In this document: in pieces, positions 1 through 64,000 of the stretch
Numbering within the stretch: the stretch's first letter is position 1
How the letters are laid out: each line of letters opens with the position of its first letter
Assembly (NCBI GenBank): GCA_021732995.1
Contig: JAKFWA010000030.1
Location: forward strand, 1 to 64,000
Length of the DNA stretch: 64,000 nucleotides
Direction: 5' to 3'
Source of the DNA: Planctomycetaceae bacterium
GTDB lineage: Bacteria > Planctomycetota > Planctomycetia > Planctomycetales > Planctomycetaceae
Notes under the pieces: model-generated
Database searches by the model: none
Told to the model about the DNA's origin: nothing
Seen by the model: only the letters and a program-made list of their open reading frames with translations
Position numbers and translations under genes: made by a program

Positions 1-1354
1 AGTGAGGAAACAGCACTGATCCCGGCACGAGCTTCGTTTGATCGAGTTCGACCTTGTTGTCGGCCAGATGCTTTGTTGTTCGATCGAAGGTTTCCTGGAC
101 GTTGTCATGTACTTTTAGAGCAGTCAACTGCTCACGGACTTCGGCCACTGTTGCCTCGCTGCCGAGTCGCCACGAGATATTGCCGACGTGGCAAAGCGAT
201 GTCGAAAGGTGTCCTTCGGTGATTTCGGCATTGAGCTCTTCGCGTTTCCGACTGCGGACAGCGCTAATGAAATTGGCGAAGTGGTTCTCGCTCTTGCGTT
301 TGGCGGTGAAGGTGCTGACGAGCTTACCTTCGTGATCGAACAGCGAGTTTCCCGCGATTGAGCCTTCAGTGCCAAAGAACAACCAGCCGCCTGTGAATCC
401 CTCACGGAAGGGAGCCGTCTTTAAGCCTCTCGTCTCCGACACGATTGTCTTATCTCCATAGTCAAAGATACAGACTTGAGTGTTCGGAGTTTGGCCTGCA
501 TCAACGTAACCAAAGCGACCGCCATAGCTAATTGCGCTGCGACATAATCCTGTCAGGCCGAGTCCCCAACGACAGATGTCGATTGAGTGGATGTTGTTAT
601 TTCCCAGTTCTCCGTTGCCGGTTTGCCAGTCCCAGTGCCAATCGTAATGCAAGCTTTTACGGGTCAGCGGCCCGAGCGGTGCGGGACCGGTCCAGAGGTC
701 GTAATCGACATTCTTGGGTGGCTCGTAGGTGCTCCTTGGGCCAATGGAGCCGCGTTGGCCGTAGATAATACTGCGAGCGAGCTTCACGTCGCCGAGTTTA
801 CCGGCCTTCATGTATTCCACGGCTTCGGCAAGCGCCATGTTTGAGCGATTTTGAGTTCCGCCTTGGCAAATTCGGTTTAGCTTGCGAGCCACCTGAGCAA
901 TGCGACGACCTTCGCTGATGTTGTGACTGACGGGCTTCTCTACATATGCGTCTTTGCCGGATTGCATGGCCCAAATCGCGGCCAGTGCATGCCAATGATT
1001 GGGCGTTGCGATGAAGACGGCATCGACCGACTTGTCATCGAAGACACGCCGCATGTCTTGTACTGCAACCGGAGCCTTCCCTTGGTTCTTCTCGACGATG
1101 GTGGCCAGTTCCGCCGCCAAATCTTTGTCTGGATCGCAGACATAGGCGATTTCACAGTCGGCCACTTTGGCTAACTCGGCGGCGTGCTGCTTGCCTCGGA
1201 TGCGACAGCCGAGAATTGCAACGCGCACCCTGTTGTTCGGAGCGCCAGTTGATTTTTCCTGAGCGAACACAGGTAAAGGCATCGCCGCTGCTGCGAACGA
1301 AGCAGCCGCCAACATCGAGTCTTCCAACATCTGACGACGAGAAATCGAACGCAT
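1..1354 (-). CDS. Gfo/Idh/MocA family oxidoreductase, Tat-exported, 3' end cut by window
   Basis: The reading frame is open from an ATG at 1354 to the window start, about 451 codons, so the C-terminus is missing. The N-terminus carries a Tat-like signal (SRRQMLEDSMLAAASFAAAA) ending near PVFAQE. A Rossmann nucleotide-binding segment (VAILGCRIRG) follows, then the EKP motif (YVEKPVSH) typical of the Gfo/Idh/MocA family. These proteins oxidise or reduce sugars or sugar-like substrates with NAD(P); planctomycetes carry many exported copies whose substrates are unknown. The next gene upstream on the same strand is another member of the same family, which suggests a shared carbohydrate function. 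The family call is firm and the substrate cannot be read from the sequence. Confidence 0.9.
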   Translation of the reverse strand, partial: MRSISRRQMLEDSMLAAASFAAAAMPLPVFAQEKSTGAPNNRVRVAILGCRIRGKQHAAELAKVADCEIAYVCDPDKDLAAELATIVEKNQGKAPVAVQDMRRVFDDKSVDAVFIATPNHWHALAAIWAMQSGKDAYVEKPVSHNISEGRRIAQVARKLNRICQGGTQNRSNMALAEAVEYMKAGKLGDVKLARSIIYGQRGSIGPRSTYEPPKNVDYDLWTGPAPLGPLTRKSLHYDWHWDWQTGNGELGNNNIHSIDICRWGLGLTGLCRSAISYGGRFGYVDAGQTPNTQVCIFDYGDKTIVSETRGLKTAPFREGFTGGWLFFGTEGSIAGNSLFDHEGKLVSTFTAKRKSENHFANFISAVRSRKREELNAEITEGHLSTSLCHVGNISWRLGSEATVAEVREQLTALKVHDNVQETFDRTTKHLADNKVELDQTKLVPGSVLFPH

Positions 1355-1433
1355 GACGAGACCTCTTCGCGAAAGAGCTTTTGAAGCAATGTGATTGAAC
1401 CGAATCAGCGACGATGAGTGACCATCAGCGTTC

Positions 1434-2435
1434 CTATTTCTGACCAGCCGCAGCTCGCGCTTTGGCGAGCACGTCTTTCAACGCGACAGGAACACCACCT
1501 TGCCGCTTGCTTTCGTCAGCGGCTTCCATGAAGGCGAAGATCTCGATGGTCTCTTCCGGACTGACCGGTGCAACACCAGTCTTGAAGAACTTGGCAATCT
1601 CGCGGCACAGTGGCTCGTAGCCATCACCCTTCGTCATTGGAACGATGGCTTTCGTGCCGAAGGCAACGGCTCCGAACTCCGCCTTGTTGCGACGCAATCC
1701 GCGATACGTACCGGCTCGACCGTTCTTCCACGATCCCGTCAGTAGGTCTGCGTCCGCAGTTTGGACGCGAGCGACGGATTCGCAGCCAGTGCCCATCAGA
1801 GTGTAGAGCGCCTCAATGCCATGAATGCCGTAGAAGAACATGTCAGGAGTGCCTTCTTGATAGGAGCACGGTCCCCAGGTATCCGCTCCAGCAATCTCAC
1901 CCAACGATTCGTTCTTCTTCAGCTCTTGGAGTCCCGCGCCGAAACGAACCGACGAACTTGAGAAGCATGGCACCTTGCGATCCTTCGCAAGGTCGAAGAT
2001 CGCGATGGCATCAGCAAGCGATCCAGCGGCAGGCTTATCAATGAACAGCGGCTTGCCAGCGTTGATGACGGGAGTTGCTTCCTGCAGATGAATGCGACCA
2101 TCGACGCTCTCCAGCAGCACGACGTCGACCTTCTCCAACAGCGCCGGAATGGTATCGACAATCTCGATCCCTATACCGCGAATCTGTTCGGTGAACATGG
2201 CGACGCGGTTCTTACTCGGCGGAAAGTCCGTTCCGCCCGGATAGGCCGCCACGACCTTGATTCCGGCAAGATCACCTTCGAGTTTCGGACCGTTAAAGAA
2301 CTTTGCAAACGAAGGGACGTGTGAGGTATCGAGCCCGATCATTCCAACGCGAATCTTCGGAGCTTCTTGTGCTTGGGCGGCTGGCGATACGACCAGAGTA
2401 ACGATCATCAAGAGGGCAAGAACGAGCTGTTTCAT
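1434..2435 (-). CDS. Gfo/Idh/MocA family protein with Sec signal peptide
   Basis: This 333-residue protein begins with a Sec-type signal peptide (residues about 1-22, ending AAQAQE), so it is likely exported. A Rossmann-like start (RVGMIGLDTSH) and a KP motif (LFIDKPAAGS) place it in the Gfo/Idh/MocA oxidoreductase superfamily. The usual GxGxxG is altered to GxIGLD, as in a planctomycete subgroup whose dinucleotide binding is uncertain. It lies 79 bp upstream of the other Gfo/Idh/MocA gene and 45 bp downstream of the dipeptidase gene, all on the minus strand, so co-transcription is possible. The substrate is unknown. Confidence 0.85.
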   Translation of the reverse strand: MKQLVLALLMIVTLVVSPAAQAQEAPKIRVGMIGLDTSHVPSFAKFFNGPKLEGDLAGIKVVAAYPGGTDFPPSKNRVAMFTEQIRGIGIEIVDTIPALLEKVDVVLLESVDGRIHLQEATPVINAGKPLFIDKPAAGSLADAIAIFDLAKDRKVPCFSSSSVRFGAGLQELKKNESLGEIAGADTWGPCSYQEGTPDMFFYGIHGIEALYTLMGTGCESVARVQTADADLLTGSWKNGRAGTYRGLRRNKAEFGAVAFGTKAIVPMTKGDGYEPLCREIAKFFKTGVAPVSPEETIEIFAFMEAADESKRQGGVPVALKDVLAKARAAAGQK

Positions 2436-2480
2436 CTGGGTTGGTCTTTGCGTGAGAGGATGTCGAGGCAGGTTCGGTCG

Positions 2481-3347
2481 TCAGGTTGCAGCATGAGGCA
2501 TGGCAGTCTTGGCACGCTGTAAAGCCGCCATGATTTCTTGTTCGATGATGGGGACAGGATTGAGAGGGTTCAGTGGATTCTCAACCGCCGTAACGCGATT
2601 CGTTTGAGGATCCCAGTTTACCGGTCCAAAACGGGCGGGTGCCGGATTGCCCGTGAGGAGATGCCCCATCGCATCGTCCTTGTTGAAGTGCCAGAACTCG
2701 AACGGGAAGTGAATGAGCCCTTGTGTTTCAAGCATCAAGGTGATCTCCAGCCGGTTCTGCAACGCGTCCGGTTCGACGAACGGAGAGCGCATGGGCGTTC
2801 GTTCGCTCATTTCGAGATACGGATTGCCGCGCCAAACTTCGGTGCCGTCATCCCGTCGAAAGACAGACACATCGATCGCCGAGCCCGACATATGAGTGCC
2901 AACCTTCGGCAGATTGGCGACTAGCACACCCGCTCGACGAAAGACAAGTTCGACCGGCGGAATCTCGCCACCGTTCTCCCAGATGCACTTCTTCAGGATG
3001 ACATCAAAGACTTCAGGCTTGCGCACCAATTGGCTCTGCATCTGCAGTGAGCGGAACCCATCCTCGATCTTCAAGATCCAACCGCGATCGTTCATCGCTC
3101 GGCCCACGGCCATCACATCTTTGACCAAGCTCTCACGCATGAAGAAGACACGATCAAGCTCGCCGGCAATCTTGCTCGTTGAGAACAGCATCTCGATGCC
3201 GGCCGATTCCGCGGCGTCTGGCAACGATGCAAAGCCTTCGCCGCACTCGCGAACCTCGAATTTCAGAACCTTCTGCACGACCTCATGGCCTTGCTCCATC
3301 ACGTCCGCCCAATACGCGCGGCGTACCGCTTCATCTGTCGCACTCAT
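2481..3347 (-). CDS. M15-type D-Ala-D-Ala dipeptidase-like protein (VanX/DdpX family)
   Basis: The 288-residue product carries the zinc-binding signatures of peptidase family M15. These are a THMSGSAIDV segment matching the SxHxxGxAxD motif (His and Asp ligands) and an EFWHF segment supplying the general base and third ligand. An upstream EDGFRSLQMQ segment matches the substrate-side Arg motif. The VanX/DdpX group hydrolyses D-Ala-D-Ala for cell-wall recycling or nutrient use. No signal peptide is evident, so it is probably cytoplasmic. It sits between the M81 peptidase and Gfo/Idh/MocA genes on the same strand, which fits a peptide-scavenging role. The exact dipeptide is inferred, not shown. 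Confidence 0.78.
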   Translation of the reverse strand: MSATDEAVRRAYWADVMEQGHEVVQKVLKFEVRECGEGFASLPDAAESAGIEMLFSTSKIAGELDRVFFMRESLVKDVMAVGRAMNDRGWILKIEDGFRSLQMQSQLVRKPEVFDVILKKCIWENGGEIPPVELVFRRAGVLVANLPKVGTHMSGSAIDVSVFRRDDGTEVWRGNPYLEMSERTPMRSPFVEPDALQNRLEITLMLETQGLIHFPFEFWHFNKDDAMGHLLTGNPAPARFGPVNWDPQTNRVTAVENPLNPLNPVPIIEQEIMAALQRAKTAMPHAAT

Positions 3348-3426
3348 CGAGCTAGCTTTCTCGTAGGTTCTAATAGGGCCTTCGCCGCGACATGCCTGAG
3401 AATTGAATCGTCGGGTGATCTAGACG

Positions 3427-4932
3427 TTATCTCCGAAGAAACACATCTGCGACTGGCACAAAGTTCTGCACGTCATCCAGCGGAAACATCGGCCTTGCGC
3501 ACTTCCGATGTCCTAGGCTTTTGACATTGGCACTGGTTGAACCGGGAGCATCCACATTGATCAGTTTCGCGCACCAGTCGGCAAACATGTGATGTTCGCA
3601 GTGCGGCGACTTGACGATCACCATGTTGAAGTGCCGAGGGTCTTGGCCGTTCGCATAGAACCACGAACGATCAAAGAGGCTGACAGGGCGAGTTCCCACG
3701 ACCAGCGTGATGTTGTCAGCTTCCAGGACGGCGGTATCGCCCGAGTCCCATGGCCAGCCGAAAGACTCGCTGCGGAACTTTCCGTCGGAGAGCGATCGCA
3801 CTCGTGCATCAATTTCAAGTGGCTGAAACCGTGCGGAGTCAATCGCGCCACCAACACGCGTACGAATGGTTGCCCCGATACCGGCTTCCATTGATTGTTT
3901 TACGGCGGCCGGATCCACGATCGGTGCCAGAACTCGACCTCGATACTTCTGACGCACAACTTCGCGAATGATCGCGTTGCTGTCGCCGGACGCCCCCGAA
4001 CTGGTCGCATCGGCCGCATCCATCATCACGATGGTGCCTTGAGGAACATCAGACGCGAGTCGCACGCTGTCGGACAAATTCGTGAGCGGCACACGCATCT
4101 TTTCATGGTGCTTCCAGAAGATCGCCGCGAGCTCGATCGCCTTAGCCTCGGCAGCAGCTTCGTTGCCGTCCATCACGACGATGCTGTTGGTGCGCAGTTC
4201 AGGGACGTCGGTGAAAGGATTGCCCCACATCACTCCGGCCGAAAGACCACCCGGCGCTGCTTCAATCCGCTGAGCCAATCGAATGCACTCACCGATGGAA
4301 CCTGTTTCGGTGATGAGTTCATCACCCCGCACCAGTGCGGGGATCTTGACTCGCGCGGTTACGGGCCGAGCACCTTCAAGCAAGATCTTCATCAATAGCT
4401 TGGCAGCACGGCTTCCCGTCTCGAAAAAGTCGACGTGAGGGTAGGTGTGGTAAGGCACGACTGCGTCACTGAGTCGCAACATCTTGTCGGTGAGGATGCC
4501 ATGCAAATCGAGCGAAACCACGAAAGGAATCTGCTCGCCGAGCACGCTCCGAGCCGCCTCCAGGAGCGCTCCTTCGGGATCATCGTCAATCTCGGCCTGC
4601 ATTGCTCCATGCAATGAGAAGTATGCCCCGTCGACTGGTCCCGTCTTGGCCGCATCGGTCAGGCATCTTACGAAGTCGTCACGTAGCCGCCGGAAGCTCT
4701 CCGCAGTGAGGATGCCACCGGATGTAATCGCACTCGCACCGAATGCCGGCGCCAGCATTATTCGACTGTCCGCATCGAAGACACTGAGTGCTCCTCCAAC
4801 TTCTTCTCGGACCTTGCGATGATGAGCCAACAATGCCTCACCACGCACCACTCGGAAGTCTTCGAAGCAACTGGTCGTCGGATTGAACGTCGAGACTTCC
4901 TGCTTGCATTCCGCAATCACAATTCGAGGCAT
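3427..4932 (-). CDS. M81 family metallopeptidase (MlrC-like)
   Basis: This 501-residue protein matches the microcystinase C (MlrC) family from its first residues (RIVIAECKQEVSTFNP). Putative metal and active-site segments are visible: FSLHGAM, SLDLHG and VPYHTYPHVD. MlrC hydrolyses linear peptide products of microcystin breakdown. Most homologues, however, are in bacteria that do not degrade microcystin and act on unknown small peptides. No signal peptide is seen. It lies between the M15 dipeptidase and ceramidase-like genes in a minus-strand run, which fits catabolism of unusual peptides. The length is normal for the family. Confidence 0.88.
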   Translation of the reverse strand: MPRIVIAECKQEVSTFNPTTSCFEDFRVVRGEALLAHHRKVREEVGGALSVFDADSRIMLAPAFGASAITSGGILTAESFRRLRDDFVRCLTDAAKTGPVDGAYFSLHGAMQAEIDDDPEGALLEAARSVLGEQIPFVVSLDLHGILTDKMLRLSDAVVPYHTYPHVDFFETGSRAAKLLMKILLEGARPVTARVKIPALVRGDELITETGSIGECIRLAQRIEAAPGGLSAGVMWGNPFTDVPELRTNSIVVMDGNEAAAEAKAIELAAIFWKHHEKMRVPLTNLSDSVRLASDVPQGTIVMMDAADATSSGASGDSNAIIREVVRQKYRGRVLAPIVDPAAVKQSMEAGIGATIRTRVGGAIDSARFQPLEIDARVRSLSDGKFRSESFGWPWDSGDTAVLEADNITLVVGTRPVSLFDRSWFYANGQDPRHFNMVIVKSPHCEHHMFADWCAKLINVDAPGSTSANVKSLGHRKCARPMFPLDDVQNFVPVADVFLRR

Positions 4933-4985
4933 TCACATCTCCCGCACACTGAGCCTGAGTGGCTGTTGGCCAAATCACCACGCGG

Positions 4986-6299
4986 TTACTTCGCCGTTGG
5001 CTTGAACGACTCAAACACGTCGGCGAGTACTTTGTCGGCCAGACGGTTCAGTTCTTCAAGAATCAACGGTTCGGCCTCAGGCAATAGCGGCGACGAGTTC
5101 GGTTCATAGCCACCGGACTCGTAGGACTCTGCCGTGCAGATGTAACCCAGGCTGCCGTTGGCATATCCGACGACAATCGGGATCGCGCGGTCAGCGATGG
5201 CCTTCTCGATCTGAAAGCCGTACTCCACCATCGGCTCGCCGGGGATCGTCAAGAACAAGAACTCACCAACGCGCAGAGCCTGCATCTCACAATCGAGCTT
5301 CTCCTTTTTACCCGGTAGTTGGATGACGCTGGTCGCACACTTCAGCGGATAAATGGTCTTCCGTTTGGCGAGTTCTTCTCGCACGACACTGCGATCAGCA
5401 GCCCGCACGACCGCACAGCCGAGACTGCGACCGGTCCATTTGATGTCGGCTTCGTCACCACAGCGATAAGGCACGCCCGGTAAGTTCGGTCGGATGTCAC
5501 CGGCACAACCTTGCAGAAACATGGCCTTCGTTTTGTCTCCGTAAACCGTTTCCACAAAAGTCTGCGCCTCGCCAGGAAAGTCGGCGCTGATCTTGGGGAA
5601 GCCGCTCGGGAATGGCGGAGTCAGCTTGTCGCCCCAAGTGAAAACACACGGATGACAGACTGCGTGCATCAGGACGCTCATTGGTTCCAAGGATCGCCCA
5701 TCATCGAAACGCAGCACCTTCACACGATGATCGCACGGACCATCGGGATTGAGCCGCACGACCGCGCGGCCGTTGATGATCTTGCGCCGGTTGATGTTGA
5801 AGTCGATGCGGTCTTCAGCGTAACCAATCGTGACTGGCCTCATCTCTTTTGCTGCCGCACGTGATGCAACGCCAATCTTGGAGACCGCTTCACGACTCCA
5901 GGCAGCCTCACGTGACCAGCCTGGGCCAGAATGATTATGCGACGTCGCCACCATGATGTTTTCGCGCGGCGTCTCGGTGGCTTGAGCAATCGCGTCTCTC
6001 AACGACTCAACCATGACCGTCGGTGAATTGATCAAATCCACCGTCACGATCGCGGCCCGCGTCTGCTCATTCGCCAAAAGGAGCACACCAGCACGAATCG
6101 GATCCCGAACACCATTGGTGGGCCGCACGTGCCCAACGACTGGGGTGTCCGCCGGCGGGGTAATATCGACCTTCGCGACACCCGCGCGCAGGTTAGATTC
6201 AATTCGAAACTGGAATACGTCGTCTTCAAACCCGCAGGCAGGTCTGTAGAGCAACACCAAGCTCAACATGGTTTGAATTATCGGAATCGAGTACCTCAT
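4986..6299 (-). CDS. neutral/alkaline ceramidase-like secreted hydrolase
   Basis: The chosen start at 6299 gives a clean signal peptide (MRYSIPIIQTMLSLVLLY). An in-frame ATG at 6380 would add 27 polar residues in front of it and is less likely. The 437-residue mature protein opens with the N-terminal signature of neutral/alkaline non-lysosomal ceramidases (AGVAKVDITPP). It then shows the SHNHSGPG motif that supplies zinc ligands. Characterised relatives cleave the amide bond of ceramide. Many planctomycete paralogues have only this N-terminal domain and an unknown amide substrate. It is about 440 residues against more than 650 for full ceramidases, so the C-terminal Ig-like part is absent. 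Confidence 0.82.
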   Translation of the reverse strand: MRYSIPIIQTMLSLVLLYRPACGFEDDVFQFRIESNLRAGVAKVDITPPADTPVVGHVRPTNGVRDPIRAGVLLLANEQTRAAIVTVDLINSPTVMVESLRDAIAQATETPRENIMVATSHNHSGPGWSREAAWSREAVSKIGVASRAAAKEMRPVTIGYAEDRIDFNINRRKIINGRAVVRLNPDGPCDHRVKVLRFDDGRSLEPMSVLMHAVCHPCVFTWGDKLTPPFPSGFPKISADFPGEAQTFVETVYGDKTKAMFLQGCAGDIRPNLPGVPYRCGDEADIKWTGRSLGCAVVRAADRSVVREELAKRKTIYPLKCATSVIQLPGKKEKLDCEMQALRVGEFLFLTIPGEPMVEYGFQIEKAIADRAIPIVVGYANGSLGYICTAESYESGGYEPNSSPLLPEAEPLILEELNRLADKVLADVFESFKPTAK

Positions 6300-6537
6300 C
6301 GGACGGCAGCCTTTCGCAGGACAGTATTCAGAGCGGTATTCAGAAACCCTTTTATGTAGCTGAGTTTCGGATCTCGACAATCATGCTGATGAGTTCCTGG
6401 CGCCGAGACGCCACAGGATGGGTGAAGCAGTGCTGACGGTTGACATTTCAACTCGTCCGTAACATGCGGCAAAATGAAGCGGTGAAAGTTTCTGAGTTTC
6501 TTTTGGCCGTGGTGAAGAGAACTTCTTCCGACCATGT

Positions 6538-6660
6538 ACACGACGCGGAGGAGCGGTCGCGACTGGTCAAGCTCGGCAAGTCGTTACCCCGGCAGCAGAG
6601 GAACCGATCACGTTGGTCTCGCCTGCGACGTTCTGCCGTTGGTGTCGCGGCGAGCCGCCC
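6538..6660 (+). pseudogene. decayed fragment of the DDE-integrase transposase found at 14271-15335
   Basis: About 120 bp reads the same way as an internal piece of the intact transposase at 14.3 kb. It covers the segments equivalent to EERSRLVKLGKS, ITLVSPATF and WCRE, but frame slips prevent translation. Nothing else of the element is obvious on either side. The remaining intergenic DNA between 6300 and 6785 shows no other gene. It is evidence that this element type has been active here before. Confidence 0.7.
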
Positions 6661-6785
6661 GCCCTGCACCGGTAGGCTGTGCTTTGTCCACAAACGCACA
6701 CAGCGACGAGACGTTGAAACCGTAGCCTGTTGTGGTGACGCCACCCTGCGCTACCAACGACGGGATCAATCGCCGATCCTGCGAG

Positions 6786-8033
6786 TCAATACTTGGGGAA
6801 GATGGCCGGGGTTGGGAAGCGGTCTTCGGGGTTGTTGCCGTCGTTCAGATATTCTTCCCGAGAGATGGTGAGTTCGGGCCAGTTTCCGGGGCGGACACGG
6901 ACGACTCGGCCGGGACGGATGCCCTCGATGATGAGGTCGGTCTCGAAGCGGATCTGGATTCCACTGCTCCCCAGGGGGATCTCTCCGGTCGCTTGGGTGA
7001 CGTCGAGGATGGGACCTCGTGAGGCCATGTGAGCAGGGCCATAAGCTCCACCCGCATGCTTCAAAGTGTTCTCAGCCGCATTCATCACTCCCTGGCTGCC
7101 CTTTTTGAAATCCGCGTACAGGGACGGATCCATGCCGCCGAACAGCGTCGCGGTGACGGTCGCACGGCCGAATTTGCCGTACTCGACGTTATCAACAAAA
7201 GCGGGCATCCAATGGCTGCGGATCAGCGACTTGTGCTTCTCAGTCTGATTTTGACCGGCACGCTGCATGGCGGTGTCATCCAGCCAGATGTCGGTGATGT
7301 GGTACCGCAGAAACACGCCGCCAGGCGTTGGCTGCCAGGTAAGTCCGAGTTGTACGGCTTGGCCAGCTAAAGACTTTTTCCCTTCTGCAGGCCAGACGCT
7401 CTCGGAAACCAAATCGGCGGGCGTGAGGCATTCACGGCCGCGCCAGATCCGAGTGGCGGCATCGAAGGTGAGCTTCTCCTCGGTGGTTTTGCCGTCGCCG
7501 CCTGCCTTGGGTTCGCGGCTGGCGACGATCATCCCCTGGCTCTTCTGCAGGTCCACTTCCTTCAGCTTCCAGACTTTGCCCTCGCGCAGGCAGAAGCTGG
7601 ACTCGTCTTCGAGCAGGAGGACATGATTCTCGGCGGGCCGATCAGGCGGGCCCTTCTGGGAGACCGGGACAGCAGAGGTTTTGGGATCTGGCGGTAGAAA
7701 GCCTCGAACGTGCAAGACCGCGCCGAGCGGAATGTCTCGGAGATCCGCCGGTGCTCCGTGCTGGCGGACCATCCCGTAGGGGAGCATCGCGAAAGGATGG
7801 GGAGGGTTGCGGAAGAACTCGCCCGTGGATTCCACGCGCAGGCTGCCTCGACGATTCGCATGATCCACAAACGCGAGCACCCCACGATACGAGCGCGACT
7901 TTTCCAACGGAGGAAATTTTCCCGCTTCGGGCCGGAACGGTTCGTCCGACAACGCCGTGCAAGTTGCGATCAACGTGATCACGAGACAGAGAGCGAAACA
8001 ATATTTCGACGTTGGCGTTTTCTGAGAAATCAT
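6786..8033 (-). CDS. secreted protein of unknown function
   Basis: The product is 415 residues with an N-terminal signal peptide (hydrophobic core CFALCLVITLIATCTAL). I do not recognise a catalytic motif. The body contains two beta-rich regions around residues 45-130 (YRGVLAFVDHANRRGSLRVE) and 140-235, which could be OB- or barrel-like folds; this is inference. There are no transmembrane segments after the signal. It precedes the DUF1552 and DUF1592 genes in minus-strand order only by position (76 bp gap), so it may belong to that secreted group. It resembles the many planctomycete-specific exported hypotheticals. Confidence 0.75.
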   Translation of the reverse strand: MISQKTPTSKYCFALCLVITLIATCTALSDEPFRPEAGKFPPLEKSRSYRGVLAFVDHANRRGSLRVESTGEFFRNPPHPFAMLPYGMVRQHGAPADLRDIPLGAVLHVRGFLPPDPKTSAVPVSQKGPPDRPAENHVLLLEDESSFCLREGKVWKLKEVDLQKSQGMIVASREPKAGGDGKTTEEKLTFDAATRIWRGRECLTPADLVSESVWPAEGKKSLAGQAVQLGLTWQPTPGGVFLRYHITDIWLDDTAMQRAGQNQTEKHKSLIRSHWMPAFVDNVEYGKFGRATVTATLFGGMDPSLYADFKKGSQGVMNAAENTLKHAGGAYGPAHMASRGPILDVTQATGEIPLGSSGIQIRFETDLIIEGIRPGRVVRVRPGNWPELTISREEYLNDGNNPEDRFPTPAIFPKY

Positions 8034-8109
8034 CGTTGCCAGCAGTTCATCAATCGGTGTGGGCAGTCACCAGGCAATTCCATGTACGACGGACTTCTCT
8101 TGCAGAGAG

Positions 8110-9468
8110 TCATAACTCGATTGCCTTATTGCTATCCCCGAACTTATCCGTTTCGACGCCCATTCTCTGAGCCATCAGGAGGAGCAGATTGCTCATGTGG
8201 GCATCGGGGTTCGCCGGTCGGCTGCAGAGCGAATAATGCTCGCCGGGCTTGTCGAGCTGATAGCCCTTGAAGTGTCCCTGGTTGAAGTCGAGATGTGTGC
8301 CGTGCTTCAGCCCCAGGTCTGATCCACCTGCCAGCACGAGCGGCAGGTTGGCGTTGCCGTGGCTGTGTCCGTAAGACATGCCGCTGCCGAAGAGGGCCAT
8401 CGTCGAGCCCAGGAGTGGCTTGCCGCTCAGATCCTTCGTCTCCGCGAGCTTGGTAAGGAAGTAGCTGTATTGCTCGATGGCGAACGTGTCATAGTTCGTG
8501 AGCTTCTCCATGTAGCCCTGATCGCCGCCGTGATGGCTGAGCTGATGACGCGACTCGGTGATGCCGATTTCGGGAATGGCGATGGCATCTCCCTCGCCAC
8601 CCAGGCTGAAGGTGGCCACGCGAGTCACATCCGTCTGGAAGGCGAGCACGATCAGGTCATAGACCGTCCGGAAATAATCACCCGCCATCGTATGAGCGAT
8701 GTCGCGGTTCGTGCGTTGTCGATCGGTGGCCGAGATGGTGGGGAGCGGCGTGTCGAGCCAGGCGTCGGCTCGCCGCGTTCGAATCTCAGCTTCGCGGATA
8801 GAGGTGAGGTATTGTTCCATGCGCCCTTTGTCGGCAGATCCCATTTTCTGGTCGAGCTTGCGCACTTCGGCGAGGTTGGCGTCCAGGACGCTCCCTTTGC
8901 GACGCAAGACCCTGCGCTGAGCACCCTTTCCGCCTTTAGGTTCTTCGAACAGCGATGCAAAGATCTCGCTGCAACGACGCAGCGCGGGGAGCCGGACCCC
9001 GTCTGCAGTCCATGCGAGAGAATCCTGGGTGATGGCAATCTCAAGGGATGAGTAGCGTGTGTGCTTCGCGGTGACTTCGGCCATCTTCTGGTCGACGGAG
9101 ATCGTGTTCCGATCGGAAGGACCGAGGTTCCCTCCGGTGAGCCAGACCGAGATACAGTTGTGATGGTGGCTGAGTGCGCCCGGGTGATGCAGACCACTGA
9201 TCGGCGTGATCACGTCGCGATGCTTTTCGAGCGGCTTGAGCGACCGCGAAAATTGATAATCCTTGCCCGGCGTGGTGATCTGGTAATTCAGCGAATGGAC
9301 GCCGTTCGCCAGGTAGATGAACGCACTGCGCCGGGGAGTGGCTGATTTCTCTTCGGATGCACGGAGCGGCACCATGCATTCCAGAAACGGCAGCGCGATG
9401 CACGTCCCCATGGCCCGCAGGGCGTGTCGGCGATCAACCAACCAGGACTGTGATAGATAGTTACTCAT
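8110..9468 (-). CDS. DUF1552 domain protein, Tat-type export signal
   Basis: This 452-residue protein has a Tat-like leader ([20 protein letters not shown]) followed by a DUF1552 domain. The domain is recognisable from [10 protein letters not shown] near the start and from the conserved [19 protein letters not shown] and [18 protein letters not shown] stretches. Its fold belongs to the alkaline-phosphatase-like superfamily in most predictions, but no activity is known. It lies 22 bp downstream of the DUF1592 gene on the same strand. That DUF1592-DUF1552 pair is a standard planctomycete arrangement and is probably an operon whose products act together outside the cytoplasmic membrane. Confidence 0.93.
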
Positions 9469-9490
9469 ATCGATATCTCCTTGTCAGGTA

Positions 9491-11947
<2,457 letters not shown>

Positions 11948-12081
11948 TCGTTGTTTCGTGTTAAGCAGCTTCTTTTGATGCTTCCAGTCAGGGAATCCGC
12001 ATCATCGGAGTGAGGTCCGCTTCACGCAAGACATCCTCTGCATTCCGCGAAGCTTCCGGAGCCCTTCGAAGCTTCCGGAGC

Positions 12082-13020
12082 CCTTTGATATCAATGAAAG
12101 AGGGCAGTTGCTAAAGCGGAGCTGTTGCCCCAAGTTGGGCGAGGGAGTTTGCGTTTCCTCAGTCCCTCAGGAGCAGCACGATGATGTATCTGGGAATCGA
12201 CCAGCACGCACGCCAACTGACGATCTCGCTACGAGACGAGAATGGCGACGTAATCCAGGCACGGCAGGTGTCGACGCAGCCCGAGAAGGTGCAAGCCTTC
12301 TTCACCGCGTTGACACGCGACTGTGCCGCGCGGGGCGAGTCGTTTATCGCGGTGGTGGAAGTCTGCGGGTTCAACGACTGGCTGCTCAAGATGTTGCAGG
12401 ATTATCGCTGTCACCGCGTGATCCTGATTCAGCCGGAAGAACGCAAGAAGCAGAAGACAGACCGGCGCGATGCGTCGTCTCTAAGCGAGTTGCTGTGGTT
12501 GAATCGTGCGCGTTTCGTGGCCGGCAAGCCTGTGCGCGGCTTGCGGCAAGTGGAGATCGGGAGCACGTCCGATCAAGAGGATCGGCGTCTGACAACGCTC
12601 CGGCAAGAGGCCAGCCAGGCTCGGACGCAGATCATCAACAAGATCAAACACCTGTTGAGACGGCATAATCTGCAATGGAGCCTGCCGACGAAGACGTTTC
12701 CCACACGGGAGGCACTGGCCTGGCTCACGCAATTGAGCTTACCGACAATTGATCGGCTGGAGATGGATTATCTCATTGTGGATCTGGAACAAGCGCAACA
12801 GCGGATCTTGGACCTGGAGCGCGTGATTCGAGAGCGTTGCGGCCAGAATAAGCAGGCGCATTTGCTGTGTTCGATGCCCGGTATCAGTTACTTCACGGCG
12901 ACGTCCTTGGTGTGCCGCGTGGGCCGTGTCGAACGCTTTCCACGAGCTTGTAGCCTGGCGAACTATTGGGGACTGACACCGGGCCTTCGGTTCCGTAGTG
13001 CCATGACGCCTTGTGGGTAG
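12082..13020 (+). mobile_element. IS110-family element, copy A (longest copy; right end degraded)
   Basis: The left end begins CCTTTGATATCAATGAAAG, about 99 bp ahead of the transposase start. This left end is repeated eight more times in the window. The transposase is nearly complete but ends abruptly, and no right end matching the short copies (35695 and 43611) was found downstream. Just outside the left end, a 19-bp direct repeat (CGAAGCTTCCGGAGCCCTT) occurs twice in tandem at 12048-12066 and 12067-12085, touching the element. Confidence 0.8.
12181..13020 (+). CDS. IS110-family transposase, C-terminally truncated
   Basis: The 279-residue product starts after a good ribosome site (AGGAG, 7 bp). 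Its N-terminal RuvC-like DEDD domain has visible acidic positions: YLGID near residue 6, VVEVCG near 60, and TDRRDA near 100. The C-terminal transposase_20 region is recognisable (SMPGISYFTA, NYWGLTPG). It stops about 40 or more residues before the usual end, just after the GLTP motif, where the catalytic serine region should follow. IS110 enzymes use the DEDD site plus this serine with a bridge RNA to recombine ends, so this copy is probably inactive. It is the only copy here with more than the first third of the gene. Confidence 0.85.
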   Translation: MMYLGIDQHARQLTISLRDENGDVIQARQVSTQPEKVQAFFTALTRDCAARGESFIAVVEVCGFNDWLLKMLQDYRCHRVILIQPEERKKQKTDRRDASSLSELLWLNRARFVAGKPVRGLRQVEIGSTSDQEDRRLTTLRQEASQARTQIINKIKHLLRRHNLQWSLPTKTFPTREALAWLTQLSLPTIDRLEMDYLIVDLEQAQQRILDLERVIRERCGQNKQAHLLCSMPGISYFTATSLVCRVGRVERFPRACSLANYWGLTPGLRFRSAMTPCG

Positions 13021-13099
13021 GTTTCGGATACCCTGCGAATAGCGAAAATCTTAGCGAATCGAAAAAGCTGGTTTCGGCGATGAATTAGAGCTTGGGGCC

Positions 13100-13137
13100 A
13101 AAACCGGGTACACTTTTTGAAACTGTACCCGGTTTTT
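13100..13137 (+). terminator. strong intrinsic terminator-like hairpin
   Basis: A perfect 13-bp inverted repeat (AAAACCGGGTACA / TGTACCCGGTTTT) with an 11-nt loop ends in a T-run on the plus strand and begins with an A-run, so it could work in both directions. It lies 80 bp after the IS110 transposase stop. Confidence 0.7.
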
Positions 13138-13288
13138 GATCCAGCCTGTTTGATACTTCTGAGGCTCAGCGGATGGGCTCAGGCGAGTGCTTTTGAGGAT
13201 TCGAGATGGCAACGATTGCCCCGAATTCTCCCCGCCAACAAATGCGATTCATCTGATTAGTTTAAGTCCGATTTCTCACTCGCCAATC

Positions 13289-13704
13289 GGACGACATAGT
13301 GCTGTTCAACACAAGTGCCATATCCCGACTGAATAACGAGTTCCGAAAGTAACATGACGGCCAAGATTTTCCACCCTCTGCTGGCTCTGATTGCGTCCGC
13401 AACGAGTAATGAACTGGCAAAGTACATCGAGTTTTTGAAAGAGGAGAACAAGATTCTCCGAGCTCGACTTCCTGACCAGATCCATACGAAGCCTGAAGAA
13501 CGATCGAGGCTGGTGAAGCTCGGCAAGGCCATCGGACAAGCAGTCGAAGAACTGCTGACGATTGTTTCACCATCGACGTTCTACCGCTGGTGCCGGGAGG
13601 ACGGCCGCAGCAAGCAGCGTAAGAGCCCCAGAGCGGGCCAGCGTAAGTCACGCGAGATCCGCGAGTTCGTGGTTGAGGTCGCTCGGACCCCTTCGGTTCC
13701 GTAG
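13289..13704 (+). pseudogene. 5' fragment of DDE-integrase-type transposase
   Basis: An ATG at 13354 opens 116 codons that match the first 110 residues of the intact transposase at 14271 (KIFHPLLALIASATSNELAK against KIYHPLLALIASATNNELAR). The frame then ends where GFGYTR should follow. The upstream non-coding 60 bp is also shared (GACGACATAGTGCTGTTCAA at 13290 and 14217), so the left flank of the element was copied too. The DNA from 13705 to 14210 shows no gene. Confidence 0.8.
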
Positions 13705-14270
13705 GCCAAAGGTCTAAATGCAAAAACTTACGATTATTATTGGCGTAAGTTGATGCTGGGCTGCACTTTGCAGAAATGCACCAGTTCACTCTTCGACGGG
13801 CTCACATTTCCAGATTTTACTACCGTTTACGTTATCTTACTATAGATTCCGTGCCACAATCTGTGCCACGGATGTCGGAGACCGACGCTCGCAGTAAGAC
13901 TGCTTGAAGCGTCGGAATCGGACCACATGGCGGCGTGTTTGAGTGGATCAGAGATGGCTCTCATAGCCCTCGATCCCAGCATTGCTAAGCGAAGCCGCCA
14001 GTAAGCACCGGCTGCCAAATCGCCTGCTCCAGTCATCGCCGCAGAATCGTTTCGACGCTTGAAGCGATGGCACCATTCGGCGTCGTTTGAGACGCGAAGT
14101 TGGCCCTCAGAACGGCCAGAATGCGGCCGCAAAAACAGCTCGTCGGAGCACCCAAAAGGTACAATTCATGCGATCAGTTTTTATCGCGATTTTTTCGTGG
14201 CTCGCGGACGACATAGTGCTGTTCAACAGAAGTGTTATCTCCCCGTTTTATAGCGAGTTCCGACAATAGC

Positions 14271-15335
14271 ATGGCCGCCAAGATTTACCACCCGCTGCTG
14301 GCTCTGATTGCGTCCGCGACCAATAACGAACTCGCTCGCTATGTCGAGTTCTTGAAGGAAGAGAACAAGATTCTGCGGTCACGTGTTCCCGGTCAGATCC
14401 ACACGAAGCCAGAGGAACGGTCACGGCTGGTCAAACTCGGCAAGTCGTTAGGTCAGGCCGTTGAGGAACTGATCACGTTGGTCTCGCCCGCGACCTTCTA
14501 CCGTTGGTGCCGAGAACAGCAGACGACCAAGACCAAGAAGAACCCGAAGGCAGGTCAACGCAAGCCGCGTGAAGTGCGGGAGTTCGTAGTTGAGGTGGCT
14601 CGGACCACTGGGTTTGGATACACGCGAATTCTTGGCGAGCTTAGAAAAGTGGGAATCAAAAACATCAGCCGTCAGACCGTTCGAAACATCCTCAAGGAAG
14701 AAGGTATTGAGCCGGGGCCGAACCGCAAGAATGATTGCTGGGACAACTTTATCAAACGGCATGCGGAGACACTCTGGGCTGTGGATTTTTTCGCGGTGAA
14801 GAGTGTGACCATCAAGGGTATTCGCGATCTGTATCTGATGGTGTTCCTGTGCTTGGAGACTCGCGAGGTGATCGTCACGGAATCAACGGAGCATCCCAAC
14901 TCCGCTTGGGTCGTGGAGCAGACGAAAGAGTTCCTCGATCAGACGATGGATCGAGAAAAGAAGCCCTCCATCGTCATGCACGATCGGGATACGAAGTTCA
15001 CGAAAGAGTTTACGAAGGCATTGGAAGAGCAGGGCGTGCGCACCAACAAGTTGCCCATCACTTCACCGAACTTGAACGGCAGGGTGGAAAGGTTCGGGCT
15101 CACGCTAAAATATGAATGTTTGTTTAAGTTTATTATCTTCGGCAAGCGGCATCTCGATTACCTCGTGACGTCCTTTGTGGCTTATTACAACGCCCAGAGG
15201 TCACACATGGAACGCGAGCATCTTCCGCCTGTTCGCGAAGAGCCACATGAAGTGATGAAGTTCAAGCGGGACTCGGTGGAGATCAAGTCCTATGTGGGCG
15301 GGCTGGTGCCGTCGTTTGAGCGGAGGGCTGGGTAG
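14271..15335 (+). CDS. integrase-core (DDE) transposase
   Basis: The start at 14271 (MAAKIYHPLL) is chosen because the neighbouring partial copy begins at the same point; an upstream in-frame start at 14232 would add 13 residues. The 354-residue protein has an N-terminal helical/HTH part (residues about 1-120). An rve integrase core follows with acidic catalytic positions in WAVDFF, MHDRDTKF and NGRVERF. Such proteins are common in planctomycetes and cut and join DNA ends of their own element. It appears intact. Related fragments at 6.5 and 13.3 kb lie in the same orientation. Terminal inverted repeats were not identified. Confidence 0.85.
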   Translation: MAAKIYHPLLALIASATNNELARYVEFLKEENKILRSRVPGQIHTKPEERSRLVKLGKSLGQAVEELITLVSPATFYRWCREQQTTKTKKNPKAGQRKPREVREFVVEVARTTGFGYTRILGELRKVGIKNISRQTVRNILKEEGIEPGPNRKNDCWDNFIKRHAETLWAVDFFAVKSVTIKGIRDLYLMVFLCLETREVIVTESTEHPNSAWVVEQTKEFLDQTMDREKKPSIVMHDRDTKFTKEFTKALEEQGVRTNKLPITSPNLNGRVERFGLTLKYECLFKFIIFGKRHLDYLVTSFVAYYNAQRSHMEREHLPPVREEPHEVMKFKRDSVEIKSYVGGLVPSFERRAG

Positions 15336-15408
15336 GCGAAGCCAGCGAGATCCGCCGAAGGCGAGTGCGATTCGATTTCTCCCTGAGGATGCGTCAGAAG
15401 AGATGTTC

Positions 15409-18400
15409 TTAAAGCGCATCAATCCAACTTGGCAGCAGGGCGAAGACATCGGCGATTGTCGTGTCGCCAGCACCGGCAACCCTGATATCGAGAGGATCGT
15501 TTTCGAGAATATCCGCCCCGCCACCGCCGTCTAGCGAATCGCTCCCGTCTCCACCCACAACGGTGCCATCGTTGCGATTGCCACCGCTGAGCGTGTCGCC
15601 CGCGCTACCTCCGAATAGAGTGTCGTTACTGCGGCCTCCGAGGAGTACGACGGGAACCGTGGCCAAGGAAGCGTCGAGCTTGTTGGCTCCGACTCCGCCG
15701 ATCAGCACGATGCGCTCAACCAACGTCGGCGTGTCTGTGCCGGTCGCGGTGATGGCAGACGTAATCGTCACTCCGTTGATCGTGAAGTCCGCGTTCGCCT
15801 TTTCGACGACGTAGTCCGTTCCGGCGCCGCCATCGATCACATCATTGCCCGCACCGCCGGAGAGCACATCGTCGCCGTCATTGCCCACGATACCGTCGGC
15901 CTTTGAGCCGCCTAGTAACGTATCGTTGCCGACACCACCCGATAAGAAGACCGGCACAGTCGCCTGCCGCGCATCAAAGAAATTGTTTGCCGCGCCGCCA
16001 CTGATCTGAATGCGTTCGATGGCCAGTACGGTGTCCGAACCCATGCTCGTGGTGCTGACAGTAATACCAACTATCGTGATATTCGTATCCAGCACCTCAT
16101 TAATACGGTCAAAGTCGGCACCGCCATCCAGCGTGTCGTTGCCGAGGTCTCCTTGCAGAGTATCCAAGCCCGCGCCGCCACTTAATGAATCGTTGCCGAT
16201 GGCGCCGACCAGCGAGTCCGCACCATCGCCGCCGTTGATGACATCATCACCCTGCAAGCCGTAGAGCCGATCATCACCCGCATCACCATTGAGCGTGTCG
16301 TTCGCGGTGTTGCCTTGCAGTGAGTCATTGCCATCGCCGCCGCTGAGCAAGCCCGCTTCGGTTTGGCCGCTCAAAAAGTCATTGCCCGCACCGCCCGACA
16401 GCGTGTCGATGCCCGCGCCGCCGATGAGCACGTCGTTGTCAGCGTCGCCCAGGATCGAGTCATTGCCATTCTGGCCGTTGAGATTGTCAGCTCCATCACC
16501 GCCGTTGAGAGTGTCATTGCCACTGCCCGTGAAGATGGTGTCGCTGCCCGCTCCGCCGCTAATCGAGTCCGCACCCGTTGCCGTGAAGATCATGTCCGCA
16601 CCGGGTGTGCCCGTAATCACATCGTTACCGCCACCACCATTGATCGTCGTGACGCCAGTATTGGTGAATGCGTTCGCGCTGATGAAGTCGCGCATCGCAC
16701 CGCCGGTCAGATCCGCGAATTCAAAGCCCAGCAACGAATCGGCCGACAGCGTTGTTGTGCCGACCTTCACAACGAGCGAAGTGCTCGTCAGTGTGATCGT
16801 GCGAACCTGCCCCGCCACAACATCGGTATAAGCGACATCCCGGAACCCATCCGTTCCGGCGCCACCATTGAGCGTGTCGTTGCCGACGCCACCCGTGAGT
16901 GTGTCATTACCACCTTGGCCATCAATGTTGTCCGCCTGAATGCCACTAATCAGCACATCGTTTCCACCACCGCCAAACATCGTCACGGGAATCCCCGCTG
17001 CCGAAGCATCCAAAACATTCGCGGTTCCGCTGCCGAAGAGGACTGCTCGCTCAAAGCCACTCAAGGACTCCACCACCGCTGCACCACCGACACCAATCGA
17101 CAACTGCGTCGCAGACAACACTAAGTTCGTTGTGGTGGATTCGCTCAACACGTCTGCCGTCCCGGCTCCGCCAACCAGCACGTCGACGCCGTCACCGCCG
17201 ATGATCGAGTCGTCGTTGTCCTGACCATTGAGAAGGTCGTTGCCTAGACCGCCATCAATCGTGTCGTTACCTGTCCCGCCGAAGACCGTATCAAAGCCGT
17301 CTCCGCCAGAGATGCTGTCGGCACCTGCGCCGCCGGTGACGAAATCGTGACCGGCTCCCGCCAGCACACTGTCGTTGCCTGCTCCTGCATCGATCTGAGT
17401 CGCACCCGAAAACGCCGAAGTTGTGATGACGTTGGCACTATCACCACCAGTGAGACGTGCGGCTTCGATGCTGGTTAGCACGTCGGTCCCGAGTCCCAAG
17501 AACTGTGAATTCGACAGCGTGAAGTTCGCATTGCCTACCGCTTCGAGTGTGTCGGTCCCCGGACCACCGACGACAACGTCATCGCCCGCACCCGGCACGA
17601 ACGCGTCGGCGAAACCGCTACCGGTCAGCGTGTCGGGACCATCGTTGCCAACCAGCCGCACGCTCACTCCCATAGCGTTCGTAAAGCCGTTCGCAGACGA
17701 CACGCCGCTCAAGTCCAAGCGATCTCCGAGCAGGCTGCCTTGCACAACGATGCTGCGCACTGCTGCCGCAGAAACGGTGAGTTGAGTGTCCAACACACCA
17801 TTCACATGTAATTCGACAAAGCCGCCGAGGCCAGAGATTTCCACTTCACCAGTGGTTGGTAGCGTGACGGTGAACTGTCCGGTTCCGGCATCGAAGGTTG
17901 CGTCATAACTTTGCTGTGTGCCGAAGTTGATGTTGCTGGCCGATGGCCCGTTTGTCGTTAAGCGCACGGTTTGCGAGCTCCGTCCCGGACCATTGCGAAG
18001 CGTACTGACGGTCTTTGCTCCGCTGTTGACGACGACCAAATCGGGATCGGAGTCGCGATCCAAATTGACCGCCGCCAGCGCGAAGCCTTTCGACGTTGCT
18101 GTCGCGTTGAAGAGGCTGCCCAAATCAGCAGCTCCATAGGCCACCGACTGCGTAAAGGGTTCCGCGACATCGCCCGAGTTGAAGAACAGCATCAGCGGTT
18201 GAGCGCTGTCGCCATTTCCCTGAGTGACCGCCAAATCGGGGCCGTTGCGGCCATCGAAGTCCGCCACTGACAGCGCGGACGGAGCACTCGTACCGCTCAA
18301 CGTCGAGAGCCGAGTGAAGTTGGCTGCACCGTCGTTGCTCAGGATCATGATGCTGCCAGAAAGCTGATTAGCCACTGCCAAATCGTTGCCAAGCCGCCCA

Positions 18401-21400
18401 TCAAAATCACCGACCGCCAACGCCAACGGACCATCGCCGACCGTGATTTGCCGAGCGACCGAATCAAAAAGCCCCATGCCGTTGTTGCGATTCAGCCAGA
18501 CATGGACTTTGTCCGAGTCGAAGTCCGTTGCCGCGAGGTCCAGCGCGCCGTCGTTGTTGAAGTCGGCAGCAACCAAATCGGATGGCAAGCCGGCGAGCGT
18601 CAGAATCTGCGGCGCGGAGAAGGTCAGATTGCCCAAGTTCAGCCAAACGAAGACGCGATGAAACGTGCCGCTGATATCGATGGTGGCGAGGTCCGATCGA
18701 CCATCGTTGTTGAAGTCATGCGAGATCAGTTTCGAAGGGGCTCCGAAGTCCGTGCCGCCGGGTGAACTCAGAATCAAGTTGGTACGGCCCGCAGCGGGAA
18801 TGGTCTCGAACTGCCCGTTCCCGAGATTCTTGGCGATTGCCACATGCCCGAACTGCAACCGTGAGACCGCCAGGTCCGGGAACGTGTCGCTGTCAAAATT
18901 CCCCAGCGCGACGCCGTAGGGCACGCCACTGACCGTCAGGGTTTGGCGGGTGGCGAAAGACTGGTCGCCCGAGTTCGTCAGTACCGACACGTTGCCGTTG
19001 CCTGAGTCCACGATCACCACATCGTTGTCGCCATCGCGGTCCACATCGCCAGCCGTGACAGCTCGCGGGGTAGCGTTGGTCAGTGACACATCGCTAGCGG
19101 ACAGCGCAATCTCATGCGCGGTCGTCAGCGATTGGCCCAGGACGACTTGAGCCGGCAGCACGTCATACAGACCCGCTTCCAACCCGGTGAAGACATAGGT
19201 GCCGGGCAACTCGACGACATTCGCCGTACTCGGGTCATCACCGCTGAGCGTTGTGGTTTGCAGGTCACTCGGATCGAGCATGCCGTTGTGGTTGAGATCG
19301 AGATACACCACCTGGCCAACCAGGCCCGGTTCGCCAGCGTCTGCGACGCCGTTGCCGTTGAGGTCTTGGAACAACCGCCCGCTGATGCTCTTGTTGCCGC
19401 CGGCTCCGATGGCTGCATTGGGGTCGTAGCGGGCGAAGTCAACGTCGGTGGCGACCATGCCCGGTGTCAGCACGAGGTCCCAGGCGCGACTGTCCGAGGT
19501 CTCATCGACATGCACCGCGCGCGTCAGTGGTTCGTCGGTGTGGAGGTCGATCTTCCAAACAGTGGCGCTGGCTTCGGTGACGTTGCCGTTGTCGATCACA
19601 TACAGCGCGTCGTTGAAGAAGGTCAGCTCGGCCAGCTGATCGAAGCGCTCGTCCGCCGCGATGACAGTCGGTGTTCCGCCGGTGATCGGCAGCGCATAGA
19701 CCGCGCGATCGCCGGTCACGTAGATCATGCCGCCCTGCACCGCGATGCCGCGCGGCACGCTGCCGGGAATCGTCTCTCCGAAGGCCGTGAAGCTCGGCAT
19801 GCTGCCCTCGAAGAGCGTCGTGAAGCTCTCGCCATTGAGCGGAATGGACACCATTCGCGTCGGCTGATCGAGCGACCGATCCGCGCCCGGTGCGATGTAG
19901 CCCGGATCGGCGACATACACGACGCCGTTGCTTTCTTCGAGAAACTGCGGTCGCGCCGTGTTTAGAAACCCGGAGTACTGCGCCGTCCCGAGTGGCGTGA
20001 TCTCACTCGCCGAGACATCGGGCTTCGCGGGCAACTGAGCCAAGCGCCCGCGCACCGAGTCGGCGGCGATCAGCATCGGCAACGCTCCCGCTCCGGTAGC
20101 CATGACGACATCAACTCCCGACACAGCCACCAGTTCATTGGCTGATCCTGTCGTCAGCGAGCTGGCAGAGATCAACTCCGCCGGTCCCCCGGCAAGCGGC
20201 TGCCGGAAGAGCTGTGAGCGATTCGAGTCCGCATTCTGATCCGCCCAATAAGCAAAGGTGCCGTCGCTCGTGACCCCTTGCGGATGGTCCGCCGCCGCGA
20301 ACGTCGTGACTGATAGCCCGTCGCCACTGACTCGGAAAACAGACTGCTCATTGAAGCCACTCGCCGAACCCTCCGACCCCGTCAGCAAGAACCCACCGAG
20401 CCCATCTGCCGCGATGTCGTTCCCGACCCGCAACGGCGCATCGATCGCGAACGGAGTGACTTCGACCTGGCCCAGAGAACGCTGCGGCACGGTCTGTACG
20501 AACTCCAGCCGGTCATCACTGACCAAATCGACGACGCGATAGGTCCGCGAGGGCTGCGCGATATTCGTGAAGGCATCGAGATTCGAGAACGCGTACCGGC
20601 CATTGGAATCCGTGACGGCAATCAGTTCGCCAGCATCCCTGCGGTCGTTCGTATTCGCGTCAATAAAGACCGAGGCTCCAACGATGGCATCTTCACCATC
20701 TTCCCGGACTCCGTTCCGATTCCGATCTTGAAATAACTCCCCGCGAATCGAAGCGGTCTGCGGTTGCAATCCAAAGTTGACCCCCTGCCGCACTTCGCCA
20801 CCACTGAGAAAAACGGGGTGCGCACTCGTCCCGCGACCGAACACGACGTAGCTTTCACCTGTGGAATACCCATTCGGATCGCCGCGATAGGCCCCGACAA
20901 TAATGTCATCGAAGCCATCGCCGTTCACGTCTCCCGCGTTCGACACCGACCCGCCGGAGTAGTCGTTCGCATCATTACCGTCGAGCCGGAAGCCGTTTGT
21001 GCCATCCAACATGGAAAGTTCCAGCGCAGCAACGAACTCACTTGACTTCCCAAAAACCACATAGCTCTCGCCCGCGTTGCTTTTCCCGTGTGGATCCCCA
21101 TCACGCGCCCCGACGATCAAGTCGTCGAAACCGTCGTCATTCACGTCACCCGCACTCGATACCGAATGCCCCGCCCGGTCGCCCGCGTCAACGCCATTAA
21201 GTTGGAAACCATTCGTCCCATTCAAACCGGAAAGACGCAGACTCGAAACGGAATCGGTCGACTTTCCAAAAACTACGTAACACTCACCCGCGTTGTATTT
21301 CCCATTGGGGTCGCCTTTTACGGCCCCGATAAGCAAGTCATCGAAGCCATCCCCGTTCACGTCACCTGCGCTTGCTACCGCACGGCCCGAGAGATCATCG

Positions 21401-24400
21401 TGATCAATGCCGTCGATTCGAAAACCGTTGCTGCCATTCAACGTGTTCAAGCTCAAAATGGCGACAAATCTGCTCGACTTCCCGAAGACCACATAGCTCT
21501 CGCCCGCAACATCGATCCCGTTCGGATCACCGTAATAAGCCCCGACAATGATGTCATCGAAGCCATCGCCATTCACGTCTCCCGCGCTAGACACCGAAAC
21601 GCCAGATTGGTCGTACGCGTCAATGCCATCGAGACGAAAACCGTTCGTGCCATCCAGGGTTGAGAGGTTCAACGCGGCAGTGAATCCATTTGACTTTCCG
21701 AACACGACGTAGCTCTTCCCCGCAGCATTTTTATCGTTCGGACGAGCACGAAAGGCCCCGATAAGTAGGTCGTCGAAGCCGTCACCATTGACGTCGCCTG
21801 CGTTAGACACCGAATGGCCAGAACGGCCGCCCACGTCGCTGCCGACTACCCGGAAGCCAGTCGTGCCGTCTAGAGAAGCTAGATCCAAGGTTCCACCGAA
21901 CCCGTTAGACTTCCCAAACACTATGTAGCTCTCGCCTACGTCGTCGTTCCCATTCGGAGCAGCATAAGGGGATCCAATGATCAAGTCGTCGAAGCCGTCG
22001 CCGTTTACGTCTCCCGCGTTCGACACAGAAACGCCGGAGCGGTCATTGGCATGAATGCCGTCGAGGCGGAAGCCCATTGTGCCGTCCAGCGTGGAGAGGT
22101 CCATCGCAGCAGCGAACCCGCTCGACTTCCCGAATACCACGTAACTCTCTCCTGCGTCGCTATCCCCGTTAGGATCGCCTCGATAGGCCCCAATGAGCAG
22201 GTCGTCGAAACCGTCGCCATTCACGTCCCCAGCGCTCGACACCGACCGACCGGAATTGTCGGACACGTTAATGCCGTCGAGGCGGAAGCCGGTCGTACCG
22301 TTCAGAGTGCTCAGGTCAACGCTGGCCGGTGCCGTGACTTGCAGGCCGGGCGGTCTAACAAGGGTCAATCGGTAATGAGTGCGAGCCGTCGGCAGGTTGA
22401 GGAAGGCGTAGGCTCCGCTGTTGTCGGTCTCGGTCGATGGCTCGCCGGGGTCAAGAACACCGTTGTGGTTGGCATCGAGAAACACAGTCAAGTTTGGGTA
22501 AGCCACTTCTCCGGCATCGCGAATGGTGTCGCCGTCTAGGTCGAGAAAGACGGTGCCGCGGATTTCACCCGGCAGGGCGAAGTTGCCGAAAGCGTTTTCC
22601 AAACGGTCCTCGCCGGGGGCCAGCGTGAACGAGTAACGGCCATTCGTCGGTGAAGCCGGGTTGGGCAGGGTTTGCATCCACCCGGTCTGCAAGACTTCGG
22701 CAATGACGTAGCTACCAGGCGCGACGGTACTGAAGACATACGAGCCATTGTTGCTCGTGACCGTGCTGCGTTCGCCGACGTCGAGCACGCCGTCGTTGTT
22801 CGTGTCGAGGAAGATCGTCCAGCCGGAGAGGCCGGGTTCGTCGGTGTCGCGCTGACCGTTCTGATTGAAGTCGTGGAAGGCGAGGCCAGAAATCGAGCCG
22901 AACAGCACGAACTCGACGGAACCGATATCGGTGGTCGCAGTACCGTTGTTGTCGCCGTCATTCGTCCGCGAGAGCCCGCGTTGATCGACCGTCAGGCCGG
23001 AGACCGCAACGCCTGTGTCGATCACTCCACTGCCGACATTCGGACGATGGGTCAGCGTCGGGCCGCCGTAGTTCGCCAGCGGTGCGAGGTTCGCGTTCTG
23101 CGGCGCTGCGGTGGTGCCGATGATGTCTTGGCGACTCGCATCAAATCCGAGTGCGTTGCCAACGATGCCAACCAAATTGTTACCGCTGCCCGTCGCGCTA
23201 ATTGTCCCGGCGACGTCGATGTTGGGTTGGCTCTGAACTAGCGTGTTTCCGGAGACGATTGTGTTGACCAGCCTCGCAGTGCCGGTCGTTCGCGCGAGGC
23301 CGCCGCCGGCGCTGTCGGCGGTGTTGAGCGTCGTGGTCACGTTCGTCAGCAGCAGCACTCCGGCGTTGAGATGCAGGCCGCCGCCGATGGTCTCCGCCGT
23401 GTTCGTCGAGAATGTTGCGTTCGTGACCGTCGTCGTGTTGGCATGAACCGAGAGACCGCCGCCCGACGTCCCCGCTGCGTTGTTATGAAACGTGCTGCGT
23501 TGGATCGACGCTTTGCCTTTGAGGTTCTTCAGTCCGCCGCCGTCCGAACCGGTCGCCGTGTTGAAGGACAACGTCGAGTCGAGAATTGTCAGCGTGTCGT
23601 TTGCGCTCGCCGTTGTGACGTTGTTAAGGACTCCGCCACCGCCGCCCGATGTTGCCGTGTTGCTCGTCAACGTGACGTGATCGAGCGTCAAAAAGCCGCC
23701 ATTCAAGATGCCGCCGCCGCCCAGTCCGTCGCTGGCCGAGCCGCCTCGAATCGTCAGGTTCCGCAGCGTCAACGAGATGCCGGGCTGAACATGAAAGACG
23801 CGATCCAAGCTCGCCGCGTCGATGATGCTGGTCGCTGTATCGACACCTTCAATCGTCAGGTTCTGGCGAATGTCGAGATCGCCGGTTGCCGACGAAACAT
23901 CTTCTCCCGCTCCCGCCAATGTCAGCGTGAAGGTGCCAACCCCCAGCTTGATAGTGTTGGCATCGGCGTTGGAGTTCGATTCTTGAATCGCTGCTCGCAA
24001 AGTGGCTCGCCCCTGCGCATCTTCAGGCCGACCGTCGCCGATGTTGCCATCCACCGCATCGACGGTGCTGGTCACTCGCAGGTCATCGGGGTTCGGGATG
24101 TTGATCTCGAACGAACCCAAGAGTTGCGATGCCGCCTTGTTTCCAATCGTGTCCGCGACTTCGTTGCCCAACAGCGAGATCCGATACGTCGCGTTGTCCG
24201 TGTTGGTCCATGTCCCGCTGGGGGCCGTGATGCGATAGACGACATCGCGCGGCGAACCGTTCGTATTGGGCGTAACGCTGACGAGGCTGACAGTCGTGTT
24301 GAATGTCACTCCGTCCGCACGCACGACGGTGATGTCACTTGCACCGAGACTGCTCACGTTGAGCGCGACGTTGTCCGTGTAGCGAATGGAAACATCCTGC

Positions 24401-25830
24401 GATGCGCCGCCCCGCACGAGAATATTGGGAGCACTTGTCAACGCGGCTCGCGGTGCGACGGTGTCAAAGTCGAGCGTGCGGGCCGCATTCAAGCGGCCTC
24501 CCGTCGCGACCTTCCCAGCCAGGGCAGGCTTGGTATCGACACCCTGTAAGACCGCCTGCTTGATCTCCAACGCAGTCGCTTCGGGAAAGCGAGCCCAGAC
24601 CAACGCAGCAGTGCCGGCCACGAAGGGGGCCGCCATGCTGGTGCCTGTGCGAGTCCCGTAACGCCCGCCCGGTTCCGTGCTCAGGATGTCCAATCCGGGC
24701 GCGGTCAGATCGACGCTGGTCAAACCAAAATTGCTACTGAAGACCAGTCGATCGCTCGTGTCCGAAGCTGCAACGCTCAGAACCGCGTCGGGAGTCGGTG
24801 TCTGTTGCGGTCCCATCAGCGGAACGTAAGCGGCCGGCAAACTGGGATTCTCGACGATGTCCAAATCCAGTGGACGATCATCGACGCCGTTACCGGCCGC
24901 CGCGACGACCAACATCCCCGCGCGAAGTTGCTCCTCAATGGCATTCGTCAGTGTGACATTCGCGTTCGATGTGACCGTACGAATTTCCCAACTGTTGTTT
25001 GAGATCCGGACATCCGGCGCACCGACTGCGTGATTCAAGAACCGCATGCGCTGCTGCGTGACGTACTCCAACGCCGAGACCGCCTGAGCCACATCCGCAT
25101 GCAGCCGATTGTCGAGAAACTTCACGACCATCAAGTTCGCTTGCCAATTCACGCCTGCGACACCAATGCCATTGTTCCCCGACGCAGCCAAGATGCCCGA
25201 GACATGCGTGCCATGTCCGTTGTCATCGAAGGGGTCGTTATCGTTGTTCGCAAAATCCCAGCCGATGACGTCGTCTTCCAAGCCGTTGCCGTCTTCGTCT
25301 GTCCCGTTCTCCCAGAGCGGATCGTTGAGCACGTCACCTGCGTCGATGAAGCCGTTGCCGTTCTTGTCAGAGACAAGGCTCGCGTTGAGGCCACCGACCC
25401 CACCATTGGGACCATTGAGATCGCGAAACGTGATGAGCAGATCGCCGTCGGTGTCCCGCAGGCCGTTGGGCTGACCGACCCGCATTGCCAATGGGATTTC
25501 ACCCTGATTCAGCCAGACGTTGAGGTACAGATCGGAGTGCGTGTAGTCGATGCCCGAGTCGATGACCGCTGTGACGAAGCGGGTCGAGTCATGAATCACA
25601 TCCCACGCTTCGGGCGCGTCGATGTCCGCATCGACGACACCGCCGGTCTGCCCCAAGTTGTTGAGTCCAACCTGCTGAGCGAAGAGCAAGTCATTGGGCG
25701 GCGTGGTCAGTAAGCAGCGAGTCTCCAACGCTTGTATTCGCACATCCAGTGGCGAGGAACTTCGTTTGCGAGCGTAAGGCTGGCAGCTATTCCGCCGGGA
25801 CCAGTTCAGCAGCCAGGAAGTCAGTTTCAT
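15409..25830 (-). CDS. giant surface protein: subtilase, beta-helix, SdrD-like, FG-GAP and RTX repeats
   Basis: This 3473-residue protein starts with a planctomycete LEPR-XLL-like export region (ALETRCLLT, about residue 34). A subtilisin-like S8 domain follows with D91 (VIDSG), H206 (GHGTHVSG), N313 and S398 (GTSMAAP). It is split by an Asp/Gly-rich calcium-type insertion at about 120-205. Residues about 580-900 form a right-handed beta-helix with CSLREA-like features (RATLRAAIQESN). SdrD-like domains (FHDFNQNGQRDTDEPGLSGW) lie at about 960-1160 and recur later. Seven FG-GAP repeats (SSAGDVNGDGFDDLLIGAY) occupy about 1165-1690, with a further VCBS/FG-GAP stretch at about 2240-2620. From about 2740 to the end are RTX-type nonapeptides (GGNDTLTGGVGND). 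The protein is probably exported and calcium-stabilised, with a role in adhesion or degradation. The catalytic triad is complete. Confidence 0.92.
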   Translation of the reverse strand: MKLTSWLLNWSRRNSCQPYARKRSSSPLDVRIQALETRCLLTTPPNDLLFAQQVGLNNLGQTGGVVDADIDAPEAWDVIHDSTRFVTAVIDSGIDYTHSDLYLNVWLNQGEIPLAMRVGQPNGLRDTDGDLLITFRDLNGPNGGVGGLNASLVSDKNGNGFIDAGDVLNDPLWENGTDEDGNGLEDDVIGWDFANNDNDPFDDNGHGTHVSGILAASGNNGIGVAGVNWQANLMVVKFLDNRLHADVAQAVSALEYVTQQRMRFLNHAVGAPDVRISNNSWEIRTVTSNANVTLTNAIEEQLRAGMLVVAAAGNGVDDRPLDLDIVENPSLPAAYVPLMGPQQTPTPDAVLSVAASDTSDRLVFSSNFGLTSVDLTAPGLDILSTEPGGRYGTRTGTSMAAPFVAGTAALVWARFPEATALEIKQAVLQGVDTKPALAGKVATGGRLNAARTLDFDTVAPRAALTSAPNILVRGGASQDVSIRYTDNVALNVSSLGASDITVVRADGVTFNTTVSLVSVTPNTNGSPRDVVYRITAPSGTWTNTDNATYRISLLGNEVADTIGNKAASQLLGSFEINIPNPDDLRVTSTVDAVDGNIGDGRPEDAQGRATLRAAIQESNSNADANTIKLGVGTFTLTLAGAGEDVSSATGDLDIRQNLTIEGVDTATSIIDAASLDRVFHVQPGISLTLRNLTIRGGSASDGLGGGGILNGGFLTLDHVTLTSNTATSGGGGGVLNNVTTASANDTLTILDSTLSFNTATGSDGGGLKNLKGKASIQRSTFHNNAAGTSGGGLSVHANTTTVTNATFSTNTAETIGGGLHLNAGVLLLTNVTTTLNTADSAGGGLARTTGTARLVNTIVSGNTLVQSQPNIDVAGTISATGSGNNLVGIVGNALGFDASRQDIIGTTAAPQNANLAPLANYGGPTLTHRPNVGSGVIDTGVAVSGLTVDQRGLSRTNDGDNNGTATTDIGSVEFVLFGSISGLAFHDFNQNGQRDTDEPGLSGWTIFLDTNNDGVLDVGERSTVTSNNGSYVFSTVAPGSYVIAEVLQTGWMQTLPNPASPTNGRYSFTLAPGEDRLENAFGNFALPGEIRGTVFLDLDGDTIRDAGEVAYPNLTVFLDANHNGVLDPGEPSTETDNSGAYAFLNLPTARTHYRLTLVRPPGLQVTAPASVDLSTLNGTTGFRLDGINVSDNSGRSVSSAGDVNGDGFDDLLIGAYRGDPNGDSDAGESYVVFGKSSGFAAAMDLSTLDGTMGFRLDGIHANDRSGVSVSNAGDVNGDGFDDLIIGSPYAAPNGNDDVGESYIVFGKSNGFGGTLDLASLDGTTGFRVVGSDVGGRSGHSVSNAGDVNGDGFDDLLIGAFRARPNDKNAAGKSYVVFGKSNGFTAALNLSTLDGTNGFRLDGIDAYDQSGVSVSSAGDVNGDGFDDIIVGAYYGDPNGIDVAGESYVVFGKSSRFVAILSLNTLNGSNGFRIDGIDHDDLSGRAVASAGDVNGDGFDDLLIGAVKGDPNGKYNAGECYVVFGKSTDSVSSLRLSGLNGTNGFQLNGVDAGDRAGHSVSSAGDVNDDGFDDLIVGARDGDPHGKSNAGESYVVFGKSSEFVAALELSMLDGTNGFRLDGNDANDYSGGSVSNAGDVNGDGFDDIIVGAYRGDPNGYSTGESYVVFGRGTSAHPVFLSGGEVRQGVNFGLQPQTASIRGELFQDRNRNGVREDGEDAIVGASVFIDANTNDRRDAGELIAVTDSNGRYAFSNLDAFTNIAQPSRTYRVVDLVSDDRLEFVQTVPQRSLGQVEVTPFAIDAPLRVGNDIAADGLGGFLLTGSEGSASGFNEQSVFRVSGDGLSVTTFAAADHPQGVTSDGTFAYWADQNADSNRSQLFRQPLAGGPAELISASSLTTGSANELVAVSGVDVVMATGAGALPMLIAADSVRGRLAQLPAKPDVSASEITPLGTAQYSGFLNTARPQFLEESNGVVYVADPGYIAPGADRSLDQPTRMVSIPLNGESFTTLFEGSMPSFTAFGETIPGSVPRGIAVQGGMIYVTGDRAVYALPITGGTPTVIAADERFDQLAELTFFNDALYVIDNGNVTEASATVWKIDLHTDEPLTRAVHVDETSDSRAWDLVLTPGMVATDVDFARYDPNAAIGAGGNKSISGRLFQDLNGNGVADAGEPGLVGQVVYLDLNHNGMLDPSDLQTTTLSGDDPSTANVVELPGTYVFTGLEAGLYDVLPAQVVLGQSLTTAHEIALSASDVSLTNATPRAVTAGDVDRDGDNDVVIVDSGNGNVSVLTNSGDQSFATRQTLTVSGVPYGVALGNFDSDTFPDLAVSRLQFGHVAIAKNLGNGQFETIPAAGRTNLILSSPGGTDFGAPSKLISHDFNNDGRSDLATIDISGTFHRVFVWLNLGNLTFSAPQILTLAGLPSDLVAADFNNDGALDLAATDFDSDKVHVWLNRNNGMGLFDSVARQITVGDGPLALAVGDFDGRLGNDLAVANQLSGSIMILSNDGAANFTRLSTLSGTSAPSALSVADFDGRNGPDLAVTQGNGDSAQPLMLFFNSGDVAEPFTQSVAYGAADLGSLFNATATSKGFALAAVNLDRDSDPDLVVVNSGAKTVSTLRNGPGRSSQTVRLTTNGPSASNINFGTQQSYDATFDAGTGQFTVTLPTTGEVEISGLGGFVELHVNGVLDTQLTVSAAAVRSIVVQGSLLGDRLDLSGVSSANGFTNAMGVSVRLVGNDGPDTLTGSGFADAFVPGAGDDVVVGGPGTDTLEAVGNANFTLSNSQFLGLGTDVLTSIEAARLTGGDSANVITTSAFSGATQIDAGAGNDSVLAGAGHDFVTGGAGADSISGGDGFDTVFGGTGNDTIDGGLGNDLLNGQDNDDSIIGGDGVDVLVGGAGTADVLSESTTTNLVLSATQLSIGVGGAAVVESLSGFERAVLFGSGTANVLDASAAGIPVTMFGGGGNDVLISGIQADNIDGQGGNDTLTGGVGNDTLNGGAGTDGFRDVAYTDVVAGQVRTITLTSTSLVVKVGTTTLSADSLLGFEFADLTGGAMRDFISANAFTNTGVTTINGGGGNDVITGTPGADMIFTATGADSISGGAGSDTIFTGSGNDTLNGGDGADNLNGQNGNDSILGDADNDVLIGGAGIDTLSGGAGNDFLSGQTEAGLLSGGDGNDSLQGNTANDTLNGDAGDDRLYGLQGDDVINGGDGADSLVGAIGNDSLSGGAGLDTLQGDLGNDTLDGGADFDRINEVLDTNITIVGITVSTTSMGSDTVLAIERIQISGGAANNFFDARQATVPVFLSGGVGNDTLLGGSKADGIVGNDGDDVLSGGAGNDVIDGGAGTDYVVEKANADFTINGVTITSAITATGTDTPTLVERIVLIGGVGANKLDASLATVPVVLLGGRSNDTLFGGSAGDTLSGGNRNDGTVVGGDGSDSLDGGGGADILENDPLDIRVAGAGDTTIADVFALLPSWIDAL

Positions 25831-26004
25831 GGAACGGTCTTTGGTCGAATGCGTTGTTGGTGAGGCTGAACGGTTCGGACCCTAGTCTACGAGCGTGTCC
25901 GAGAAGGCGGAATGAGGCTGACGGCCAAATCCAATCACGTTGGAATCCTCTGTGCTGACGGGTCGACGGTTGTAGGTCCAGAAATGTCACTCTTTGCCAG
26001 TGTC

Positions 26005-26244
26005 CCTTTGATATCTATGAACGAGGGCTGTTGCGAAAGCCAGACTGTTGCCTCAGGTTGGCGAGGGAGTTTGCGTCGCAATTTCCCCGTCCATAGTGAG
26101 CAGCACTGGATGTATCTGGGAATCGATCAGTACGCACGCCAACTGACGATCTCGCTGCGCGATGTAATTCAAGCATGGCAGTTGTCGACGCAGCCTGAGA
26201 GGGTCATGTCTTAATACGCGTTGACGCGAGAATGTACCTCGCGC
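26005..26244 (+). mobile_element. IS110-derived remnant, copy B
   Basis: It begins CCTTTGATATCTATGAACG, carries the same left end and the first transposase codons (MYLGIDQYARQLTISLRD), then decays. It has an internal deletion and stop codons that are shared with copy E at 39688 (GTCATG, then TTAAT, then CGCGTTGACGCGAGAATGTA). It ends against the stop codon of the ADP-ribosylglycohydrolase gene. Confidence 0.8.
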
Positions 26245-26245
26245 T

Positions 26246-27181
26246 TCATGGCAGTCTTTGATCGTCCACAAGGCCCGCCAATACTTGCTCCAGCAGATCC
26301 TTGCGTGCCAGTCCCGCCCTGAGCGATTCGGAAATGCCAGACTCGCCCCAATACGCTCCGGCTAACTGCCCGCAGATGGCTCCGGTTGTATCGGCGTCAT
26401 CGCCCAGATTGACTGCCTTCAAGACGGCAGCTTCGAACGTGTCAGCTTTGTGAAAGGCCCACAACGATGCCTCCAGGCTCTTGACCACCCAACCCGATCC
26501 CTGAATTGTGGGAGGCTGCTTCTGGCGAAAGCTACCTTGGGCAATCTCTTGAATCAGCGGGTGCAACGGCCTGATCGCGTTGAGCTGCTTGAGCGACTTC
26601 CAATCCGGGGACAGCACGTCATCACGATCTTCACCGTGGATCAGAGCTGCGAGCACGGTCGCCAGATACCGGCAGGCTGACACGCATTGCTCGCTGGCAT
26701 GTGTGGGCAGGCTGGATTCTTCGGCCAGTCGAGAAAGCTCTGCGAGTTGAGTGGCGTAAAGATGACCGAATCGAATTGTTACAGGAGCCAGTCGCATGAT
26801 CGAGCCATTGCCGCTGGCCCGGTCCGAGCGGTCGCCGGAAGTCAGTGCATTCTTGTGGGCGAGGAAGTTTGCCAGCGCACCTCTGGTGGTAATCCCAATG
26901 TCGAAGCAGCGACCGTTTACGGAATACTTGCCAGTCCGCCACCATTGCACGTAGCGGTCGGATTGATCATTCAAATCCCAGCCCGATGCGGTGATGCTGT
27001 CGGCGAGGGCAAGTGCCATGCTCGTGTCATCGGTCCATTCTCCAGCCTTCAACCGATGAGGCCCACCCGCTCGGTAGCCAGTGACAGGCTCAAAACTGCC
27101 AGGCGTTTTGAACTCAACAGCGGCCCCCAACGCGTCACCCACAGCCAAGCCGATTAAGGCTCCACGGCGGCGGTCATTCAT
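26246..27181 (-). CDS. ADP-ribosylglycohydrolase (DraG/ARH) family protein
   Basis: The start at 27181 (MNDRRRGALIGLAVGDALGA) is preferred because family members begin right at this motif; a start at 27205 would add 8 residues. The 311-residue protein shows both metal-binding signatures of the family: the WTDDTSMALALADS stretch near the N-terminus and GDDADTTGAICGQLAGAYWG near the C-terminus. Relatives remove ADP-ribose from proteins, nucleic acids or metabolites using two Mg ions. It stands alone, with an IS110 remnant right at its 3' end, so no partner ADP-ribosyltransferase can be inferred from context. The substrate is unknown. Confidence 0.93.
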   Translation of the reverse strand: MNDRRRGALIGLAVGDALGAAVEFKTPGSFEPVTGYRAGGPHRLKAGEWTDDTSMALALADSITASGWDLNDQSDRYVQWWRTGKYSVNGRCFDIGITTRGALANFLAHKNALTSGDRSDRASGNGSIMRLAPVTIRFGHLYATQLAELSRLAEESSLPTHASEQCVSACRYLATVLAALIHGEDRDDVLSPDWKSLKQLNAIRPLHPLIQEIAQGSFRQKQPPTIQGSGWVVKSLEASLWAFHKADTFEAAVLKAVNLGDDADTTGAICGQLAGAYWGESGISESLRAGLARKDLLEQVLAGLVDDQRLP

Positions 27182-27542
27182 AATCCTGCATCCAATTTGA
27201 GGCATCCCACAGGGTGATTGCGAATCGGGATGTCCATCAGCCGTTCTATGACGAAGGGAAATCTGTAGGTTTCGGCGTGATCGAAGCTACCCGGACATCG
27301 AAGCATCGTCCACTCGTCCAACTGTCCCACAGGAGAAATCGCTCCAGGTGTCGGCGTTCCCGGCGCGAGTGAACCACTATCGGGAATCTGTGTGATGCTG
27401 CCACCGACAATGGTCCTCCAGTGCTAGTCCAACGGGGCAAGTAATTCCAGCGCAGGTGGTAGCTATTTTCTTTCACCGTAACAACTTCGCTTTGCGGGAC
27501 AGTGCCTAGGTTGGGCGATGAGCCACAGAAGCGACGAAGATG
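27182..27542. other. intergenic stretch without a recognisable gene
   Basis: This gap lies between the ADP-ribosylglycohydrolase start and the Rrf2 regulator stop. Short open frames here have no recognisable motif. No hairpin or repeat stood out. Confidence 0.4.
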
Positions 27543-28028
27543 CTATTCCGCAGACGACGAGCGGCGGACTGGTCGAGAGGGAACTGTCGCGGGCATTCGT
27601 CGCGCGGGTCCGTTTGTCGGCTTGGCAAGATCTGCGAGCGTGTGCTCCTTGAGGAATTGGTTCGAGATGTCTCGCAGTTTGGCGATCTCGTTGTGCAACG
27701 GACATTGCGGACCGGTGCCACACCAATCAGGGCCGAACGGACAACTGAGGTTTTCTTCGAGTCGCTCGAAGAGCCGGACGATGTCTTGCAATGAAATCTT
27801 GCCAGGCGGTTTCGCCAAGACAAAGCCGCCGCCGGGACCGGGGGCACTCGAAACAAGTCCGGCTTGCGACAATGTCGTCATGACTTTGCGAACTGCCGGC
27901 ACCGGGAGATTTCTGGAAGCTGCGATTTCGTTGGCGCCCAGGTATGTCGGTGGTTTTCGATCAGATTGCTCTGCGAGGCTGCTCAGCGCGGCGATCGCCG
28001 TTTGCGACATCTTTCCGTAAGGCGTCAT
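27543..28028 (-). CDS. Rrf2-family Fe-S regulator, NsrR-like
   Basis: The start at 28028 (MTPYGKMSQTAIAAL) is chosen over an ATG at 28169. The longer form would overlap the nrfD-like gene by 77 bp, and its extra residues do not look like Rrf2. The 161-residue protein has the winged-helix DNA-binding part (NEIAASRNLPVPAVRKVM, GGFVLAKP). It also has three cysteines, C96, C103 and C109, in the place where IscR and NsrR bind an Fe-S cluster. NsrR senses nitric oxide. Its position beside Nap and qNor genes supports NO or redox sensing. A candidate operator is at 31165-31194. Confidence 0.88.
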   Translation of the reverse strand: MTPYGKMSQTAIAALSSLAEQSDRKPPTYLGANEIAASRNLPVPAVRKVMTTLSQAGLVSSAPGPGGGFVLAKPPGKISLQDIVRLFERLEENLSCPFGPDWCGTGPQCPLHNEIAKLRDISNQFLKEHTLADLAKPTNGPARRMPATVPSRPVRRSSSAE

Positions 28029-28092
28029 CTGTCTGCCGATCGTTCTTAGGGGAAGTCGACGATACTCGTGAAAGGCACTCTGATCGGGACGT

Positions 28093-29421
28093 TCATGTCG
28101 AACTCGTTTCTTGGGCTGACTTTTGCGACACGGCGTCGAGTGTGTGTCCCGCTCGGTTACTGATCTCACCCGTAAACACGGCGGCGATGAGCTTCAGTAG
28201 GACGGTCAAAATCAGAAAGCCGAAGGCCCAGATGCCCGCTGTTATTTTCCATTCCAAGAGGCTCGGGGTGTACTCCACGATTTCATGCAGCGTCGAAGGA
28301 ATGAAGCCGGGAATGATCAGCCCCATACCTTTCTCGATCCAAATCCCAACGATGCAAAGTACACATGCCGTGGGGCGAAGCCAGCCACGTTCCAGTGCCG
28401 ATGGTGTGAAGAACAGCGCTGTGCCGGCCAAGTTCAAGACAATAGATGTCCAAATCCAAGGGACCAATCCGTAATGGCCATGTGCTCCGAAGAAAAGGTA
28501 CTGAGCCGCTGCCGCATGCCCGCCTCCCGTGTAGAACAGGGTGAAGATCTCACTGGCCAACATGATGAGGTTGATGGTGGCCGCCACTCGGATGATGTGA
28601 ACTAAAGTCTGAGCAGGTCGATGTGACCATCCCATGCGAGTGGTGAGTCGCATGGCTCGCAATGCCAATAGAATGAACGCCGGACCGCTCACAAAAGCCG
28701 AAGCCAAAAAGCGCGGGGCTAAAAGTGACGTGTTCCAGAATGGGCGGCCGCCCATGCCGCAGTACAGAAACGCGGTAATCGTGTGAATGCTGATCGCCCA
28801 GGCGATCGACAGGAAAACAAAGGGAACGTACCAGCGCGGGTTCGGTTGGCGTCCCAAATACTTCATGTAGAGCAAGTAGCCGACGATGTGAGAGTTGATC
28901 AGCAGATACCCGTTTAACACGAGCACGTCCCAGGTAAGCATTGAGATCGGCCAATTGAACTTGCCGATGCCAGGAATGAGATGCCAGAAGCGATCGGGCC
29001 GACCCAAATCAACCACCACACTGAGCGTGCTCATGATGATCGCCGCGATGGCGACTGCCTCGCCGATGATCACGATGTGATGCATCTCTTCGTCGCGATA
29101 GAGATAGGCGGGAATAACCATCATCACACCGCCTGCCGCTAACCCGACACAGAAGGTGAAGTTGGCGATGTAAAGGCCCCAGCTCACATGGTCGCTCATG
29201 TTGGTATGCGACATGCCATCGCGGACTTGAACGGCCCAGGCATTAGCACCAACCAACGCAACTGCGGTCAGCAGAGTCATCCACAGATAAAACGCCCAGT
29301 TCCCGTTGGTGGCGACGTCAATCGACCGCCAGAGGAAGCGCGGATAGCTCAATGCGGCAGACGAAATCGAGTCGATCGCTGTTGGGGGCGACGATGTAGG
29401 TTGCGTGGTGGTGATTGACAT
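28093..29421 (-). CDS. NrfD-family membrane quinol dehydrogenase subunit
   Basis: The 442-residue protein is mostly transmembrane and matches the NrfD/PsrC (polysulfide reductase NrfD) family. Visible stretches include LVGANAWAVQVRDGM, SWGLYIANFTFCVGLAAGG and the IPAYLYRDEE loop. NrfD proteins exchange electrons between membrane quinol and a partner four-cluster ferredoxin. That partner is encoded immediately upstream, followed further upstream by a tetraheme cytochrome c. Together they can stand in for NapC or NapGH and pass electrons to the divergent NapAB. The last stretch overlaps no other gene when the Rrf2 start is taken at 28028. Confidence 0.93.
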   Translation of the reverse strand: MSITTTQPTSSPPTAIDSISSAALSYPRFLWRSIDVATNGNWAFYLWMTLLTAVALVGANAWAVQVRDGMSHTNMSDHVSWGLYIANFTFCVGLAAGGVMMVIPAYLYRDEEMHHIVIIGEAVAIAAIIMSTLSVVVDLGRPDRFWHLIPGIGKFNWPISMLTWDVLVLNGYLLINSHIVGYLLYMKYLGRQPNPRWYVPFVFLSIAWAISIHTITAFLYCGMGGRPFWNTSLLAPRFLASAFVSGPAFILLALRAMRLTTRMGWSHRPAQTLVHIIRVAATINLIMLASEIFTLFYTGGGHAAAAQYLFFGAHGHYGLVPWIWTSIVLNLAGTALFFTPSALERGWLRPTACVLCIVGIWIEKGMGLIIPGFIPSTLHEIVEYTPSLLEWKITAGIWAFGFLILTVLLKLIAAVFTGEISNRAGHTLDAVSQKSAQETSST

Positions 29422-29508
29422 GAAACGTCTACCTAATTCCCCGACGGGTAACGAACTGCAATTTGTCTCGTCCGTGCATGACTCTCTGAGCCGTTATTCA
29501 AAACAAAA

Positions 29509-30450
29509 TCACTCATCAAAGAAGTAAAAGAAGCGCGGCTTCAAACCCAGTTCTTCCTTCAGGACGAAGGTTCGTTTGTTTTCCACCACCCACCGAATTT
29601 CCGAGTTCGGATCGAGGATATTGCCAAAGACGCGAGCCCCTGTTGGGCAGGCTTCAAGGCATGCAGGCATTCGCCCTTCCCGAGTCCTATGAAGGCAGAA
29701 CGTGCATTTCTCCATCACGCCTTGCGGACGAATACGGTTCGACAAATAGCCTTGATCGGGATTGATTTCGTCGGCGGGAATTTCCGGCTTCGTCCAATTG
29801 AATCTGCGAGCGTGATAAGGGCAGGCCGCTTCGCAGTACCGGCAGCCGATGCACCAGTTGTAGTCCACTACGACAATGCCATCTTTTTCTTGCCAAGTCG
29901 CCTCAATCGGGCAGGCCTTTACGCAGGGCGGGTTTTCGCACTGCTGACATTGCACGGGCATGTAGAACTTGTCGGGTTGTGGCACTGGATGGTCGTAGGT
30001 GGCGTTGCCTTGCTCGAAGTCGATCCCGCCTTTTTCCATTTCGAAAACGCGGATGTATGAGTTGTTAGACGGGCGATCGTGATTGTTCTCAATGTGACAT
30101 GCCTCAGCGCACTTTCGACAGCCAGTGCAAACACTGAGGTTGAGGGCATAAGCGAATTGCACGCCGGGCGTCGGCTTCGGGTCACTGATCGTCACGTCCG
30201 CCCCGTAGTCTCGCTTTGTGTCTTCTTCGAGCCGCTTAAAGACCAATTGCTTCTGTTCGGCGGTCAGTTCCCGATAGTGCTTTTGAAGGAGCTCATCGAG
30301 GCTGACGTCCTGTGCCCACTCAACAAGCGGTTGCATGACAGCCGCCCACGCAGACATACCAAGCATCGCCCCCATCGACTTCAACATGCCGCGTCGGCTA
30401 ACGGGTTCCTGCCGCACGATCGGCAGCTCGAACTTGGTCGCATCAGTCAT
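29509..30450 (-). CDS. four-cluster 4Fe-4S ferredoxin subunit, Tat-exported (NrfC-like)
   Basis: The start at 30450 (MTDATKFELPIV) is supported by an ATGACTGA overlap with the end of the cytochrome gene; a longer frame from 30573 would run deep into that gene. The 313-residue protein has a Tat signal (SRRGMLKSMGAMLGMSAW). Four ferredoxin motifs follow: CTGCRKCAEACH, CQQCENPPCVKACP, CIGCRYCEAACP, and CTFC paired with CLEACP. This is the usual wiring of NrfC-type subunits, which carry electrons from an NrfD membrane partner to a periplasmic acceptor. It sits between the cytochrome c and NrfD genes as a probable three-gene operon. Confidence 0.93.
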   Translation of the reverse strand: MTDATKFELPIVRQEPVSRRGMLKSMGAMLGMSAWAAVMQPLVEWAQDVSLDELLQKHYRELTAEQKQLVFKRLEEDTKRDYGADVTISDPKPTPGVQFAYALNLSVCTGCRKCAEACHIENNHDRPSNNSYIRVFEMEKGGIDFEQGNATYDHPVPQPDKFYMPVQCQQCENPPCVKACPIEATWQEKDGIVVVDYNWCIGCRYCEAACPYHARRFNWTKPEIPADEINPDQGYLSNRIRPQGVMEKCTFCLHRTREGRMPACLEACPTGARVFGNILDPNSEIRWVVENKRTFVLKEELGLKPRFFYFFDE

Positions 30451-31090
30451 GTTGAGCCCCTTGCTGCGCAGGTGGAAAACGATCTCGCGGACCAGCCACT
30501 GGATGCACAATCGCAATCTGTGGCGAGTGAGGATCATGGCAATGCTGGCAATGATTCCGTTCGCGCGGCCCACGGGTACGGTCCCAATAGCCGTTCATCC
30601 CTCCGTGACTGCCGTGCTGATAGTCGCGGTATTGCGGACCGTGACATTGAGCACACAACTGCATCGAGTCTGCGAACGCGATCGTCGTTCCATCAGCCAG
30701 ATGCAGCGCTGAGTAGCCACTTTGAGAGTCGTGACAGGCAACGCACGCCAGCCGACCATGATTCAATTTCAGTCCCTGATGAAACTGATCCAGATCTTCC
30801 GTTAATCGGTTCTGCCGATTGGGAGGACGCGTTGTATGGCACGTTGCACAGGTGACGGTCTTCGCGGCCTCGTTGTCGAGTCCAGTGGCGATCAACTTGA
30901 ACTGCGGAGCCGGGCGAATCACTACGGGATGCAACGGCAACGAACCGGTCGCCACAGTCTCTGAAACTTCCACCGACGCGTCTTTCGACGGCATCGTCCG
31001 GGCTCGATCGCAACCGGCAAGCAACATAGAGGCGAGCGCCGCCATAACCAGCGTTTGAAGTCGCCGATGATTTCGAATGCTGCCAATCAT
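30443..31090 (-). CDS. tetraheme cytochrome c lipoprotein
   Basis: This 215-residue protein starts with a lipoprotein signal (SMLLAGC, lipid Cys at residue 27). It has four heme motifs: CATCH 81-85, CVACH 116-120, CAQCH 146-150 and CQHCH 181-185. It is likely anchored to the outer face of the membrane and links the NrfCD-like module to NapAB. The gene is first in the minus-strand operon and divergent from napD. Its stop codon overlaps the ferredoxin start by 8 bp, which suggests translational coupling. Similar cytochromes occur in other nitrogen-oxide clusters, but the exact partner is inferred. Confidence 0.88.
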   Translation of the reverse strand: MIGSIRNHRRLQTLVMAALASMLLAGCDRARTMPSKDASVEVSETVATGSLPLHPVVIRPAPQFKLIATGLDNEAAKTVTCATCHTTRPPNRQNRLTEDLDQFHQGLKLNHGRLACVACHDSQSGYSALHLADGTTIAFADSMQLCAQCHGPQYRDYQHGSHGGMNGYWDRTRGPRERNHCQHCHDPHSPQIAIVHPVAGPRDRFPPAQQGAQHD

Positions 31091-31164
31091 GCTGTTGATA
31101 CCGCGAGTGGACCGAAACGAGATGGAAAACGCACGAGGTCAGTCTATCACCGAGTATCGACGAA

Positions 31165-31194
31165 TTCAAGAAATGCATTTCGTGATTTCTTGAA
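31165..31194. promoter_or_regulatory. candidate NsrR/Rrf2-type operator in the nap divergent promoter
   Basis: A perfect 10-bp dyad, TTCAAGAAAT / ATTTCTTGAA, is separated by 10 bp in the 330-bp gap between the two divergent operons. Its half-site (AAGAAATGCATTT) resembles the known NsrR half-site AAGATGCATTT. A gene for an NsrR-like regulator lies 3 kb away. Binding is inferred. Confidence 0.55.
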
Positions 31195-31419
31195 CTGATC
31201 GCAAAACGAAGCTATCCTTCGAACGGAATGAACTGAGGTTTGTCTGCAAGCACTCCGAATCGTCAGCGAGGAATGAACATCTCACTCTCTCCCTGGTGCT
31301 CCGAGTTACATCTCGCGACCTCAATTTGCCCCATGCGAGCAATCTGTCGAGGGAATGATGGGCAGGGAGGTTGCTCGCAGAGGCGAATCAATCAGTTCGC
31401 AGCGAAATGGCGACGAAAC

Positions 31420-31710
31420 ATGTGGATCAGCAGCTTTGTAGTAACGCTTACAGAGGACATCGCTCATCGCGAAGCCGTGATCGAAGCCCTGCGATCGATC
31501 CCGTCTTTCACGGTCGGGGATTTGCCAACACCCAGTCGAGTGCCAGTCGTCGTCGAGGTCGATGACTCGCAGCAGTCTCGATTTTGGTACGACTGGGTCG
31601 AACAGTTGCCCGGCGTCGTGAAGGTGGATGTGGCCTTTGTGTCCTGTGACGAAAACGATCGCGAAACAATGTCGCTTGCCGATGCAGCGGAAGTGGAGTC
31701 AGCACGATGA
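31420..31710 (+). CDS. napD: NapD chaperone
   Basis: The 96-residue product starts at 31420 (MWISSFVVTLTED). It shows the NapD fold pattern: an N-terminal strand, RSIPSFTVGDLP, and VVVEVDDSQQ leading to LPGVVKVDVAFV. NapD binds the Tat signal of NapA and holds it until the molybdenum cofactor is inserted. Its stop overlaps the napA start (ATGA at 31707-31710), so translation is probably coupled. Frame-consistent upstream ATGs would add poorly conserved sequence. No clear ribosome site stands out. Confidence 0.9.
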   Translation: MWISSFVVTLTEDIAHREAVIEALRSIPSFTVGDLPTPSRVPVVVEVDDSQQSRFWYDWVEQLPGVVKVDVAFVSCDENDRETMSLADAAEVESAR

Positions 31711-34145
31711 ACGACAACAGCTTGACCAATCAGCAGACGGATCGACGAGGCTTTCTGCGCGCCACCGCAATGGCGGTGGCGACGTCGCTCGCAGCCAATG
31801 GGTTTGCTGAAGAGAAGACGCCGACATCGTCGACGCCACCCGGCGGCTTCGACTTGCCCGTCATTCCTGATGTGACTTGGGACAAAGCGCCCTGCCGTTT
31901 TTGCGGCACAGGTTGTCATGTGATGGTGGGCGTGAAAGACGGTCGAATCGTAGCCGTGACCGGCGATCGGCAGGCCGAGGTCAACAAAGGACTGCTCTGT
32001 GTGAAGGGCTATCACACGGGACTCATTCTGTATGGCAATGACCGACTCAAGACGCCATTGCTCCGAAAGAACGGCAAGCTCGAACCCGTTTCGTGGGACG
32101 AAGCGATCAACGTCATCGCCAAACGAATTCACGGCGCGCCAGAACGATTCGCGATCTACGGTTCTGGGCAGTGGACGATTCCAGAGGGCTACGCAGCGAA
32201 CAAGTTCATCAAAGGCGGTCTCAGCAACAATCACATTGATCCGAACGCCCGGCTTTGCATGGCCTCGGCAGTGACGGGCTACATCAGCACTTACGGAGTT
32301 GACGAGCCTTACAATTGCTACGACGACCTCGATCACTGCGACGTGTTGATCCTGTGGGGCAACAATTTCGCCGAAATGCATCCGGTCCTTTTCAGTCGCG
32401 TTGTTGATCGACGACTGCGAGGCGAAAAAGTTGTCTTAGTAGACCTGACGACGCGTCGTACTCGCACGAGCCAGCAGGCCGATCACGTCATGATCATGCA
32501 ACCGCAGTCAGACATGGCCATCGCGAACGGCATCGCTCGGGAGCTATTAGTTCGTGATGCGTGGTCGAAGGACTTTGTGAATAAGCACTGCAATTTCAGA
32601 GGCCCCGGCCAACCCGCAACGCTGATGGGTGAGGCGATTTCGTTTGAGCAATATCGCGCTGAGCTGGATGAATACACGCCAGAGATGGTCTCCAAACTCA
32701 GCGGACTATCGCTGAAACAACTCGGTGTTTTGTTCGACCTGTTTGCCAATCCAAAACTGAAAATCACCAGTCTGTGGTGCATGGGCATGAACCAGCACAC
32801 GCAGGGCACGGCGATCAACAATCTTGTTCATGGCGTACACCTTCTCAGCGGGCACTGGGGCAAGAAAGGTGATGGGCCACAGAGCCTGACGGGTCAGCCA
32901 TCGGCCTGTGGCACCGTGCGCGAAGTCGGCACGCTGGCTCATGCACTGCCCGGCGACTTGCGAGTCGATGACGCCAGGCACCGCGAAATTGCGGAAAAGT
33001 TGTGGCATGTTCCTGCTGGCCGCATCAACCCGAAGCCTGGTTATCACACGGTTCTGATGTGGGAGAAATTCTGCACTTCGTCCACTGAACCCGGTGGCAT
33101 AGACACGATCTGGGTGCAGGTCACCAATCCCGGCCAATCGCTCCCCAACACGCACAAGCTATTCGATGCAAAGGCTCAGCATCCTGAGAAGTTCCTGATT
33201 GTGTCCGACGTCTATCCGACAGCCACCACCGAGTTAGCAGACCTCGTGTTGCCTTCAGCGATGTGGGTTGAAAAGAACGGTGTCTATGGCAATTCGGAAC
33301 GACGAACTCAACAGTGGAACCGCATGGTGGATCCGCCGGGAGAGGCTCGCGACGACGCTTGGCAGACCATCGCGGTTGCTCATCGACTGATGGAACTTGG
33401 ACATCCCGGCATGAACGATGGCGAAGGACGGTTCTTGTTTCATCAAGCCGATGCATCCGGAAGCGAATTGCCGATCTGGGACTGGGCCACCTACCGAACA
33501 ACCAACATGGACGAACGGCTGTACGAGGAATATCGCCCCTTCACAGCGTTCAAACACAAACAAGTGGCTCCCTATCAAGAGCTCGTCAAGGCGCACGGCC
33601 TGCGCTGGCCTGTAGTGCAATCGGCGGACGGAACATGGAAAGAGACGCGATACCGCTTCATCGAAGGCGAGGACTCGTTCGTCGAACCAAGAAAAGGATT
33701 CCAGTTCTACCATTCGGTCACGAAGGACGACAAAGCCCTGATTTGGTTCCGTCCGTATGTCGCACCTCCAGAGATGCCCGACGCTGAATATCCCTATTGG
33801 CTCGATACCGGCCGTGTCCTCGAACATTGGCACACCGGAACCATGACCATGCGTGTGCCGCAACTGCGACGAGCGATGCCCGGAGCCTACGTCGAGATCA
33901 GCCGAGAAGACGCAGTGCGACTTGATGTAAAGACCGGAGACAACGTCAAACTTGCGACTCGCCGCGGCGAACTCGTCATCACGGCCTGGGTCGATGGACG
34001 CGCGAGCTGCTCGCCGGGCCACCTGTTTGTTCCATTCTTTGACGAACGCAAGCTGATCAATCGACTGACTCTCGATGCGCATTGCCCGTTTAGTAAGGAA
34101 CCCGACTACAAGAAGTGCGCCGCCCGACTCACCAAGGTGACATGA
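31707..34145 (+). CDS. napA: periplasmic nitrate reductase catalytic subunit NapA
   Basis: The 812-residue protein has a Tat signal (DRRGFLRATAMAVATSLAA). A 4Fe-4S motif follows, with C63, C66, C70 and C98. The molybdenum ligand cysteine is in LCMASAVTGY (C184). Length and motifs match the monomeric NapA of the Mo-bis-MGD family, which reduces nitrate to nitrite in the periplasm. It is the second gene of napDAB. Electrons would come from NapB and the divergent NrfCD/cytochrome module, since no napC or napGH is present. No frameshift or missing ligand was seen. Confidence 0.96.
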   Translation: MNDNSLTNQQTDRRGFLRATAMAVATSLAANGFAEEKTPTSSTPPGGFDLPVIPDVTWDKAPCRFCGTGCHVMVGVKDGRIVAVTGDRQAEVNKGLLCVKGYHTGLILYGNDRLKTPLLRKNGKLEPVSWDEAINVIAKRIHGAPERFAIYGSGQWTIPEGYAANKFIKGGLSNNHIDPNARLCMASAVTGYISTYGVDEPYNCYDDLDHCDVLILWGNNFAEMHPVLFSRVVDRRLRGEKVVLVDLTTRRTRTSQQADHVMIMQPQSDMAIANGIARELLVRDAWSKDFVNKHCNFRGPGQPATLMGEAISFEQYRAELDEYTPEMVSKLSGLSLKQLGVLFDLFANPKLKITSLWCMGMNQHTQGTAINNLVHGVHLLSGHWGKKGDGPQSLTGQPSACGTVREVGTLAHALPGDLRVDDARHREIAEKLWHVPAGRINPKPGYHTVLMWEKFCTSSTEPGGIDTIWVQVTNPGQSLPNTHKLFDAKAQHPEKFLIVSDVYPTATTELADLVLPSAMWVEKNGVYGNSERRTQQWNRMVDPPGEARDDAWQTIAVAHRLMELGHPGMNDGEGRFLFHQADASGSELPIWDWATYRTTNMDERLYEEYRPFTAFKHKQVAPYQELVKAHGLRWPVVQSADGTWKETRYRFIEGEDSFVEPRKGFQFYHSVTKDDKALIWFRPYVAPPEMPDAEYPYWLDTGRVLEHWHTGTMTMRVPQLRRAMPGAYVEISREDAVRLDVKTGDNVKLATRRGELVITAWVDGRASCSPGHLFVPFFDERKLINRLTLDAHCPFSKEPDYKKCAARLTKVT

Positions 34146-34306
34146 CGCGACCTTCGTTCGCTGTCGATTCGATGAAAACCCCAAAGGGCTTGCCCCGATG
34201 GACTCATGCCTCATGGCCTCGATTTCTCACAGGAGGTCGGCGCCAGATAACCACTGAAACGAGCCCTAGCGCGGATGGCATCATCCCTGACCGCGAGACG
34301 TTCTAA
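34142..34306 (+). CDS. possible 54-residue small protein between napA and napB
   Basis: An ATG overlaps the napA stop codon (ATGA) and opens 54 codons (MTRPSFAVDSMKTPKGLPRW at the start). They are rich in Arg, Pro and Trp, with no membrane segment and no NapE, NapF or NapC similarity that I recognise. The overlap geometry and the otherwise empty 175-bp space before napB are the only support. It could simply be leader sequence of napB. Confidence 0.3.
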   Translation: MTRPSFAVDSMKTPKGLPRWTHASWPRFLTGGRRQITTETSPSADGIIPDRETF

Positions 34307-34321
34307 GCACCTGAAATTCCA

Positions 34322-35122
34322 ATGGACAACGCCACTCCACTTCATGCCGATTCCGGTCCGCCCGACCCAACCACCTGGCAGCGTTTTATTCCGCTGTTGG
34401 TTGTTGTGGTGGGAGCGTTGACGTTGGTCGGATTCATCGCAGGCATCGCAGACGTCAGGCCACCGGAACGACAGTCCGTCGTCCGACAGCATGTTGCTTC
34501 TAAAGCGAGCACAACTCGCCCTGCTCGTAGCTATCGCGAGTTGTCAGTGGCACAACTCTCTGAGAACGCGGATTGGCACCCTTCGCTGGCAACTCTGAAA
34601 TTCACAAAGCCGGGTTTGTTCGAGCCGGTTAAGCGAACCCCCGAGATGAAAGCTGCCGCGCTGGCTGACCGCATGAGTACCCGAGCTTACGACGGTGCGC
34701 CGCCGGTCATTCCGCATCCGGTCGAGCAACAATCAGCCGCCAACTGTCTGGCCTGTCACCGAGATGGCATTCAGATTGGGGACAGGGTCGCAACCCGTAT
34801 CAGCCATCCGCACTTTAGCGGCTGCACTCAGTGTCACGTCGAATCGCGTCATTCATCGCCTACCACCGATGAGCCACTCACGACGAACTCGTTCGCTGGG
34901 ATTCAACGGAGTGGAGCGGGAACACGTGCCTTGATCGGCTTGCCTCCAGTCATTCCTCACACGACTTGGCTGCGAGAAGATTGTCTGAGTTGTCACGGTC
35001 TCGTTGCCCGTGCGGGCCTGCGAACCACTCACCCCTGGTTGTCGAATTGCATCCAATGTCACGCGGCATCATCCGACCTCGACCAAGTGCCATTCGCGAT
35101 GTCGGAACAACCCTCTCCGTGA
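34322..35122 (+). CDS. napB: NapB-type cytochrome c, tetraheme with duplicated module
   Basis: The 266-residue protein has an N-terminal membrane anchor (about residues 22-42), a linker, then the NapB signature AYDGAPPVIPH. Heme motifs are CLACH 142-146, CTQCH 168-172, CLSCH 221-225 and CIQCH 243-247. Known NapB proteins are about 150 residues, soluble and diheme. Here the PPVIPH...CxxCH...CxxCH module occurs twice (PPVIPHPV and PPVIPHTT). It should pass electrons to NapA, 176 bp upstream. The membrane anchor and the second pair of hemes suggest it may also take over part of NapC's role; that is inference. Confidence 0.9.
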   Translation: MDNATPLHADSGPPDPTTWQRFIPLLVVVVGALTLVGFIAGIADVRPPERQSVVRQHVASKASTTRPARSYRELSVAQLSENADWHPSLATLKFTKPGLFEPVKRTPEMKAAALADRMSTRAYDGAPPVIPHPVEQQSAANCLACHRDGIQIGDRVATRISHPHFSGCTQCHVESRHSSPTTDEPLTTNSFAGIQRSGAGTRALIGLPPVIPHTTWLREDCLSCHGLVARAGLRTTHPWLSNCIQCHAASSDLDQVPFAMSEQPSP

Positions 35123-35165
35123 AACGCATCCTGTGAATTTAGAATTGAAGCACGATGACCAGCAG

Positions 35166-35465
35166 ATGAATCCGTCCGACGGTCCACCGACACCCGAAAT
35201 GTGTGAAGGACTGCTTGATACTGCGCAGGTCATGCAACTCTTTTCTGACTTAGCAGACTGCACACAAATCGTCGCGATCCTCGAAAAAGGCGGGGCACAA
35301 GATTATGCAACATCGAGCGTTTGGGATCTCGCAGCTACTCGCGATCGCGTCTTGAAAGGCGAAGTCGGTGCCGTCCAAATTCGATACCTCTACGACGACT
35401 CCGAGTGGATTGACACTCTGTTACTCGGCCCCACCGGCATCCGCGTCGTTCGCTGCAAGCAATGA
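35166..35465 (+). CDS. small conserved-looking protein downstream of napB
   Basis: This 99-residue acidic protein starts at an ATG 43 bp after the napB stop. I recognise no domain. It is soluble, with helices in the first half (LLDTAQVMQLFSDLADCTQI) and a strand-rich end (VQIRYLYDDSEW). Same-strand placement at the end of napDAB suggests co-expression with nitrate reductase. The function is unknown. An IS110-derived element begins 230 bp later and marks the end of the cluster. Confidence 0.6.
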   Translation: MNPSDGPPTPEMCEGLLDTAQVMQLFSDLADCTQIVAILEKGGAQDYATSSVWDLAATRDRVLKGEVGAVQIRYLYDDSEWIDTLLLGPTGIRVVRCKQ

Positions 35466-35694
35466 ATTCCTATCGAGTCGTTGATTACCGCGTTTAGTCG
35501 GGCGTGATTGGGGGTGAAGGGCAGGGCAATTGCATGAAATTCAAACACCTGTGAGCACTTTGAGAAGGTAGTCTGGATTGCGGGCGGCATTTTGCGTTTG
35601 GCTCGCAGACTTTTCCGGGTTGTCTGTTCCTGGTTCAACAGGCTCAAGGCGATACGACGAATCTGGCTGAACGCTCGGGTCGAGTGGCCGATAC

Positions 35695-35993
35695 CCTTTG
35701 ATATCAATGAAAGAGGGCGGTTGCGAAATCGGAACTGTTGCCACGCTTGTAGTGTGAGTTTGCGTCGCAATCTCTTCAGTCCAAAGGAGCAGCACGATGA
35801 CGTATCTGGGAATCGACCAGGTTACACGCCAAAACTGACGATCTCGAACGCAACCAGTCTCGGGGTCGAGTTCCACCGTCAGTTGTTAACCTTTCAAGAC
35901 AGGACAGACTCATCTTGAGTCTGTCCCGCTTTACTATTTTGACGCTCAATCATTGAGCCATCGCTTTGACGATTCCCGATGGTTGAACTCCGT
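35695..35993 (+). mobile_element. IS110-derived miniature element, copy C (both ends present)
   Basis: About 299 bp. The left end (CCTTTGATATCAATGAAAG) and the first transposase codons are followed by a second part shared only with copy F at 43611. The shared part runs from GATCTCGAACGCAACCAG through a perfect hairpin (GGACAGACTCA / TGAGTCTGTCC, 35902-35926) to GGTTGAACTCCGTC. The shared end suggests it is the true right end. Copy D starts at the next base. Confidence 0.75.
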
Positions 35994-36161
35994 CCTTTGA
36001 TATCCATGAAAGAGGGCCGTTGCGAATACGGAACTGTTGCCCACGTTGGCGAGGGAGTTTGCGTCTCAATTTCCGCGGTCCAGAGAAACACGATGATGTA
36101 TCTGGGAATCGACCAGCACGCACGCCAACTGACGATCTCGCTGCGAGACGGGAGTGGCGAT
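35994..36161 (+). mobile_element. IS110-derived remnant, copy D, directly abutting copy C
   Basis: It begins CCTTTGATATCCATGAAAG immediately after the right end of copy C. It contains the left end plus about 20 transposase codons (MMYLGIDQHARQLTISLRDG) and then runs into unrelated coding sequence. The head-to-tail join recreates the right-end/left-end junction expected of a circular or tandem IS110 intermediate. Confidence 0.75.
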
Positions 36162-36251
36162 GTGTCCGCTGCCGCGATATGCGACGGCAAAGGCAAGTGC
36201 CGGTCTTGTGATGGGAAAGGCCCGATCGACCGCGAATCGACGCCGAGCTAA
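36162..36251 (+). pseudogene. 3' scrap of a gene with a DnaJ-like Cys/Gly zinc-finger motif
   Basis: In frame with copy D, the DNA encodes ICDGKGKCRSCDGKG and a stop. That is the CxxxxxCxxCxGxG pattern of DnaJ-type zinc-finger proteins. Only the last 30 codons survive, so the gene was probably truncated when copy D arrived. Confidence 0.45.
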
Positions 36252-36759
36252 GTCGTTGCTCGCGGAATTCTGAATGTGTGCCACTACTGTTGAACGCACC
36301 GAGCGAATCGTGACTTACTTCTCCGGTTCCCCACCGGTAGAATGCCTTACGAATCACGGAGCCTGTGTCAGTTTGAAATCGGCTCTGTCAGACGCTGATT
36401 TGAAATTCGGATGACTACGTTAAAAGGCAAACCGGCCACTGCCGGGGGGCCGATTAAAGAGTAAGCCGACGCGGTTGAAGCCCTCAGGGGGTTCAACCAC
36501 GTCGGCTTTTTTATCGGCATGTGGGGACCGTTTTGGACTGCTGATGGCGAGCGCTCCGCAGTGCAGCTTGCGGTTCAAATCGGACTGACGCGCGGGAGGC
36601 GTCCGGGGCCACTTCGGTAACCGAAAGCGGCTGTAGAAGTATGTTGAAACCATCCGTCGAAAAACTAGCCGACTCGGGCTTGCCGAACAGCGAAGCATGC
36701 CCTCGCGCGATTGCGCGCAAGCTGCAAGCGGGCCACCACGGCGAACTGCTGGGAATGAA
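36252..36759. other. intergenic region upstream of qNor with a terminator-like hairpin
   Basis: No gene is recognisable. At 36464-36513 there is a GC-rich stem (AAGCCGACGCGGTTGAA against TTCAACCACGTCGGCTT, one mismatch) followed by a T-run on the plus strand, typical of an intrinsic terminator. The promoter of the nitric oxide reductase must lie after it, but no clear FNR/NnrR-like box was found. Confidence 0.5.
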
Positions 36760-38988
36760 ATGAAACGACTTTGGATCGCCTTTACCCTGGTCATGGTTCT
36801 GTCCTTCCTCGTGCTGGGGTGGATCGGAACTCGCATCTACCAGGAGATGCCGCCCCTTCCCGCCAAGGTCGTCACGACCGATGGCACGGTCCTCGTTGAC
36901 GAAGGGGAGATTCAAGCGGGCCAGAACGTCTGGCAAACACTTGGCGGCATGGAGGTCGGGTCCGTGTGGGGACACGGCAGCTACGTCGCTCCCGATTGGA
37001 CCGCTGACTGGCTACACAGAGAGGCCACGTTCATCCTCGACCGCTGGGCCAATGCCGAGTTTGGAGCGGACTACTCTGGCCTAGACGGAGAACGGCAGGC
37101 TCAGCTTCAGGGCCGTTTGGCGAAGATCATGCGGACCAACACCTACGACCCGGCCACGCAAACTGTCACCGTCGAATCGATCCGGGCCGAAGCGTTTCAC
37201 GCCAATCTCAAGCACTACAGTGACGTGTTCGCCAAGGGCAAGGCCGAGTACGCCATCCCTGCGGGCGCAGTCAGCGATCCCGACCGCTTAAAGAAGCTGT
37301 CCGCCTTTTTCTTCTGGACGTCGTGGGCCGCTTCTACGCACCGGGTCAACGAAGATGTCACTTACACGAATAACTGGCCCTACGAGCCTTTGGTCGGCAA
37401 CCGGCCCACCGGCGATACCGTCGTGTGGACCGGCGTGAGCATCATCATGCTGCTGGCGGGCATCTCGGCGATGGTCTGGTGGTACGCCGCCCGCAAGTCC
37501 GAAGAGGAGCCTTCTCCGTTGCCGGAAGCCGATCCGCTAGGCAGTTGGATCGCCACGCCGTCACAGAAGGCAACCGTCAAATACTTCTGGGTCGTCTCTG
37601 CCCTTATTCTCGTGCAGATGTTGCTGGGGGTGGTGACGGCCCATTACGGCGTTGAAGGCGACGGGTTTTATGGCATTCCGTTGTCCGGCTGGCTCCCCTA
37701 CAGCGTCACCCGGACATGGCACATTCAAATGGGCCTGTTCTGGATTGCGACCGCATGGCTGGCGGCTGGCTTGTTTATCGGCCCCCTAGTCAGCGAACAC
37801 GAACCGAAGGGTCAACGCCTCGGCGTGAACATTCTCTTCCTGGCGCTCCTGCTCGTCGTGGTCGGTTCTCTCACCGGCGAGTGGTTGAGTGTCCACAACA
37901 AGCTGTCGGACACGGTGTCGTTCTACTTCGGCCACCAGGGGTACGAGTACGTCGATTTAGGGCGGGTCTGGCAGATCGCTCTGTTCGTGGGCCTATTGCT
38001 CTGGTTCTTCCTAATGGTCCGGGTGCTGCTCCCAGCCTTGCGGAAACCGGGCGAACAGAAGCAACTGGTAACGCTGCTGGCCGTGGCGAGCGCCGCCATC
38101 GCCTTGTTCTACGGAGCGGGCCTGACTTGGGGACACCACACGCACTTGTCGATGGTGGAATACTGGCGCTGGTGGGTTGTCCACCTGTGGGTCGAGGGAT
38201 TCTTCGAGGTCTTCGCCACGACGGTCATCGCCTTCTTCTTCATGCGGCTGGGCCTCGTGCGGCCCGGTGTGGCGGCAGCTGCGGCGCTCTTGTCGGCCAC
38301 GATCTTTTTGTCGGGCGGCATCATCGGCACTTGCCACCACCTGTACTTCTCAGGCACACCTACGGTCGCCTTGGCCTGGGGTTCGGTCTTCAGCGCCCTG
38401 GAGGTCGTGCCGCTCGTTCTGCTGGGCTTCGATGCAATGGAAGACTTGCGGCGCTCCCGACTGACGAAGTGGGTGGGGCAGTACAAGTGGCCGATCTACT
38501 TCTTCGTGGCGGTCGCCTTCTGGAACATGATCGGGGCGGGGCTGTTCGGGTTCATGATTAACCCACCCATCGCCCTGTATTACATGCAGGGCCTCAACAC
38601 GACGCCGCTGCACGGCCACGCCGCATTGTTCGGCGTGTACGGGATGCTCGGCATCGGGCTGATGCTGGTCTGCCTGCGGGCGTTGATTCCGGGCCGGGAA
38701 TGGAAGGACGGCTTGCTCAAGTTCTCGTTCTGGTCACTCAACGGCGGGCTGATGATGATGTGCATCTTGAGCCTGCTTCCGGTTGGCCTGATGCAGACGT
38801 GGGCCTCGGTGGAACACGGCTACTGGTATGCCCGCAGTTCCGAGTTCATGCAGACGCCTATGATGCAGAACTTCCGCTGGATGCGAGTGCCAGGCGATAC
38901 AGTGTTCTTCCTGGGAGCTGTGGCCTTAGTGGTCTTTGTGGCCGGGCTGAAGACGGGCCATTCGTTCCGCAAGGTGAAAACGCCATGA
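36760..38988 (+). CDS. norB: quinol-dependent nitric oxide reductase (qNor)
   Basis: The start at 36760 (MKRLWIAFTLVMVLSFLVLG) puts the first membrane helix at the N-terminus; a start at 36697 would add 21 non-hydrophobic residues. The 742-residue protein has the qNor layout. It opens with a periplasmic cytochrome c-like domain lacking CxxCH (TTDGTVLVDEGEIQAGQNVW, YVAPDWTADWLHREA), followed by about 12 helices. Heme and FeB ligands are visible in HIQMGLFW, WGHHTHLS, HLWVEGFFE and LHGHAALFGVYG. The enzyme reduces NO to N2O with electrons from quinol, so it needs no NorC. Its stop overlaps the next gene. Confidence 0.95.
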   Translation: MKRLWIAFTLVMVLSFLVLGWIGTRIYQEMPPLPAKVVTTDGTVLVDEGEIQAGQNVWQTLGGMEVGSVWGHGSYVAPDWTADWLHREATFILDRWANAEFGADYSGLDGERQAQLQGRLAKIMRTNTYDPATQTVTVESIRAEAFHANLKHYSDVFAKGKAEYAIPAGAVSDPDRLKKLSAFFFWTSWAASTHRVNEDVTYTNNWPYEPLVGNRPTGDTVVWTGVSIIMLLAGISAMVWWYAARKSEEEPSPLPEADPLGSWIATPSQKATVKYFWVVSALILVQMLLGVVTAHYGVEGDGFYGIPLSGWLPYSVTRTWHIQMGLFWIATAWLAAGLFIGPLVSEHEPKGQRLGVNILFLALLLVVVGSLTGEWLSVHNKLSDTVSFYFGHQGYEYVDLGRVWQIALFVGLLLWFFLMVRVLLPALRKPGEQKQLVTLLAVASAAIALFYGAGLTWGHHTHLSMVEYWRWWVVHLWVEGFFEVFATTVIAFFFMRLGLVRPGVAAAAALLSATIFLSGGIIGTCHHLYFSGTPTVALAWGSVFSALEVVPLVLLGFDAMEDLRRSRLTKWVGQYKWPIYFFVAVAFWNMIGAGLFGFMINPPIALYYMQGLNTTPLHGHAALFGVYGMLGIGLMLVCLRALIPGREWKDGLLKFSFWSLNGGLMMMCILSLLPVGLMQTWASVEHGYWYARSSEFMQTPMMQNFRWMRVPGDTVFFLGAVALVVFVAGLKTGHSFRKVKTP

Positions 38989-39176
38989 CCTCGTGCGACC
39001 TCGATACATCCGTCCCCGATTGGGTCATCGAGCATCCTGAAACGCTCGCGGTATTTCAGGAATTGGGCATCGACTATTCGTGCGGCGGGAAGTCGCTGGG
39101 GTATGCGTGTCGAGAGCGGGAACTGGATGTCCAAATGGTCCAGGCGAAGCTGCTTCGATGCGTAAATGACGAGTAG
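38985..39176 (+). CDS. ScdA-N (DUF542) domain protein
   Basis: This 63-residue protein overlaps the qNor stop codon (ATGA). It consists only of the ScdA_N/DUF542 domain: VIEHPETLAVFQELGIDYSC leads into the conserved DYSCGGK motif. In full-length RIC proteins (YtfE, ScdA) this domain sits ahead of a diiron hemerythrin-like domain that repairs Fe-S clusters after NO damage. Here the hemerythrin part is missing, so it may act with a separate protein or as an iron or redox helper. Tight coupling to qNor supports a nitrosative-stress role. Confidence 0.85.
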   Translation: MTSCDLDTSVPDWVIEHPETLAVFQELGIDYSCGGKSLGYACRERELDVQMVQAKLLRCVNDE

Positions 39177-39213
39177 CAACCCTGACGAGTGCGATTCATT
39201 GAAGGAGATTAAG

Positions 39214-39543
39214 ATGGCAGTTTCTCATGCGCAGCCGGGCGAGGTCATTGACGTGCGACCATTGGGAGCAGGATTAGCAACGGCCAAGACCAGCACATTG
39301 CTCAAGACGGAGAAGGTCGAGGTCATTCGTCTCGTGATGGCCGCAGGCAAAGTGTTGGCCGCACATAAGGCTCGTGGCGAGATCACGGTGCATTGCCTCG
39401 AAGGGAAGCTCACCTTCACCGCCCTCGGCCAGACACACGAACTCACGGCAGGCCAATTATTGTATCTGCCTGCCGGAGAACCGCACTCGGTTCAGTGCCT
39501 CGAAGACGCATCCTTCCTGCTGACGATCCTGCTGGGGACGTAG
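39214..39543 (+). CDS. small cupin protein
   Basis: The start at 39214 follows a good ribosome site (GAAGGAG, 7 bp). The 109-residue single-domain cupin shows GKVLAAHKARGEITVHCLEG and LTAGQLLYLPAGEPHSVQ, with His residues placed as cupin metal ligands. It follows the ScdA-N gene by 37 bp and is probably in the qNor operon. Small cupins next to NO reductase genes are common and may sense or buffer NO or metals, but the activity is unknown. Confidence 0.85.
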   Translation: MAVSHAQPGEVIDVRPLGAGLATAKTSTLLKTEKVEVIRLVMAAGKVLAAHKARGEITVHCLEGKLTFTALGQTHELTAGQLLYLPAGEPHSVQCLEDASFLLTILLGT

Positions 39544-39563
39544 GTGAATCGGAACGATCTTGG

Positions 39564-39684
39564 CTAAAGTCCGCCCAGGTAATCCTTGAGGACCACGGCA
39601 CTGTTGTGCTCATCGTCGTGATCGGCGTACACGAACGTCACTGTTCCTTCGGTGGCCCGGTGTTTCAAAAGGACGAGTAGATCG
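39564..39684 (-). pseudogene. 3' remnant of a DUF488 gene cut by IS110-derived DNA
   Basis: On the minus strand about 38 codons (LKHRATEGTVTFVYADHDDE, then HNSAVVLKDYL) match the conserved C-terminus of DUF488 proteins, where TLvYaArDeehNnAvVL is typical. The frame runs directly into copy E, which has replaced or displaced the 5' part. No remaining 5' piece was found on the other side. Confidence 0.6.
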
Positions 39685-39687
39685 CCC

Positions 39688-39933
39688 CCTTTGATATCTA
39701 TGAAAGAGGGCAGTTGAAAATCGTAACTGTTGCCCAAGCTGGCGAGGGAGTTTTGTTTTTCCTCAGTCCAAAGGAGCAGCACGATGATGTATCTGGGAAT
39801 CGACCAACATGCACGCCAGCTGACGATCTCGCTGCGAGACGAGAGTGGCGACGTGATCCAAGCACGGCAAGTTTCCAAGCAGCCTGAGAGGGTCATGCCT
39901 TAATGCGCGTTGACGCGAGAATGTACCTCGCGC
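39688..39933 (+). mobile_element. IS110-derived remnant, copy E
   Basis: It begins CCTTTGATATCTATGAAAG and keeps the left end and about 40 transposase codons. It then shows the same internal deletion and stop codons as copy B (GTCATG, TTAAT, CGCGTTGACGCGAGAATGTA). The shared damage means B and E descend from one already broken copy. DNA from 39934 to 40070 has no recognisable gene. Confidence 0.8.
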
Positions 39934-40070
39934 ATGCAGCGACTTCGACAGCCCAGCGAAGCCCAGAAGCTACGGCCCGACTTCATGCGGTAACTGAAGG
40001 CTGTGAGCCGGAAATCTGCGCATCCATCATGGTGGTGTCGTGATCATCCGGATCAATTTGTCGGACTGGG

Positions 40071-40805
40071 TCACAGGATCTGGCCATCGCGAGTGCGTTC
40101 AATCGCGCCGTTGCGCCAGCGACAAATCTCAGAATGCTCAAGACGCGGATCGTCTTTGAACCGGGTGTTGCCGATGGCTTTGTCGACGACTTCCAGTTGC
40201 AGCAGTTCGTCGGGATACGGCTGAAGTATCTGGGCTAAAGCGTCTGCGTCTTTGATGGTGTGATTCATCCAAATGGCATGCTGTTCGGTCGGTAGTATCA
40301 CTGCTTCACGATGATGGAACAGAGTGAAGAACGGCGATGGTTCGCACGTGACGATCGTGCATGAGTCGTGAACTTTGCCGTCAATCGTCGCCCGATCCCA
40401 CAGTCCGGCGAACGCATAGAGGGGCTGGTCCGTAGTTGTCACTCGGTACGCTGTCTTGTTGGGAGCCACCCCTTGCCATTCATAGAACGCGGACGCTGGA
40501 ACCAAGCAGCGACGATCTTTGACCGACGCTCGGAAGGCGGGTTTCTTGCTCAGCTCTTCGCCAACAGCGTTGAAGGTCGTGTACTTCGAGCTGATCTCCT
40601 TGGACCAACGGGGGGTGAGCCACCACTCAACCATCGCCATTTCGCGCGCTCCCTCTTCGTTGAAGCGAATGATTGGCACTTGCGACTTCGGGCAGACGTT
40701 GAATCGAGGGAATTCAAAGGACGTCTGCAACTCGACTGGCAATGTGGCGTTGAACGTCCTGGCGATCTCTGCGGCAGAGACTTGGATCACATAGCGTCCG
40801 CACAT
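40071..40805 (-). CDS. SOS response-associated peptidase (SRAP, YedK/HMCES family)
   Basis: The 244-residue protein begins MCGRY, giving the catalytic Cys2 after removal of Met. It carries the family's conserved FYEW (Glu) and the LFHHREAVILP region (His). YedK/HMCES proteins form a thiazolidine crosslink to abasic sites in single-stranded DNA and protect them. The gene follows umuC by 3 bp on the same strand, so it is very probably co-transcribed with umuDC. That links abasic-site shielding to translesion synthesis. Length is normal and all key residues appear present. Confidence 0.93.
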   Translation of the reverse strand: MCGRYVIQVSAAEIARTFNATLPVELQTSFEFPRFNVCPKSQVPIIRFNEEGAREMAMVEWWLTPRWSKEISSKYTTFNAVGEELSKKPAFRASVKDRRCLVPASAFYEWQGVAPNKTAYRVTTTDQPLYAFAGLWDRATIDGKVHDSCTIVTCEPSPFFTLFHHREAVILPTEQHAIWMNHTIKDADALAQILQPYPDELLQLEVVDKAIGNTRFKDDPRLEHSEICRWRNGAIERTRDGQIL

Positions 40806-40808
40806 ACT

Positions 40809-42071
40809 TCACCCGGTTCGCGCGTGAGGAAGATCAGCCCAAGATGTCGTGTACTGAGGCGAGAGTTGATTGAAGCGGGCTTGCCAATCGGATTCGTTCG
40901 TGCCTTCGGCTCCGAAGCGCACTGCACCTCGACCGTGAAGTTGATTGATCTTATCCACAGCGTCCATCAATGCCGCCGATTTTTGGCGAGCGGCTTTGTC
41001 ATCGAACAATGTGAGTTGAGCGGACGCAGCAGGTCGCAAGTCCGTCAGTAGGCAGCCGGCTTTGCGGTAGTCAATCCCCTCACGAAACATCTTCTCAACC
41101 AATGGGCGGGCCGCAGCCAGTAGCTCTGGCGTCGAGGCTGTGGCTGTCTCAAGCCGAATACCACGTGCGGGGAAGTGCTTTGCCGACTGATTGAAGTGGC
41201 TGGTCTCCAGCCAGACTTGTAGGTGACCGGCAACCGAGCCTTGCTTGCGGACCTTGACCGCAGCTCGCGCCACATAGGTCGCAACGGCTTGTTGCATCTC
41301 GTCCAACGTCAGCACGGATCGACCAAAGGAACGCGAACAGCAGATCGCCTTCTTTGCCGGCGTGAATAGCTCAAGCGGCAAGCAGCTTTCGCCACGCAGT
41401 TCTCGGACAAGTTTTAGACCAACGATCGTCAACTCTCGCATTATCCAAGCGTCGTCAGCGTCCCGGAGTTGCAAGGCGGTCATGATGCCCGCAGCTTGAA
41501 GCCGAACCGTGTGTTTGCGTCCAATGCCCCAGACGTCGCCGACAGCCGTGGCCGCGAGAGCGTCTGTTTGATCTGCGGATGTCAGCAGCGTCTTCACTCC
41601 GCTGGGCAACTTCTTGGCGACGCGATTGGCGAGCTTGGCCAACGCTTTGCTAGGAGCGATGCCGACACAGGTTGGAATGCCGGTCCATTGTTTGACCGTG
41701 GCTCGCACTCGCTGGCCGAAGTCGAGCGGGTCTTGCTGTTCCGCTGTCGGCACATCCAAGAAGCTCTCATCGATCGAGTATGGCTCGATGTTGTCGGCGA
41801 ATTGACGGAGCGTGGTCAGGACTCGCGAACTCATATCACTATAGAGTGTGTAGTTGCTGGAGAAGACCTGGATGCGATGCTTCCTGATTTCCCGTTCGAT
41901 TTGAAAGACGGGAATACCCATCGGGATGCCGAGGGCTTTGGATTCGTTGCTTCTCGCAACGACGCAGCCATCGTTGTTGGACAGCACGACGATGGGCTGA
42001 CCTTCGAGCGCAGGCCGAAAGACACGTTCGCAGCTTGCGTAGAAGTTGTTGCAATCAACCAGTGCGAACAT
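40809..42071 (-). CDS. umuC: Y-family DNA polymerase, UmuC-like
   Basis: The start at 42071 ([18 protein letters not shown]) matches the family N-terminus. The 420-residue protein has the catalytic acidic residues in LVDCNNF and YSIDESFLD, a helix-hairpin region ([18 protein letters not shown]) and the little-finger region. The C-terminus ends with the DUF4113-like stretch (LTLFDD, RFGAEGT) typical of UmuC rather than DinB. The product would be the catalytic subunit of polymerase V with UmuD. It begins 5 bp after the umuD stop and is followed by the SRAP gene. Confidence 0.93.
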
Positions 42072-42076
42072 GAACC

Positions 42077-42508
42077 TCACCGCTGAAACTGATGTATGAC
42101 GGAGGTCACAACGCCCCACACTTGGACTTCGGATTCAGGACCAAGTTGAATCGGTGGTTGGTTGGGATTGTCTGCGACGAGCCGTAGTTGCCCGCAGCGA
42201 TCGTGGTATCGTTTGACGGTCATTTCGCCATCCACCACCGCAATCACAATCGCACCGTCGCGAGCCTGCAAAGCACGATCGACAATCAGCATGTCGCCTG
42301 ACTTGATGCCAGCATCAATCATCGACGTTCCAATCGCACGAACGAAAAACGTCGCGGCGGGATGGGCCACCAACAGCTCGTGCAGGTTGAGCTTCTCTTC
42401 GGCGTAATCGTCAGCCGGGGATGGAAAGCCTGCCGACACGGGCATCGTGGCCAGTGGGATCAGCTCCGACGAAAATTCATCGACGGAGAAAACAGCAGTG
42501 ACACGCAT
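42077..42508 (-). CDS. umuD: UmuD-type translesion polymerase subunit
   Basis: The start at 42508 gives a 143-residue protein of normal UmuD length. The self-cleavage site is visible as A26-G27 (VSAGFPSP). The serine/lysine dyad is S62 (GTSMIDAGI) and K99 (GEMTVKRY). After RecA-stimulated cleavage UmuD' binds UmuC to form the mutagenic polymerase V. It is the first gene of a three-gene minus-strand run with umuC and SRAP. I found no clear LexA box upstream, but planctomycete LexA sites are not well defined. Confidence 0.93.
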
Positions 42509-42779
42509 GGATGAGACTCTGAGATCAATGTGTGGTCGAGCATTCGTGGCGACGAAGCAGAGCTTGATCAACTCTGCAAGACGCAGAAGCATTGAAGCGA
42601 CACCGTCCCACTTTCGGCAGAGGAACAAAGGCCACTGCTTACTTGCATCGTATTCACCCGCTCCACTAGAAGTTCCATGGAGACGTTGACCTCCATTGCT
42701 TGGTAGCCCGCTGCGGACGATGCCCTTCAAAACCGCAGCGGGCTCATTCTTGCGCAGTTAGCCAACAGGGATACTGACG

Positions 42780-43268
42780 ATGCCAGAACTGACTCCCAGC
42801 AGCACGTTCGATCTCGTTGATGGAGACATTCTCTTTCAGGATCTCAATGGGGCGGGTGGTGACGCGATCGGTGCCGTAACTGCTGGCTTCCACGGGGCAA
42901 AAATTTCCCACAACGGCATCTACTTCGGCACGGCTGGTCGAGGATTTGTGATCGAAGCCATCTATCCGCGCGTGACAGTGACTTCGATCATTCGCTACCT
43001 CGGACGCTCACATGACGCACAAGGCCGCGCTGCGGTGTTCGTCGGTCGCATGAAGCCGGCTTATCAGCAGCTTATCCCCGCAGCGATCAGCGAGGCGTTT
43101 GCAAGACTTTCCTTGCCCTATGACCGTGTCTTCACGTCTGGAGAAGATGCCCTTTATTGCAGCGAACTGATTGCAGACTCGTTTAAGTATGCCAACGGCG
43201 GCGTCACAGTCTTCCCAGAGAATCCGATGAGCTTCAGAGAATCCGATGAGCTTCAGAGAATCCGATGA
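42780..43268 (+). CDS. YiiX-like papain-fold peptidase, C-terminus cut off by a tandem repeat
   Basis: The product matches the YiiX/YebB-like permuted papain family. His44 (KISHNGIYFG) and Cys127 (ALYCSELIADSF) form the expected dyad, and GDILFQ starts the fold. Relatives hydrolyse peptidoglycan or lipid amides. After FPENPMSFR the frame enters a 19-bp unit repeated four times and meets TGA at 43266. Downstream DNA still encodes a family-like tail in the original frame (DPATGEILPYWQHYFD to RYGFVTGWE, stop at 43457). With one repeat copy the gene would give an intact protein of about 206 residues; now it yields 162. Confidence 0.8.
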   Translation: MPELTPSSTFDLVDGDILFQDLNGAGGDAIGAVTAGFHGAKISHNGIYFGTAGRGFVIEAIYPRVTVTSIIRYLGRSHDAQGRAAVFVGRMKPAYQQLIPAAISEAFARLSLPYDRVFTSGEDALYCSELIADSFKYANGGVTVFPENPMSFRESDELQRIR

Positions 43269-43292
43269 GCTTCAGAGAATCCGATGAGCTTC
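43217..43292 (+). repeat. 19-bp tandem repeat, four copies
   Basis: The unit AGAGAATCCGATGAGCTTC occurs four times without change at 43217, 43236, 43255 and 43274, followed by a partial AGAGATCC. As 19 is not a multiple of three, each copy is read in a different frame. The third copy supplies the stop that truncates the YiiX-like gene. Confidence 0.95.
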
Positions 43293-43610
43293 AGAGATCC
43301 GGCGACAGGCGAGATTCTTCCCTACTGGCAACATTACTTCGACATGATGGGCACCACAGTCCCCGAAGGCGAAGCCGGATCGAATCCTGGCAGTCAGTCG
43401 CTCTCTCCAAAACTCGACATCGTCCACCGCTACGGATTCGTCACCGGCTGGGAATAACTGGCGGCCGGTAACAATTGATTTCGCATCCGAGCAACAACGA
43501 GGTGAGCTCCGATTCAAGTCGCTCGCAAGGACATCTATCGCCGTTGCCGGAGACACCACTATCACCGACGCCTTCACCTTGCTTCCAAATCAGATCGAAG
43601 CGTTCAATGC

Positions 43611-43903
43611 CCTTTGAAATCTTTGAACGAGGGCTGTTGCGAAAGCCGGACTGTTGCCTCAAGTTGGCCAGGGAGTTTGCGTCGCAATTCCCCCGAACAT
43701 CGTGAGCAGTACGGAATGTATCCGGCAATCGATGAGCGCTCTTGCAGACGATCTCGAACGCAACCAGTCTCGGAGTCGCGTTGCACTGTCAGTCTTTCAC
43801 TTTCAATACAGGACAGACTCATCTTGAGTCTGTCCTGCTTTACTATTTTGACGCTCAATCATTGAACCATCACTTTGACGATTCCCGACGGTTGAACTCC
43901 GTC
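43611..43903 (+). mobile_element. IS110-derived miniature element, copy F (both ends present)
   Basis: About 293 bp, beginning CCTTTGAAATCTTTGAACG and ending GGTTGAACTCCGTC. The second half matches copy C, including the hairpin GGACAGACTCA / TGAGTCTGTCC at 43811-43835. The transposase start is damaged (ATGTATCCGGCAATCGATGA). It ends 4 bp before the stop codon of the DUF5131 gene. Confidence 0.75.
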
Positions 43904-43907
43904 GCGA

Positions 43908-44648
43908 TCACGCGGCGTCGTGTCGGCGGACTGCGTGCGGCCAGGCTTGGCGAACTTCGTCTTCAATCAGGCCATCAAACACGAGCTTAGTGCCGCTGTA
44001 GTACTGCTTGTGAAACAGAGCCACGCCAGCCGCGTCACACTCGTCGCGAATACTGCGCACACAGTCTTCGTTCATGGCACGACGCTTGTTTTTGCCCGCA
44101 CGCTCGCAACCAGTAATCACCCAGTCCAGCTTCTGAATGCGGCGACCAAAATGGACCGGTCCGAGCAGAGGTTCCGCTGACACGAAGCGGATGGCTGCCG
44201 GAATCTTTGCCAGAACGTCCAGGCGCTTGATTTGGCTCTGGTCCTCAATCGTCGTACCCAACCAGACGTTTGGGTAACCCTCGTTCCAATCCTTGGGAAG
44301 CCGATCCCGAATCAACTCCGGACGCTTGGTAAGAATCAGCCAATCCAGATTCCCGCACGCTTTGATGATCTCCCACGCCTCGTCTCTCCATTCATCAGCA
44401 CCAGGGTGAAAGAAGTCCGACATTGAACAAGTGAAGACCCGAAACCGAGTTCCCTCGTTGATTGCTTTTTGATTCCAGCGGGCAGGGTTGTCCCATGTCT
44501 TTGTGCGCATCGGCCCGTGGAAGGGTTCACGGCCGGAGCGTTTCATGATTGCCGCGATGTAGCAGTACTGGCAGGCCGCCGAGACTTTGTTGCAGCCCCA
44601 CCAAGGATTCCATGTGTGATGTGTCCAACCAATCTTTGAGAATAGCAT
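43908..44648 (-). CDS. DUF5131 (phage Gp37/Gp68-like) protein
   Basis: This 246-residue protein matches DUF5131 from its start (KIGWTHHTWNPWWGC). Three cysteines (C19, C26, C29 in GCNKVSAACQYCY) resemble a radical-SAM-type cluster motif with wider first spacing. Conserved stretches such as DFFHPGADEWRDEAW and WLILTKRPE are present. The family occurs in phages and mobile regions and is predicted to be a radical SAM-like enzyme, but no reaction is established. It stands alone here, next to IS110-derived copy F. The family call is firm and the function open. Confidence 0.9.
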   Translation of the reverse strand: MLFSKIGWTHHTWNPWWGCNKVSAACQYCYIAAIMKRSGREPFHGPMRTKTWDNPARWNQKAINEGTRFRVFTCSMSDFFHPGADEWRDEAWEIIKACGNLDWLILTKRPELIRDRLPKDWNEGYPNVWLGTTIEDQSQIKRLDVLAKIPAAIRFVSAEPLLGPVHFGRRIQKLDWVITGCERAGKNKRRAMNEDCVRSIRDECDAAGVALFHKQYYSGTKLVFDGLIEDEVRQAWPHAVRRHDAA

Positions 44649-44823
44649 TATAGGTCATTCCAAACTGAAAGAACGAAGGCTACCGATCAGAAGCGGTCGG
44701 TAGGGAATTAGTACGGAGTGGGAATCCAATCTTGAATTCCCGCTCCAGGACCCTCGTGGTCAGTGGATCGCCAACTCCGCCACCGTCATGGGCGGGTAGG
44801 TCAGGAGACGCGGTGATCGCAAG

Positions 44824-44859
44824 GACGCCGCAACCGATAAGTCGCGTTGCGGCGTCTTT
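44824..44859. terminator. terminator-like hairpin
   Basis: A perfect 11-bp stem GACGCCGCAAC / GTTGCGGCGTC with an 11-nt loop is followed by TTTA on the plus strand. It lies in a gene-free gap (44649-45116). Confidence 0.5.
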
Positions 44860-45032
44860 ATGCGGAAGAGTGAGAAAGCAGCCCCTCTTCAACCAAATCG
44901 TCGTATGTGGCTCCCGGTGGACTCGTAAAGCGGCCGGGTTAGCCTTCCTGAATTGCAAGCTCTTTTGGTATCTACAACTACTAACAGGTACTTGAGTTTT
45001 ACCTAAACCGTAGGCGCCGGTTAGACGCATTC

Positions 45033-45092
45033 CTCAGCCACAGCTCGATCAAGATTTTGGTCCGCGACATGGGGTCGCGGGCTGTGGCTGAG
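45033..45092. repeat. long interrupted inverted repeat
   Basis: Outer arms of 12 bp (CTCAGCCACAGC / GCTGTGGCTGAG) enclose inner arms of 7 bp (CCGCGAC / GTCGCGG). The structure is a two-stem hairpin of 60 bp with an asymmetric internal loop, just downstream of the hypothetical gene at 45117. It could be a terminator, a REP-like element or an IS end. Confidence 0.6.
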
Positions 45093-45116
45093 AAAGCTGA
45101 TTCAGGTGCTTAGACG

Positions 45117-45551
45117 TCAGATTTGGTCTCGCACGGAGTCCCAGACTTCGAGGGCTCCCTCGACGAATCCGAGTACGAAGTCGTCACTATGTCGTCGTTC
45201 GTCGTCCTCTCCGACTGCTGCATCCCAGAACTCGTCACTGTCGCGGCGAGAGCTGTTTTCCAAACCCAGGATGATGCAAACAAGGTGGTGGCCTGCTCCG
45301 AAGGCGTCGGTTTCCAAGGTAGTCAGCGCGAGTTCGCGATCGGCTGGAGAAGTCGTCTCCCACCACTTTGATAGGTTCGACAACTCCTTGTATTCCGCAA
45401 ATTCTGTCGCCCACTCTCGCCCGGACGCGAAGCCTTCGGTCCGCTCGGCTGTTCCCGTTGCCGCTTTAGACGCTCTCAGTCGTTCAACGAGGACCGCAGT
45501 CTGCTCTTGGTCATTTCCACCGTTGTTTCGGGACGTAGCAATATCATTCAT
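45117..45551 (-). CDS. acidic hypothetical protein
   Basis: The 144-residue protein has no recognised domain, signal peptide or membrane segment. It is rich in Asp and Glu, especially at the C-terminus (DEFWDAAVGEDDERRHSDDF), and probably all-helical (residues 40-140). The composition and long open frame support a real gene, but there is no neighbour on the same strand to hint at function. The 60-bp inverted repeat lies 25 bp beyond its stop. Confidence 0.55.
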   Translation of the reverse strand: MNDIATSRNNGGNDQEQTAVLVERLRASKAATGTAERTEGFASGREWATEFAEYKELSNLSKWWETTSPADRELALTTLETDAFGAGHHLVCIILGLENSSRRDSDEFWDAAVGEDDERRHSDDFVLGFVEGALEVWDSVRDQI

Positions 45552-46510
45552 GTCAGACTTTCAGTACTTGGTTTAGCTATGGATTCCACCAGTCGCACAG
45601 GTGGAAGAACATGTCCACAACGTGTAAGAGATTCAGACGCTTCGCCTCGAATCTCGAAGCCATCAGCAGATTCAGCTGACAGCTTGGCTCACTGAGCCCC
45701 AAGCCTTGGAGTAAGAGATCACTGGGCAAGCACGAATCATCACGGGATGAATTCCACGTGGGACTGAAGTGCTTGTCAGGAGTCAAAGAGGCATCGACGC
45801 CTCTACCGCGGTGTTCCACCGATGGAAAGTAAACGTGTGGAACCAGGAGCCAACCCAAGATCGGAAATCCCCGCCGGGATTCAGTATCAATTTGGAAGGC
45901 GAGTCACAGGTAAAGCCGCAGTCGTCGCAACTTAGTTTACCAAGGTCATCCCCACATCCTGGGGAGCGATCGCATTCTGCGATCGCGAGTTGTGTCTGTT
46001 CGAAACCAGTAAGTGCCGCCTTGGCGGAAGGCGGGCAGGGCGTTCAATAAAAGTCTGGTCGCCAGCTGAGAACGCAGTTTGTATTGCAGGCGGTTCGGTG
46101 TAGGACAGTTCGTAGGCAGTCTCTTGCCAGCACTGACGACTATTAAGTGTCTTCCTCCAATCTAGTTTTTGGTAACACTTGCCACAGCTGTCTTCGCCAC
46201 GTGTCGCACCCCTTGTGCGAACGACGCGACATATTACGGGCGAAAATTGGCCGGCGCCAATTGTCGGCACGCATTTTTCGAAAGTTATGTAAGTTTAATG
46301 CGCCCCAGCCAGCTCCCTTTTTTGGACGCCGAAAGTTTAGCGTCTGGGTAATGTGGGGAACTGTTTTTCGCCGTGATCGTGGGTTAGAGGCATCTTAGGC
46401 CAATCGTGATTGTCGTAAGAATCAGACCATGACGACGATCTGCGTCATCACGTCTCAACCCCGCTCTTGTGTTGGCATTCATCTCCTCTGTGCAACAGCG
46501 AGCACCTCGT
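45552..46510. other. about 960 bp without a recognisable gene
   Basis: Short open frames exist on both strands, but none has a recognisable motif. A small palindrome (AATTGGC / GCCAATT, 46245-46262) is present. No tRNA-like fold was recognised. The stretch ends at the 14-bp tandem repeat. Confidence 0.4.
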
Positions 46511-46674
46511 CGTTGAACAGGAGACGTTGAACAGGAGACGTTGAACAGGAGACGTTGAACAGGAGACGTTGAACAGGAGACGTTGAACAGGAGACGTTGA
46601 ACAGGAGACGTGGAACAGGAGACGTGGAACAGGAGACGTGGAACAGGAGACGTGGAACAGGAGACGTGGAACAG
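46511..46674 (+). repeat. 14-bp tandem repeat, about 12 copies of two variants
   Basis: Seven copies of CGTTGAACAGGAGA (46511-46608) are followed by almost five copies of CGTGGAACAGGAGA. The single T/G change is fixed in each block, which points to two rounds of local amplification. It lies just downstream of the M41-like peptidase gene, and its frames on either strand encode only low-complexity peptide. Confidence 0.95.
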
Positions 46675-46694
46675 AAACCTAATACGCTCACGGT

Positions 46695-47174
46695 TCAACC
46701 CAACCACTCTTCCACGATCTCATCGACTTGCTCGTGATCCAGCGTCTCATGGGCCAGCAAGTTGTCGGCCAAAGAGGCGAGCGCCGCCCAAAGATCATCG
46801 TCCTTGAGTCGGTGATAAAGTTGAATCGAAACCTGTTCGAGATACTCCAACCGCTTGCGTTCAATCGGGAAGAGTGGCGCAGCAGCTTCCCAGGCTTCAC
46901 GCCAGTCTGCCGCCCATTCCGCAACCAAGCCAGGATGATACCGGTCGCCGGAATAAATCATTTCCGCCACCGGCCCGGCCAAGCTGACCTGCACAGTGGT
47001 CTTGGCGAACTCATCGTCGCTGATGCGCGATCGACGCCACAGCACTTGAGTGTCACCTTCACGCTCAGGTCCGTCGTCATCTTCTGGCTCGATCGTCACT
47101 TGCTTCACCTTGCCACCGAGCAGATGAGCAATCAACGCATGACCGGCTTCGTGATAGGCAATGAGTTCCGACAT
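46695..47174 (-). CDS. stand-alone M41-like metallopeptidase domain protein
   Basis: The 159-residue product begins with a zinc-binding HEAGH motif (residues 8-12). It continues with segments typical of the FtsH protease domain (TVQVSLAGPVAEMIYSG). There is no AAA ATPase domain or membrane segment, so it is only the peptidase half. Such short M41-like proteins are frequent in planctomycetes and have no known substrate. The third zinc ligand is probably an acidic residue in the EWAADWREAW stretch. Nearby genes do not indicate a partner. Confidence 0.8.
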   Translation of the reverse strand: MSELIAYHEAGHALIAHLLGGKVKQVTIEPEDDDGPEREGDTQVLWRRSRISDDEFAKTTVQVSLAGPVAEMIYSGDRYHPGLVAEWAADWREAWEAAAPLFPIERKRLEYLEQVSIQLYHRLKDDDLWAALASLADNLLAHETLDHEQVDEIVEEWLG

Positions 47175-47258
47175 AGATGACGTTGATTCGCTGCGAGGGA
47201 TTCGTGATGGGACGACACAGGAACTGGTGTCGCTGCTCTTTTCAAGTCGCGATCATTG

Positions 47259-47891
47259 TCAGTCGGGCAGCACCTTCACTCGGATCTTCCGATAGAGGAC
47301 TGTGCTGTGGGGATCGTGGGCTTGGAGAGCGATCAGGCCGTGTGAGAGCACTCGGTCTTCCCAACTGTCCGGTCGTTTTGGCTGCATGGGTTCGGTGTAG
47401 TCCACCGTCGTCTGGCCATTCACTTTGATCACGATTCGTTTGCCAGACACGACAAGGTGATACTCAAACCATTCGTTGTCTTTGACGGGTGTCGAATCGT
47501 GATCTTCCACGACAAGAAGACTTCCTGTTTGTCGTTTGTCTCCACACGAATTGCAGACCTGCGCCTCGTAGCCCTTCTTTAAGAACTTGCTCTGCGGCCC
47601 GGTGTGAAAGAAGACGCCACCGTTGGAGCCAGGCTTGGCCAACACCTCGACCTTGAGTTCGAAGTTCTTGAAGTCATGTTGGTTGACTGGTCCCACGTAG
47701 CTCAGCCGAGCCAGTGGCCCACCACCGGCAACGATGGCTCCGTCTTGCACTTTGAAGCACTCGTCATGGTCTTCGGCATTCCAACCATCGAGTGTCTTGC
47801 CGTCGAAGAGGCTTTGCCACTGTCCGTCGTCTGCGTGTGAAGCGGACGCAATTGCCATTAGGGCGATGCTCATGAAGATGGCTCGGAACAT
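47259..47891 (-). CDS. DUF1080 (3-keto-disaccharide hydrolase-type) secreted protein
   Basis: Two ATGs lie 6 bp apart at 47897 and 47891. The ribosome site AAGGAG is only 1 bp from the first and 7 bp from the second, so 47891 (MFRAIFMSIALMAIASASHA) is preferred. The 210-residue protein has a signal peptide and then a DUF1080 domain (WQSLFDGKTLDGWN near its start, SNGGVFFHTG in the middle). DUF1080 is a concanavalin-like fold found in large numbers in planctomycetes; some relatives act on 3-keto-glycosides. It overlaps or abuts the DoxX gene upstream. Confidence 0.92.
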   Translation of the reverse strand: MFRAIFMSIALMAIASASHADDGQWQSLFDGKTLDGWNAEDHDECFKVQDGAIVAGGGPLARLSYVGPVNQHDFKNFELKVEVLAKPGSNGGVFFHTGPQSKFLKKGYEAQVCNSCGDKRQTGSLLVVEDHDSTPVKDNEWFEYHLVVSGKRIVIKVNGQTTVDYTEPMQPKRPDSWEDRVLSHGLIALQAHDPHSTVLYRKIRVKVLPD

Positions 47892-47893
47892 CG

Positions 47894-48295
47894 TCATTCT
47901 CCTTGTCGCTGCTGTTTGCTCGACTTCAGATCGCTTGGCCTTGTGTGCCAAAAAGCCCACAACAGGAACACCGCCTGAAGTGGCAGCCGAAGGAAATGCA
48001 CCATTGGCGATGCCGGAAGCAATTCCTGATGTTGATAGAGATAAATGTTCGCAGGGAAAAGGGCGATCAACAGAGCGAAGATTCCCCAAGCCGCCAATCG
48101 TGTGAATCGTGGAACGAGTAGCAGCACACCCAAAAGAACTTCAAAGAAGCCGCTCAGATAGACCAGTCCCAAGTGGAACGGCAGATACGGGGGCATGATC
48201 GTCATATAGAAATTGGGATTCATGAAGTGCATCGTGCCTGCTCCGATCATGAATATCGCAAGCAGGCATTGGAATGTGATCTTCGTTCGGCTCAT
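47894..48295 (-). CDS. DoxX-family membrane protein
   Basis: The start at 48295 (MSRTKITFQCLLAIFMIGAG) gives 133 residues with four predicted membrane helices. The DoxX pattern is visible: a first helix ending GTMHFMNP, LGLVYLSGFFEVLLGVLLL, and a C-terminal helix. DoxX-like proteins are small membrane proteins of uncertain redox role. The gene ends at 47894, next to the DUF1080 start at 47891, and begins 18 bp after the hydrolase stop. A minus-strand operon from the carbonic anhydrase to DUF1080 is therefore likely. Confidence 0.85.
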   Translation of the reverse strand: MSRTKITFQCLLAIFMIGAGTMHFMNPNFYMTIMPPYLPFHLGLVYLSGFFEVLLGVLLLVPRFTRLAAWGIFALLIALFPANIYLYQHQELLPASPMVHFLRLPLQAVFLLWAFWHTRPSDLKSSKQQRQGE

Positions 48296-48312
48296 GTGAT
48301 CCGCCTCACCGT

Positions 48313-48759
48313 TCAAAAACTGCACGCCTTCAACATCGCTTTCAGTGAGTCCGGGGCAGCGAGTCGGTGATCGTTGCCCACTTCGATCAGTGTAGCTCCA
48401 CTGACCCTTGCCAACTCCATCGAGTCATCAAACGGAATCACATCATCGTTCTTGCTGTGCAGGATCACCGTGCTGGGTCTCACCGTCTTGACCGTTCCCC
48501 ATTTCTTCCAAGCCGGGCACAACAGGACGAGCTTCGCATCGCCGCTGTTGATGTTCATCGCCACTGCCCCGCCTCGTGATGATCCCACGACGACTTGTGG
48601 TTGATGCTTGTCGAACTCGGCTTGGGCGGTCGCAAGAGCAGCGCCGAAATCATCGTCGTCAAGGGCTGGATTGATGACCTCGTGGCCGTGTTCCTTGAGG
48701 TACGTCGGCTTGACGCCACCCGGAACCGAATGCCAGCCGTGGAGGAAGAGGATTTTCAA
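48313..48759 (-). CDS. small alpha/beta hydrolase
   Basis: No ATG fits. A TTG at 48759 lies 9 bp after AGGAG and gives 148 residues starting at the first strand (LKILFLHGWHSVPGG); another TTG at 48789 would overlap the carbonic anhydrase more. The fold shows oxyanion HGW, nucleophile Ser in VVGSSRGGAVAMN, Asp in HSKNDDVIPF and His in VGNDHRL. It is like the YqiA/RBBP9 group of small esterases. It is translationally coupled to the upstream gene, whose stop is at 48762. The substrate is unknown. Confidence 0.8.
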   Translation of the reverse strand: MKILFLHGWHSVPGGVKPTYLKEHGHEVINPALDDDDFGAALATAQAEFDKHQPQVVVGSSRGGAVAMNINSGDAKLVLLCPAWKKWGTVKTVRPSTVILHSKNDDVIPFDDSMELARVSGATLIEVGNDHRLAAPDSLKAMLKACSF

Positions 48760-48761
48760 AC

Positions 48762-49484
48762 TCAGAAGCTCCTGACGACGATACGGCAATCCAAAGCATG
48801 GGTCGGACGTGCTTCTTGCTCGGCGTACTTTTCGAGTTCTTCGAGCTTCGTGGGATCAATTTGGCTTTCGTTCTTCATCACAAACCAACTTACATCTTCG
48901 CTATACGGTTCGCTCGTCAGCGACCCTTCGTAATGGAACCAGTTTGTGATGTCTGGAGACTTCCCATCCGGCGACCTTGGGAAGAATTCGAGAGGATTGA
49001 TGTCGCCGTCAGGCACGGAATCAGTCGCCTTGAATGCCCGCAGTGACAAACCCGCAGTGGCTCTCTTCCGCAGAAGATCGTTGAATCGCTCTAACCCTTT
49101 TCCGGCTGGGGTAGTCGCTGACTCGTGGTACAAAATACCGATTACGAGCTTTGGGTCAGAAAGCGTCATCCCTTGGCGAGCATGGACCAAATGCACTTCG
49201 CAGTCACGCTGCACAGTCGAGTCGATGACATGCTCAGACTTGAAGTGGATGTGGATGCGGCGCAGTTCAAACACGTTTCCCTGGAACGACACAGATGGAT
49301 ATGTGTTCGGTTTGACGGGACTATCAAGCTCAAAATTGCCGTGGCTCGGATGAACTCCGATGAATGTGCCGTGGTAGTCCTTGTCTTTGTACTCAATGCG
49401 AAGCACGTCATCCGGTTTGGCCAGTGGCATTGCATCCTTCGTGACGAGCTTGATTGGCGATTGACGGGTTCCGATCACAGGCAT
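48762..49484 (-). CDS. alpha-type carbonic anhydrase, no signal peptide
   Basis: The 240-residue protein matches alpha-carbonic anhydrases. Zinc ligands are H78 and H80 (LRRIHIHF) and H98 (CEVHLVHA). KSEHVIDS follows the HFHxGSEH pattern, QSPIKL matches the QSPI motif, and FHYEGSLTSEPYSEDVSWFV matches the YpGSLTTPPCxExVxW signature. Canonical bacterial members are periplasmic, but this one lacks a signal peptide and has a shortened loop between the His pairs. It should hydrate CO2 if active; the cysteine after SEP is replaced by Tyr. It appears to be the first gene of a small operon with a hydrolase, DoxX and DUF1080. Confidence 0.82.
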   Translation of the reverse strand: MPVIGTRQSPIKLVTKDAMPLAKPDDVLRIEYKDKDYHGTFIGVHPSHGNFELDSPVKPNTYPSVSFQGNVFELRRIHIHFKSEHVIDSTVQRDCEVHLVHARQGMTLSDPKLVIGILYHESATTPAGKGLERFNDLLRKRATAGLSLRAFKATDSVPDGDINPLEFFPRSPDGKSPDITNWFHYEGSLTSEPYSEDVSWFVMKNESQIDPTKLEELEKYAEQEARPTHALDCRIVVRSF

Positions 49485-49585
49485 TTCTGCGTCTCCAAGG
49501 TGGTTGATTCTAGGGCGAACACTTTCGTCGTGCTTCGCAACAGTTTATCTGTGAAGATGACTCAAGGCGATTTGGAATGGCTCCC

Positions 49586-50044
49586 TCATTCCCCAAACCA
49601 ACTCAGCGGCAGGCCGCACCCCTTCGTCCAGGTTCGCCACCATCCATCCATCCATCCATCCACTGTCTCATCCCTGAACGACCTGCGGCATGTCCCGCAA
49701 ACAGAATCAAAACAAGAAGACCGATTAAACGCGCCCACCTGACGCAACCCAAGGTTCGTCAAGATCGTCGGCCCAGGGCAATTCTGACAAACCACACCAC
49801 CACCGCCCCGACGCCACGCACTCTTGAGCGCCGCCCACGGATTGAAGCCGTCTTCCAGGCCATACCAAACAAATCCTGAACTCGTCCCAGGAGCCGCTTG
49901 CCAGTCGTCAGCTTCTTTATCGAATCGCTTTTTCCACTTGCTCTGGAAGAGTTGCAAGTCGAAATCTGGTGCGAGAGGGGCGCCGTAAACGAACGAGTCC
50001 CCGGTCAGCGTGGTGACGGTTTCGTTCTTGCGATCTTTCAGCAC
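49586..50044 (-). CDS. hypothetical protein, possibly 5'-truncated
   Basis: The only usable start is a GTG at 50044, giving 152 residues. The open frame continues upstream for about 37 codons to a stop without an ATG, and those codons look protein-like (RPPRPEIEVVLKDRKNETVT), so the 5' end may be lost. The body has a Trp-rich stretch (SSGFVWYGLEDGFNPWAALK) and late cysteine pairs (CQNC, SVCGTC). The Trp- and Gly-rich tail looks low-complexity. No family is recognised. Confidence 0.4.
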   Translation of the reverse strand: MLKDRKNETVTTLTGDSFVYGAPLAPDFDLQLFQSKWKKRFDKEADDWQAAPGTSSGFVWYGLEDGFNPWAALKSAWRRGGGGVVCQNCPGPTILTNLGLRQVGAFNRSSCFDSVCGTCRRSFRDETVDGWMDGWWRTWTKGCGLPLSWFGE

Positions 50045-50223
50045 AACTTCGATCTCTGGTCTGGGCGGCCTGAAGTCGGCGTCAGCCTTTTCGGACGCAC
50101 AATGCGCCCAAGAATCGAGGGAGCAGCAGCGCTCGCGGACGTACTGCTCGGAAGAGGCTCAGAAGAACTAGCTCAGTCGAATCAGGAGAGAAACTGACCG
50201 ATTTGGCACTCGCAATGGCCTCT

Positions 50224-51300
50224 TCAAGGTAGATCGTTCGTCCCAAGGTTGTTGCGAACGACCTTGGTCGGTATTCCGGGATCAATTTCAAGCCCACCGC
50301 CGAATGTATTTGTCGTCACGAGGACGTTGTTTCCATCTCGGATCTTTACCAGCGGACCGCACTCATTTCCGGTGACAATAAGATCATACGCATAACGGCT
50401 TTCGATCGCGACCCCAACGTCGTTGATCCTATTGTCAGATATGTAAATCTGGCGTGGGCTGCGGTCAGCATTAAGGCCATTAAGATGAATGCCCTTTGCT
50501 CCCGGCGCTGCACCAAGCCAACAATCCGAAATCCTTACATTGTGCAGGTTCCCATTCTTCGGATCGCTGCTCTTGCTGTCCATGTAAATATGGGCCGATT
50601 TCGCCCCTTCAAAGATAGTAGAGTTTATCGTGATGCAGAATGGTGTACCGACAATGTACACGCCGACATTGTAATTTCCAGGCCCGTTCACGATGTTGCA
50701 ATTAGCAATTACAACCGCGTTAGACCTGTCCTGGATCTGAATGGCCGACTGCCCTATTACGTCGCAATGATCGATGTAGTAGTTTGATCCATTCAGGATA
50801 TCGATTCCGCACACCGGCCCCCCTTGGATGATGCAATTCAAAACCCTCACATGTTGGGTTGGCTCGACACCAATGGCTTGTTCTCTTATCCCAAGTGAGA
50901 TCGCTACAGCGGTCTCGAAAAATTGAATATTTGATAGGACTATCCACGCCGCATACTTCACGGTGATTGCCGATCCGGCCCTGTCTTCATTATTATTCCT
51001 ATAAAAACGTATTTCTGACATGACGCAGTTTGTTGCGGTGCTCCCGGAACAGTCGCCGAGCACAAAGCCGGCAGCACTATTATTAAGAACAAACAATGTT
51101 GATGGACCTTCGCCGGTAATAGAAATATACTTCCCGTGAACTTTGACGGAGCCATCTAGGATGTATTTTCCCGTCGGAAAGAAGACTTTTTCGCCGATAT
51201 CCGCACCTGTTGATGCAATTTCATCAAAGAGCAGCTTCAGCTTGTCCGTAACTGGTTTGTCGGTGTTTCCGAATATGCCTCGGTCGTTTACGTTTATCAT
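50224..51300 (-). CDS. right-handed beta-helix (pectate-lyase-superfamily-like) protein
   Basis: The 358-residue protein opens like pectate-lyase-superfamily and phage tailspike proteins (VNDRGIFGNTDKPVTDKLKL, then VFFPTGKYIL). It continues as beta-helix coils with Asn ladders (VRVLNCIIQGGPV, VVIANCNIVNGPG, IYISDNRINDVG). There is no signal peptide or anchor. The DNA is visibly more A+T-rich than its neighbours, which suggests recent transfer, possibly from a phage or an exopolysaccharide locus. An IS110-derived remnant starts 103 bp upstream of its start codon. Substrate and localisation are unknown. Confidence 0.8.
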   Translation of the reverse strand: MINVNDRGIFGNTDKPVTDKLKLLFDEIASTGADIGEKVFFPTGKYILDGSVKVHGKYISITGEGPSTLFVLNNSAAGFVLGDCSGSTATNCVMSEIRFYRNNNEDRAGSAITVKYAAWIVLSNIQFFETAVAISLGIREQAIGVEPTQHVRVLNCIIQGGPVCGIDILNGSNYYIDHCDVIGQSAIQIQDRSNAVVIANCNIVNGPGNYNVGVYIVGTPFCITINSTIFEGAKSAHIYMDSKSSDPKNGNLHNVRISDCWLGAAPGAKGIHLNGLNADRSPRQIYISDNRINDVGVAIESRYAYDLIVTGNECGPLVKIRDGNNVLVTTNTFGGGLEIDPGIPTKVVRNNLGTNDLP

Positions 51301-51403
51301 GTATAGTCTTTCGATTTTTAATCTCTACGACCTGCGTTGATGACAGTTTGGCCTTCAGGCTCAATTGGGCCCAGAACTCGCATTTTGATCAAGCGTTCTG
51401 TGA

Positions 51404-51632
51404 CCTTTGATTTCTATGAACGATGGCTGTTGCAGAATCGGAACTATTGCCCCAAGTTGTTGAGGGAGTTTGCGTTTCCTCAATTCCAAGGAGCAGCACG
51501 ATGATGTATCTGGGAATTGACCAGCACGCACGCCAACTGACGATCTCGCTGCGAGACGAGAGTGGCGACGTGATTCAAGCGCGGCAGGTGTCGACGCAGC
51601 CCGAGAAGGTTCAAGCGTTGACTCGCGACTCT
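51404..51632 (+). mobile_element. IS110-derived remnant, copy G, left border of the defence block
   Basis: It begins CCTTTGATTTCTATGAACG and keeps the left end and the first 40 or so transposase codons (MMYLGIDQHARQLTISLRDE) before decaying. It ends about 145 bp beyond the stop of the subtilase gene. With copy H it brackets 51.8-59.5 kb in direct orientation. Confidence 0.8.
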
Positions 51633-51776
51633 GACCAACCGAGCAATCATTCGTCTTGCCAAATTTAGGAAGACGCCAATACATAAAACGCCCAGTCGCT
51701 CCGCATATACAAGTGCCTGCCTTTGACACTGATTGCGAAGGATTTGAATGGAGCCGCAGCAAAAACTGCTGCGCCT

Positions 51777-54101
51777 TCAAATCTGAACGCGAATCTCGGC
51801 TTCGGTTCGCAATCGAATAGGAGCAAGCGCGGGATACTTATTGCGGATCTCGGCGTACAAATCGCCATCGAATTGGTCGGCGCGCAGGGTCACGATCACT
51901 GCGTAATCGAAGCGGTCAGTGGCTCCGTGTCGACCGATCGCATGCACGGTCATAAACGGATCGAAAAAGTTCTTCGCAAACTTTGAGACCGTTCGCCGCA
52001 CCACTGGTTCCCATTTGCAGTCGAGCGCTCGAAGTGTCTCTTCATCTTTGTATTTGTTCCCGGACTCCGAAACCGGAAACGATGACTGTTTCCAATTCTG
52101 GGCGATCAGTCTTTTGATGGCGGTGGCATCGTTATCCAGATGGAACTGCTTCGGCTTGCCCCCCGCAGCTCTATCGGGCGTGAACGTATACCTTCGGCTG
52201 TGGGGATAAAGCGTCTCTTCCAGGCAGCAAGTCGTGTAGTCACTCGGATGATTTAGATCCACGGGCGGAAGCGCCGCGATCGTCCAGGTGACTTGGACTT
52301 TGCCCGGAATTACTTTTCCTGTTGGCCAAGGGATCGGCAAACTCACAATCTTCTCTGGCAAAATGCCGCCTTGAAACACAACAGTAATGCTGCGTTCATC
52401 GCAAAAAAGTATGTCATCAATGCTCTGTGGGACGCACCCGTGCCCAAACAGATTGTCTGGTACGGCGTTTGGATGCTTTGCGGTGTGGATCATCAATGCG
52501 CGGGCAAGCAATGCCGAACTACGTTCAAAACACTGGCTTGCCTGTGCGCCGAGACGAGTGGCAACTGGTGTTGCAAAGCTCGTCCCCCATTGCAGGATTT
52601 TCTTCCCTGGCAACGTCGAAACGAGGTGCATCGGATAGTTTTCGCATCCACCGAACGCCACAACATCTGGTTTTAGCTTTCCACACTCTCTCCCTGGGCC
52701 TCGGCAAGAATACGGCGCATGAATCACTTCATCGCCTGATTTGGTAAACGCGCCGACGCCGATGCCATGTACCAGATCTGACGGCGCTTGAATACGATTT
52801 AGATCAGGCACGATTCCGTCATTTCCCACGGCGACAAAGAAAGCCACCTTATGGGTGTGTGCGAGCGAGTCGAGCACGTAAGTAAATCTTGACACGGGGT
52901 CATCGACAATCGGACCGCGTGGCCCAAAACTCAAATTGAACACCCGAATATCATTCCGTGCGGGCACAGCCCGTTCGATGACATCGATCGATTCATACAA
53001 ATCCCAGTCCTTTGGGTCTGATGTCGGGAGGGCTCGGATGCTAACAACATAAACCGGAGGCGTTGGAACCCGGTCGGATGCCTTCTGACCGTTGAGGGCT
53101 CCGTGCAGCAGGGTGCCCGCAACCGCCGTCCCATGCGCCACGCATCTCGAGTGGGGCGGTGTCTTGATGGCAAGCCCCAAATCCTCTTCCACATGGTCAC
53201 GAAGCAACGGCACGGTCGGATCAACTCCGCCATCAAACATTCCGATCTTGATTGTCGAACGAGTTGACGATGTTGGAGGTTTGGGAGCGTCGGCACTTGG
53301 AGCGCTGCGAAGGTCCGTTAGATCACCGAAACTGAGAGGATGCGCTGCCCGCAACGGATTGGCTCCAGCCAACGTGTTCAGAGACGAACGTGTTAATCGA
53401 CATGAGATAAATGTTGGCCCACCGGGATACTCGCGAATGCTGCTCTTAGCGTTATCAACTCCAGCTTCCTCAAAAAGCTCGAACAGAAACTGACGCTGTC
53501 TCTGTATCGTTGTACGGGTTGAATGCAAAACTAGCTCCACACGCCCTTCGCGCCATTCTTTGGTAAAGCCGACGATCTGCTCGCTTCTTTCCAACGTATC
53601 GAATCGCTCGATTCTGCGAATTTCATCTTGAAATGATTTGCTCAACTGGGTGGTCGGGCGATCTAGCTGCCTGAGGAATCCCTCGAAGCCCTGGGGAGTG
53701 CTTTGGACAAATACCAGCCGTGCACTTACATCCTCAATGTTCTTTGCCCGCTTCTTTTCAATCCGCTCGGTCTGAGCTACTTGATCCGCACTAGTGCGGT
53801 AGCTTCTTGAACCAACATTGCGTAGTGCAGGAACCTCTTGGAAGAGCGTGACTGGCGCATACGATTTGGCAGTGGAATCTGGATGGAGCCGAAGACAGAA
53901 GACTGCTTCTTCAGGCATTTTTTTCTTTGCGGACAGCGAGCCGAATTCACTCAGGGCGATACCGACTCCCTTTTTCACCAAAGTGCGCGCTTCATCGTAC
54001 GTTCGTGGCGGTTCCGGCGAACGGCCAAAGATTGGCTTTTTGATCGACTGAATGTATTGCTCGCCATTGCCAAGAATTAGTCGCCGTTGTGAATCAGCCA
54101 T
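51777..54101 (-). CDS. ietS: subtilisin-like serine protease of an ietAS-type defence pair (IetS-like)
   Basis: This 774-residue protein has an N-terminal region of about 280 residues without a recognised fold. A peptidase S8 domain follows with D290 (GMFDGGVD), H323 (AHGTAVAG), N427 (AVGNDG) and S508 (GTSFATPVAT), and then a C-terminal region of about 250 residues. There is no signal peptide, so it acts in the cytoplasm. It overlaps the upstream AAA ATPase gene by 8 bp. An AAA ATPase plus cytoplasmic subtilase is the arrangement of ietAS, known from Agrobacterium plasmid stability and reported as antiphage. The protease is presumably restrained or directed by the ATPase. The gene name is by architecture. 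Confidence 0.85.
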   Translation of the reverse strand: MADSQRRLILGNGEQYIQSIKKPIFGRSPEPPRTYDEARTLVKKGVGIALSEFGSLSAKKKMPEEAVFCLRLHPDSTAKSYAPVTLFQEVPALRNVGSRSYRTSADQVAQTERIEKKRAKNIEDVSARLVFVQSTPQGFEGFLRQLDRPTTQLSKSFQDEIRRIERFDTLERSEQIVGFTKEWREGRVELVLHSTRTTIQRQRQFLFELFEEAGVDNAKSSIREYPGGPTFISCRLTRSSLNTLAGANPLRAAHPLSFGDLTDLRSAPSADAPKPPTSSTRSTIKIGMFDGGVDPTVPLLRDHVEEDLGLAIKTPPHSRCVAHGTAVAGTLLHGALNGQKASDRVPTPPVYVVSIRALPTSDPKDWDLYESIDVIERAVPARNDIRVFNLSFGPRGPIVDDPVSRFTYVLDSLAHTHKVAFFVAVGNDGIVPDLNRIQAPSDLVHGIGVGAFTKSGDEVIHAPYSCRGPGRECGKLKPDVVAFGGCENYPMHLVSTLPGKKILQWGTSFATPVATRLGAQASQCFERSSALLARALMIHTAKHPNAVPDNLFGHGCVPQSIDDILFCDERSITVVFQGGILPEKIVSLPIPWPTGKVIPGKVQVTWTIAALPPVDLNHPSDYTTCCLEETLYPHSRRYTFTPDRAAGGKPKQFHLDNDATAIKRLIAQNWKQSSFPVSESGNKYKDEETLRALDCKWEPVVRRTVSKFAKNFFDPFMTVHAIGRHGATDRFDYAVIVTLRADQFDGDLYAEIRNKYPALAPIRLRTEAEIRVQI

Positions 54102-55218
54102 CGCTTGTCCTCTTCATCAAATGATGCTGTACCGTGGACACACTCTTACCAAAAAGGTCTGCTAGTTCGCGAACTGTAAATGACTTCTCGCCACTTCCTT
54201 TAATCGAACGTAGCAACGCCCCCACATGTTTGCGGTCCAGCAGATCGCCGTAGCGAGCTTGCAATTCAATAAAGAGGCATTTTGTAAGCGTCGCATCTCC
54301 AGTTAGATGACGGCGGACGGCCGAGTGCATCAAGCTCTCCACGTCGCAAGCGCTGACGCGATCAAGACCCTTCGCGCACGCTTCTAGCACCTTGGCTGGC
54401 AGTGCCTGGCTAAAACGGCCTCCTGCACGTTCTAGAATTGCGCGTCGCTCCTGCTCGCCTGGAAGCGGCAGCTCAAATCCCAAGTCAAATCTACGACGAA
54501 TCGCCGGATCAAGCAGATCTGGGTGATTCGTCGCAGCAATCAAAACCGACTGTAAGGGCCAATCTTCAAGCTCCTTGAGCAGCACATTGACTATTCGTTT
54601 GAGTTCACCAAGCTCGGTCGAATCGTCCCGGCGTTTCGCGATGGCGTCGAATTCATCTAGCAACAGCACGCATGGACGCCCCCGCGCATAGTCCAAGACC
54701 CGTCGCAAGTTAAAGCCGGTCTTTCCTAGGAAGCTGGAAATTGAGGTTGCGAGATCTAGCGAAAGCAGTGGCAACTTCAGCTCATGGGCAATCCAACGAG
54801 CAAGCATAGTCTTGCCTGTTCCCGGTGGGCCAACGAGCAGGACTGACCGTGGAGGCATGAAACCTTCTTGCAGAAGGCACGCACTCTCACTTCGCTCCTG
54901 AAGAAGCTGTTGCACGCGAGTTTGAATGGACTCCGGCAGAATTGGAGCGACTGCGTCTTCGAGCTGTTCCATGCGAACCAACGACAGGCCCTCTTCAGCA
55001 TCCGAAGGCGGCGGACCCGTATCCTTCCACCTAAGCCCATCGGGATTTACCGAGTGCTGCGACAGCAATGAGCCAAGCTCGTCGCTCACGTCGGGGAACT
55101 CCCTCTTCAGCGAGCGAATCACTTTAAGCAACAACAGCTCTAATCGCTGCCGGTCGCCGGATAAGCCCGCTTCAGCGATTTTAGATACCCAGGGCTTCCA
55201 TGCTTCTGTTCGACTCAC
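54094..55218 (-). CDS. ietA: AAA ATPase of an ietAS-type defence pair (IetA-like)
   Basis: The 374-residue protein has a helical N-terminal region (1-115). An AAA+ core follows with Walker A GPPGTGKT (130-137), Walker B CVLLLDEFD (about 183-191), sensor-1 Asn in AATNHPD and arginine-finger candidates in RRRFD. It ends with a helix-turn-helix-like segment (FTVRELADLFGKSVSTVQHH). The core is of the classical FtsH/proteasomal-ATPase type. It probably senses a trigger or remodels substrates for the co-encoded subtilase, whose start overlaps its stop. The C-terminal HTH could allow autoregulation or DNA sensing. A 154-bp promoter region with 13-bp repeats lies upstream. Confidence 0.87.
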   Translation of the reverse strand: MSRTEAWKPWVSKIAEAGLSGDRQRLELLLLKVIRSLKREFPDVSDELGSLLSQHSVNPDGLRWKDTGPPPSDAEEGLSLVRMEQLEDAVAPILPESIQTRVQQLLQERSESACLLQEGFMPPRSVLLVGPPGTGKTMLARWIAHELKLPLLSLDLATSISSFLGKTGFNLRRVLDYARGRPCVLLLDEFDAIAKRRDDSTELGELKRIVNVLLKELEDWPLQSVLIAATNHPDLLDPAIRRRFDLGFELPLPGEQERRAILERAGGRFSQALPAKVLEACAKGLDRVSACDVESLMHSAVRRHLTGDATLTKCLFIELQARYGDLLDRKHVGALLRSIKGSGEKSFTVRELADLFGKSVSTVQHHLMKRTSDG

Positions 55219-55231
55219 AAGAGTTTCTCCT

Positions 55232-55319
55232 CAATAATCGAACAGAAAGATCAGCCTGAAATCAGGACAAAACACGACTTGCGTTCGATTTTGATCCGTA
55301 CTCTGGCAATAATCGAACA
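55232..55319 (-). promoter_or_regulatory. promoter region of ietAS with two 13-bp direct repeats
   Basis: CAATAATCGAACA occurs at 55232-55244 and again at 55307-55319, 75 bp apart. An inverted near-copy core (GTTCGATTTTG) lies between them near 55282. The block sits in the only gap between the conjugation genes and ietA. It may be an operator, perhaps for the HTH of the ATPase; this is inference. Confidence 0.5.
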
Positions 55320-55372
55320 CACCCTCAAGATCTATTCAACTCCTTCTTCGCTTGCCAATGGAACGCTGATCA

Positions 55373-56914
55373 CTATCGCTTAGCCCGCAGTATCGCCTTC
55401 TTCGACCAGTGTGGCGGGGGGCTCACATTCCGATAGGACCGTGCTGCGTCGCCCCAACCCACGTGCTGGCGGCAGGTGCAGACCTCGATGCGATCGCGCG
55501 GGGGTGCAACACACGCGAATCGCGTCTTGCTTGGGTCAAATTGAAACGTCGAGTGGGGAACAGTGAATGTCCCTGTCAGCCACCCTTCAGCATAGCCAGC
55601 TCCGAGTGCTCCGGCAGCCGTTGTCAGATAGCCCACCGTATGCAGCTGACGCGTCTGTTGTCTCCAATACTGATCAGGATCATCACCTCGTGCTGCGGCC
55701 TGCTCTGCGTCAAGCTGCCGAAGCCGTCGCTCCTGATCGGACATGAGCTCGATCGACATTTCAGCAGAGTTCACCCGGTTGCTACAGAATGCACAGGGAA
55801 GGTCCGCACTGAAGACTGTGAAATCTACGACTTGCTCAGACACCTTTCCGGCACTTCCAGCCATTCGCACACCGATGTCAATCGCTGGCAATAGGAAGTG
55901 CTGGGCGAAGTCACTTTCAGCAACCCTTGCATGCTGTGTGTCCACGCAACCGAGCAGTAGGTCGCAGCGGACGAGCTCGTCGATCACGTTCTCGTGCAGA
56001 ATATTCCCAGCAAATATTGTCACACGCGCGGCCGGGTTGATCTCTAGAATCATCTCCCGCATCAAGTCGACTTTGAGCGGATAATAGGGGCCTTGGACAT
56101 GCTCGAATCTTGAACCATGTACCCGTTCCAGGTTTGACGGACTAAGGCGTTCGGGATCGACAAGCACGAATTCGCCGACTTGAGCACGAGCGAGCACTTC
56201 AATCGCTGGCGACCCTGTCCCACTACAGCCAATAACTCCGACCACTGATGATTGGAGGCGTCGCAGAGATCTGCTTCCCATCAGCGATGCGAGACGCTCA
56301 GCGGTGGCTTCGTTCGGGAGCACCACTGGATCGACCAGACTTGGTGAAAAGTCGAGAATTTCACTCCGCTCACGATCAATTCTCGCACCAACAGTGATAA
56401 GTTCGGACGCTGGTAGCCAATGACCTCGGTCATACACTCGACCTGAGAACGTAAACCCTTTCTCCTTGCTGCGCTGAAAGATCAAGCTGCAATATGGCGC
56501 TCCACCAGTGAAGCTACTGAATTCCCTGCTGAAGTAACGATCCATGTCGTCATCTAGCGCGCTCGGCCAAGTGCCATAATTTGCAGGATGTGAATGAATG
56601 ACGCCGATTCCAAGTCCTGGCACGTCGCGAGCAGCCTGAAATGCTCGCCGGGTGTATTGTTCACGAAATGTAGTAAGGCCCGTTTGCCGGTCCAAATCTC
56701 CGGCTTCAGGCCACAAGCCGTCGATATAAAAGATGGCGACGCCCCACTGCGTGCGCCGCCACCCAAAACGAAAGAAGCTCCCCCATTCGCGATATGGATA
56801 TCGCTGAAATAGGTGCTTTTCCATCCGCTCGCGATCGCCACTACGAATGCGGACGACCGATTGACTGCCATCGGCAGTCATGGGGATGGCGTCTATTTCT
56901 GGTTGCTGAGCCAT
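55373..56914 (-). CDS. JAB deubiquitinase-E1 (ThiF) fusion of a ubiquitin-like conjugation system
   Basis: The start at 56914 (MAQQPEIDAIP) overlaps the upstream gene by 22 bp and follows GGAG; a longer frame from 57019 is less likely. The 513-residue protein has an N-terminal JAB/MPN+ metallopeptidase with E43, H107, H109, S118 and D121 (HSHPxxxxxxSxxDxxxD). An E1/ThiF adenylation domain follows, with GCSGTG (229-234), LVDPERLSPSNLERV and downstream Cys pairs (CAFC, CTC) likely to bind zinc. JAB releases or removes Ub-like proteins and E1 activates them. Joining both in one chain pairs with the neighbouring Ub-E2 fusion to make a complete minimal pathway. Confidence 0.85.
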   Translation of the reverse strand: MAQQPEIDAIPMTADGSQSVVRIRSGDRERMEKHLFQRYPYREWGSFFRFGWRRTQWGVAIFYIDGLWPEAGDLDRQTGLTTFREQYTRRAFQAARDVPGLGIGVIHSHPANYGTWPSALDDDMDRYFSREFSSFTGGAPYCSLIFQRSKEKGFTFSGRVYDRGHWLPASELITVGARIDRERSEILDFSPSLVDPVVLPNEATAERLASLMGSRSLRRLQSSVVGVIGCSGTGSPAIEVLARAQVGEFVLVDPERLSPSNLERVHGSRFEHVQGPYYPLKVDLMREMILEINPAARVTIFAGNILHENVIDELVRCDLLLGCVDTQHARVAESDFAQHFLLPAIDIGVRMAGSAGKVSEQVVDFTVFSADLPCAFCSNRVNSAEMSIELMSDQERRLRQLDAEQAAARGDDPDQYWRQQTRQLHTVGYLTTAAGALGAGYAEGWLTGTFTVPHSTFQFDPSKTRFACVAPPRDRIEVCTCRQHVGWGDAARSYRNVSPPPHWSKKAILRAKR

Positions 56915-57999
56915 GAAATCAGCTCTCCAAGATAGGTGTGAAAACCGTGGATTGTGGGATTCCATGCCGGGGCGCCACCGCCGTTGTGGGGGTGGTAACT
57001 GACTTGGCGCCACTTGCACCCCAAAGCGACGATGCGGGGATCTTGTACCTCGCCCTTCACCCTACCCAGCAGCGGCGAATCCTCCGGCAGGTACGCCAGA
57101 TCAATTGCTTGGCCTGGATACCCGCCAGGAATAGGCACCAAAACATCAGTCGTAGAAACGTCGCTACCACGACGGGCACGGAGCCCGTGGTAGACGACCG
57201 CATTCACCGGTTCCTCAACGAACGTAACGAGTTGACCGCCACTGCGAAGGATAGACAGCTCGCGGTCAATGCGAGACTGCTCATACCCGCCGGTGACTTC
57301 CTTGCGAACAACCTCAAACGATTCACACCCTTTAATGTGTATTACTTCAGCCAGCGAAACCTCACGATTGTTTTCTGAGAGAAACACCACCCGAGTTTCT
57401 GATGGCCTATCTGGATATGCCAAGGTTGCAATTTCCAACCCTGTCATGCTCGACTTCACGCCGTCATGCTCTGTGAAGAAACGGGCATTGACCGTAATCT
57501 TCAGGCGAGTCTCGACGTGACGAGAGTAGAAGACTGGTCCGTCCACAAACTTGATGACGGCATCGAGTGGGACGTTCTCGTCGTGTGGCCCTTCGGTGTC
57601 CCGCACCAGTTGAACGTGAAGCGCCAGACCAAACAGATCTCGCAACATCTTTCCAGTCTGTTCTGCCCGCGTCGTTATTTCCGCGCGGTCGTCCACTATA
57701 AACGCCAACTTTGCTGCATCGTGGCATGGACCGTTCATCTGCGCCTCACACCGCTTCAGCCGGTAGAAGACGTTCCCTTTCGCTAGATCAACCTGCTCGT
57801 CGTCCCGAAGCACGACATCGTTTGGCGAGTTATGGTCACGCACCAGGACAAAGTCATCTGAAATAGATGCCTGAGCCTTGATCAGCGAAACCGTTACCCA
57901 ACGATCAGGCATGGAAACGACCACATCGTCCACGACTACGCCCCATTTTGCCGCGGGCTCACAGCCCGTACGGCACGAATCCTTCTGCGTGGCTTGCAT
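56893..57999 (-). CDS. triple ubiquitin-like domain-E2 fusion (multiubiquitin/prokaryotic E2)
   Basis: The start at 57999 (MQATQKDSC) is preferred because GGAG lies 10 bp before it; an ATG at 58014 would add 5 residues. The 368-residue protein has three similar beta-grasp stretches at about 19-85, 96-165 and 166-238. Each starts with a strand (WGVVVDD, LAFIVDD, LKITVNA) and the first two end in VFYxxxxxE. The third ends in TGG (236-238), like a processed Ub tail. Residues about 245-365 resemble prokaryotic E2 family E (VLVPIPGGYP, then GCKWRQVSYHPHNGGG), with C328 the likely catalytic Cys. It is the first gene of the system and is divergent from the regulator pair. Confidence 0.78.
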   Translation of the reverse strand: MQATQKDSCRTGCEPAAKWGVVVDDVVVSMPDRWVTVSLIKAQASISDDFVLVRDHNSPNDVVLRDDEQVDLAKGNVFYRLKRCEAQMNGPCHDAAKLAFIVDDRAEITTRAEQTGKMLRDLFGLALHVQLVRDTEGPHDENVPLDAVIKFVDGPVFYSRHVETRLKITVNARFFTEHDGVKSSMTGLEIATLAYPDRPSETRVVFLSENNREVSLAEVIHIKGCESFEVVRKEVTGGYEQSRIDRELSILRSGGQLVTFVEEPVNAVVYHGLRARRGSDVSTTDVLVPIPGGYPGQAIDLAYLPEDSPLLGRVKGEVQDPRIVALGCKWRQVSYHPHNGGGAPAWNPTIHGFHTYLGELISWLSNQK

Positions 58000-58073
58000 A
58001 ATGCAGCACTCCATAGTTTGAGTCCGAGCAGTGGCCCGCGAGCACAGTACTCACTGAGCCTCATGCTCTTGAT

Positions 58074-58118
58074 GCTTAGAATACTAAGCTTGCTAAGTAT
58101 GTCAAGCATCCACTTAGC
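58074..58118. promoter_or_regulatory. candidate operator with four GCTTAG/CTAAGC half-sites
   Basis: The divergent promoter holds GCTTAG-AATA-CTAAGC (58074-58089), then GCTAAG (58092-58097) and CTTAGC (58113-58118). These are two overlapping or adjacent dyads, well placed for the HTH repressor encoded next door and covering both promoters. A strong ribosome site (GGAGGTG) for the HTH gene follows at 58171-58177. Confidence 0.65.
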
Positions 58119-58181
58119 AAAGTGCTTGCGATTCTTTGCAAAGGTGCTAAAACTCAACGACAAAAGACTTGGAGGTGAATC

Positions 58182-58619
58182 ATGGCCCAGAAGAAATCCG
58201 CTTCATCCGGCCTCTCTGAATCGGTAGCCCCCGCAGATATTCAAACACTGGGTGACTACTTGGCGTCTATTCGGGGGATCCGGCGGATGACGCTCCGCGA
58301 AGTAGAAGATGCGACAGAAAAAGAGGTCTCAAACGCGTATCTATCCCAACTCGAAAAAAACAAGATTGTCCGTCCGTCACCGAACATCCTGCATGCCCTC
58401 GCTCGCGTGTATTCGATTCCCTACGACACGTTGATGGAGAAGGCGGGGTACATCTCCCCGACGAATTCGGTGCCGGATGCTTTGCGATCAGCCGGTGAGG
58501 TCCGCCACGGTCGGGCTGCGACGTTTACGGACGCGAATTTGACCCAGGAAGAAGAAGAGAGTTTGCTGGAGTATTTGGCGTTCCTGCGCACAAGGAGGGG
58601 TAAGGGTGGGAAGACCTGA
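58182..58619 (+). CDS. XRE-family HTH regulator (CapH-like)
   Basis: The 145-residue protein begins after GGAGGTG. It has a lambda-repressor-like HTH at about residues 22-90 (YLASIRGIRRMTLREVEDAT, SNAYLSQLEKN, ILHALARVYSI), followed by an acidic helical tail (LTQEEEESLLEYLAFL). It is divergent from the Ub-like/E2 gene and overlaps the next gene by 14 bp. In CBASS systems an HTH repressor (CapH) is cleaved by an ImmA-like peptidase (CapP) encoded beside it. The same pairing here suggests damage- or phage-induced derepression of the conjugation genes. Operator candidates lie just upstream. Confidence 0.87.
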   Translation: MAQKKSASSGLSESVAPADIQTLGDYLASIRGIRRMTLREVEDATEKEVSNAYLSQLEKNKIVRPSPNILHALARVYSIPYDTLMEKAGYISPTNSVPDALRSAGEVRHGRAATFTDANLTQEEEESLLEYLAFLRTRRGKGGKT

Positions 58620-59523
58620 TGACTATTCGCTTTCAGACGCCAGTCGTAGTCTGATTCGGCAACATGCTGAAATAGCCCTGAAGAACGCAGATGCTTTTGG
58701 ATGCTTTCCGACGCCAATTGCGGCCGTAATGGAAGCGGCCAATGTCGTCGTCTCGGAGCAACCGCTCATCGACGAAGGATTTCTTGCCAAGCTCCGTCGA
58801 AAATCACAGAAAGCGGGCAAAGACTTGCTGCGAGCGCTCGATAAGGTGCTCGGTGTGCTTCACGTTGCCGCACGGGTCATCTATCTCGACCAGACGTTGC
58901 ATGTTGCAAAGCGGACCTTCCTCAAGCTGCATGAAACTGGCCATGCAGTGCTTCCCTGGCAGCGCGATATTTTTGTGGTCACAGAGGATTGCGAAAAAAC
59001 GCTCGCACCCGAAGTCGCCGAACAGTTTGAACGAGAAGCAAGCGCTTTCGCTGCCGATGTTCTATTTCAACTTGATGCCTTCACCGACGAAGCACACCAG
59101 TGTGATTTCAACATCCTTGTTCCCGTGCGATTGAGTAAGCGGTTTGGCGCGTCGATATACATGTCAGTGCGACGCTACGTCACAACCCATCACCGCGCGT
59201 GCGCCGTGTTAGTACTTGAACCGCCGCTGGTGTGCGAACGGTTGGGATACGTCTCTCACTTTCGACGAGACGTTGCCTCCCCGGAGTTTCTCCGTCAATT
59301 CGGAACATTGAAATGGCCCGAGTCATTTAGCCCCGACGACCAGATTGGAGCGATCGTTCCAGTCGGTGGACGCAAGATGTCGCGGCCCAGAGAGATCATC
59401 CTCATTGACCGTAATGGAGCCCGTCGTCGGTGCTTGGCCGAAGCATTCACACAGAAACATCAGGTCTTTATCTTGATTCACACCGTTGCCACTCTCACGG
59501 GCAACGCGGTATTCGTGCCATGA
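58606..59523 (+). CDS. ImmA/IrrE-family metallopeptidase (CapP-like)
   Basis: A GTG start at 58606 overlaps the regulator gene by 14 bp. The 305-residue protein has the zinc motif HETGH (H109, E110, H113) and a third ligand E144 in EREASAFAADVL. This is the ImmA/IrrE pattern, followed by a C-terminal domain of about 140 residues that may be the sensor. Such proteases cleave a partner HTH repressor in response to single-stranded DNA or damage. Coupling to the XRE gene makes that repressor the likely substrate. All catalytic positions are present. Confidence 0.9.
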   Translation: MGRPDDYSLSDASRSLIRQHAEIALKNADAFGCFPTPIAAVMEAANVVVSEQPLIDEGFLAKLRRKSQKAGKDLLRALDKVLGVLHVAARVIYLDQTLHVAKRTFLKLHETGHAVLPWQRDIFVVTEDCEKTLAPEVAEQFEREASAFAADVLFQLDAFTDEAHQCDFNILVPVRLSKRFGASIYMSVRRYVTTHHRACAVLVLEPPLVCERLGYVSHFRRDVASPEFLRQFGTLKWPESFSPDDQIGAIVPVGGRKMSRPREIILIDRNGARRRCLAEAFTQKHQVFILIHTVATLTGNAVFVP

Positions 59524-60072
59524 CGCGAACGAGTCCGCCTGGAACCAGGCAGCTACGAATTAGTGGCAAATGTGGAAAGAGCCTAGGGTGTAGGCATGGA
59601 TGAGAAGTAGTCTGCGGAGCGTTTGGGATTAGTGCCCATGAGCCCACTTCATCTGATGCGTCGTCACGATTTGGTCGACCACCGAAGATCGATCGTGCAT
59701 CCATCCCTCTGGCGATCACTAATCTTCCGTCAACGCTAAGAGGTGCTGAATCGACTGCGATAAGCTCCTTTGATATCCATGAAAGAGGGCGGTTGCGAAG
59801 ACGGAACTGTTGCCCACGTTGGTGATGGAGTTTGCGTCTCAATTTCCGCGGTCCAGAGAAACACGATGATGTATCTGCGAGTCGAACAGCACGCACGCTG
59901 ACGATCTCGCTGCGAGACGAGAGGGCGATGTGATTCAAACTCGGCAGGAGTCGCATCTATTCTTGCGGCACGTATTTGAGCAGAGTACGCTCGGAACTAG
60001 GTGATTTGGCCCCAGGATTCGAATAGACCCTAGGATCAAGATCATTCTATGTCAGACCGCGCAACATGAGAC
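59524..60072 (+). mobile_element. IS110-derived remnant, copy H (59767-59955), in gene-free DNA
   Basis: The remnant begins CCTTTGATATCCATGAAAG at 59767. It keeps the left end, with a TTTCCGCGGTCCAGAGAAAC tail shared with copy D, then a damaged transposase start (MMYLRVEQHAR). It is lost by about 59955. The rest of the gap has no recognisable gene. It marks the right border of the block begun by copy G. Confidence 0.75.
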
Positions 60073-61317
60073 TTAAATCTGTTTCCATTCGCTCGTGCGA
60101 CAGAGTGTCAGAAACAGATCCACTAGGAATCGAGCGTCTTCGAGTTGCTTGAACAGTTTTGTGCCTTGGCCGAGCCGGTGAGCAACTTGATTGCGGGTCA
60201 CTCCGAGTAAATATAAGGCATGACTGAGGCGGCTGATAATTGTTTTCGTGTCGTCGCGAACTTCCTGAAGGATCGAGTCGAAATGCTTCTCGTAGTTTGC
60301 AATCGCGCGTTCTTGGGAAATGTCGTAACGCCCGTGTAAGGAGTTAATCTCGGAAGTCAGCTTTCCGTAAGCCGTGTTGTTGAAGCCTTGAAGCAAACAC
60401 GCCAACAAGGTGTCCTGCTTTGCCGACGAAAGTTTTTTTGCTTCCACCTCGATCAGACGAGCAAGATCAGCGGCAAGCGTCCAGTAACCAAGACGGAGCG
60501 AGTTCGATCCATCCCATTCGGAATGCTCTGCGATACGCCTTAGTCGGATTCGCTCCGCAGAGACGATGACGTATGCCAATTTCGATTCGTCGCTCAAATT
60601 GCCGTAGTCGTCCAACGCACAAGCCTTGCCATAGGATTTACCCCAAAACTGCTGGTAGATTTCGATGGGGTACTCCTTGGCGTCAGCATCGACCGCATCC
60701 CAAAAGTTGCTTCCAAATAGATCGAACTTGTAGATATTGAACGTCATGTCGCCTGTCGTAAGCCGAGTTTCGTGTTGGGCTAGTTCGAAGTAGTGCATCG
60801 CGGCGTAGAAGTCCCACGATTGCAGGTAACTTCGCGCAACATCAAATGCCAATGCGCCCTTGTGAACCTCGCATCCATTTCGTTTCTCGTACTCAAGAAC
60901 CGCGCCGTATCCTTGTCGAAAAACGGTCGCCGCTAGCCGGAAATCGCCCTGTTGTATGGCTCTATTGATTGCATCGCTGAGCGGCCTCAGCAGCCGATTG
61001 TCAGTCGCCTGATCGCGACTATCTAAAGAGCGATCCCATAATGCGTTTACTGTTGCGTCTTCCGTCGCCACCTGTATCGCGTGGCGTGCGAGTTCAAGTT
61101 GCCTCCAAAGGTCGGTCATTGTAGGGGGTGGGAACTGTGCGATATGTTGCCGGAGGGTCGTTACCTCAGAACTAAGAATCTGCTCGATGGCGAGCGACCA
61201 ATGCTGTTTGTCCCTTCCCTCTGGACGACCTTCTCGCTCCCAAATGGCGTATGCAGCAGCAGCAATCTGGTCTTCCGGCAATCCGTGAATCGGACAGTTG
61301 ATGACTGAGTTATTCAT
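60073..61317 (-). CDS. DUF2934 protein with a C-terminal HEPN-like RxxxxH motif
   Basis: The start at 61317 (MNNSVINCPIHG) follows GGAG by 5 bp; a frame from 61398 would read through IS110 remnant sequence. The 414-residue protein opens with a DUF2934-type motif (AAAYAIWEREGRPEGRDKQHW). A long all-helical body follows. Near the end, R375-N-Q-V-A-H380 (GVTRNQVAHRLG) fits the RxxxxH motif of HEPN ribonucleases within a helical pair. HEPN domains are frequent RNase effectors of defence and toxin systems. Its location next to the conjugation/ietAS block supports such a role, but this is inference; the middle region is unrecognised. Confidence 0.6.
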   Translation of the reverse strand: MNNSVINCPIHGLPEDQIAAAAYAIWEREGRPEGRDKQHWSLAIEQILSSEVTTLRQHIAQFPPPTMTDLWRQLELARHAIQVATEDATVNALWDRSLDSRDQATDNRLLRPLSDAINRAIQQGDFRLAATVFRQGYGAVLEYEKRNGCEVHKGALAFDVARSYLQSWDFYAAMHYFELAQHETRLTTGDMTFNIYKFDLFGSNFWDAVDADAKEYPIEIYQQFWGKSYGKACALDDYGNLSDESKLAYVIVSAERIRLRRIAEHSEWDGSNSLRLGYWTLAADLARLIEVEAKKLSSAKQDTLLACLLQGFNNTAYGKLTSEINSLHGRYDISQERAIANYEKHFDSILQEVRDDTKTIISRLSHALYLLGVTRNQVAHRLGQGTKLFKQLEDARFLVDLFLTLCRTSEWKQI

Positions 61318-61405
61318 TTTGCTCCGCGTTGATTCTCGCAAGATGTGTGGGTGTGGTCGCTCGTAACTTGACCTGCCCGGAAAGCGTTCTTGATGCAATC
61401 GACGA

Positions 61406-61655
61406 ACTTTGGTTTCTATGAAAGAGGGCTGTTGCTAAGAACGGATTGTTGCTTCAAAAGCGGGAGGGAGTTTGCGTCTCCTCAGTCTATAAGGCGCCGC
61501 ACGATGGTATATCTGGGAATCAGCCAGCATGCACGCCAGTTGACAATGTCGCTACGAGACGAGAGCGGCAATGTGATTCATGCGGCAGGTGTCGACGCAG
61601 CCTGAGAAGGTGCGAGCCTTCTTGGTCGCGTTGACCCGAGACTTCGACTCGCGCC
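61406..61655 (+). mobile_element. IS110-derived remnant, copy I
   Basis: It begins ACTTTGGTTTCTATGAAAG and keeps the left end and about 45 transposase codons with several changes (MVYLGISQHARQLTMSLRDE) before decaying. It lies just upstream of the DUF2934 gene's start and about 115 bp from the repeat protein's stop. The 300 bp around it contain no other gene. Confidence 0.75.
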
Positions 61656-61771
61656 GAGCTCCACAGTCTTTCGTCGCACCATGATCAGGCCCCTGTGCAC
61701 AGACACTCATTCGTTGCCCGTGCACAAACGCCGAAATCTGACTCTTATTCGCGAACGACCCGAGCGAAGCA

Positions 61772-64000
61772 TTAGTCGGACTCGTTGCGGTCGCCGCTAG
61801 GCGAGTCGTCGTACGCGATACGCTCCCACTCTGAGCTTGAATCTCCCCACTTCGTGAGCTGCCCAATCAAGCGAACAGGCACTCTTCCTTTGAGTTCCAC
61901 CACAGCTAGTACGTTCACGCGCCCCCACAGTCCGAGATGCGGCTGAAGATCAAGCCATGCGAAAACGCGGCGTTTGCCTTTTGAGTGAGTAAACCGGACG
62001 TGGGTGGTGGACTTCAGCTGGCCATTTGCCTGCTTCTTGAGCCAAGGAATGAATAGTTCTCCATCAAAAGTCTGGATGTCTCCCTGCAAGAGCTTGCGAA
62101 TATCAACGAACTCACCCGATTTCGCGACCAATGTGGCAGCGAACGTCAGGCCAGTTTGGCGACACACACGGACATCCGATTTGCGAAGATGGCCGTCGTT
62201 CCCATGGCAGAAGGCGGCTTCGTTTGGACAAAGGATCTCGTTGTTGCGGAAATCTTTTCGAGCTTTAGCGGGGAGTAGCCATCGTTTCGAAACCACACTT
62301 TGAACAAGTTTCGCTCGCAAACATCGCTGCCTCGTGACAGCACACGTCTCCAAGAGAGACGGAGCGACGTGCTGACGAGTCAACTCGCACATTTCAAATT
62401 CGTTCTCCAATCCTCGTTTGTCAGAGACCGCGCAGAAATAGAATTCGTGTTCGAGGGCGACAGCTTTAGAAAGCTCGCTTCTGACCAAAAGCCGTTTGTC
62501 GACCAACAGTCCCGAGGCATCGCTTCGCGCTGCTTCATGAGGCAGCAAGATTGCTCCCGTGTGTTCGCACGTCACCATTTCGCTTGGAAGTGCGATGTGG
62601 CCTGAGCAGGACGACTCGACGAGCAAATCCGTGTCGATCCACTTTCGCGAGATTGCTGATTGACTGACTTCGTCTCGTAACAGTCGGCGCCCTGATTCGG
62701 CGCACGTCACAAACTCAGGCTTGGCTCCACAGCGCCCCGTTTTTTCCGACTCGACGAGGTCCGACTTTGCCGTTCGCTTGCCGGAGAAGTCCGACACTCC
62801 GACTTCATCGCACAGCAAGACGCGATGAGTGAATTCACACTCAACTCCTTCAGAAAGATCACCCAGGCGAGCGGAGATCGAAGATCGACAAACGCGATCG
62901 CGGCGAAGCCATCGTTTCGATACATCGCTCGCTACGAGGTCGCTTGGTAAGACAAGGTCACCGGAGAATTCACAGCGTTGGCATTCAGCACGTAACGCGA
63001 CCTTGTCACTCACGGGTGATTCGTAGGCATGTCGTTTGTCGAACCGTTTACCGCTGACGTCCGAGGTGACCAACTCATCTGATAGCAGCAACATGCCCGA
63101 CACTTCGCAGTTTCCAGCTTCTGATTGATGGCCTAAGCGATGTGAGACTTCACTGCGTACGGCTTGATCATGCCGGAAGTATTTACCAGAGACGTCGCTT
63201 TGGACCAGCTCATCATTCAAGACGTTGGTGTGCGTGAACTCACACGTTGCAATTTCCTCGGGCAATCCATGTCGACCACTGATCGGCGAACTGACAACCA
63301 ATGCCACATCAACATCATAGTCGCTCACATCGGACGTGAGCACTTCATCTATCAACAATGTCTTGTTCGATGCGGCGCATGTTGTTGCTTCCGTGAGATG
63401 CGCGACGCGTCCTGACTTCTCACTCTGAATTGCCTCATCACGTCGAAATTTCTTGCCCGAGACATCACTCGTTTGAAGCTCGTCATTCAATACTGTTGCT
63501 CCGGTAACCTCGCACTCGGAGCATTCTTCTGGTAAGCCGATTCGACCATTCAGTTCGGATCGTATAGCGAGCGACCTGTCGACCATGCGTCCGCTGATGT
63601 CTGACACGACGAGTTCGTCGATCAGCAGCGTTTTCCCTGACACTTCGCAACGATCCGATTCGGACTGATGGCCGAGTCGGTGTGAGAGCTCACTGCGTGT
63701 GGCTTGATCCCGTCGGAAGTGCTTGCCTGAAACCTCGCTTTGGAGCAGTTCGTCATTCAAGACTTTAGTGTTCGTGAAGTCACATATCGCAGTTTCCTCG
63801 GGCAAGCCACCTCGACCGCTGATCGGCGAATTCATTGCCAGCGACACATCAACATCGAGACCGCTGACATCGGACCTGACTAACTCATCTATCAATAACG
63901 TCTTGTTCGACGCGGCGCACGTTCTTGCTTCCGACCGATGCGCGATGCGACCTGATTTGTGACTGCGAATAGCTTCGTCGCGACGGAACTTTCTCGCCGA
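61772..64000 (-). CDS. repetitive protein of 15-residue [C/S]xx[S/T]G units, N-terminus beyond window
   Basis: The frame is open from the stop at 61772 to the window end without a needed start, so the visible 742 residues lack the N-terminus. The first 550 or so residues are about 36 tandem 15-residue units of the form [C/S]xx[S/T]G[K/R], for example CEVSGKTLLIDELVV then SDISGRMVDRSLAIR. Every third unit begins with Cys, giving a 45-residue period. Four such blocks form a 180-residue (540-bp) super-repeat. The last 190 residues are unique, with CPNEAAFC and VCRQTG, then a basic beta-rich domain. The pattern looks like a degenerate zinc-ribbon array in which many Cys are Ser. Function unknown. 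Confidence 0.8.
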   Translation of the reverse strand, partial: SARKFRRDEAIRSHKSGRIAHRSEARTCAASNKTLLIDELVRSDVSGLDVDVSLAMNSPISGRGGLPEETAICDFTNTKVLNDELLQSEVSGKHFRRDQATRSELSHRLGHQSESDRCEVSGKTLLIDELVVSDISGRMVDRSLAIRSELNGRIGLPEECSECEVTGATVLNDELQTSDVSGKKFRRDEAIQSEKSGRVAHLTEATTCAASNKTLLIDEVLTSDVSDYDVDVALVVSSPISGRHGLPEEIATCEFTHTNVLNDELVQSDVSGKYFRHDQAVRSEVSHRLGHQSEAGNCEVSGMLLLSDELVTSDVSGKRFDKRHAYESPVSDKVALRAECQRCEFSGDLVLPSDLVASDVSKRWLRRDRVCRSSISARLGDLSEGVECEFTHRVLLCDEVGVSDFSGKRTAKSDLVESEKTGRCGAKPEFVTCAESGRRLLRDEVSQSAISRKWIDTDLLVESSCSGHIALPSEMVTCEHTGAILLPHEAARSDASGLLVDKRLLVRSELSKAVALEHEFYFCAVSDKRGLENEFEMCELTRQHVAPSLLETCAVTRQRCLRAKLVQSVVSKRWLLPAKARKDFRNNEILCPNEAAFCHGNDGHLRKSDVRVCRQTGLTFAATLVAKSGEFVDIRKLLQGDIQTFDGELFIPWLKKQANGQLKSTTHVRFTHSKGKRRVFAWLDLQPHLGLWGRVNVLAVVELKGRVPVRLIGQLTKWGDSSSEWERIAYDDSPSGDRNESD

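Follow-up and report, generated by a model that had tools for sequence, protein, structure and literature searches.

The question raised by this locus is whether a 19-bp tandem repeat inside a YiiX-like peptidase gene is a reversible on/off switch, as suggested in the initial annotation, or the trace of a slippage event that broke the gene. We favor the reading of a recent loss-of-function slippage allele, that is, an ordinary slippage-made pseudogene and not a built-in switch, and put its probability at roughly 75%. The window denotes the whole 64-kb stretch of DNA that was analyzed, and the features concerned are the following.

42780-43268, forward strand: interrupted YiiX-like (Peptidase_C92) gene, with a 162-residue product that ends in the repeat and retains H44, E59, Y114, and C127
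43216-43291, forward strand: 19-bp unit repeated in tandem, four identical copies, a net gain of 57 bp over a presumed one-copy ancestor
43266-43268, forward strand: premature stop codon TGA of copy 3; the ATG at 43265-43267 overlaps it and leads into a wrong frame
43292-43297, forward strand: CAGAGA, a partial fifth copy that directly repeats the first 6 bp of a single unit at 19-bp spacing
43292-43457, forward strand: C-terminal tail in the original frame, 54 codons plus stop, downstream of the premature stop

The array consists of four exact head-to-tail copies of CAGAGAATCCGATGAGCTT, with the six matching bases of CAGAGA directly 3' of it, and TRF described the region as 4.6 copies at 43216-43301 with 98% matches and 1% indels. 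The four exact copies reported in the initial annotation are thus present inside the Peptidase_C92 gene, and only their start, given there as 43217, differs by one base from our 43216, which is a choice of register. With up to 3 mismatches allowed, the unit matched four times in the window against a shuffle mean of 0.01, and none of 100 shuffles of the window gave four matches. A search of the whole 9.39-Mb genome that tolerated up to 2 mismatches found it at these four sites only.

The three additional units amount to 19 codons, and the frame of the tail is therefore that of the start of the gene. Since 19 is not a multiple of three, however, the reading frame changes from one copy to the next, and because all three frames of the array are read and one of them holds a TGA, translation ends at 162 residues despite the in-frame gain. 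The stop had been placed in the third copy, and the open reading frame indeed ends there. Past the array the original frame is open from 43292 for 54 codons, with the stop at 43457, and what it encodes is homologous to the C termini of relatives, as expected from the earlier description of a good C terminus of about 54 codons. Products computed for one to nine copies agree with what had been proposed for the two smallest arrays: one copy gives the full protein of 206 residues with the conserved, homologous tail, while two copies shift the frame and give 217 residues with a foreign tail. Every number from three to nine gives the same 162 residues, with the stop at the same place, and in a computed endless array every frame has one stop per 19 codons.

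A comparison with homologues points to the ancestral state. At the array, the alignment shows a 19-column gap in every one of the six homologues, which bears out that repeat expansion broke the gene. Five of them, from Vibrio, Saprospiraceae, Cupriavidus, and two other members of the window's phylum, are of 43 to 48% identity, read straight through PM[S/T]F, and have in common a tail of the form VP.G.PG.NPG or near it, while the sixth, at 31% identity, has the same gap and a further small gap nearby. Because the gap is found in all six, the ancestor most likely had a single copy, and a net gain of three units is the simplest history. No exact array of at least three copies (units of 4 to 150 bp) was found in 17 homologous loci, all of them distant at 48% identity or less, and apart from the window's own gene, none of the 10 family matches had a stop inside the matched part. 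In each of the 16 homologous loci compared, that of the window not counted, the open frame extends at least about 60 residues beyond the cysteine motif.

The assignment to a YiiX-like family was confirmed by a match to PF05708, Peptidase_C92 (YaeF/YiiX), over residues 13 to 140 (E value of 4.4e-15; 56.6 bits against a cutoff of 27). The tail lies beyond this match, in the intact Vibrio homologue too the match stops at position 121 of the 166 of the profile, and the tail alone matched no family in Pfam. Escherichia coli YiiX (2if6) was the best sequence match in the PDB (E value of 0.0014), and the interrupted gene shares with it PF05708 and the catalytic residues; however, the score against the NCBIfam YiiX equivalog was 40.1 bits, well under the cutoff of 216, and by these scores the gene is to be placed in Peptidase_C92 at a distance from YiiX itself. 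H44, E59, Y114, and C127 are invariant in all seven aligned rows (the read-through and the six homologues), and all four precede the premature stop. The available excerpt of PMC3142127 describes permuted catalytic His, Glu, Tyr, and Cys residues for the C92 family, to which, by our reading, these four would correspond. The ancestral product would accordingly have been a YiiX-like amidase of the permuted papain fold, an activity suggested by its family and residues. One second C92 match, a weaker one, was found in the genome, on contig C85.

To see what the break removes, we modeled the read-through protein with AlphaFold2, with the TGA taken as W, eight sequences as input, and the insert included. 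The mean pLDDT was 82.6, falling to 49 at residues 151 to 160 and 54 at residues 161 to 170 within and around the insert (residues 154 to 172) and reaching 92 in the block of residues 211 to 220, which contains the last strand (212 to 218). In a Foldseek search with this model, 2if6 was again the top match (E value of 9e-11), and VIA-align superimposed residues 10 to 220 of the model on 178 of the 180 residues of 2if6 (Z of 20.5; rmsd of 2.6). Since the alignment runs through residue 220, the tail is part of the YiiX fold, and the likeness to E. coli YiiX thus includes the C-terminal part of the read-through model, whereas the gene in the window is interrupted before the C-terminal helix (181 to 189) and strand (212 to 218), both of which are absent from the translated 162-residue product. 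According to the excerpt of PMC3142127, a helix and a strand that follow the cysteine helix (helix G and strand 6 in a Bacillus relative) augment the conserved core, and the helix at 181 to 189 in our model would be the equivalent of helix G. As the product ends before these elements, the gene is a disrupted member of the family and does not encode a complete enzyme, and for the 162-residue product we consider misfolding or lack of activity most likely.

Matches to the gene are few. They were found by protein search in 11 of 170 genomes of the family at an E value of at most 1e-5 and in 3 of 392 genomes of a phylum sample at an E value of at most 1e-12, the genome itself included in both counts, and the closest sequence elsewhere was that of Vibrio, at 48% identity. 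In the genus, two genomes were searched by DNA, this one included, and the other lacked the locus, as it also did in a protein search. No second strain of the locus was found in the genus, the 170 family genomes, the 392 phylum genomes, or collections of genome contigs, viral contigs, plasmids, and phages, although absence from the contig, viral, plasmid, and phage searches is weak evidence, as these may omit records very near the genome itself; beyond that genome, all of the searches together gave only homologues of at most 48% identity. The patchy matches, with the closest sequence coming from Vibrio, fit a gene that is dispensable and probably horizontally gained. The gene content of the genome suggests a planctomycete.

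The surroundings of the gene were also inspected. Upstream, on the minus strand at 40071-42730 and divergent from the YiiX-like gene, lie a Peptidase_S24 (UmuD-like) and an IMS (UmuC-like) gene, and the gene beside this pair is one that we take, from its MCGRY start, to resemble the SOS-response SRAP/HMCES. A conserved neighborhood of SOS genes was not seen when the ORF lists of the Vibrio and Cupriavidus loci were examined by eye, and we therefore claim no functional link. An IS110-like relic starts about 150 bp downstream of the gene and was considered as a source of the 19-bp unit, but it was ruled out because the genome search found the unit in the gene only.

Relics resembling the left end of an IS110-family element lie at 12079-12181, 26004-26076, 35694-35796, 35994-36067, 39687-39783, 43595-43682, 51391-51500, 59767-59840, and 61407-61503. 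The whole genome has 15 such matches, nine on the window's contig C51 (all in the window), five on C64, and one on C46, all on the plus strand of their contigs. The relic at 12079 precedes an IS110 transposase ORF (12181-13020; PF01548 and PF02371), and two exact copies of a different 19-bp unit, at 12048-12085, run into this left end. MITE-like derivatives of this IS110 element, about 300 bp long, are present at 43609-43918 and 35691-35994 in the window and at 19208-19516 on contig C64; the 43609 copy shows identities of 80% and 86% with the other two and contains the inverted repeat GACAGACTCA...TGAGTCTGTC. No such derivatives were found in the second genome available for the genus. Another tandem array, of a 14-bp unit in 11.7 copies with 99% matches, is located at 46511-46674.

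A survey of exact arrays with units of 7 to 120 bp in 949,013 sampled bases (46 stretches, the window included) listed 100 rows against 51 in one single-base shuffle, so most short arrays are near chance. Units of at least 12 bp made up six of the arrays listed (the 14-bp array, which occupied two rows, counted once), and three of these are in the window, a clustering that concerns very few cases in a window chosen because of one of them. At least four copies of such a unit were listed for three arrays, with units of 19 bp (the one in question), 14 bp, and, elsewhere, 15 bp. Arrays like the 19-bp one are uncommon.

The history that we propose for the allele begins with a one-copy gene in which the unit, starting with CAGAGA, was followed by CAGAGA again 19 bp on. 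This 6-bp direct repeat at 19-bp spacing could have let the nascent strand slip and would have been the first substrate for slipped-strand mispairing, which may have duplicated the unit and then expanded it to four copies. The resulting gain would have kept the frame of the tail while the TGA of the array ended translation, leaving a product with its catalytic residues but probably inactive for want of the C-terminal helix and strand. The full protein could be regained by a single contraction of 57 bp. That the slippage was recent, as the initial annotation held, is supported by the exactness of the copies and the still homologous tail.

The undamaged tail is consistent with a very recent break but also with a switch that is often ON. 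A phase switch, in which frequent expansion and contraction of the array would maintain both ON (one-copy) and OFF cells, could further draw on the fact that going from four copies to one takes a single deletion between identical copies. We nevertheless consider it improbable, and the suggested reversible switch was not supported: one copy is the sole ON state among one to nine, the states of two to nine all lack the proper tail, and one-unit steps from four copies therefore never toggle the gene. The one-copy state retains just 6 bp of direct repeat, and a soluble enzyme, as this one may be, would not be a typical contingency gene. As in contingency loci, a product-altering repeat array lies in the gene; toggling by one unit, however, is possible only between one and two copies in our computation, with three, four, and five copies giving the same product, and the array is not common to the homologues, which are distant, at 48% identity at best. 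Tandem duplications in pneumococcal capsule genes are reportedly the subject of two papers, Waite 2001 and Waite 2003. The excerpt of PMC4243769 describes spontaneous tandem duplications in the pneumococcal capsule genes cap3A, cap8E, and tts that reversibly silence the ORF, and this is the nearest known case, since there too a duplication within an ORF silences it. Reversible loss is reported there, whereas here we have one genome and no variant, with four copies and an ON state at one copy only. In short-repeat contingency genes, insertion and deletion of repeat units turn expression on and off, as stated in the excerpt of PMC3711429; these loci likewise have a tandem repeat in the coding region and presumed slippage, but in the window a one-unit change from four copies never restores the gene. 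For insertions of up to 9 bases, reversion is expected at no more than about 1e-5 in the excerpt of PMC4022640. A slow, asymmetric, all-or-none switch of a YiiX-like (possibly lipid-amidase) enzyme, turned OFF by expansion and ON by a one-event contraction of 57 bp, would be compatible with the computed states, and we hold it to be very unlikely.

The remaining alternatives concern the copy number and the product. The assembly is a draft of 135 contigs with a contamination estimate of 4.23%, and tandem copies can be miscounted, so the true number could differ; however, the whole array is only about 86 bp, ordinary short reads are longer than that, and the gene and the unit occur at a single place in the assembly, making an assembly or sequencing artefact a slim prospect. 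It is also unlikely that the gene has been remodeled or split, with the 162-residue piece being active or the tail being made separately and joining it. All four catalytic residues do precede the stop, one ATG overlaps it, and in the frame of the tail another, at 43284, would open a 57-residue ORF. Against this, the ATG overlapping the stop would be read in a wrong frame, the fold of the model is completed by the tail, as it is in relatives according to the excerpt of PMC3142127, and the 16 other homologous loci all continue well past the cysteine motif.

In conclusion, the locus, itself of minor interest, is most likely a recent slippage-made pseudogene. If the array were instead a switch, it would be a slow and asymmetric one in an apparently environmental bacterium. 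The case shows how a gene can be silenced by an array with a unit length not divisible by three, although the insertion as a whole is in frame, and it helps to distinguish contingency loci from pseudogenes made by slippage when genomes are scanned.

Follow-up and report, generated by a model that had tools for sequence, protein, structure and literature searches.

A probable diverged Bub-type ubiquitin-like conjugation system with a cysteine-free E2 domain, encoded upstream of ietAS-like genes in a planctomycete

Bacterial operons in which a polyubiquitin-like (polyUbl) protein is fused to an E2-like domain and a JAB domain to an E1 have been described as polyUbl type 6e (Iyer et al. 2006, PMC1779556, Table 1 row 6e, footnote c). 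Because it has no cysteine, the E2-like domain was called inactive by these authors; on this view, it would be a binding module and not an enzyme. Structures have been solved for the Bub system of Citrobacter (BubAB-BubCD-DUF6527; PDB 9ea4, 9ea5, 9ea8, 9eae, 9eav). CapW or CapH together with CapP are carried by 219 of 544 Bub operons, and protection against phages by Bub had not been demonstrated as of the same report (PMC13373217). Here, we analysed a locus on a 64,000-nucleotide stretch of a Planctomycetaceae genome (contig JAKFWA010000030.1, positions 1 to 64,000; termed the window below). An initial annotation had recognized a complete Ubl cycle in two fused genes and regarded this pairing as little described, since Bub-type systems were thought to extend over four or more genes. 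Such a two-gene cycle is not new, though: the layout was listed in 2006 (PMC1779556) and recurs in the Citrobacter system of known structure.

As initially annotated, the two genes lie on the minus strand and overlap by 22 bp (56893-56914). The first one (56893..57999) encodes a BubAB-like tri-Ubl-E2 fusion protein of 368 aa if translated from the ATG at 57999, or of 373 aa from an alternative ATG at 58014. The second one (55373..56914, ATG at 56914, stop at 55373) encodes a BubCD-like JAB-E1 fusion protein of 513 aa. We considered the overlap as a mark of the family and rejected it: it recurs, including the ATG, in L011 and L015 (related loci carry L numbers), but the spacing differs in other loci and the overlap is therefore not a defining feature.

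Modifier, E2, deconjugase and E1 were all found in these two proteins by Pfam and AlphaFold2 models, in agreement with the initial annotation. For both proteins, alignments of relatives served as input of the models. That of the tri-Ubl-E2 protein contains three β-grasp units (residues 19-82, 98-161, and 167-232) and an E2 fold (241-365), all modelled confidently (pLDDT 88.7), but with a pTM of 0.51 the mutual placement of these domains is not fixed by the model. On the minus strand, Ubl domain 1 corresponds to 57754..57945, domain 2 to 57517..57708 (matching 9d59_A with an rmsd of 1.5 over 67 residues), domain 3, counted up to its last two residues Gly237-Gly238, to 57286..57501, and the E2-fold domain (241-368) to 56896..57279. 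The HMM search proposed in the initial annotation succeeded for two of the four families: Multi_ubiq, which supports Ubl domain 3, and ThiF scored above their cut-offs (33.2 bits vs 24.5 and 82.4 bits vs 28.1), whereas Prok-E2_E remained just below (24.5 vs 25) and Prok-JAB reached only 13.5 bits (cut-off 25). In contrast to the hmmscan result for the protein, a search of its own genome with the Pfam Multi_ubiq model gave no match, and the controls were equally silent. Bacterial multi-ubiquitin proteins (9cd2, E 5e-12; 9d5a) are the best PDB fold matches of the Ubl part, and that of the E2 domain is BubB of Citrobacter (9eae_C), with a Z of 12.5 over 117 residues. Sequence profiles of the whole protein or of the E2 domain alone found nothing meaningful in the PDB; the kinship to BubB is seen via the fold and via an intermediate, the Bub-type E2 of L017, which matches BubB by sequence with an E value of 1.8e-23 and in a profile comparison with 3.9e-10.

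The relation of the JAB-E1 protein to Citrobacter BubCD is visible from sequence (E 8.6e-14) as well as from the fold over the whole length (E 7e-27; pLDDT 87.7, pTM 0.89). Its JAB/JAMM domain (about residues 18-183, 56366..56863) is intact (E43, H107-S-H-P, S118, D121), and E43, H107, H109, S118, and D121 are invariant in 20/20 relatives, D121 being equivalent to D104 of BubCD. Pfam, fold and conservation place the ThiF/MoeB-like adenylation (E1) domain at residues 200-513 (55376..56317). Invariant in the relatives are the nucleotide-site residues D253, R264, K281, and D325; four cysteines of a zinc-type pattern (374, 377, 479, and 481), which are absent from BubCD; and Y416 (20/20). According to an ungapped alignment of the following helix, Y416 is the counterpart of BubCD Y370, which is replaced by Phe in PDB 9eav. 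A search for JAB-E1 proteins in phages returned ThiF-domain matches only.

Relatives were collected by scanning genome contigs for the fused protein. The 22 loci fetched come from Planctomycetota, Verrucomicrobiota, Pseudomonadota, Myxococcota, and Gemmatimonadota as well as from one acidobacterial and one Chloroflexota bin. JAB-E1 follows immediately downstream in all of them, so that the conserved neighbourhood proposed in the initial annotation was found, but because the loci were chosen by E2 motifs the frequency of pairs without an E2 cannot be read from this set. Three layouts occur: a fused tri-Ubl-E2, a fused di-Ubl-E2 (L031), and a single Ubl and an E2 encoded by separate genes (L032-L039). 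Two of these layouts each fall into a single group in the tree of JAB-E1: the tri-Ubl-E2 loci with a support of 100/100, the separate-gene loci with 98/98. No relatives of the fused protein were found on plasmids or in viral contigs. A plasmid of Terrarubrum flagellatum (L060, 7708-9476) carries a single Ubl ending LGGANDARERILS and a JAB-E1 of the same branch near SufE and metabolic genes, but lacks an E2 gene; this related pair may not conjugate or may be wired in another way.

Two groups of relatives have recurrent neighbours. A divergent regulator gene is common to six related loci (L020-L023, L025, L026); in L020, L021, L023, and L025 it is followed by genes for a Cas4-like nuclease and an Argonaute, identified in L020 by PADLOC (Aga Cas4-like, E 1e-22; pAgo_II, E 1e-46). 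A defence setting is therefore common among the relatives, and the window locus may likewise serve in defence. These divergent sets of Verrucomicrobia extend over 3888-9761 (L020), 3884-9760 (L021), 1212-7083 (L023), and 2-2552 (L025), and in three of the four a further conserved gene comes after the set. Near 7/8 separate-gene Ubl systems we observed a conserved gene whose product of about 500 aa has no Pfam or PADLOC match (L032 7728-8777, L033 6976-8784, L034 1636-3156, L035 7788-9320, L036 7659-9185, L037 2-1357, L038 7873-9387); its motifs DQGVSACATxALW and GHAV suggest a papain/C39-like peptidase. In L024, a DarG-like protein (2838-3698, PADLOC E 2e-9) is encoded divergently from the Ubl operon.

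Every fused relative contains Gly-Gly between the last Ubl domain and the E2. In the window, this junction (VTGG|YEQ, 57286..57291) is the proposed JAB cleavage site, and the fused proteins vary around it as VTGG|Y/F-E, VVGG, VKGG, VAGG, VCGG, or VQGG. Where the Ubl has a gene of its own, it ends with VEGG and a variable tail of 0-11 aa. One of these genes, in L038, has its stop codon directly after GG, which we read as marking the mature end. A constant GG followed by a variable tail is characteristic of precursors that deubiquitinases process, and here the E2 takes the place of the tail. Since the free Ubls of the relatives end at GG or a few residues beyond, the fusion is most likely split by JAB into tag and E2, which is a strong inference. 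No GG occurs in Ubl1 and Ubl2 of the tri-Ubl proteins; therefore, the tag would be a linear tri-Ubl. Citrobacter BubAB is a single polypeptide of 362 aa with NNG at 227-229, and the PDB constructs comprise BubA(155-229) and BubB residues numbered 239-360. Therefore, Citrobacter has the same fusion with a matching junction.

The chemistry of tag transfer is less obvious. Across 21 sequences the E2 domain contains no conserved cysteine (C328 of the window protein is common only to L028), and across 20 sequences the E1 has none besides GCxD and the four of zinc type. We conclude that no catalytic cysteine is conserved in E1 or E2. This makes a thioester cascade as in Bil or type II CBASS, in which the tag would be passed via catalytic cysteines of E1 and E2, hardly credible, even though the general parts are all present and PADLOC E1-E2 models match the adenylation domain weakly. 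In addition, a CD-NTase is absent among the nine neighbouring ORFs tested with Pfam, as the initial annotation had noted when it set the locus apart from CBASS. On both grounds, the thioester cascade and CBASS membership were rejected. The cysteines of E1 and E2 to which the initial annotation had assigned a role in adduct formation are not supported either, because the conserved residues are SYHPH, Y416, GCxD, and the zinc-type cysteines.

The E2-like domain might instead be an inactive Ub-binding (RWD-like) module, with the E1 alone transferring the tag, or the Ubl might only be adenylated or thiocarboxylated as a sulfur carrier and never be conjugated. These options are favoured by the judgement of Iyer et al. 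on the cysteine-less domain (PMC1779556) and by the Terrarubrum plasmid pair, with its Ubl and JAB-E1 but no E2 beside SufE and metabolic genes. We nevertheless consider these options unlikely. The motif S334-Y-H-P-H338 (56986..57000) is invariant in 21/21 sequences, as are the residues flanking S-x-H, and S-x-H is shared with BubB, which the titles of the solved structures 9eae and 9eav describe as part of a complex with BubCD and BubA. An E2 is also present in 22/22 fetched loci, a count that has to be read in the light of the E2 search by which they were found. Judging only by such PDB titles, Tyr370 may act in Bub transfer. The route in Bub is reportedly a non-thioester (oxyester) one.

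A divergent gene pair upstream could control the Ubl operon. It encodes a CapH-like HTH repressor (58182..58619, plus strand) and a CapP-like M78 metallopeptidase (58606..59523, plus strand) with an intact HExxH motif (HETGH), both identified by Pfam and PADLOC. The intergenic region between capH and the Ubl gene harbours an operator-like inverted repeat, TGCTAA-N17-TTAGCA (58091-58119, assigned to the minus-strand region 58078..58119), of which none is expected in shuffled sequences. It overlaps the -35 element of a sigma-70-like promoter, TTGACA-N16-TATTCT (58105-58078, minus strand), and similar sequences are found at the same place in L011, L015, and L018. Given a CapH/CapP-type pair divergent across a conserved operator, induction of the Ubl operon by DNA damage is likely.

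Taken together, the locus quite probably encodes a diverged Bub (polyUbl type 6e) conjugation system with JAB processing, cysteine-free transfer and CapH/CapP control. The first gene would give rise to a single polypeptide of three fused Ubl domains followed by the cysteine-free E2. This polypeptide is most likely cleaved by the JAB domain of the second protein, directly behind the Gly-Gly that links Ubl3 to the E2, so that E2 and a linear tri-Ubl tag with an exposed Gly-Gly terminus would be released in equal amounts. The Gly-Gly end would then be adenylated by the ThiF-type E1, and the E1 with bound E2 would pass the tag to its target without a thioester step at a conserved cysteine, using a transfer machinery as in Citrobacter BubCD/BubB, that is, Tyr370 (here Tyr416) and the S-x-H of the E2. 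JAB could also take the tag off again. The CapH-like protein would repress the operon until the CapP-like peptidase, activated by DNA damage, probably releases it. The initial annotation had the parts and their neighbourhood right, in contrast to gene count and cysteines, and had missed the GG site, the CapH/CapP-type regulators, and IetAS.

IetAS is encoded downstream on the same strand. Pfam and PADLOC identify an IetA-like AAA ATPase with a C-terminal HTH and intact Walker motifs (54094..55218, E 1e-81) and an IetS-like subtilisin (S8) protease with intact catalytic motifs (51777..54101, E 5e-59), whose genes overlap by 8 bp; the NCBIfam equivalog cut-offs are far from reached (233 of 510 for IetA, 160 of 900 for IetS). 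A single pathway is conceivable here, in which tri-Ubl conjugates are handed to IetA and IetS as a bacterial counterpart of ubiquitin and proteasome. In its favour, the order Ubl-E2, JAB-E1, IetA, IetS on one strand is common to the window and L015 (the same locus as L030), and divergence between the two is about equal for IetA and IetS (59-60% identity; IetA 60%) and the Ubl genes (54-55%). The L015 IetA also reaches 476 bits, against 188 for the next best among 392 genomes of the phylum. In the L018 genome, IetS is found at 85% identity at a contig end, beginning about 150 bp from it, while JAB-E1 lies about 40 bp from another end and IetA was not found at E 1e-40. An assembly break between the two regions is likely because of these positions, but not proven. 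These data support a co-inheritance of the Ubl pair and IetAS and suggest a link between them. In the other fused loci, L011 and L019 included, however, no IetAS occurs in the downstream sequence that could be read, and IetAS is known as a stand-alone defence system. Furthermore, the 154-nt gap in front of ietA (55219..55372) has repeats of its own: GTTCGATT occurs there in both orientations (55236, minus; 55283, plus; 55311, minus), three of 7 matches in the window as compared to 3.7 expected overall, and the L015 gap contains similar repeats. They are a possible operator for ietAS and, with the C-terminal HTH of IetA, would fit its separate control. A hand-over of conjugates to IetAS is therefore quite unlikely, and the complete chain, in which DNA damage triggers tri-Ubl conjugation, the cysteine-free E2 marks proteins and IetA feeds them to IetS, is very unlikely. 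If true, a Bub-type module and IetAS would together amount to a bacterial analogue of the ubiquitin-proteasome pathway, assembled from unrelated components.

The cluster of about 10 kb is flanked by three degenerate direct repeats (51402-51620, 59768-59923, and 61404-61620) that are 73-91% alike. They contain the beginning of what may be a transposase frame (M[MV]YLGI.QHARQLT.SLRDES), which we take to be of the IS110 type, and are perhaps remnants of the mobility of the cluster. Further along (61772-63895, minus strand), a 707-aa protein without Pfam match contains many short repeats of the pattern C-E-x-S/T-G-x(3)-L-x-D-E-x(3)-S-D-x-S-G.

This diverged branch, which occurs in several phyla, separates constant parts (JAB-E1, an E2 with S-x-H, the E1 tyrosine, and the junction glycine) from optional ones (the number of Ubl domains, the Ubl-E2 fusion, DUF6527, and IetAS). 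It also offers a second, distant homologue in which the processing site and the cysteine-free transfer chemistry can be tested directly.

How does the locus compare with known systems? Bil and type II CBASS share the general logic of a Ubl or substrate, E1, E2, and JAB. The E2s known from them employ a catalytic cysteine. In contrast to Bil, the E2 described here has no conserved catalytic cysteine, and while type II CBASS has an E1-E2 fusion (Cap2), the E2 is fused here to the Ubl and the JAB to the E1. As in IetAS systems, an AAA ATPase and an S8 protease, both with their catalytic motifs intact, are encoded side by side, but here they are located directly downstream of a Bub-type pair and score far below the equivalog cut-offs. 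PolyUbl type 6e (PMC1779556) likewise has 1-3 Ubl domains, in some species fused to a cysteine-less E2-like domain, and a JAB N-terminal of the E1, but its operon includes a C-x3-C...H-x2-C protein missing here.

The closest counterpart is Citrobacter Bub. Both have polyUbl and E2 in one polypeptide, a JAB-E1 gene overlapping the gene for it (by 4 bp in Citrobacter, 22 bp here), the JAMM Asp, E1 Tyr370/416 and E2 S-x-H, a glycine at the Ubl/E2 junction, and a regulator upstream. They differ in sequence (19% identity for both proteins), in the junction (NNG there, GG here), in the four E1 cysteines found here, since BubCD lacks the zinc-type pairs, and in CapK/CapS-like genes instead of CapH/CapP. 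DUF6527 follows in the Citrobacter operon, but PF20137 had no match in the genome studied here, with a control matched in Caulobacter; within the subfamily, L016/L039 and L038 gave marginal matches only, and no DUF6527 is annotated in the Mesorhizobium operon L065. This absence is not decisive because the feature is common, not universal, among Bub. The locus thus has the features of Bub and polyUbl type 6e, namely 1-3 tandem β-grasp domains, a cysteine-less E2 fold homologous to BubB, a JAB N-terminal of a ThiF-type E1, and a C-terminal glycine of the Ubl followed by a tail or E2. What sets this branch apart from classical Bub lies in the details: the GG, the four-cysteine E1, the lack of DUF6527, and, for part of the branch, IetAS, which follows the pair in two loci and of which a third genome has IetS.
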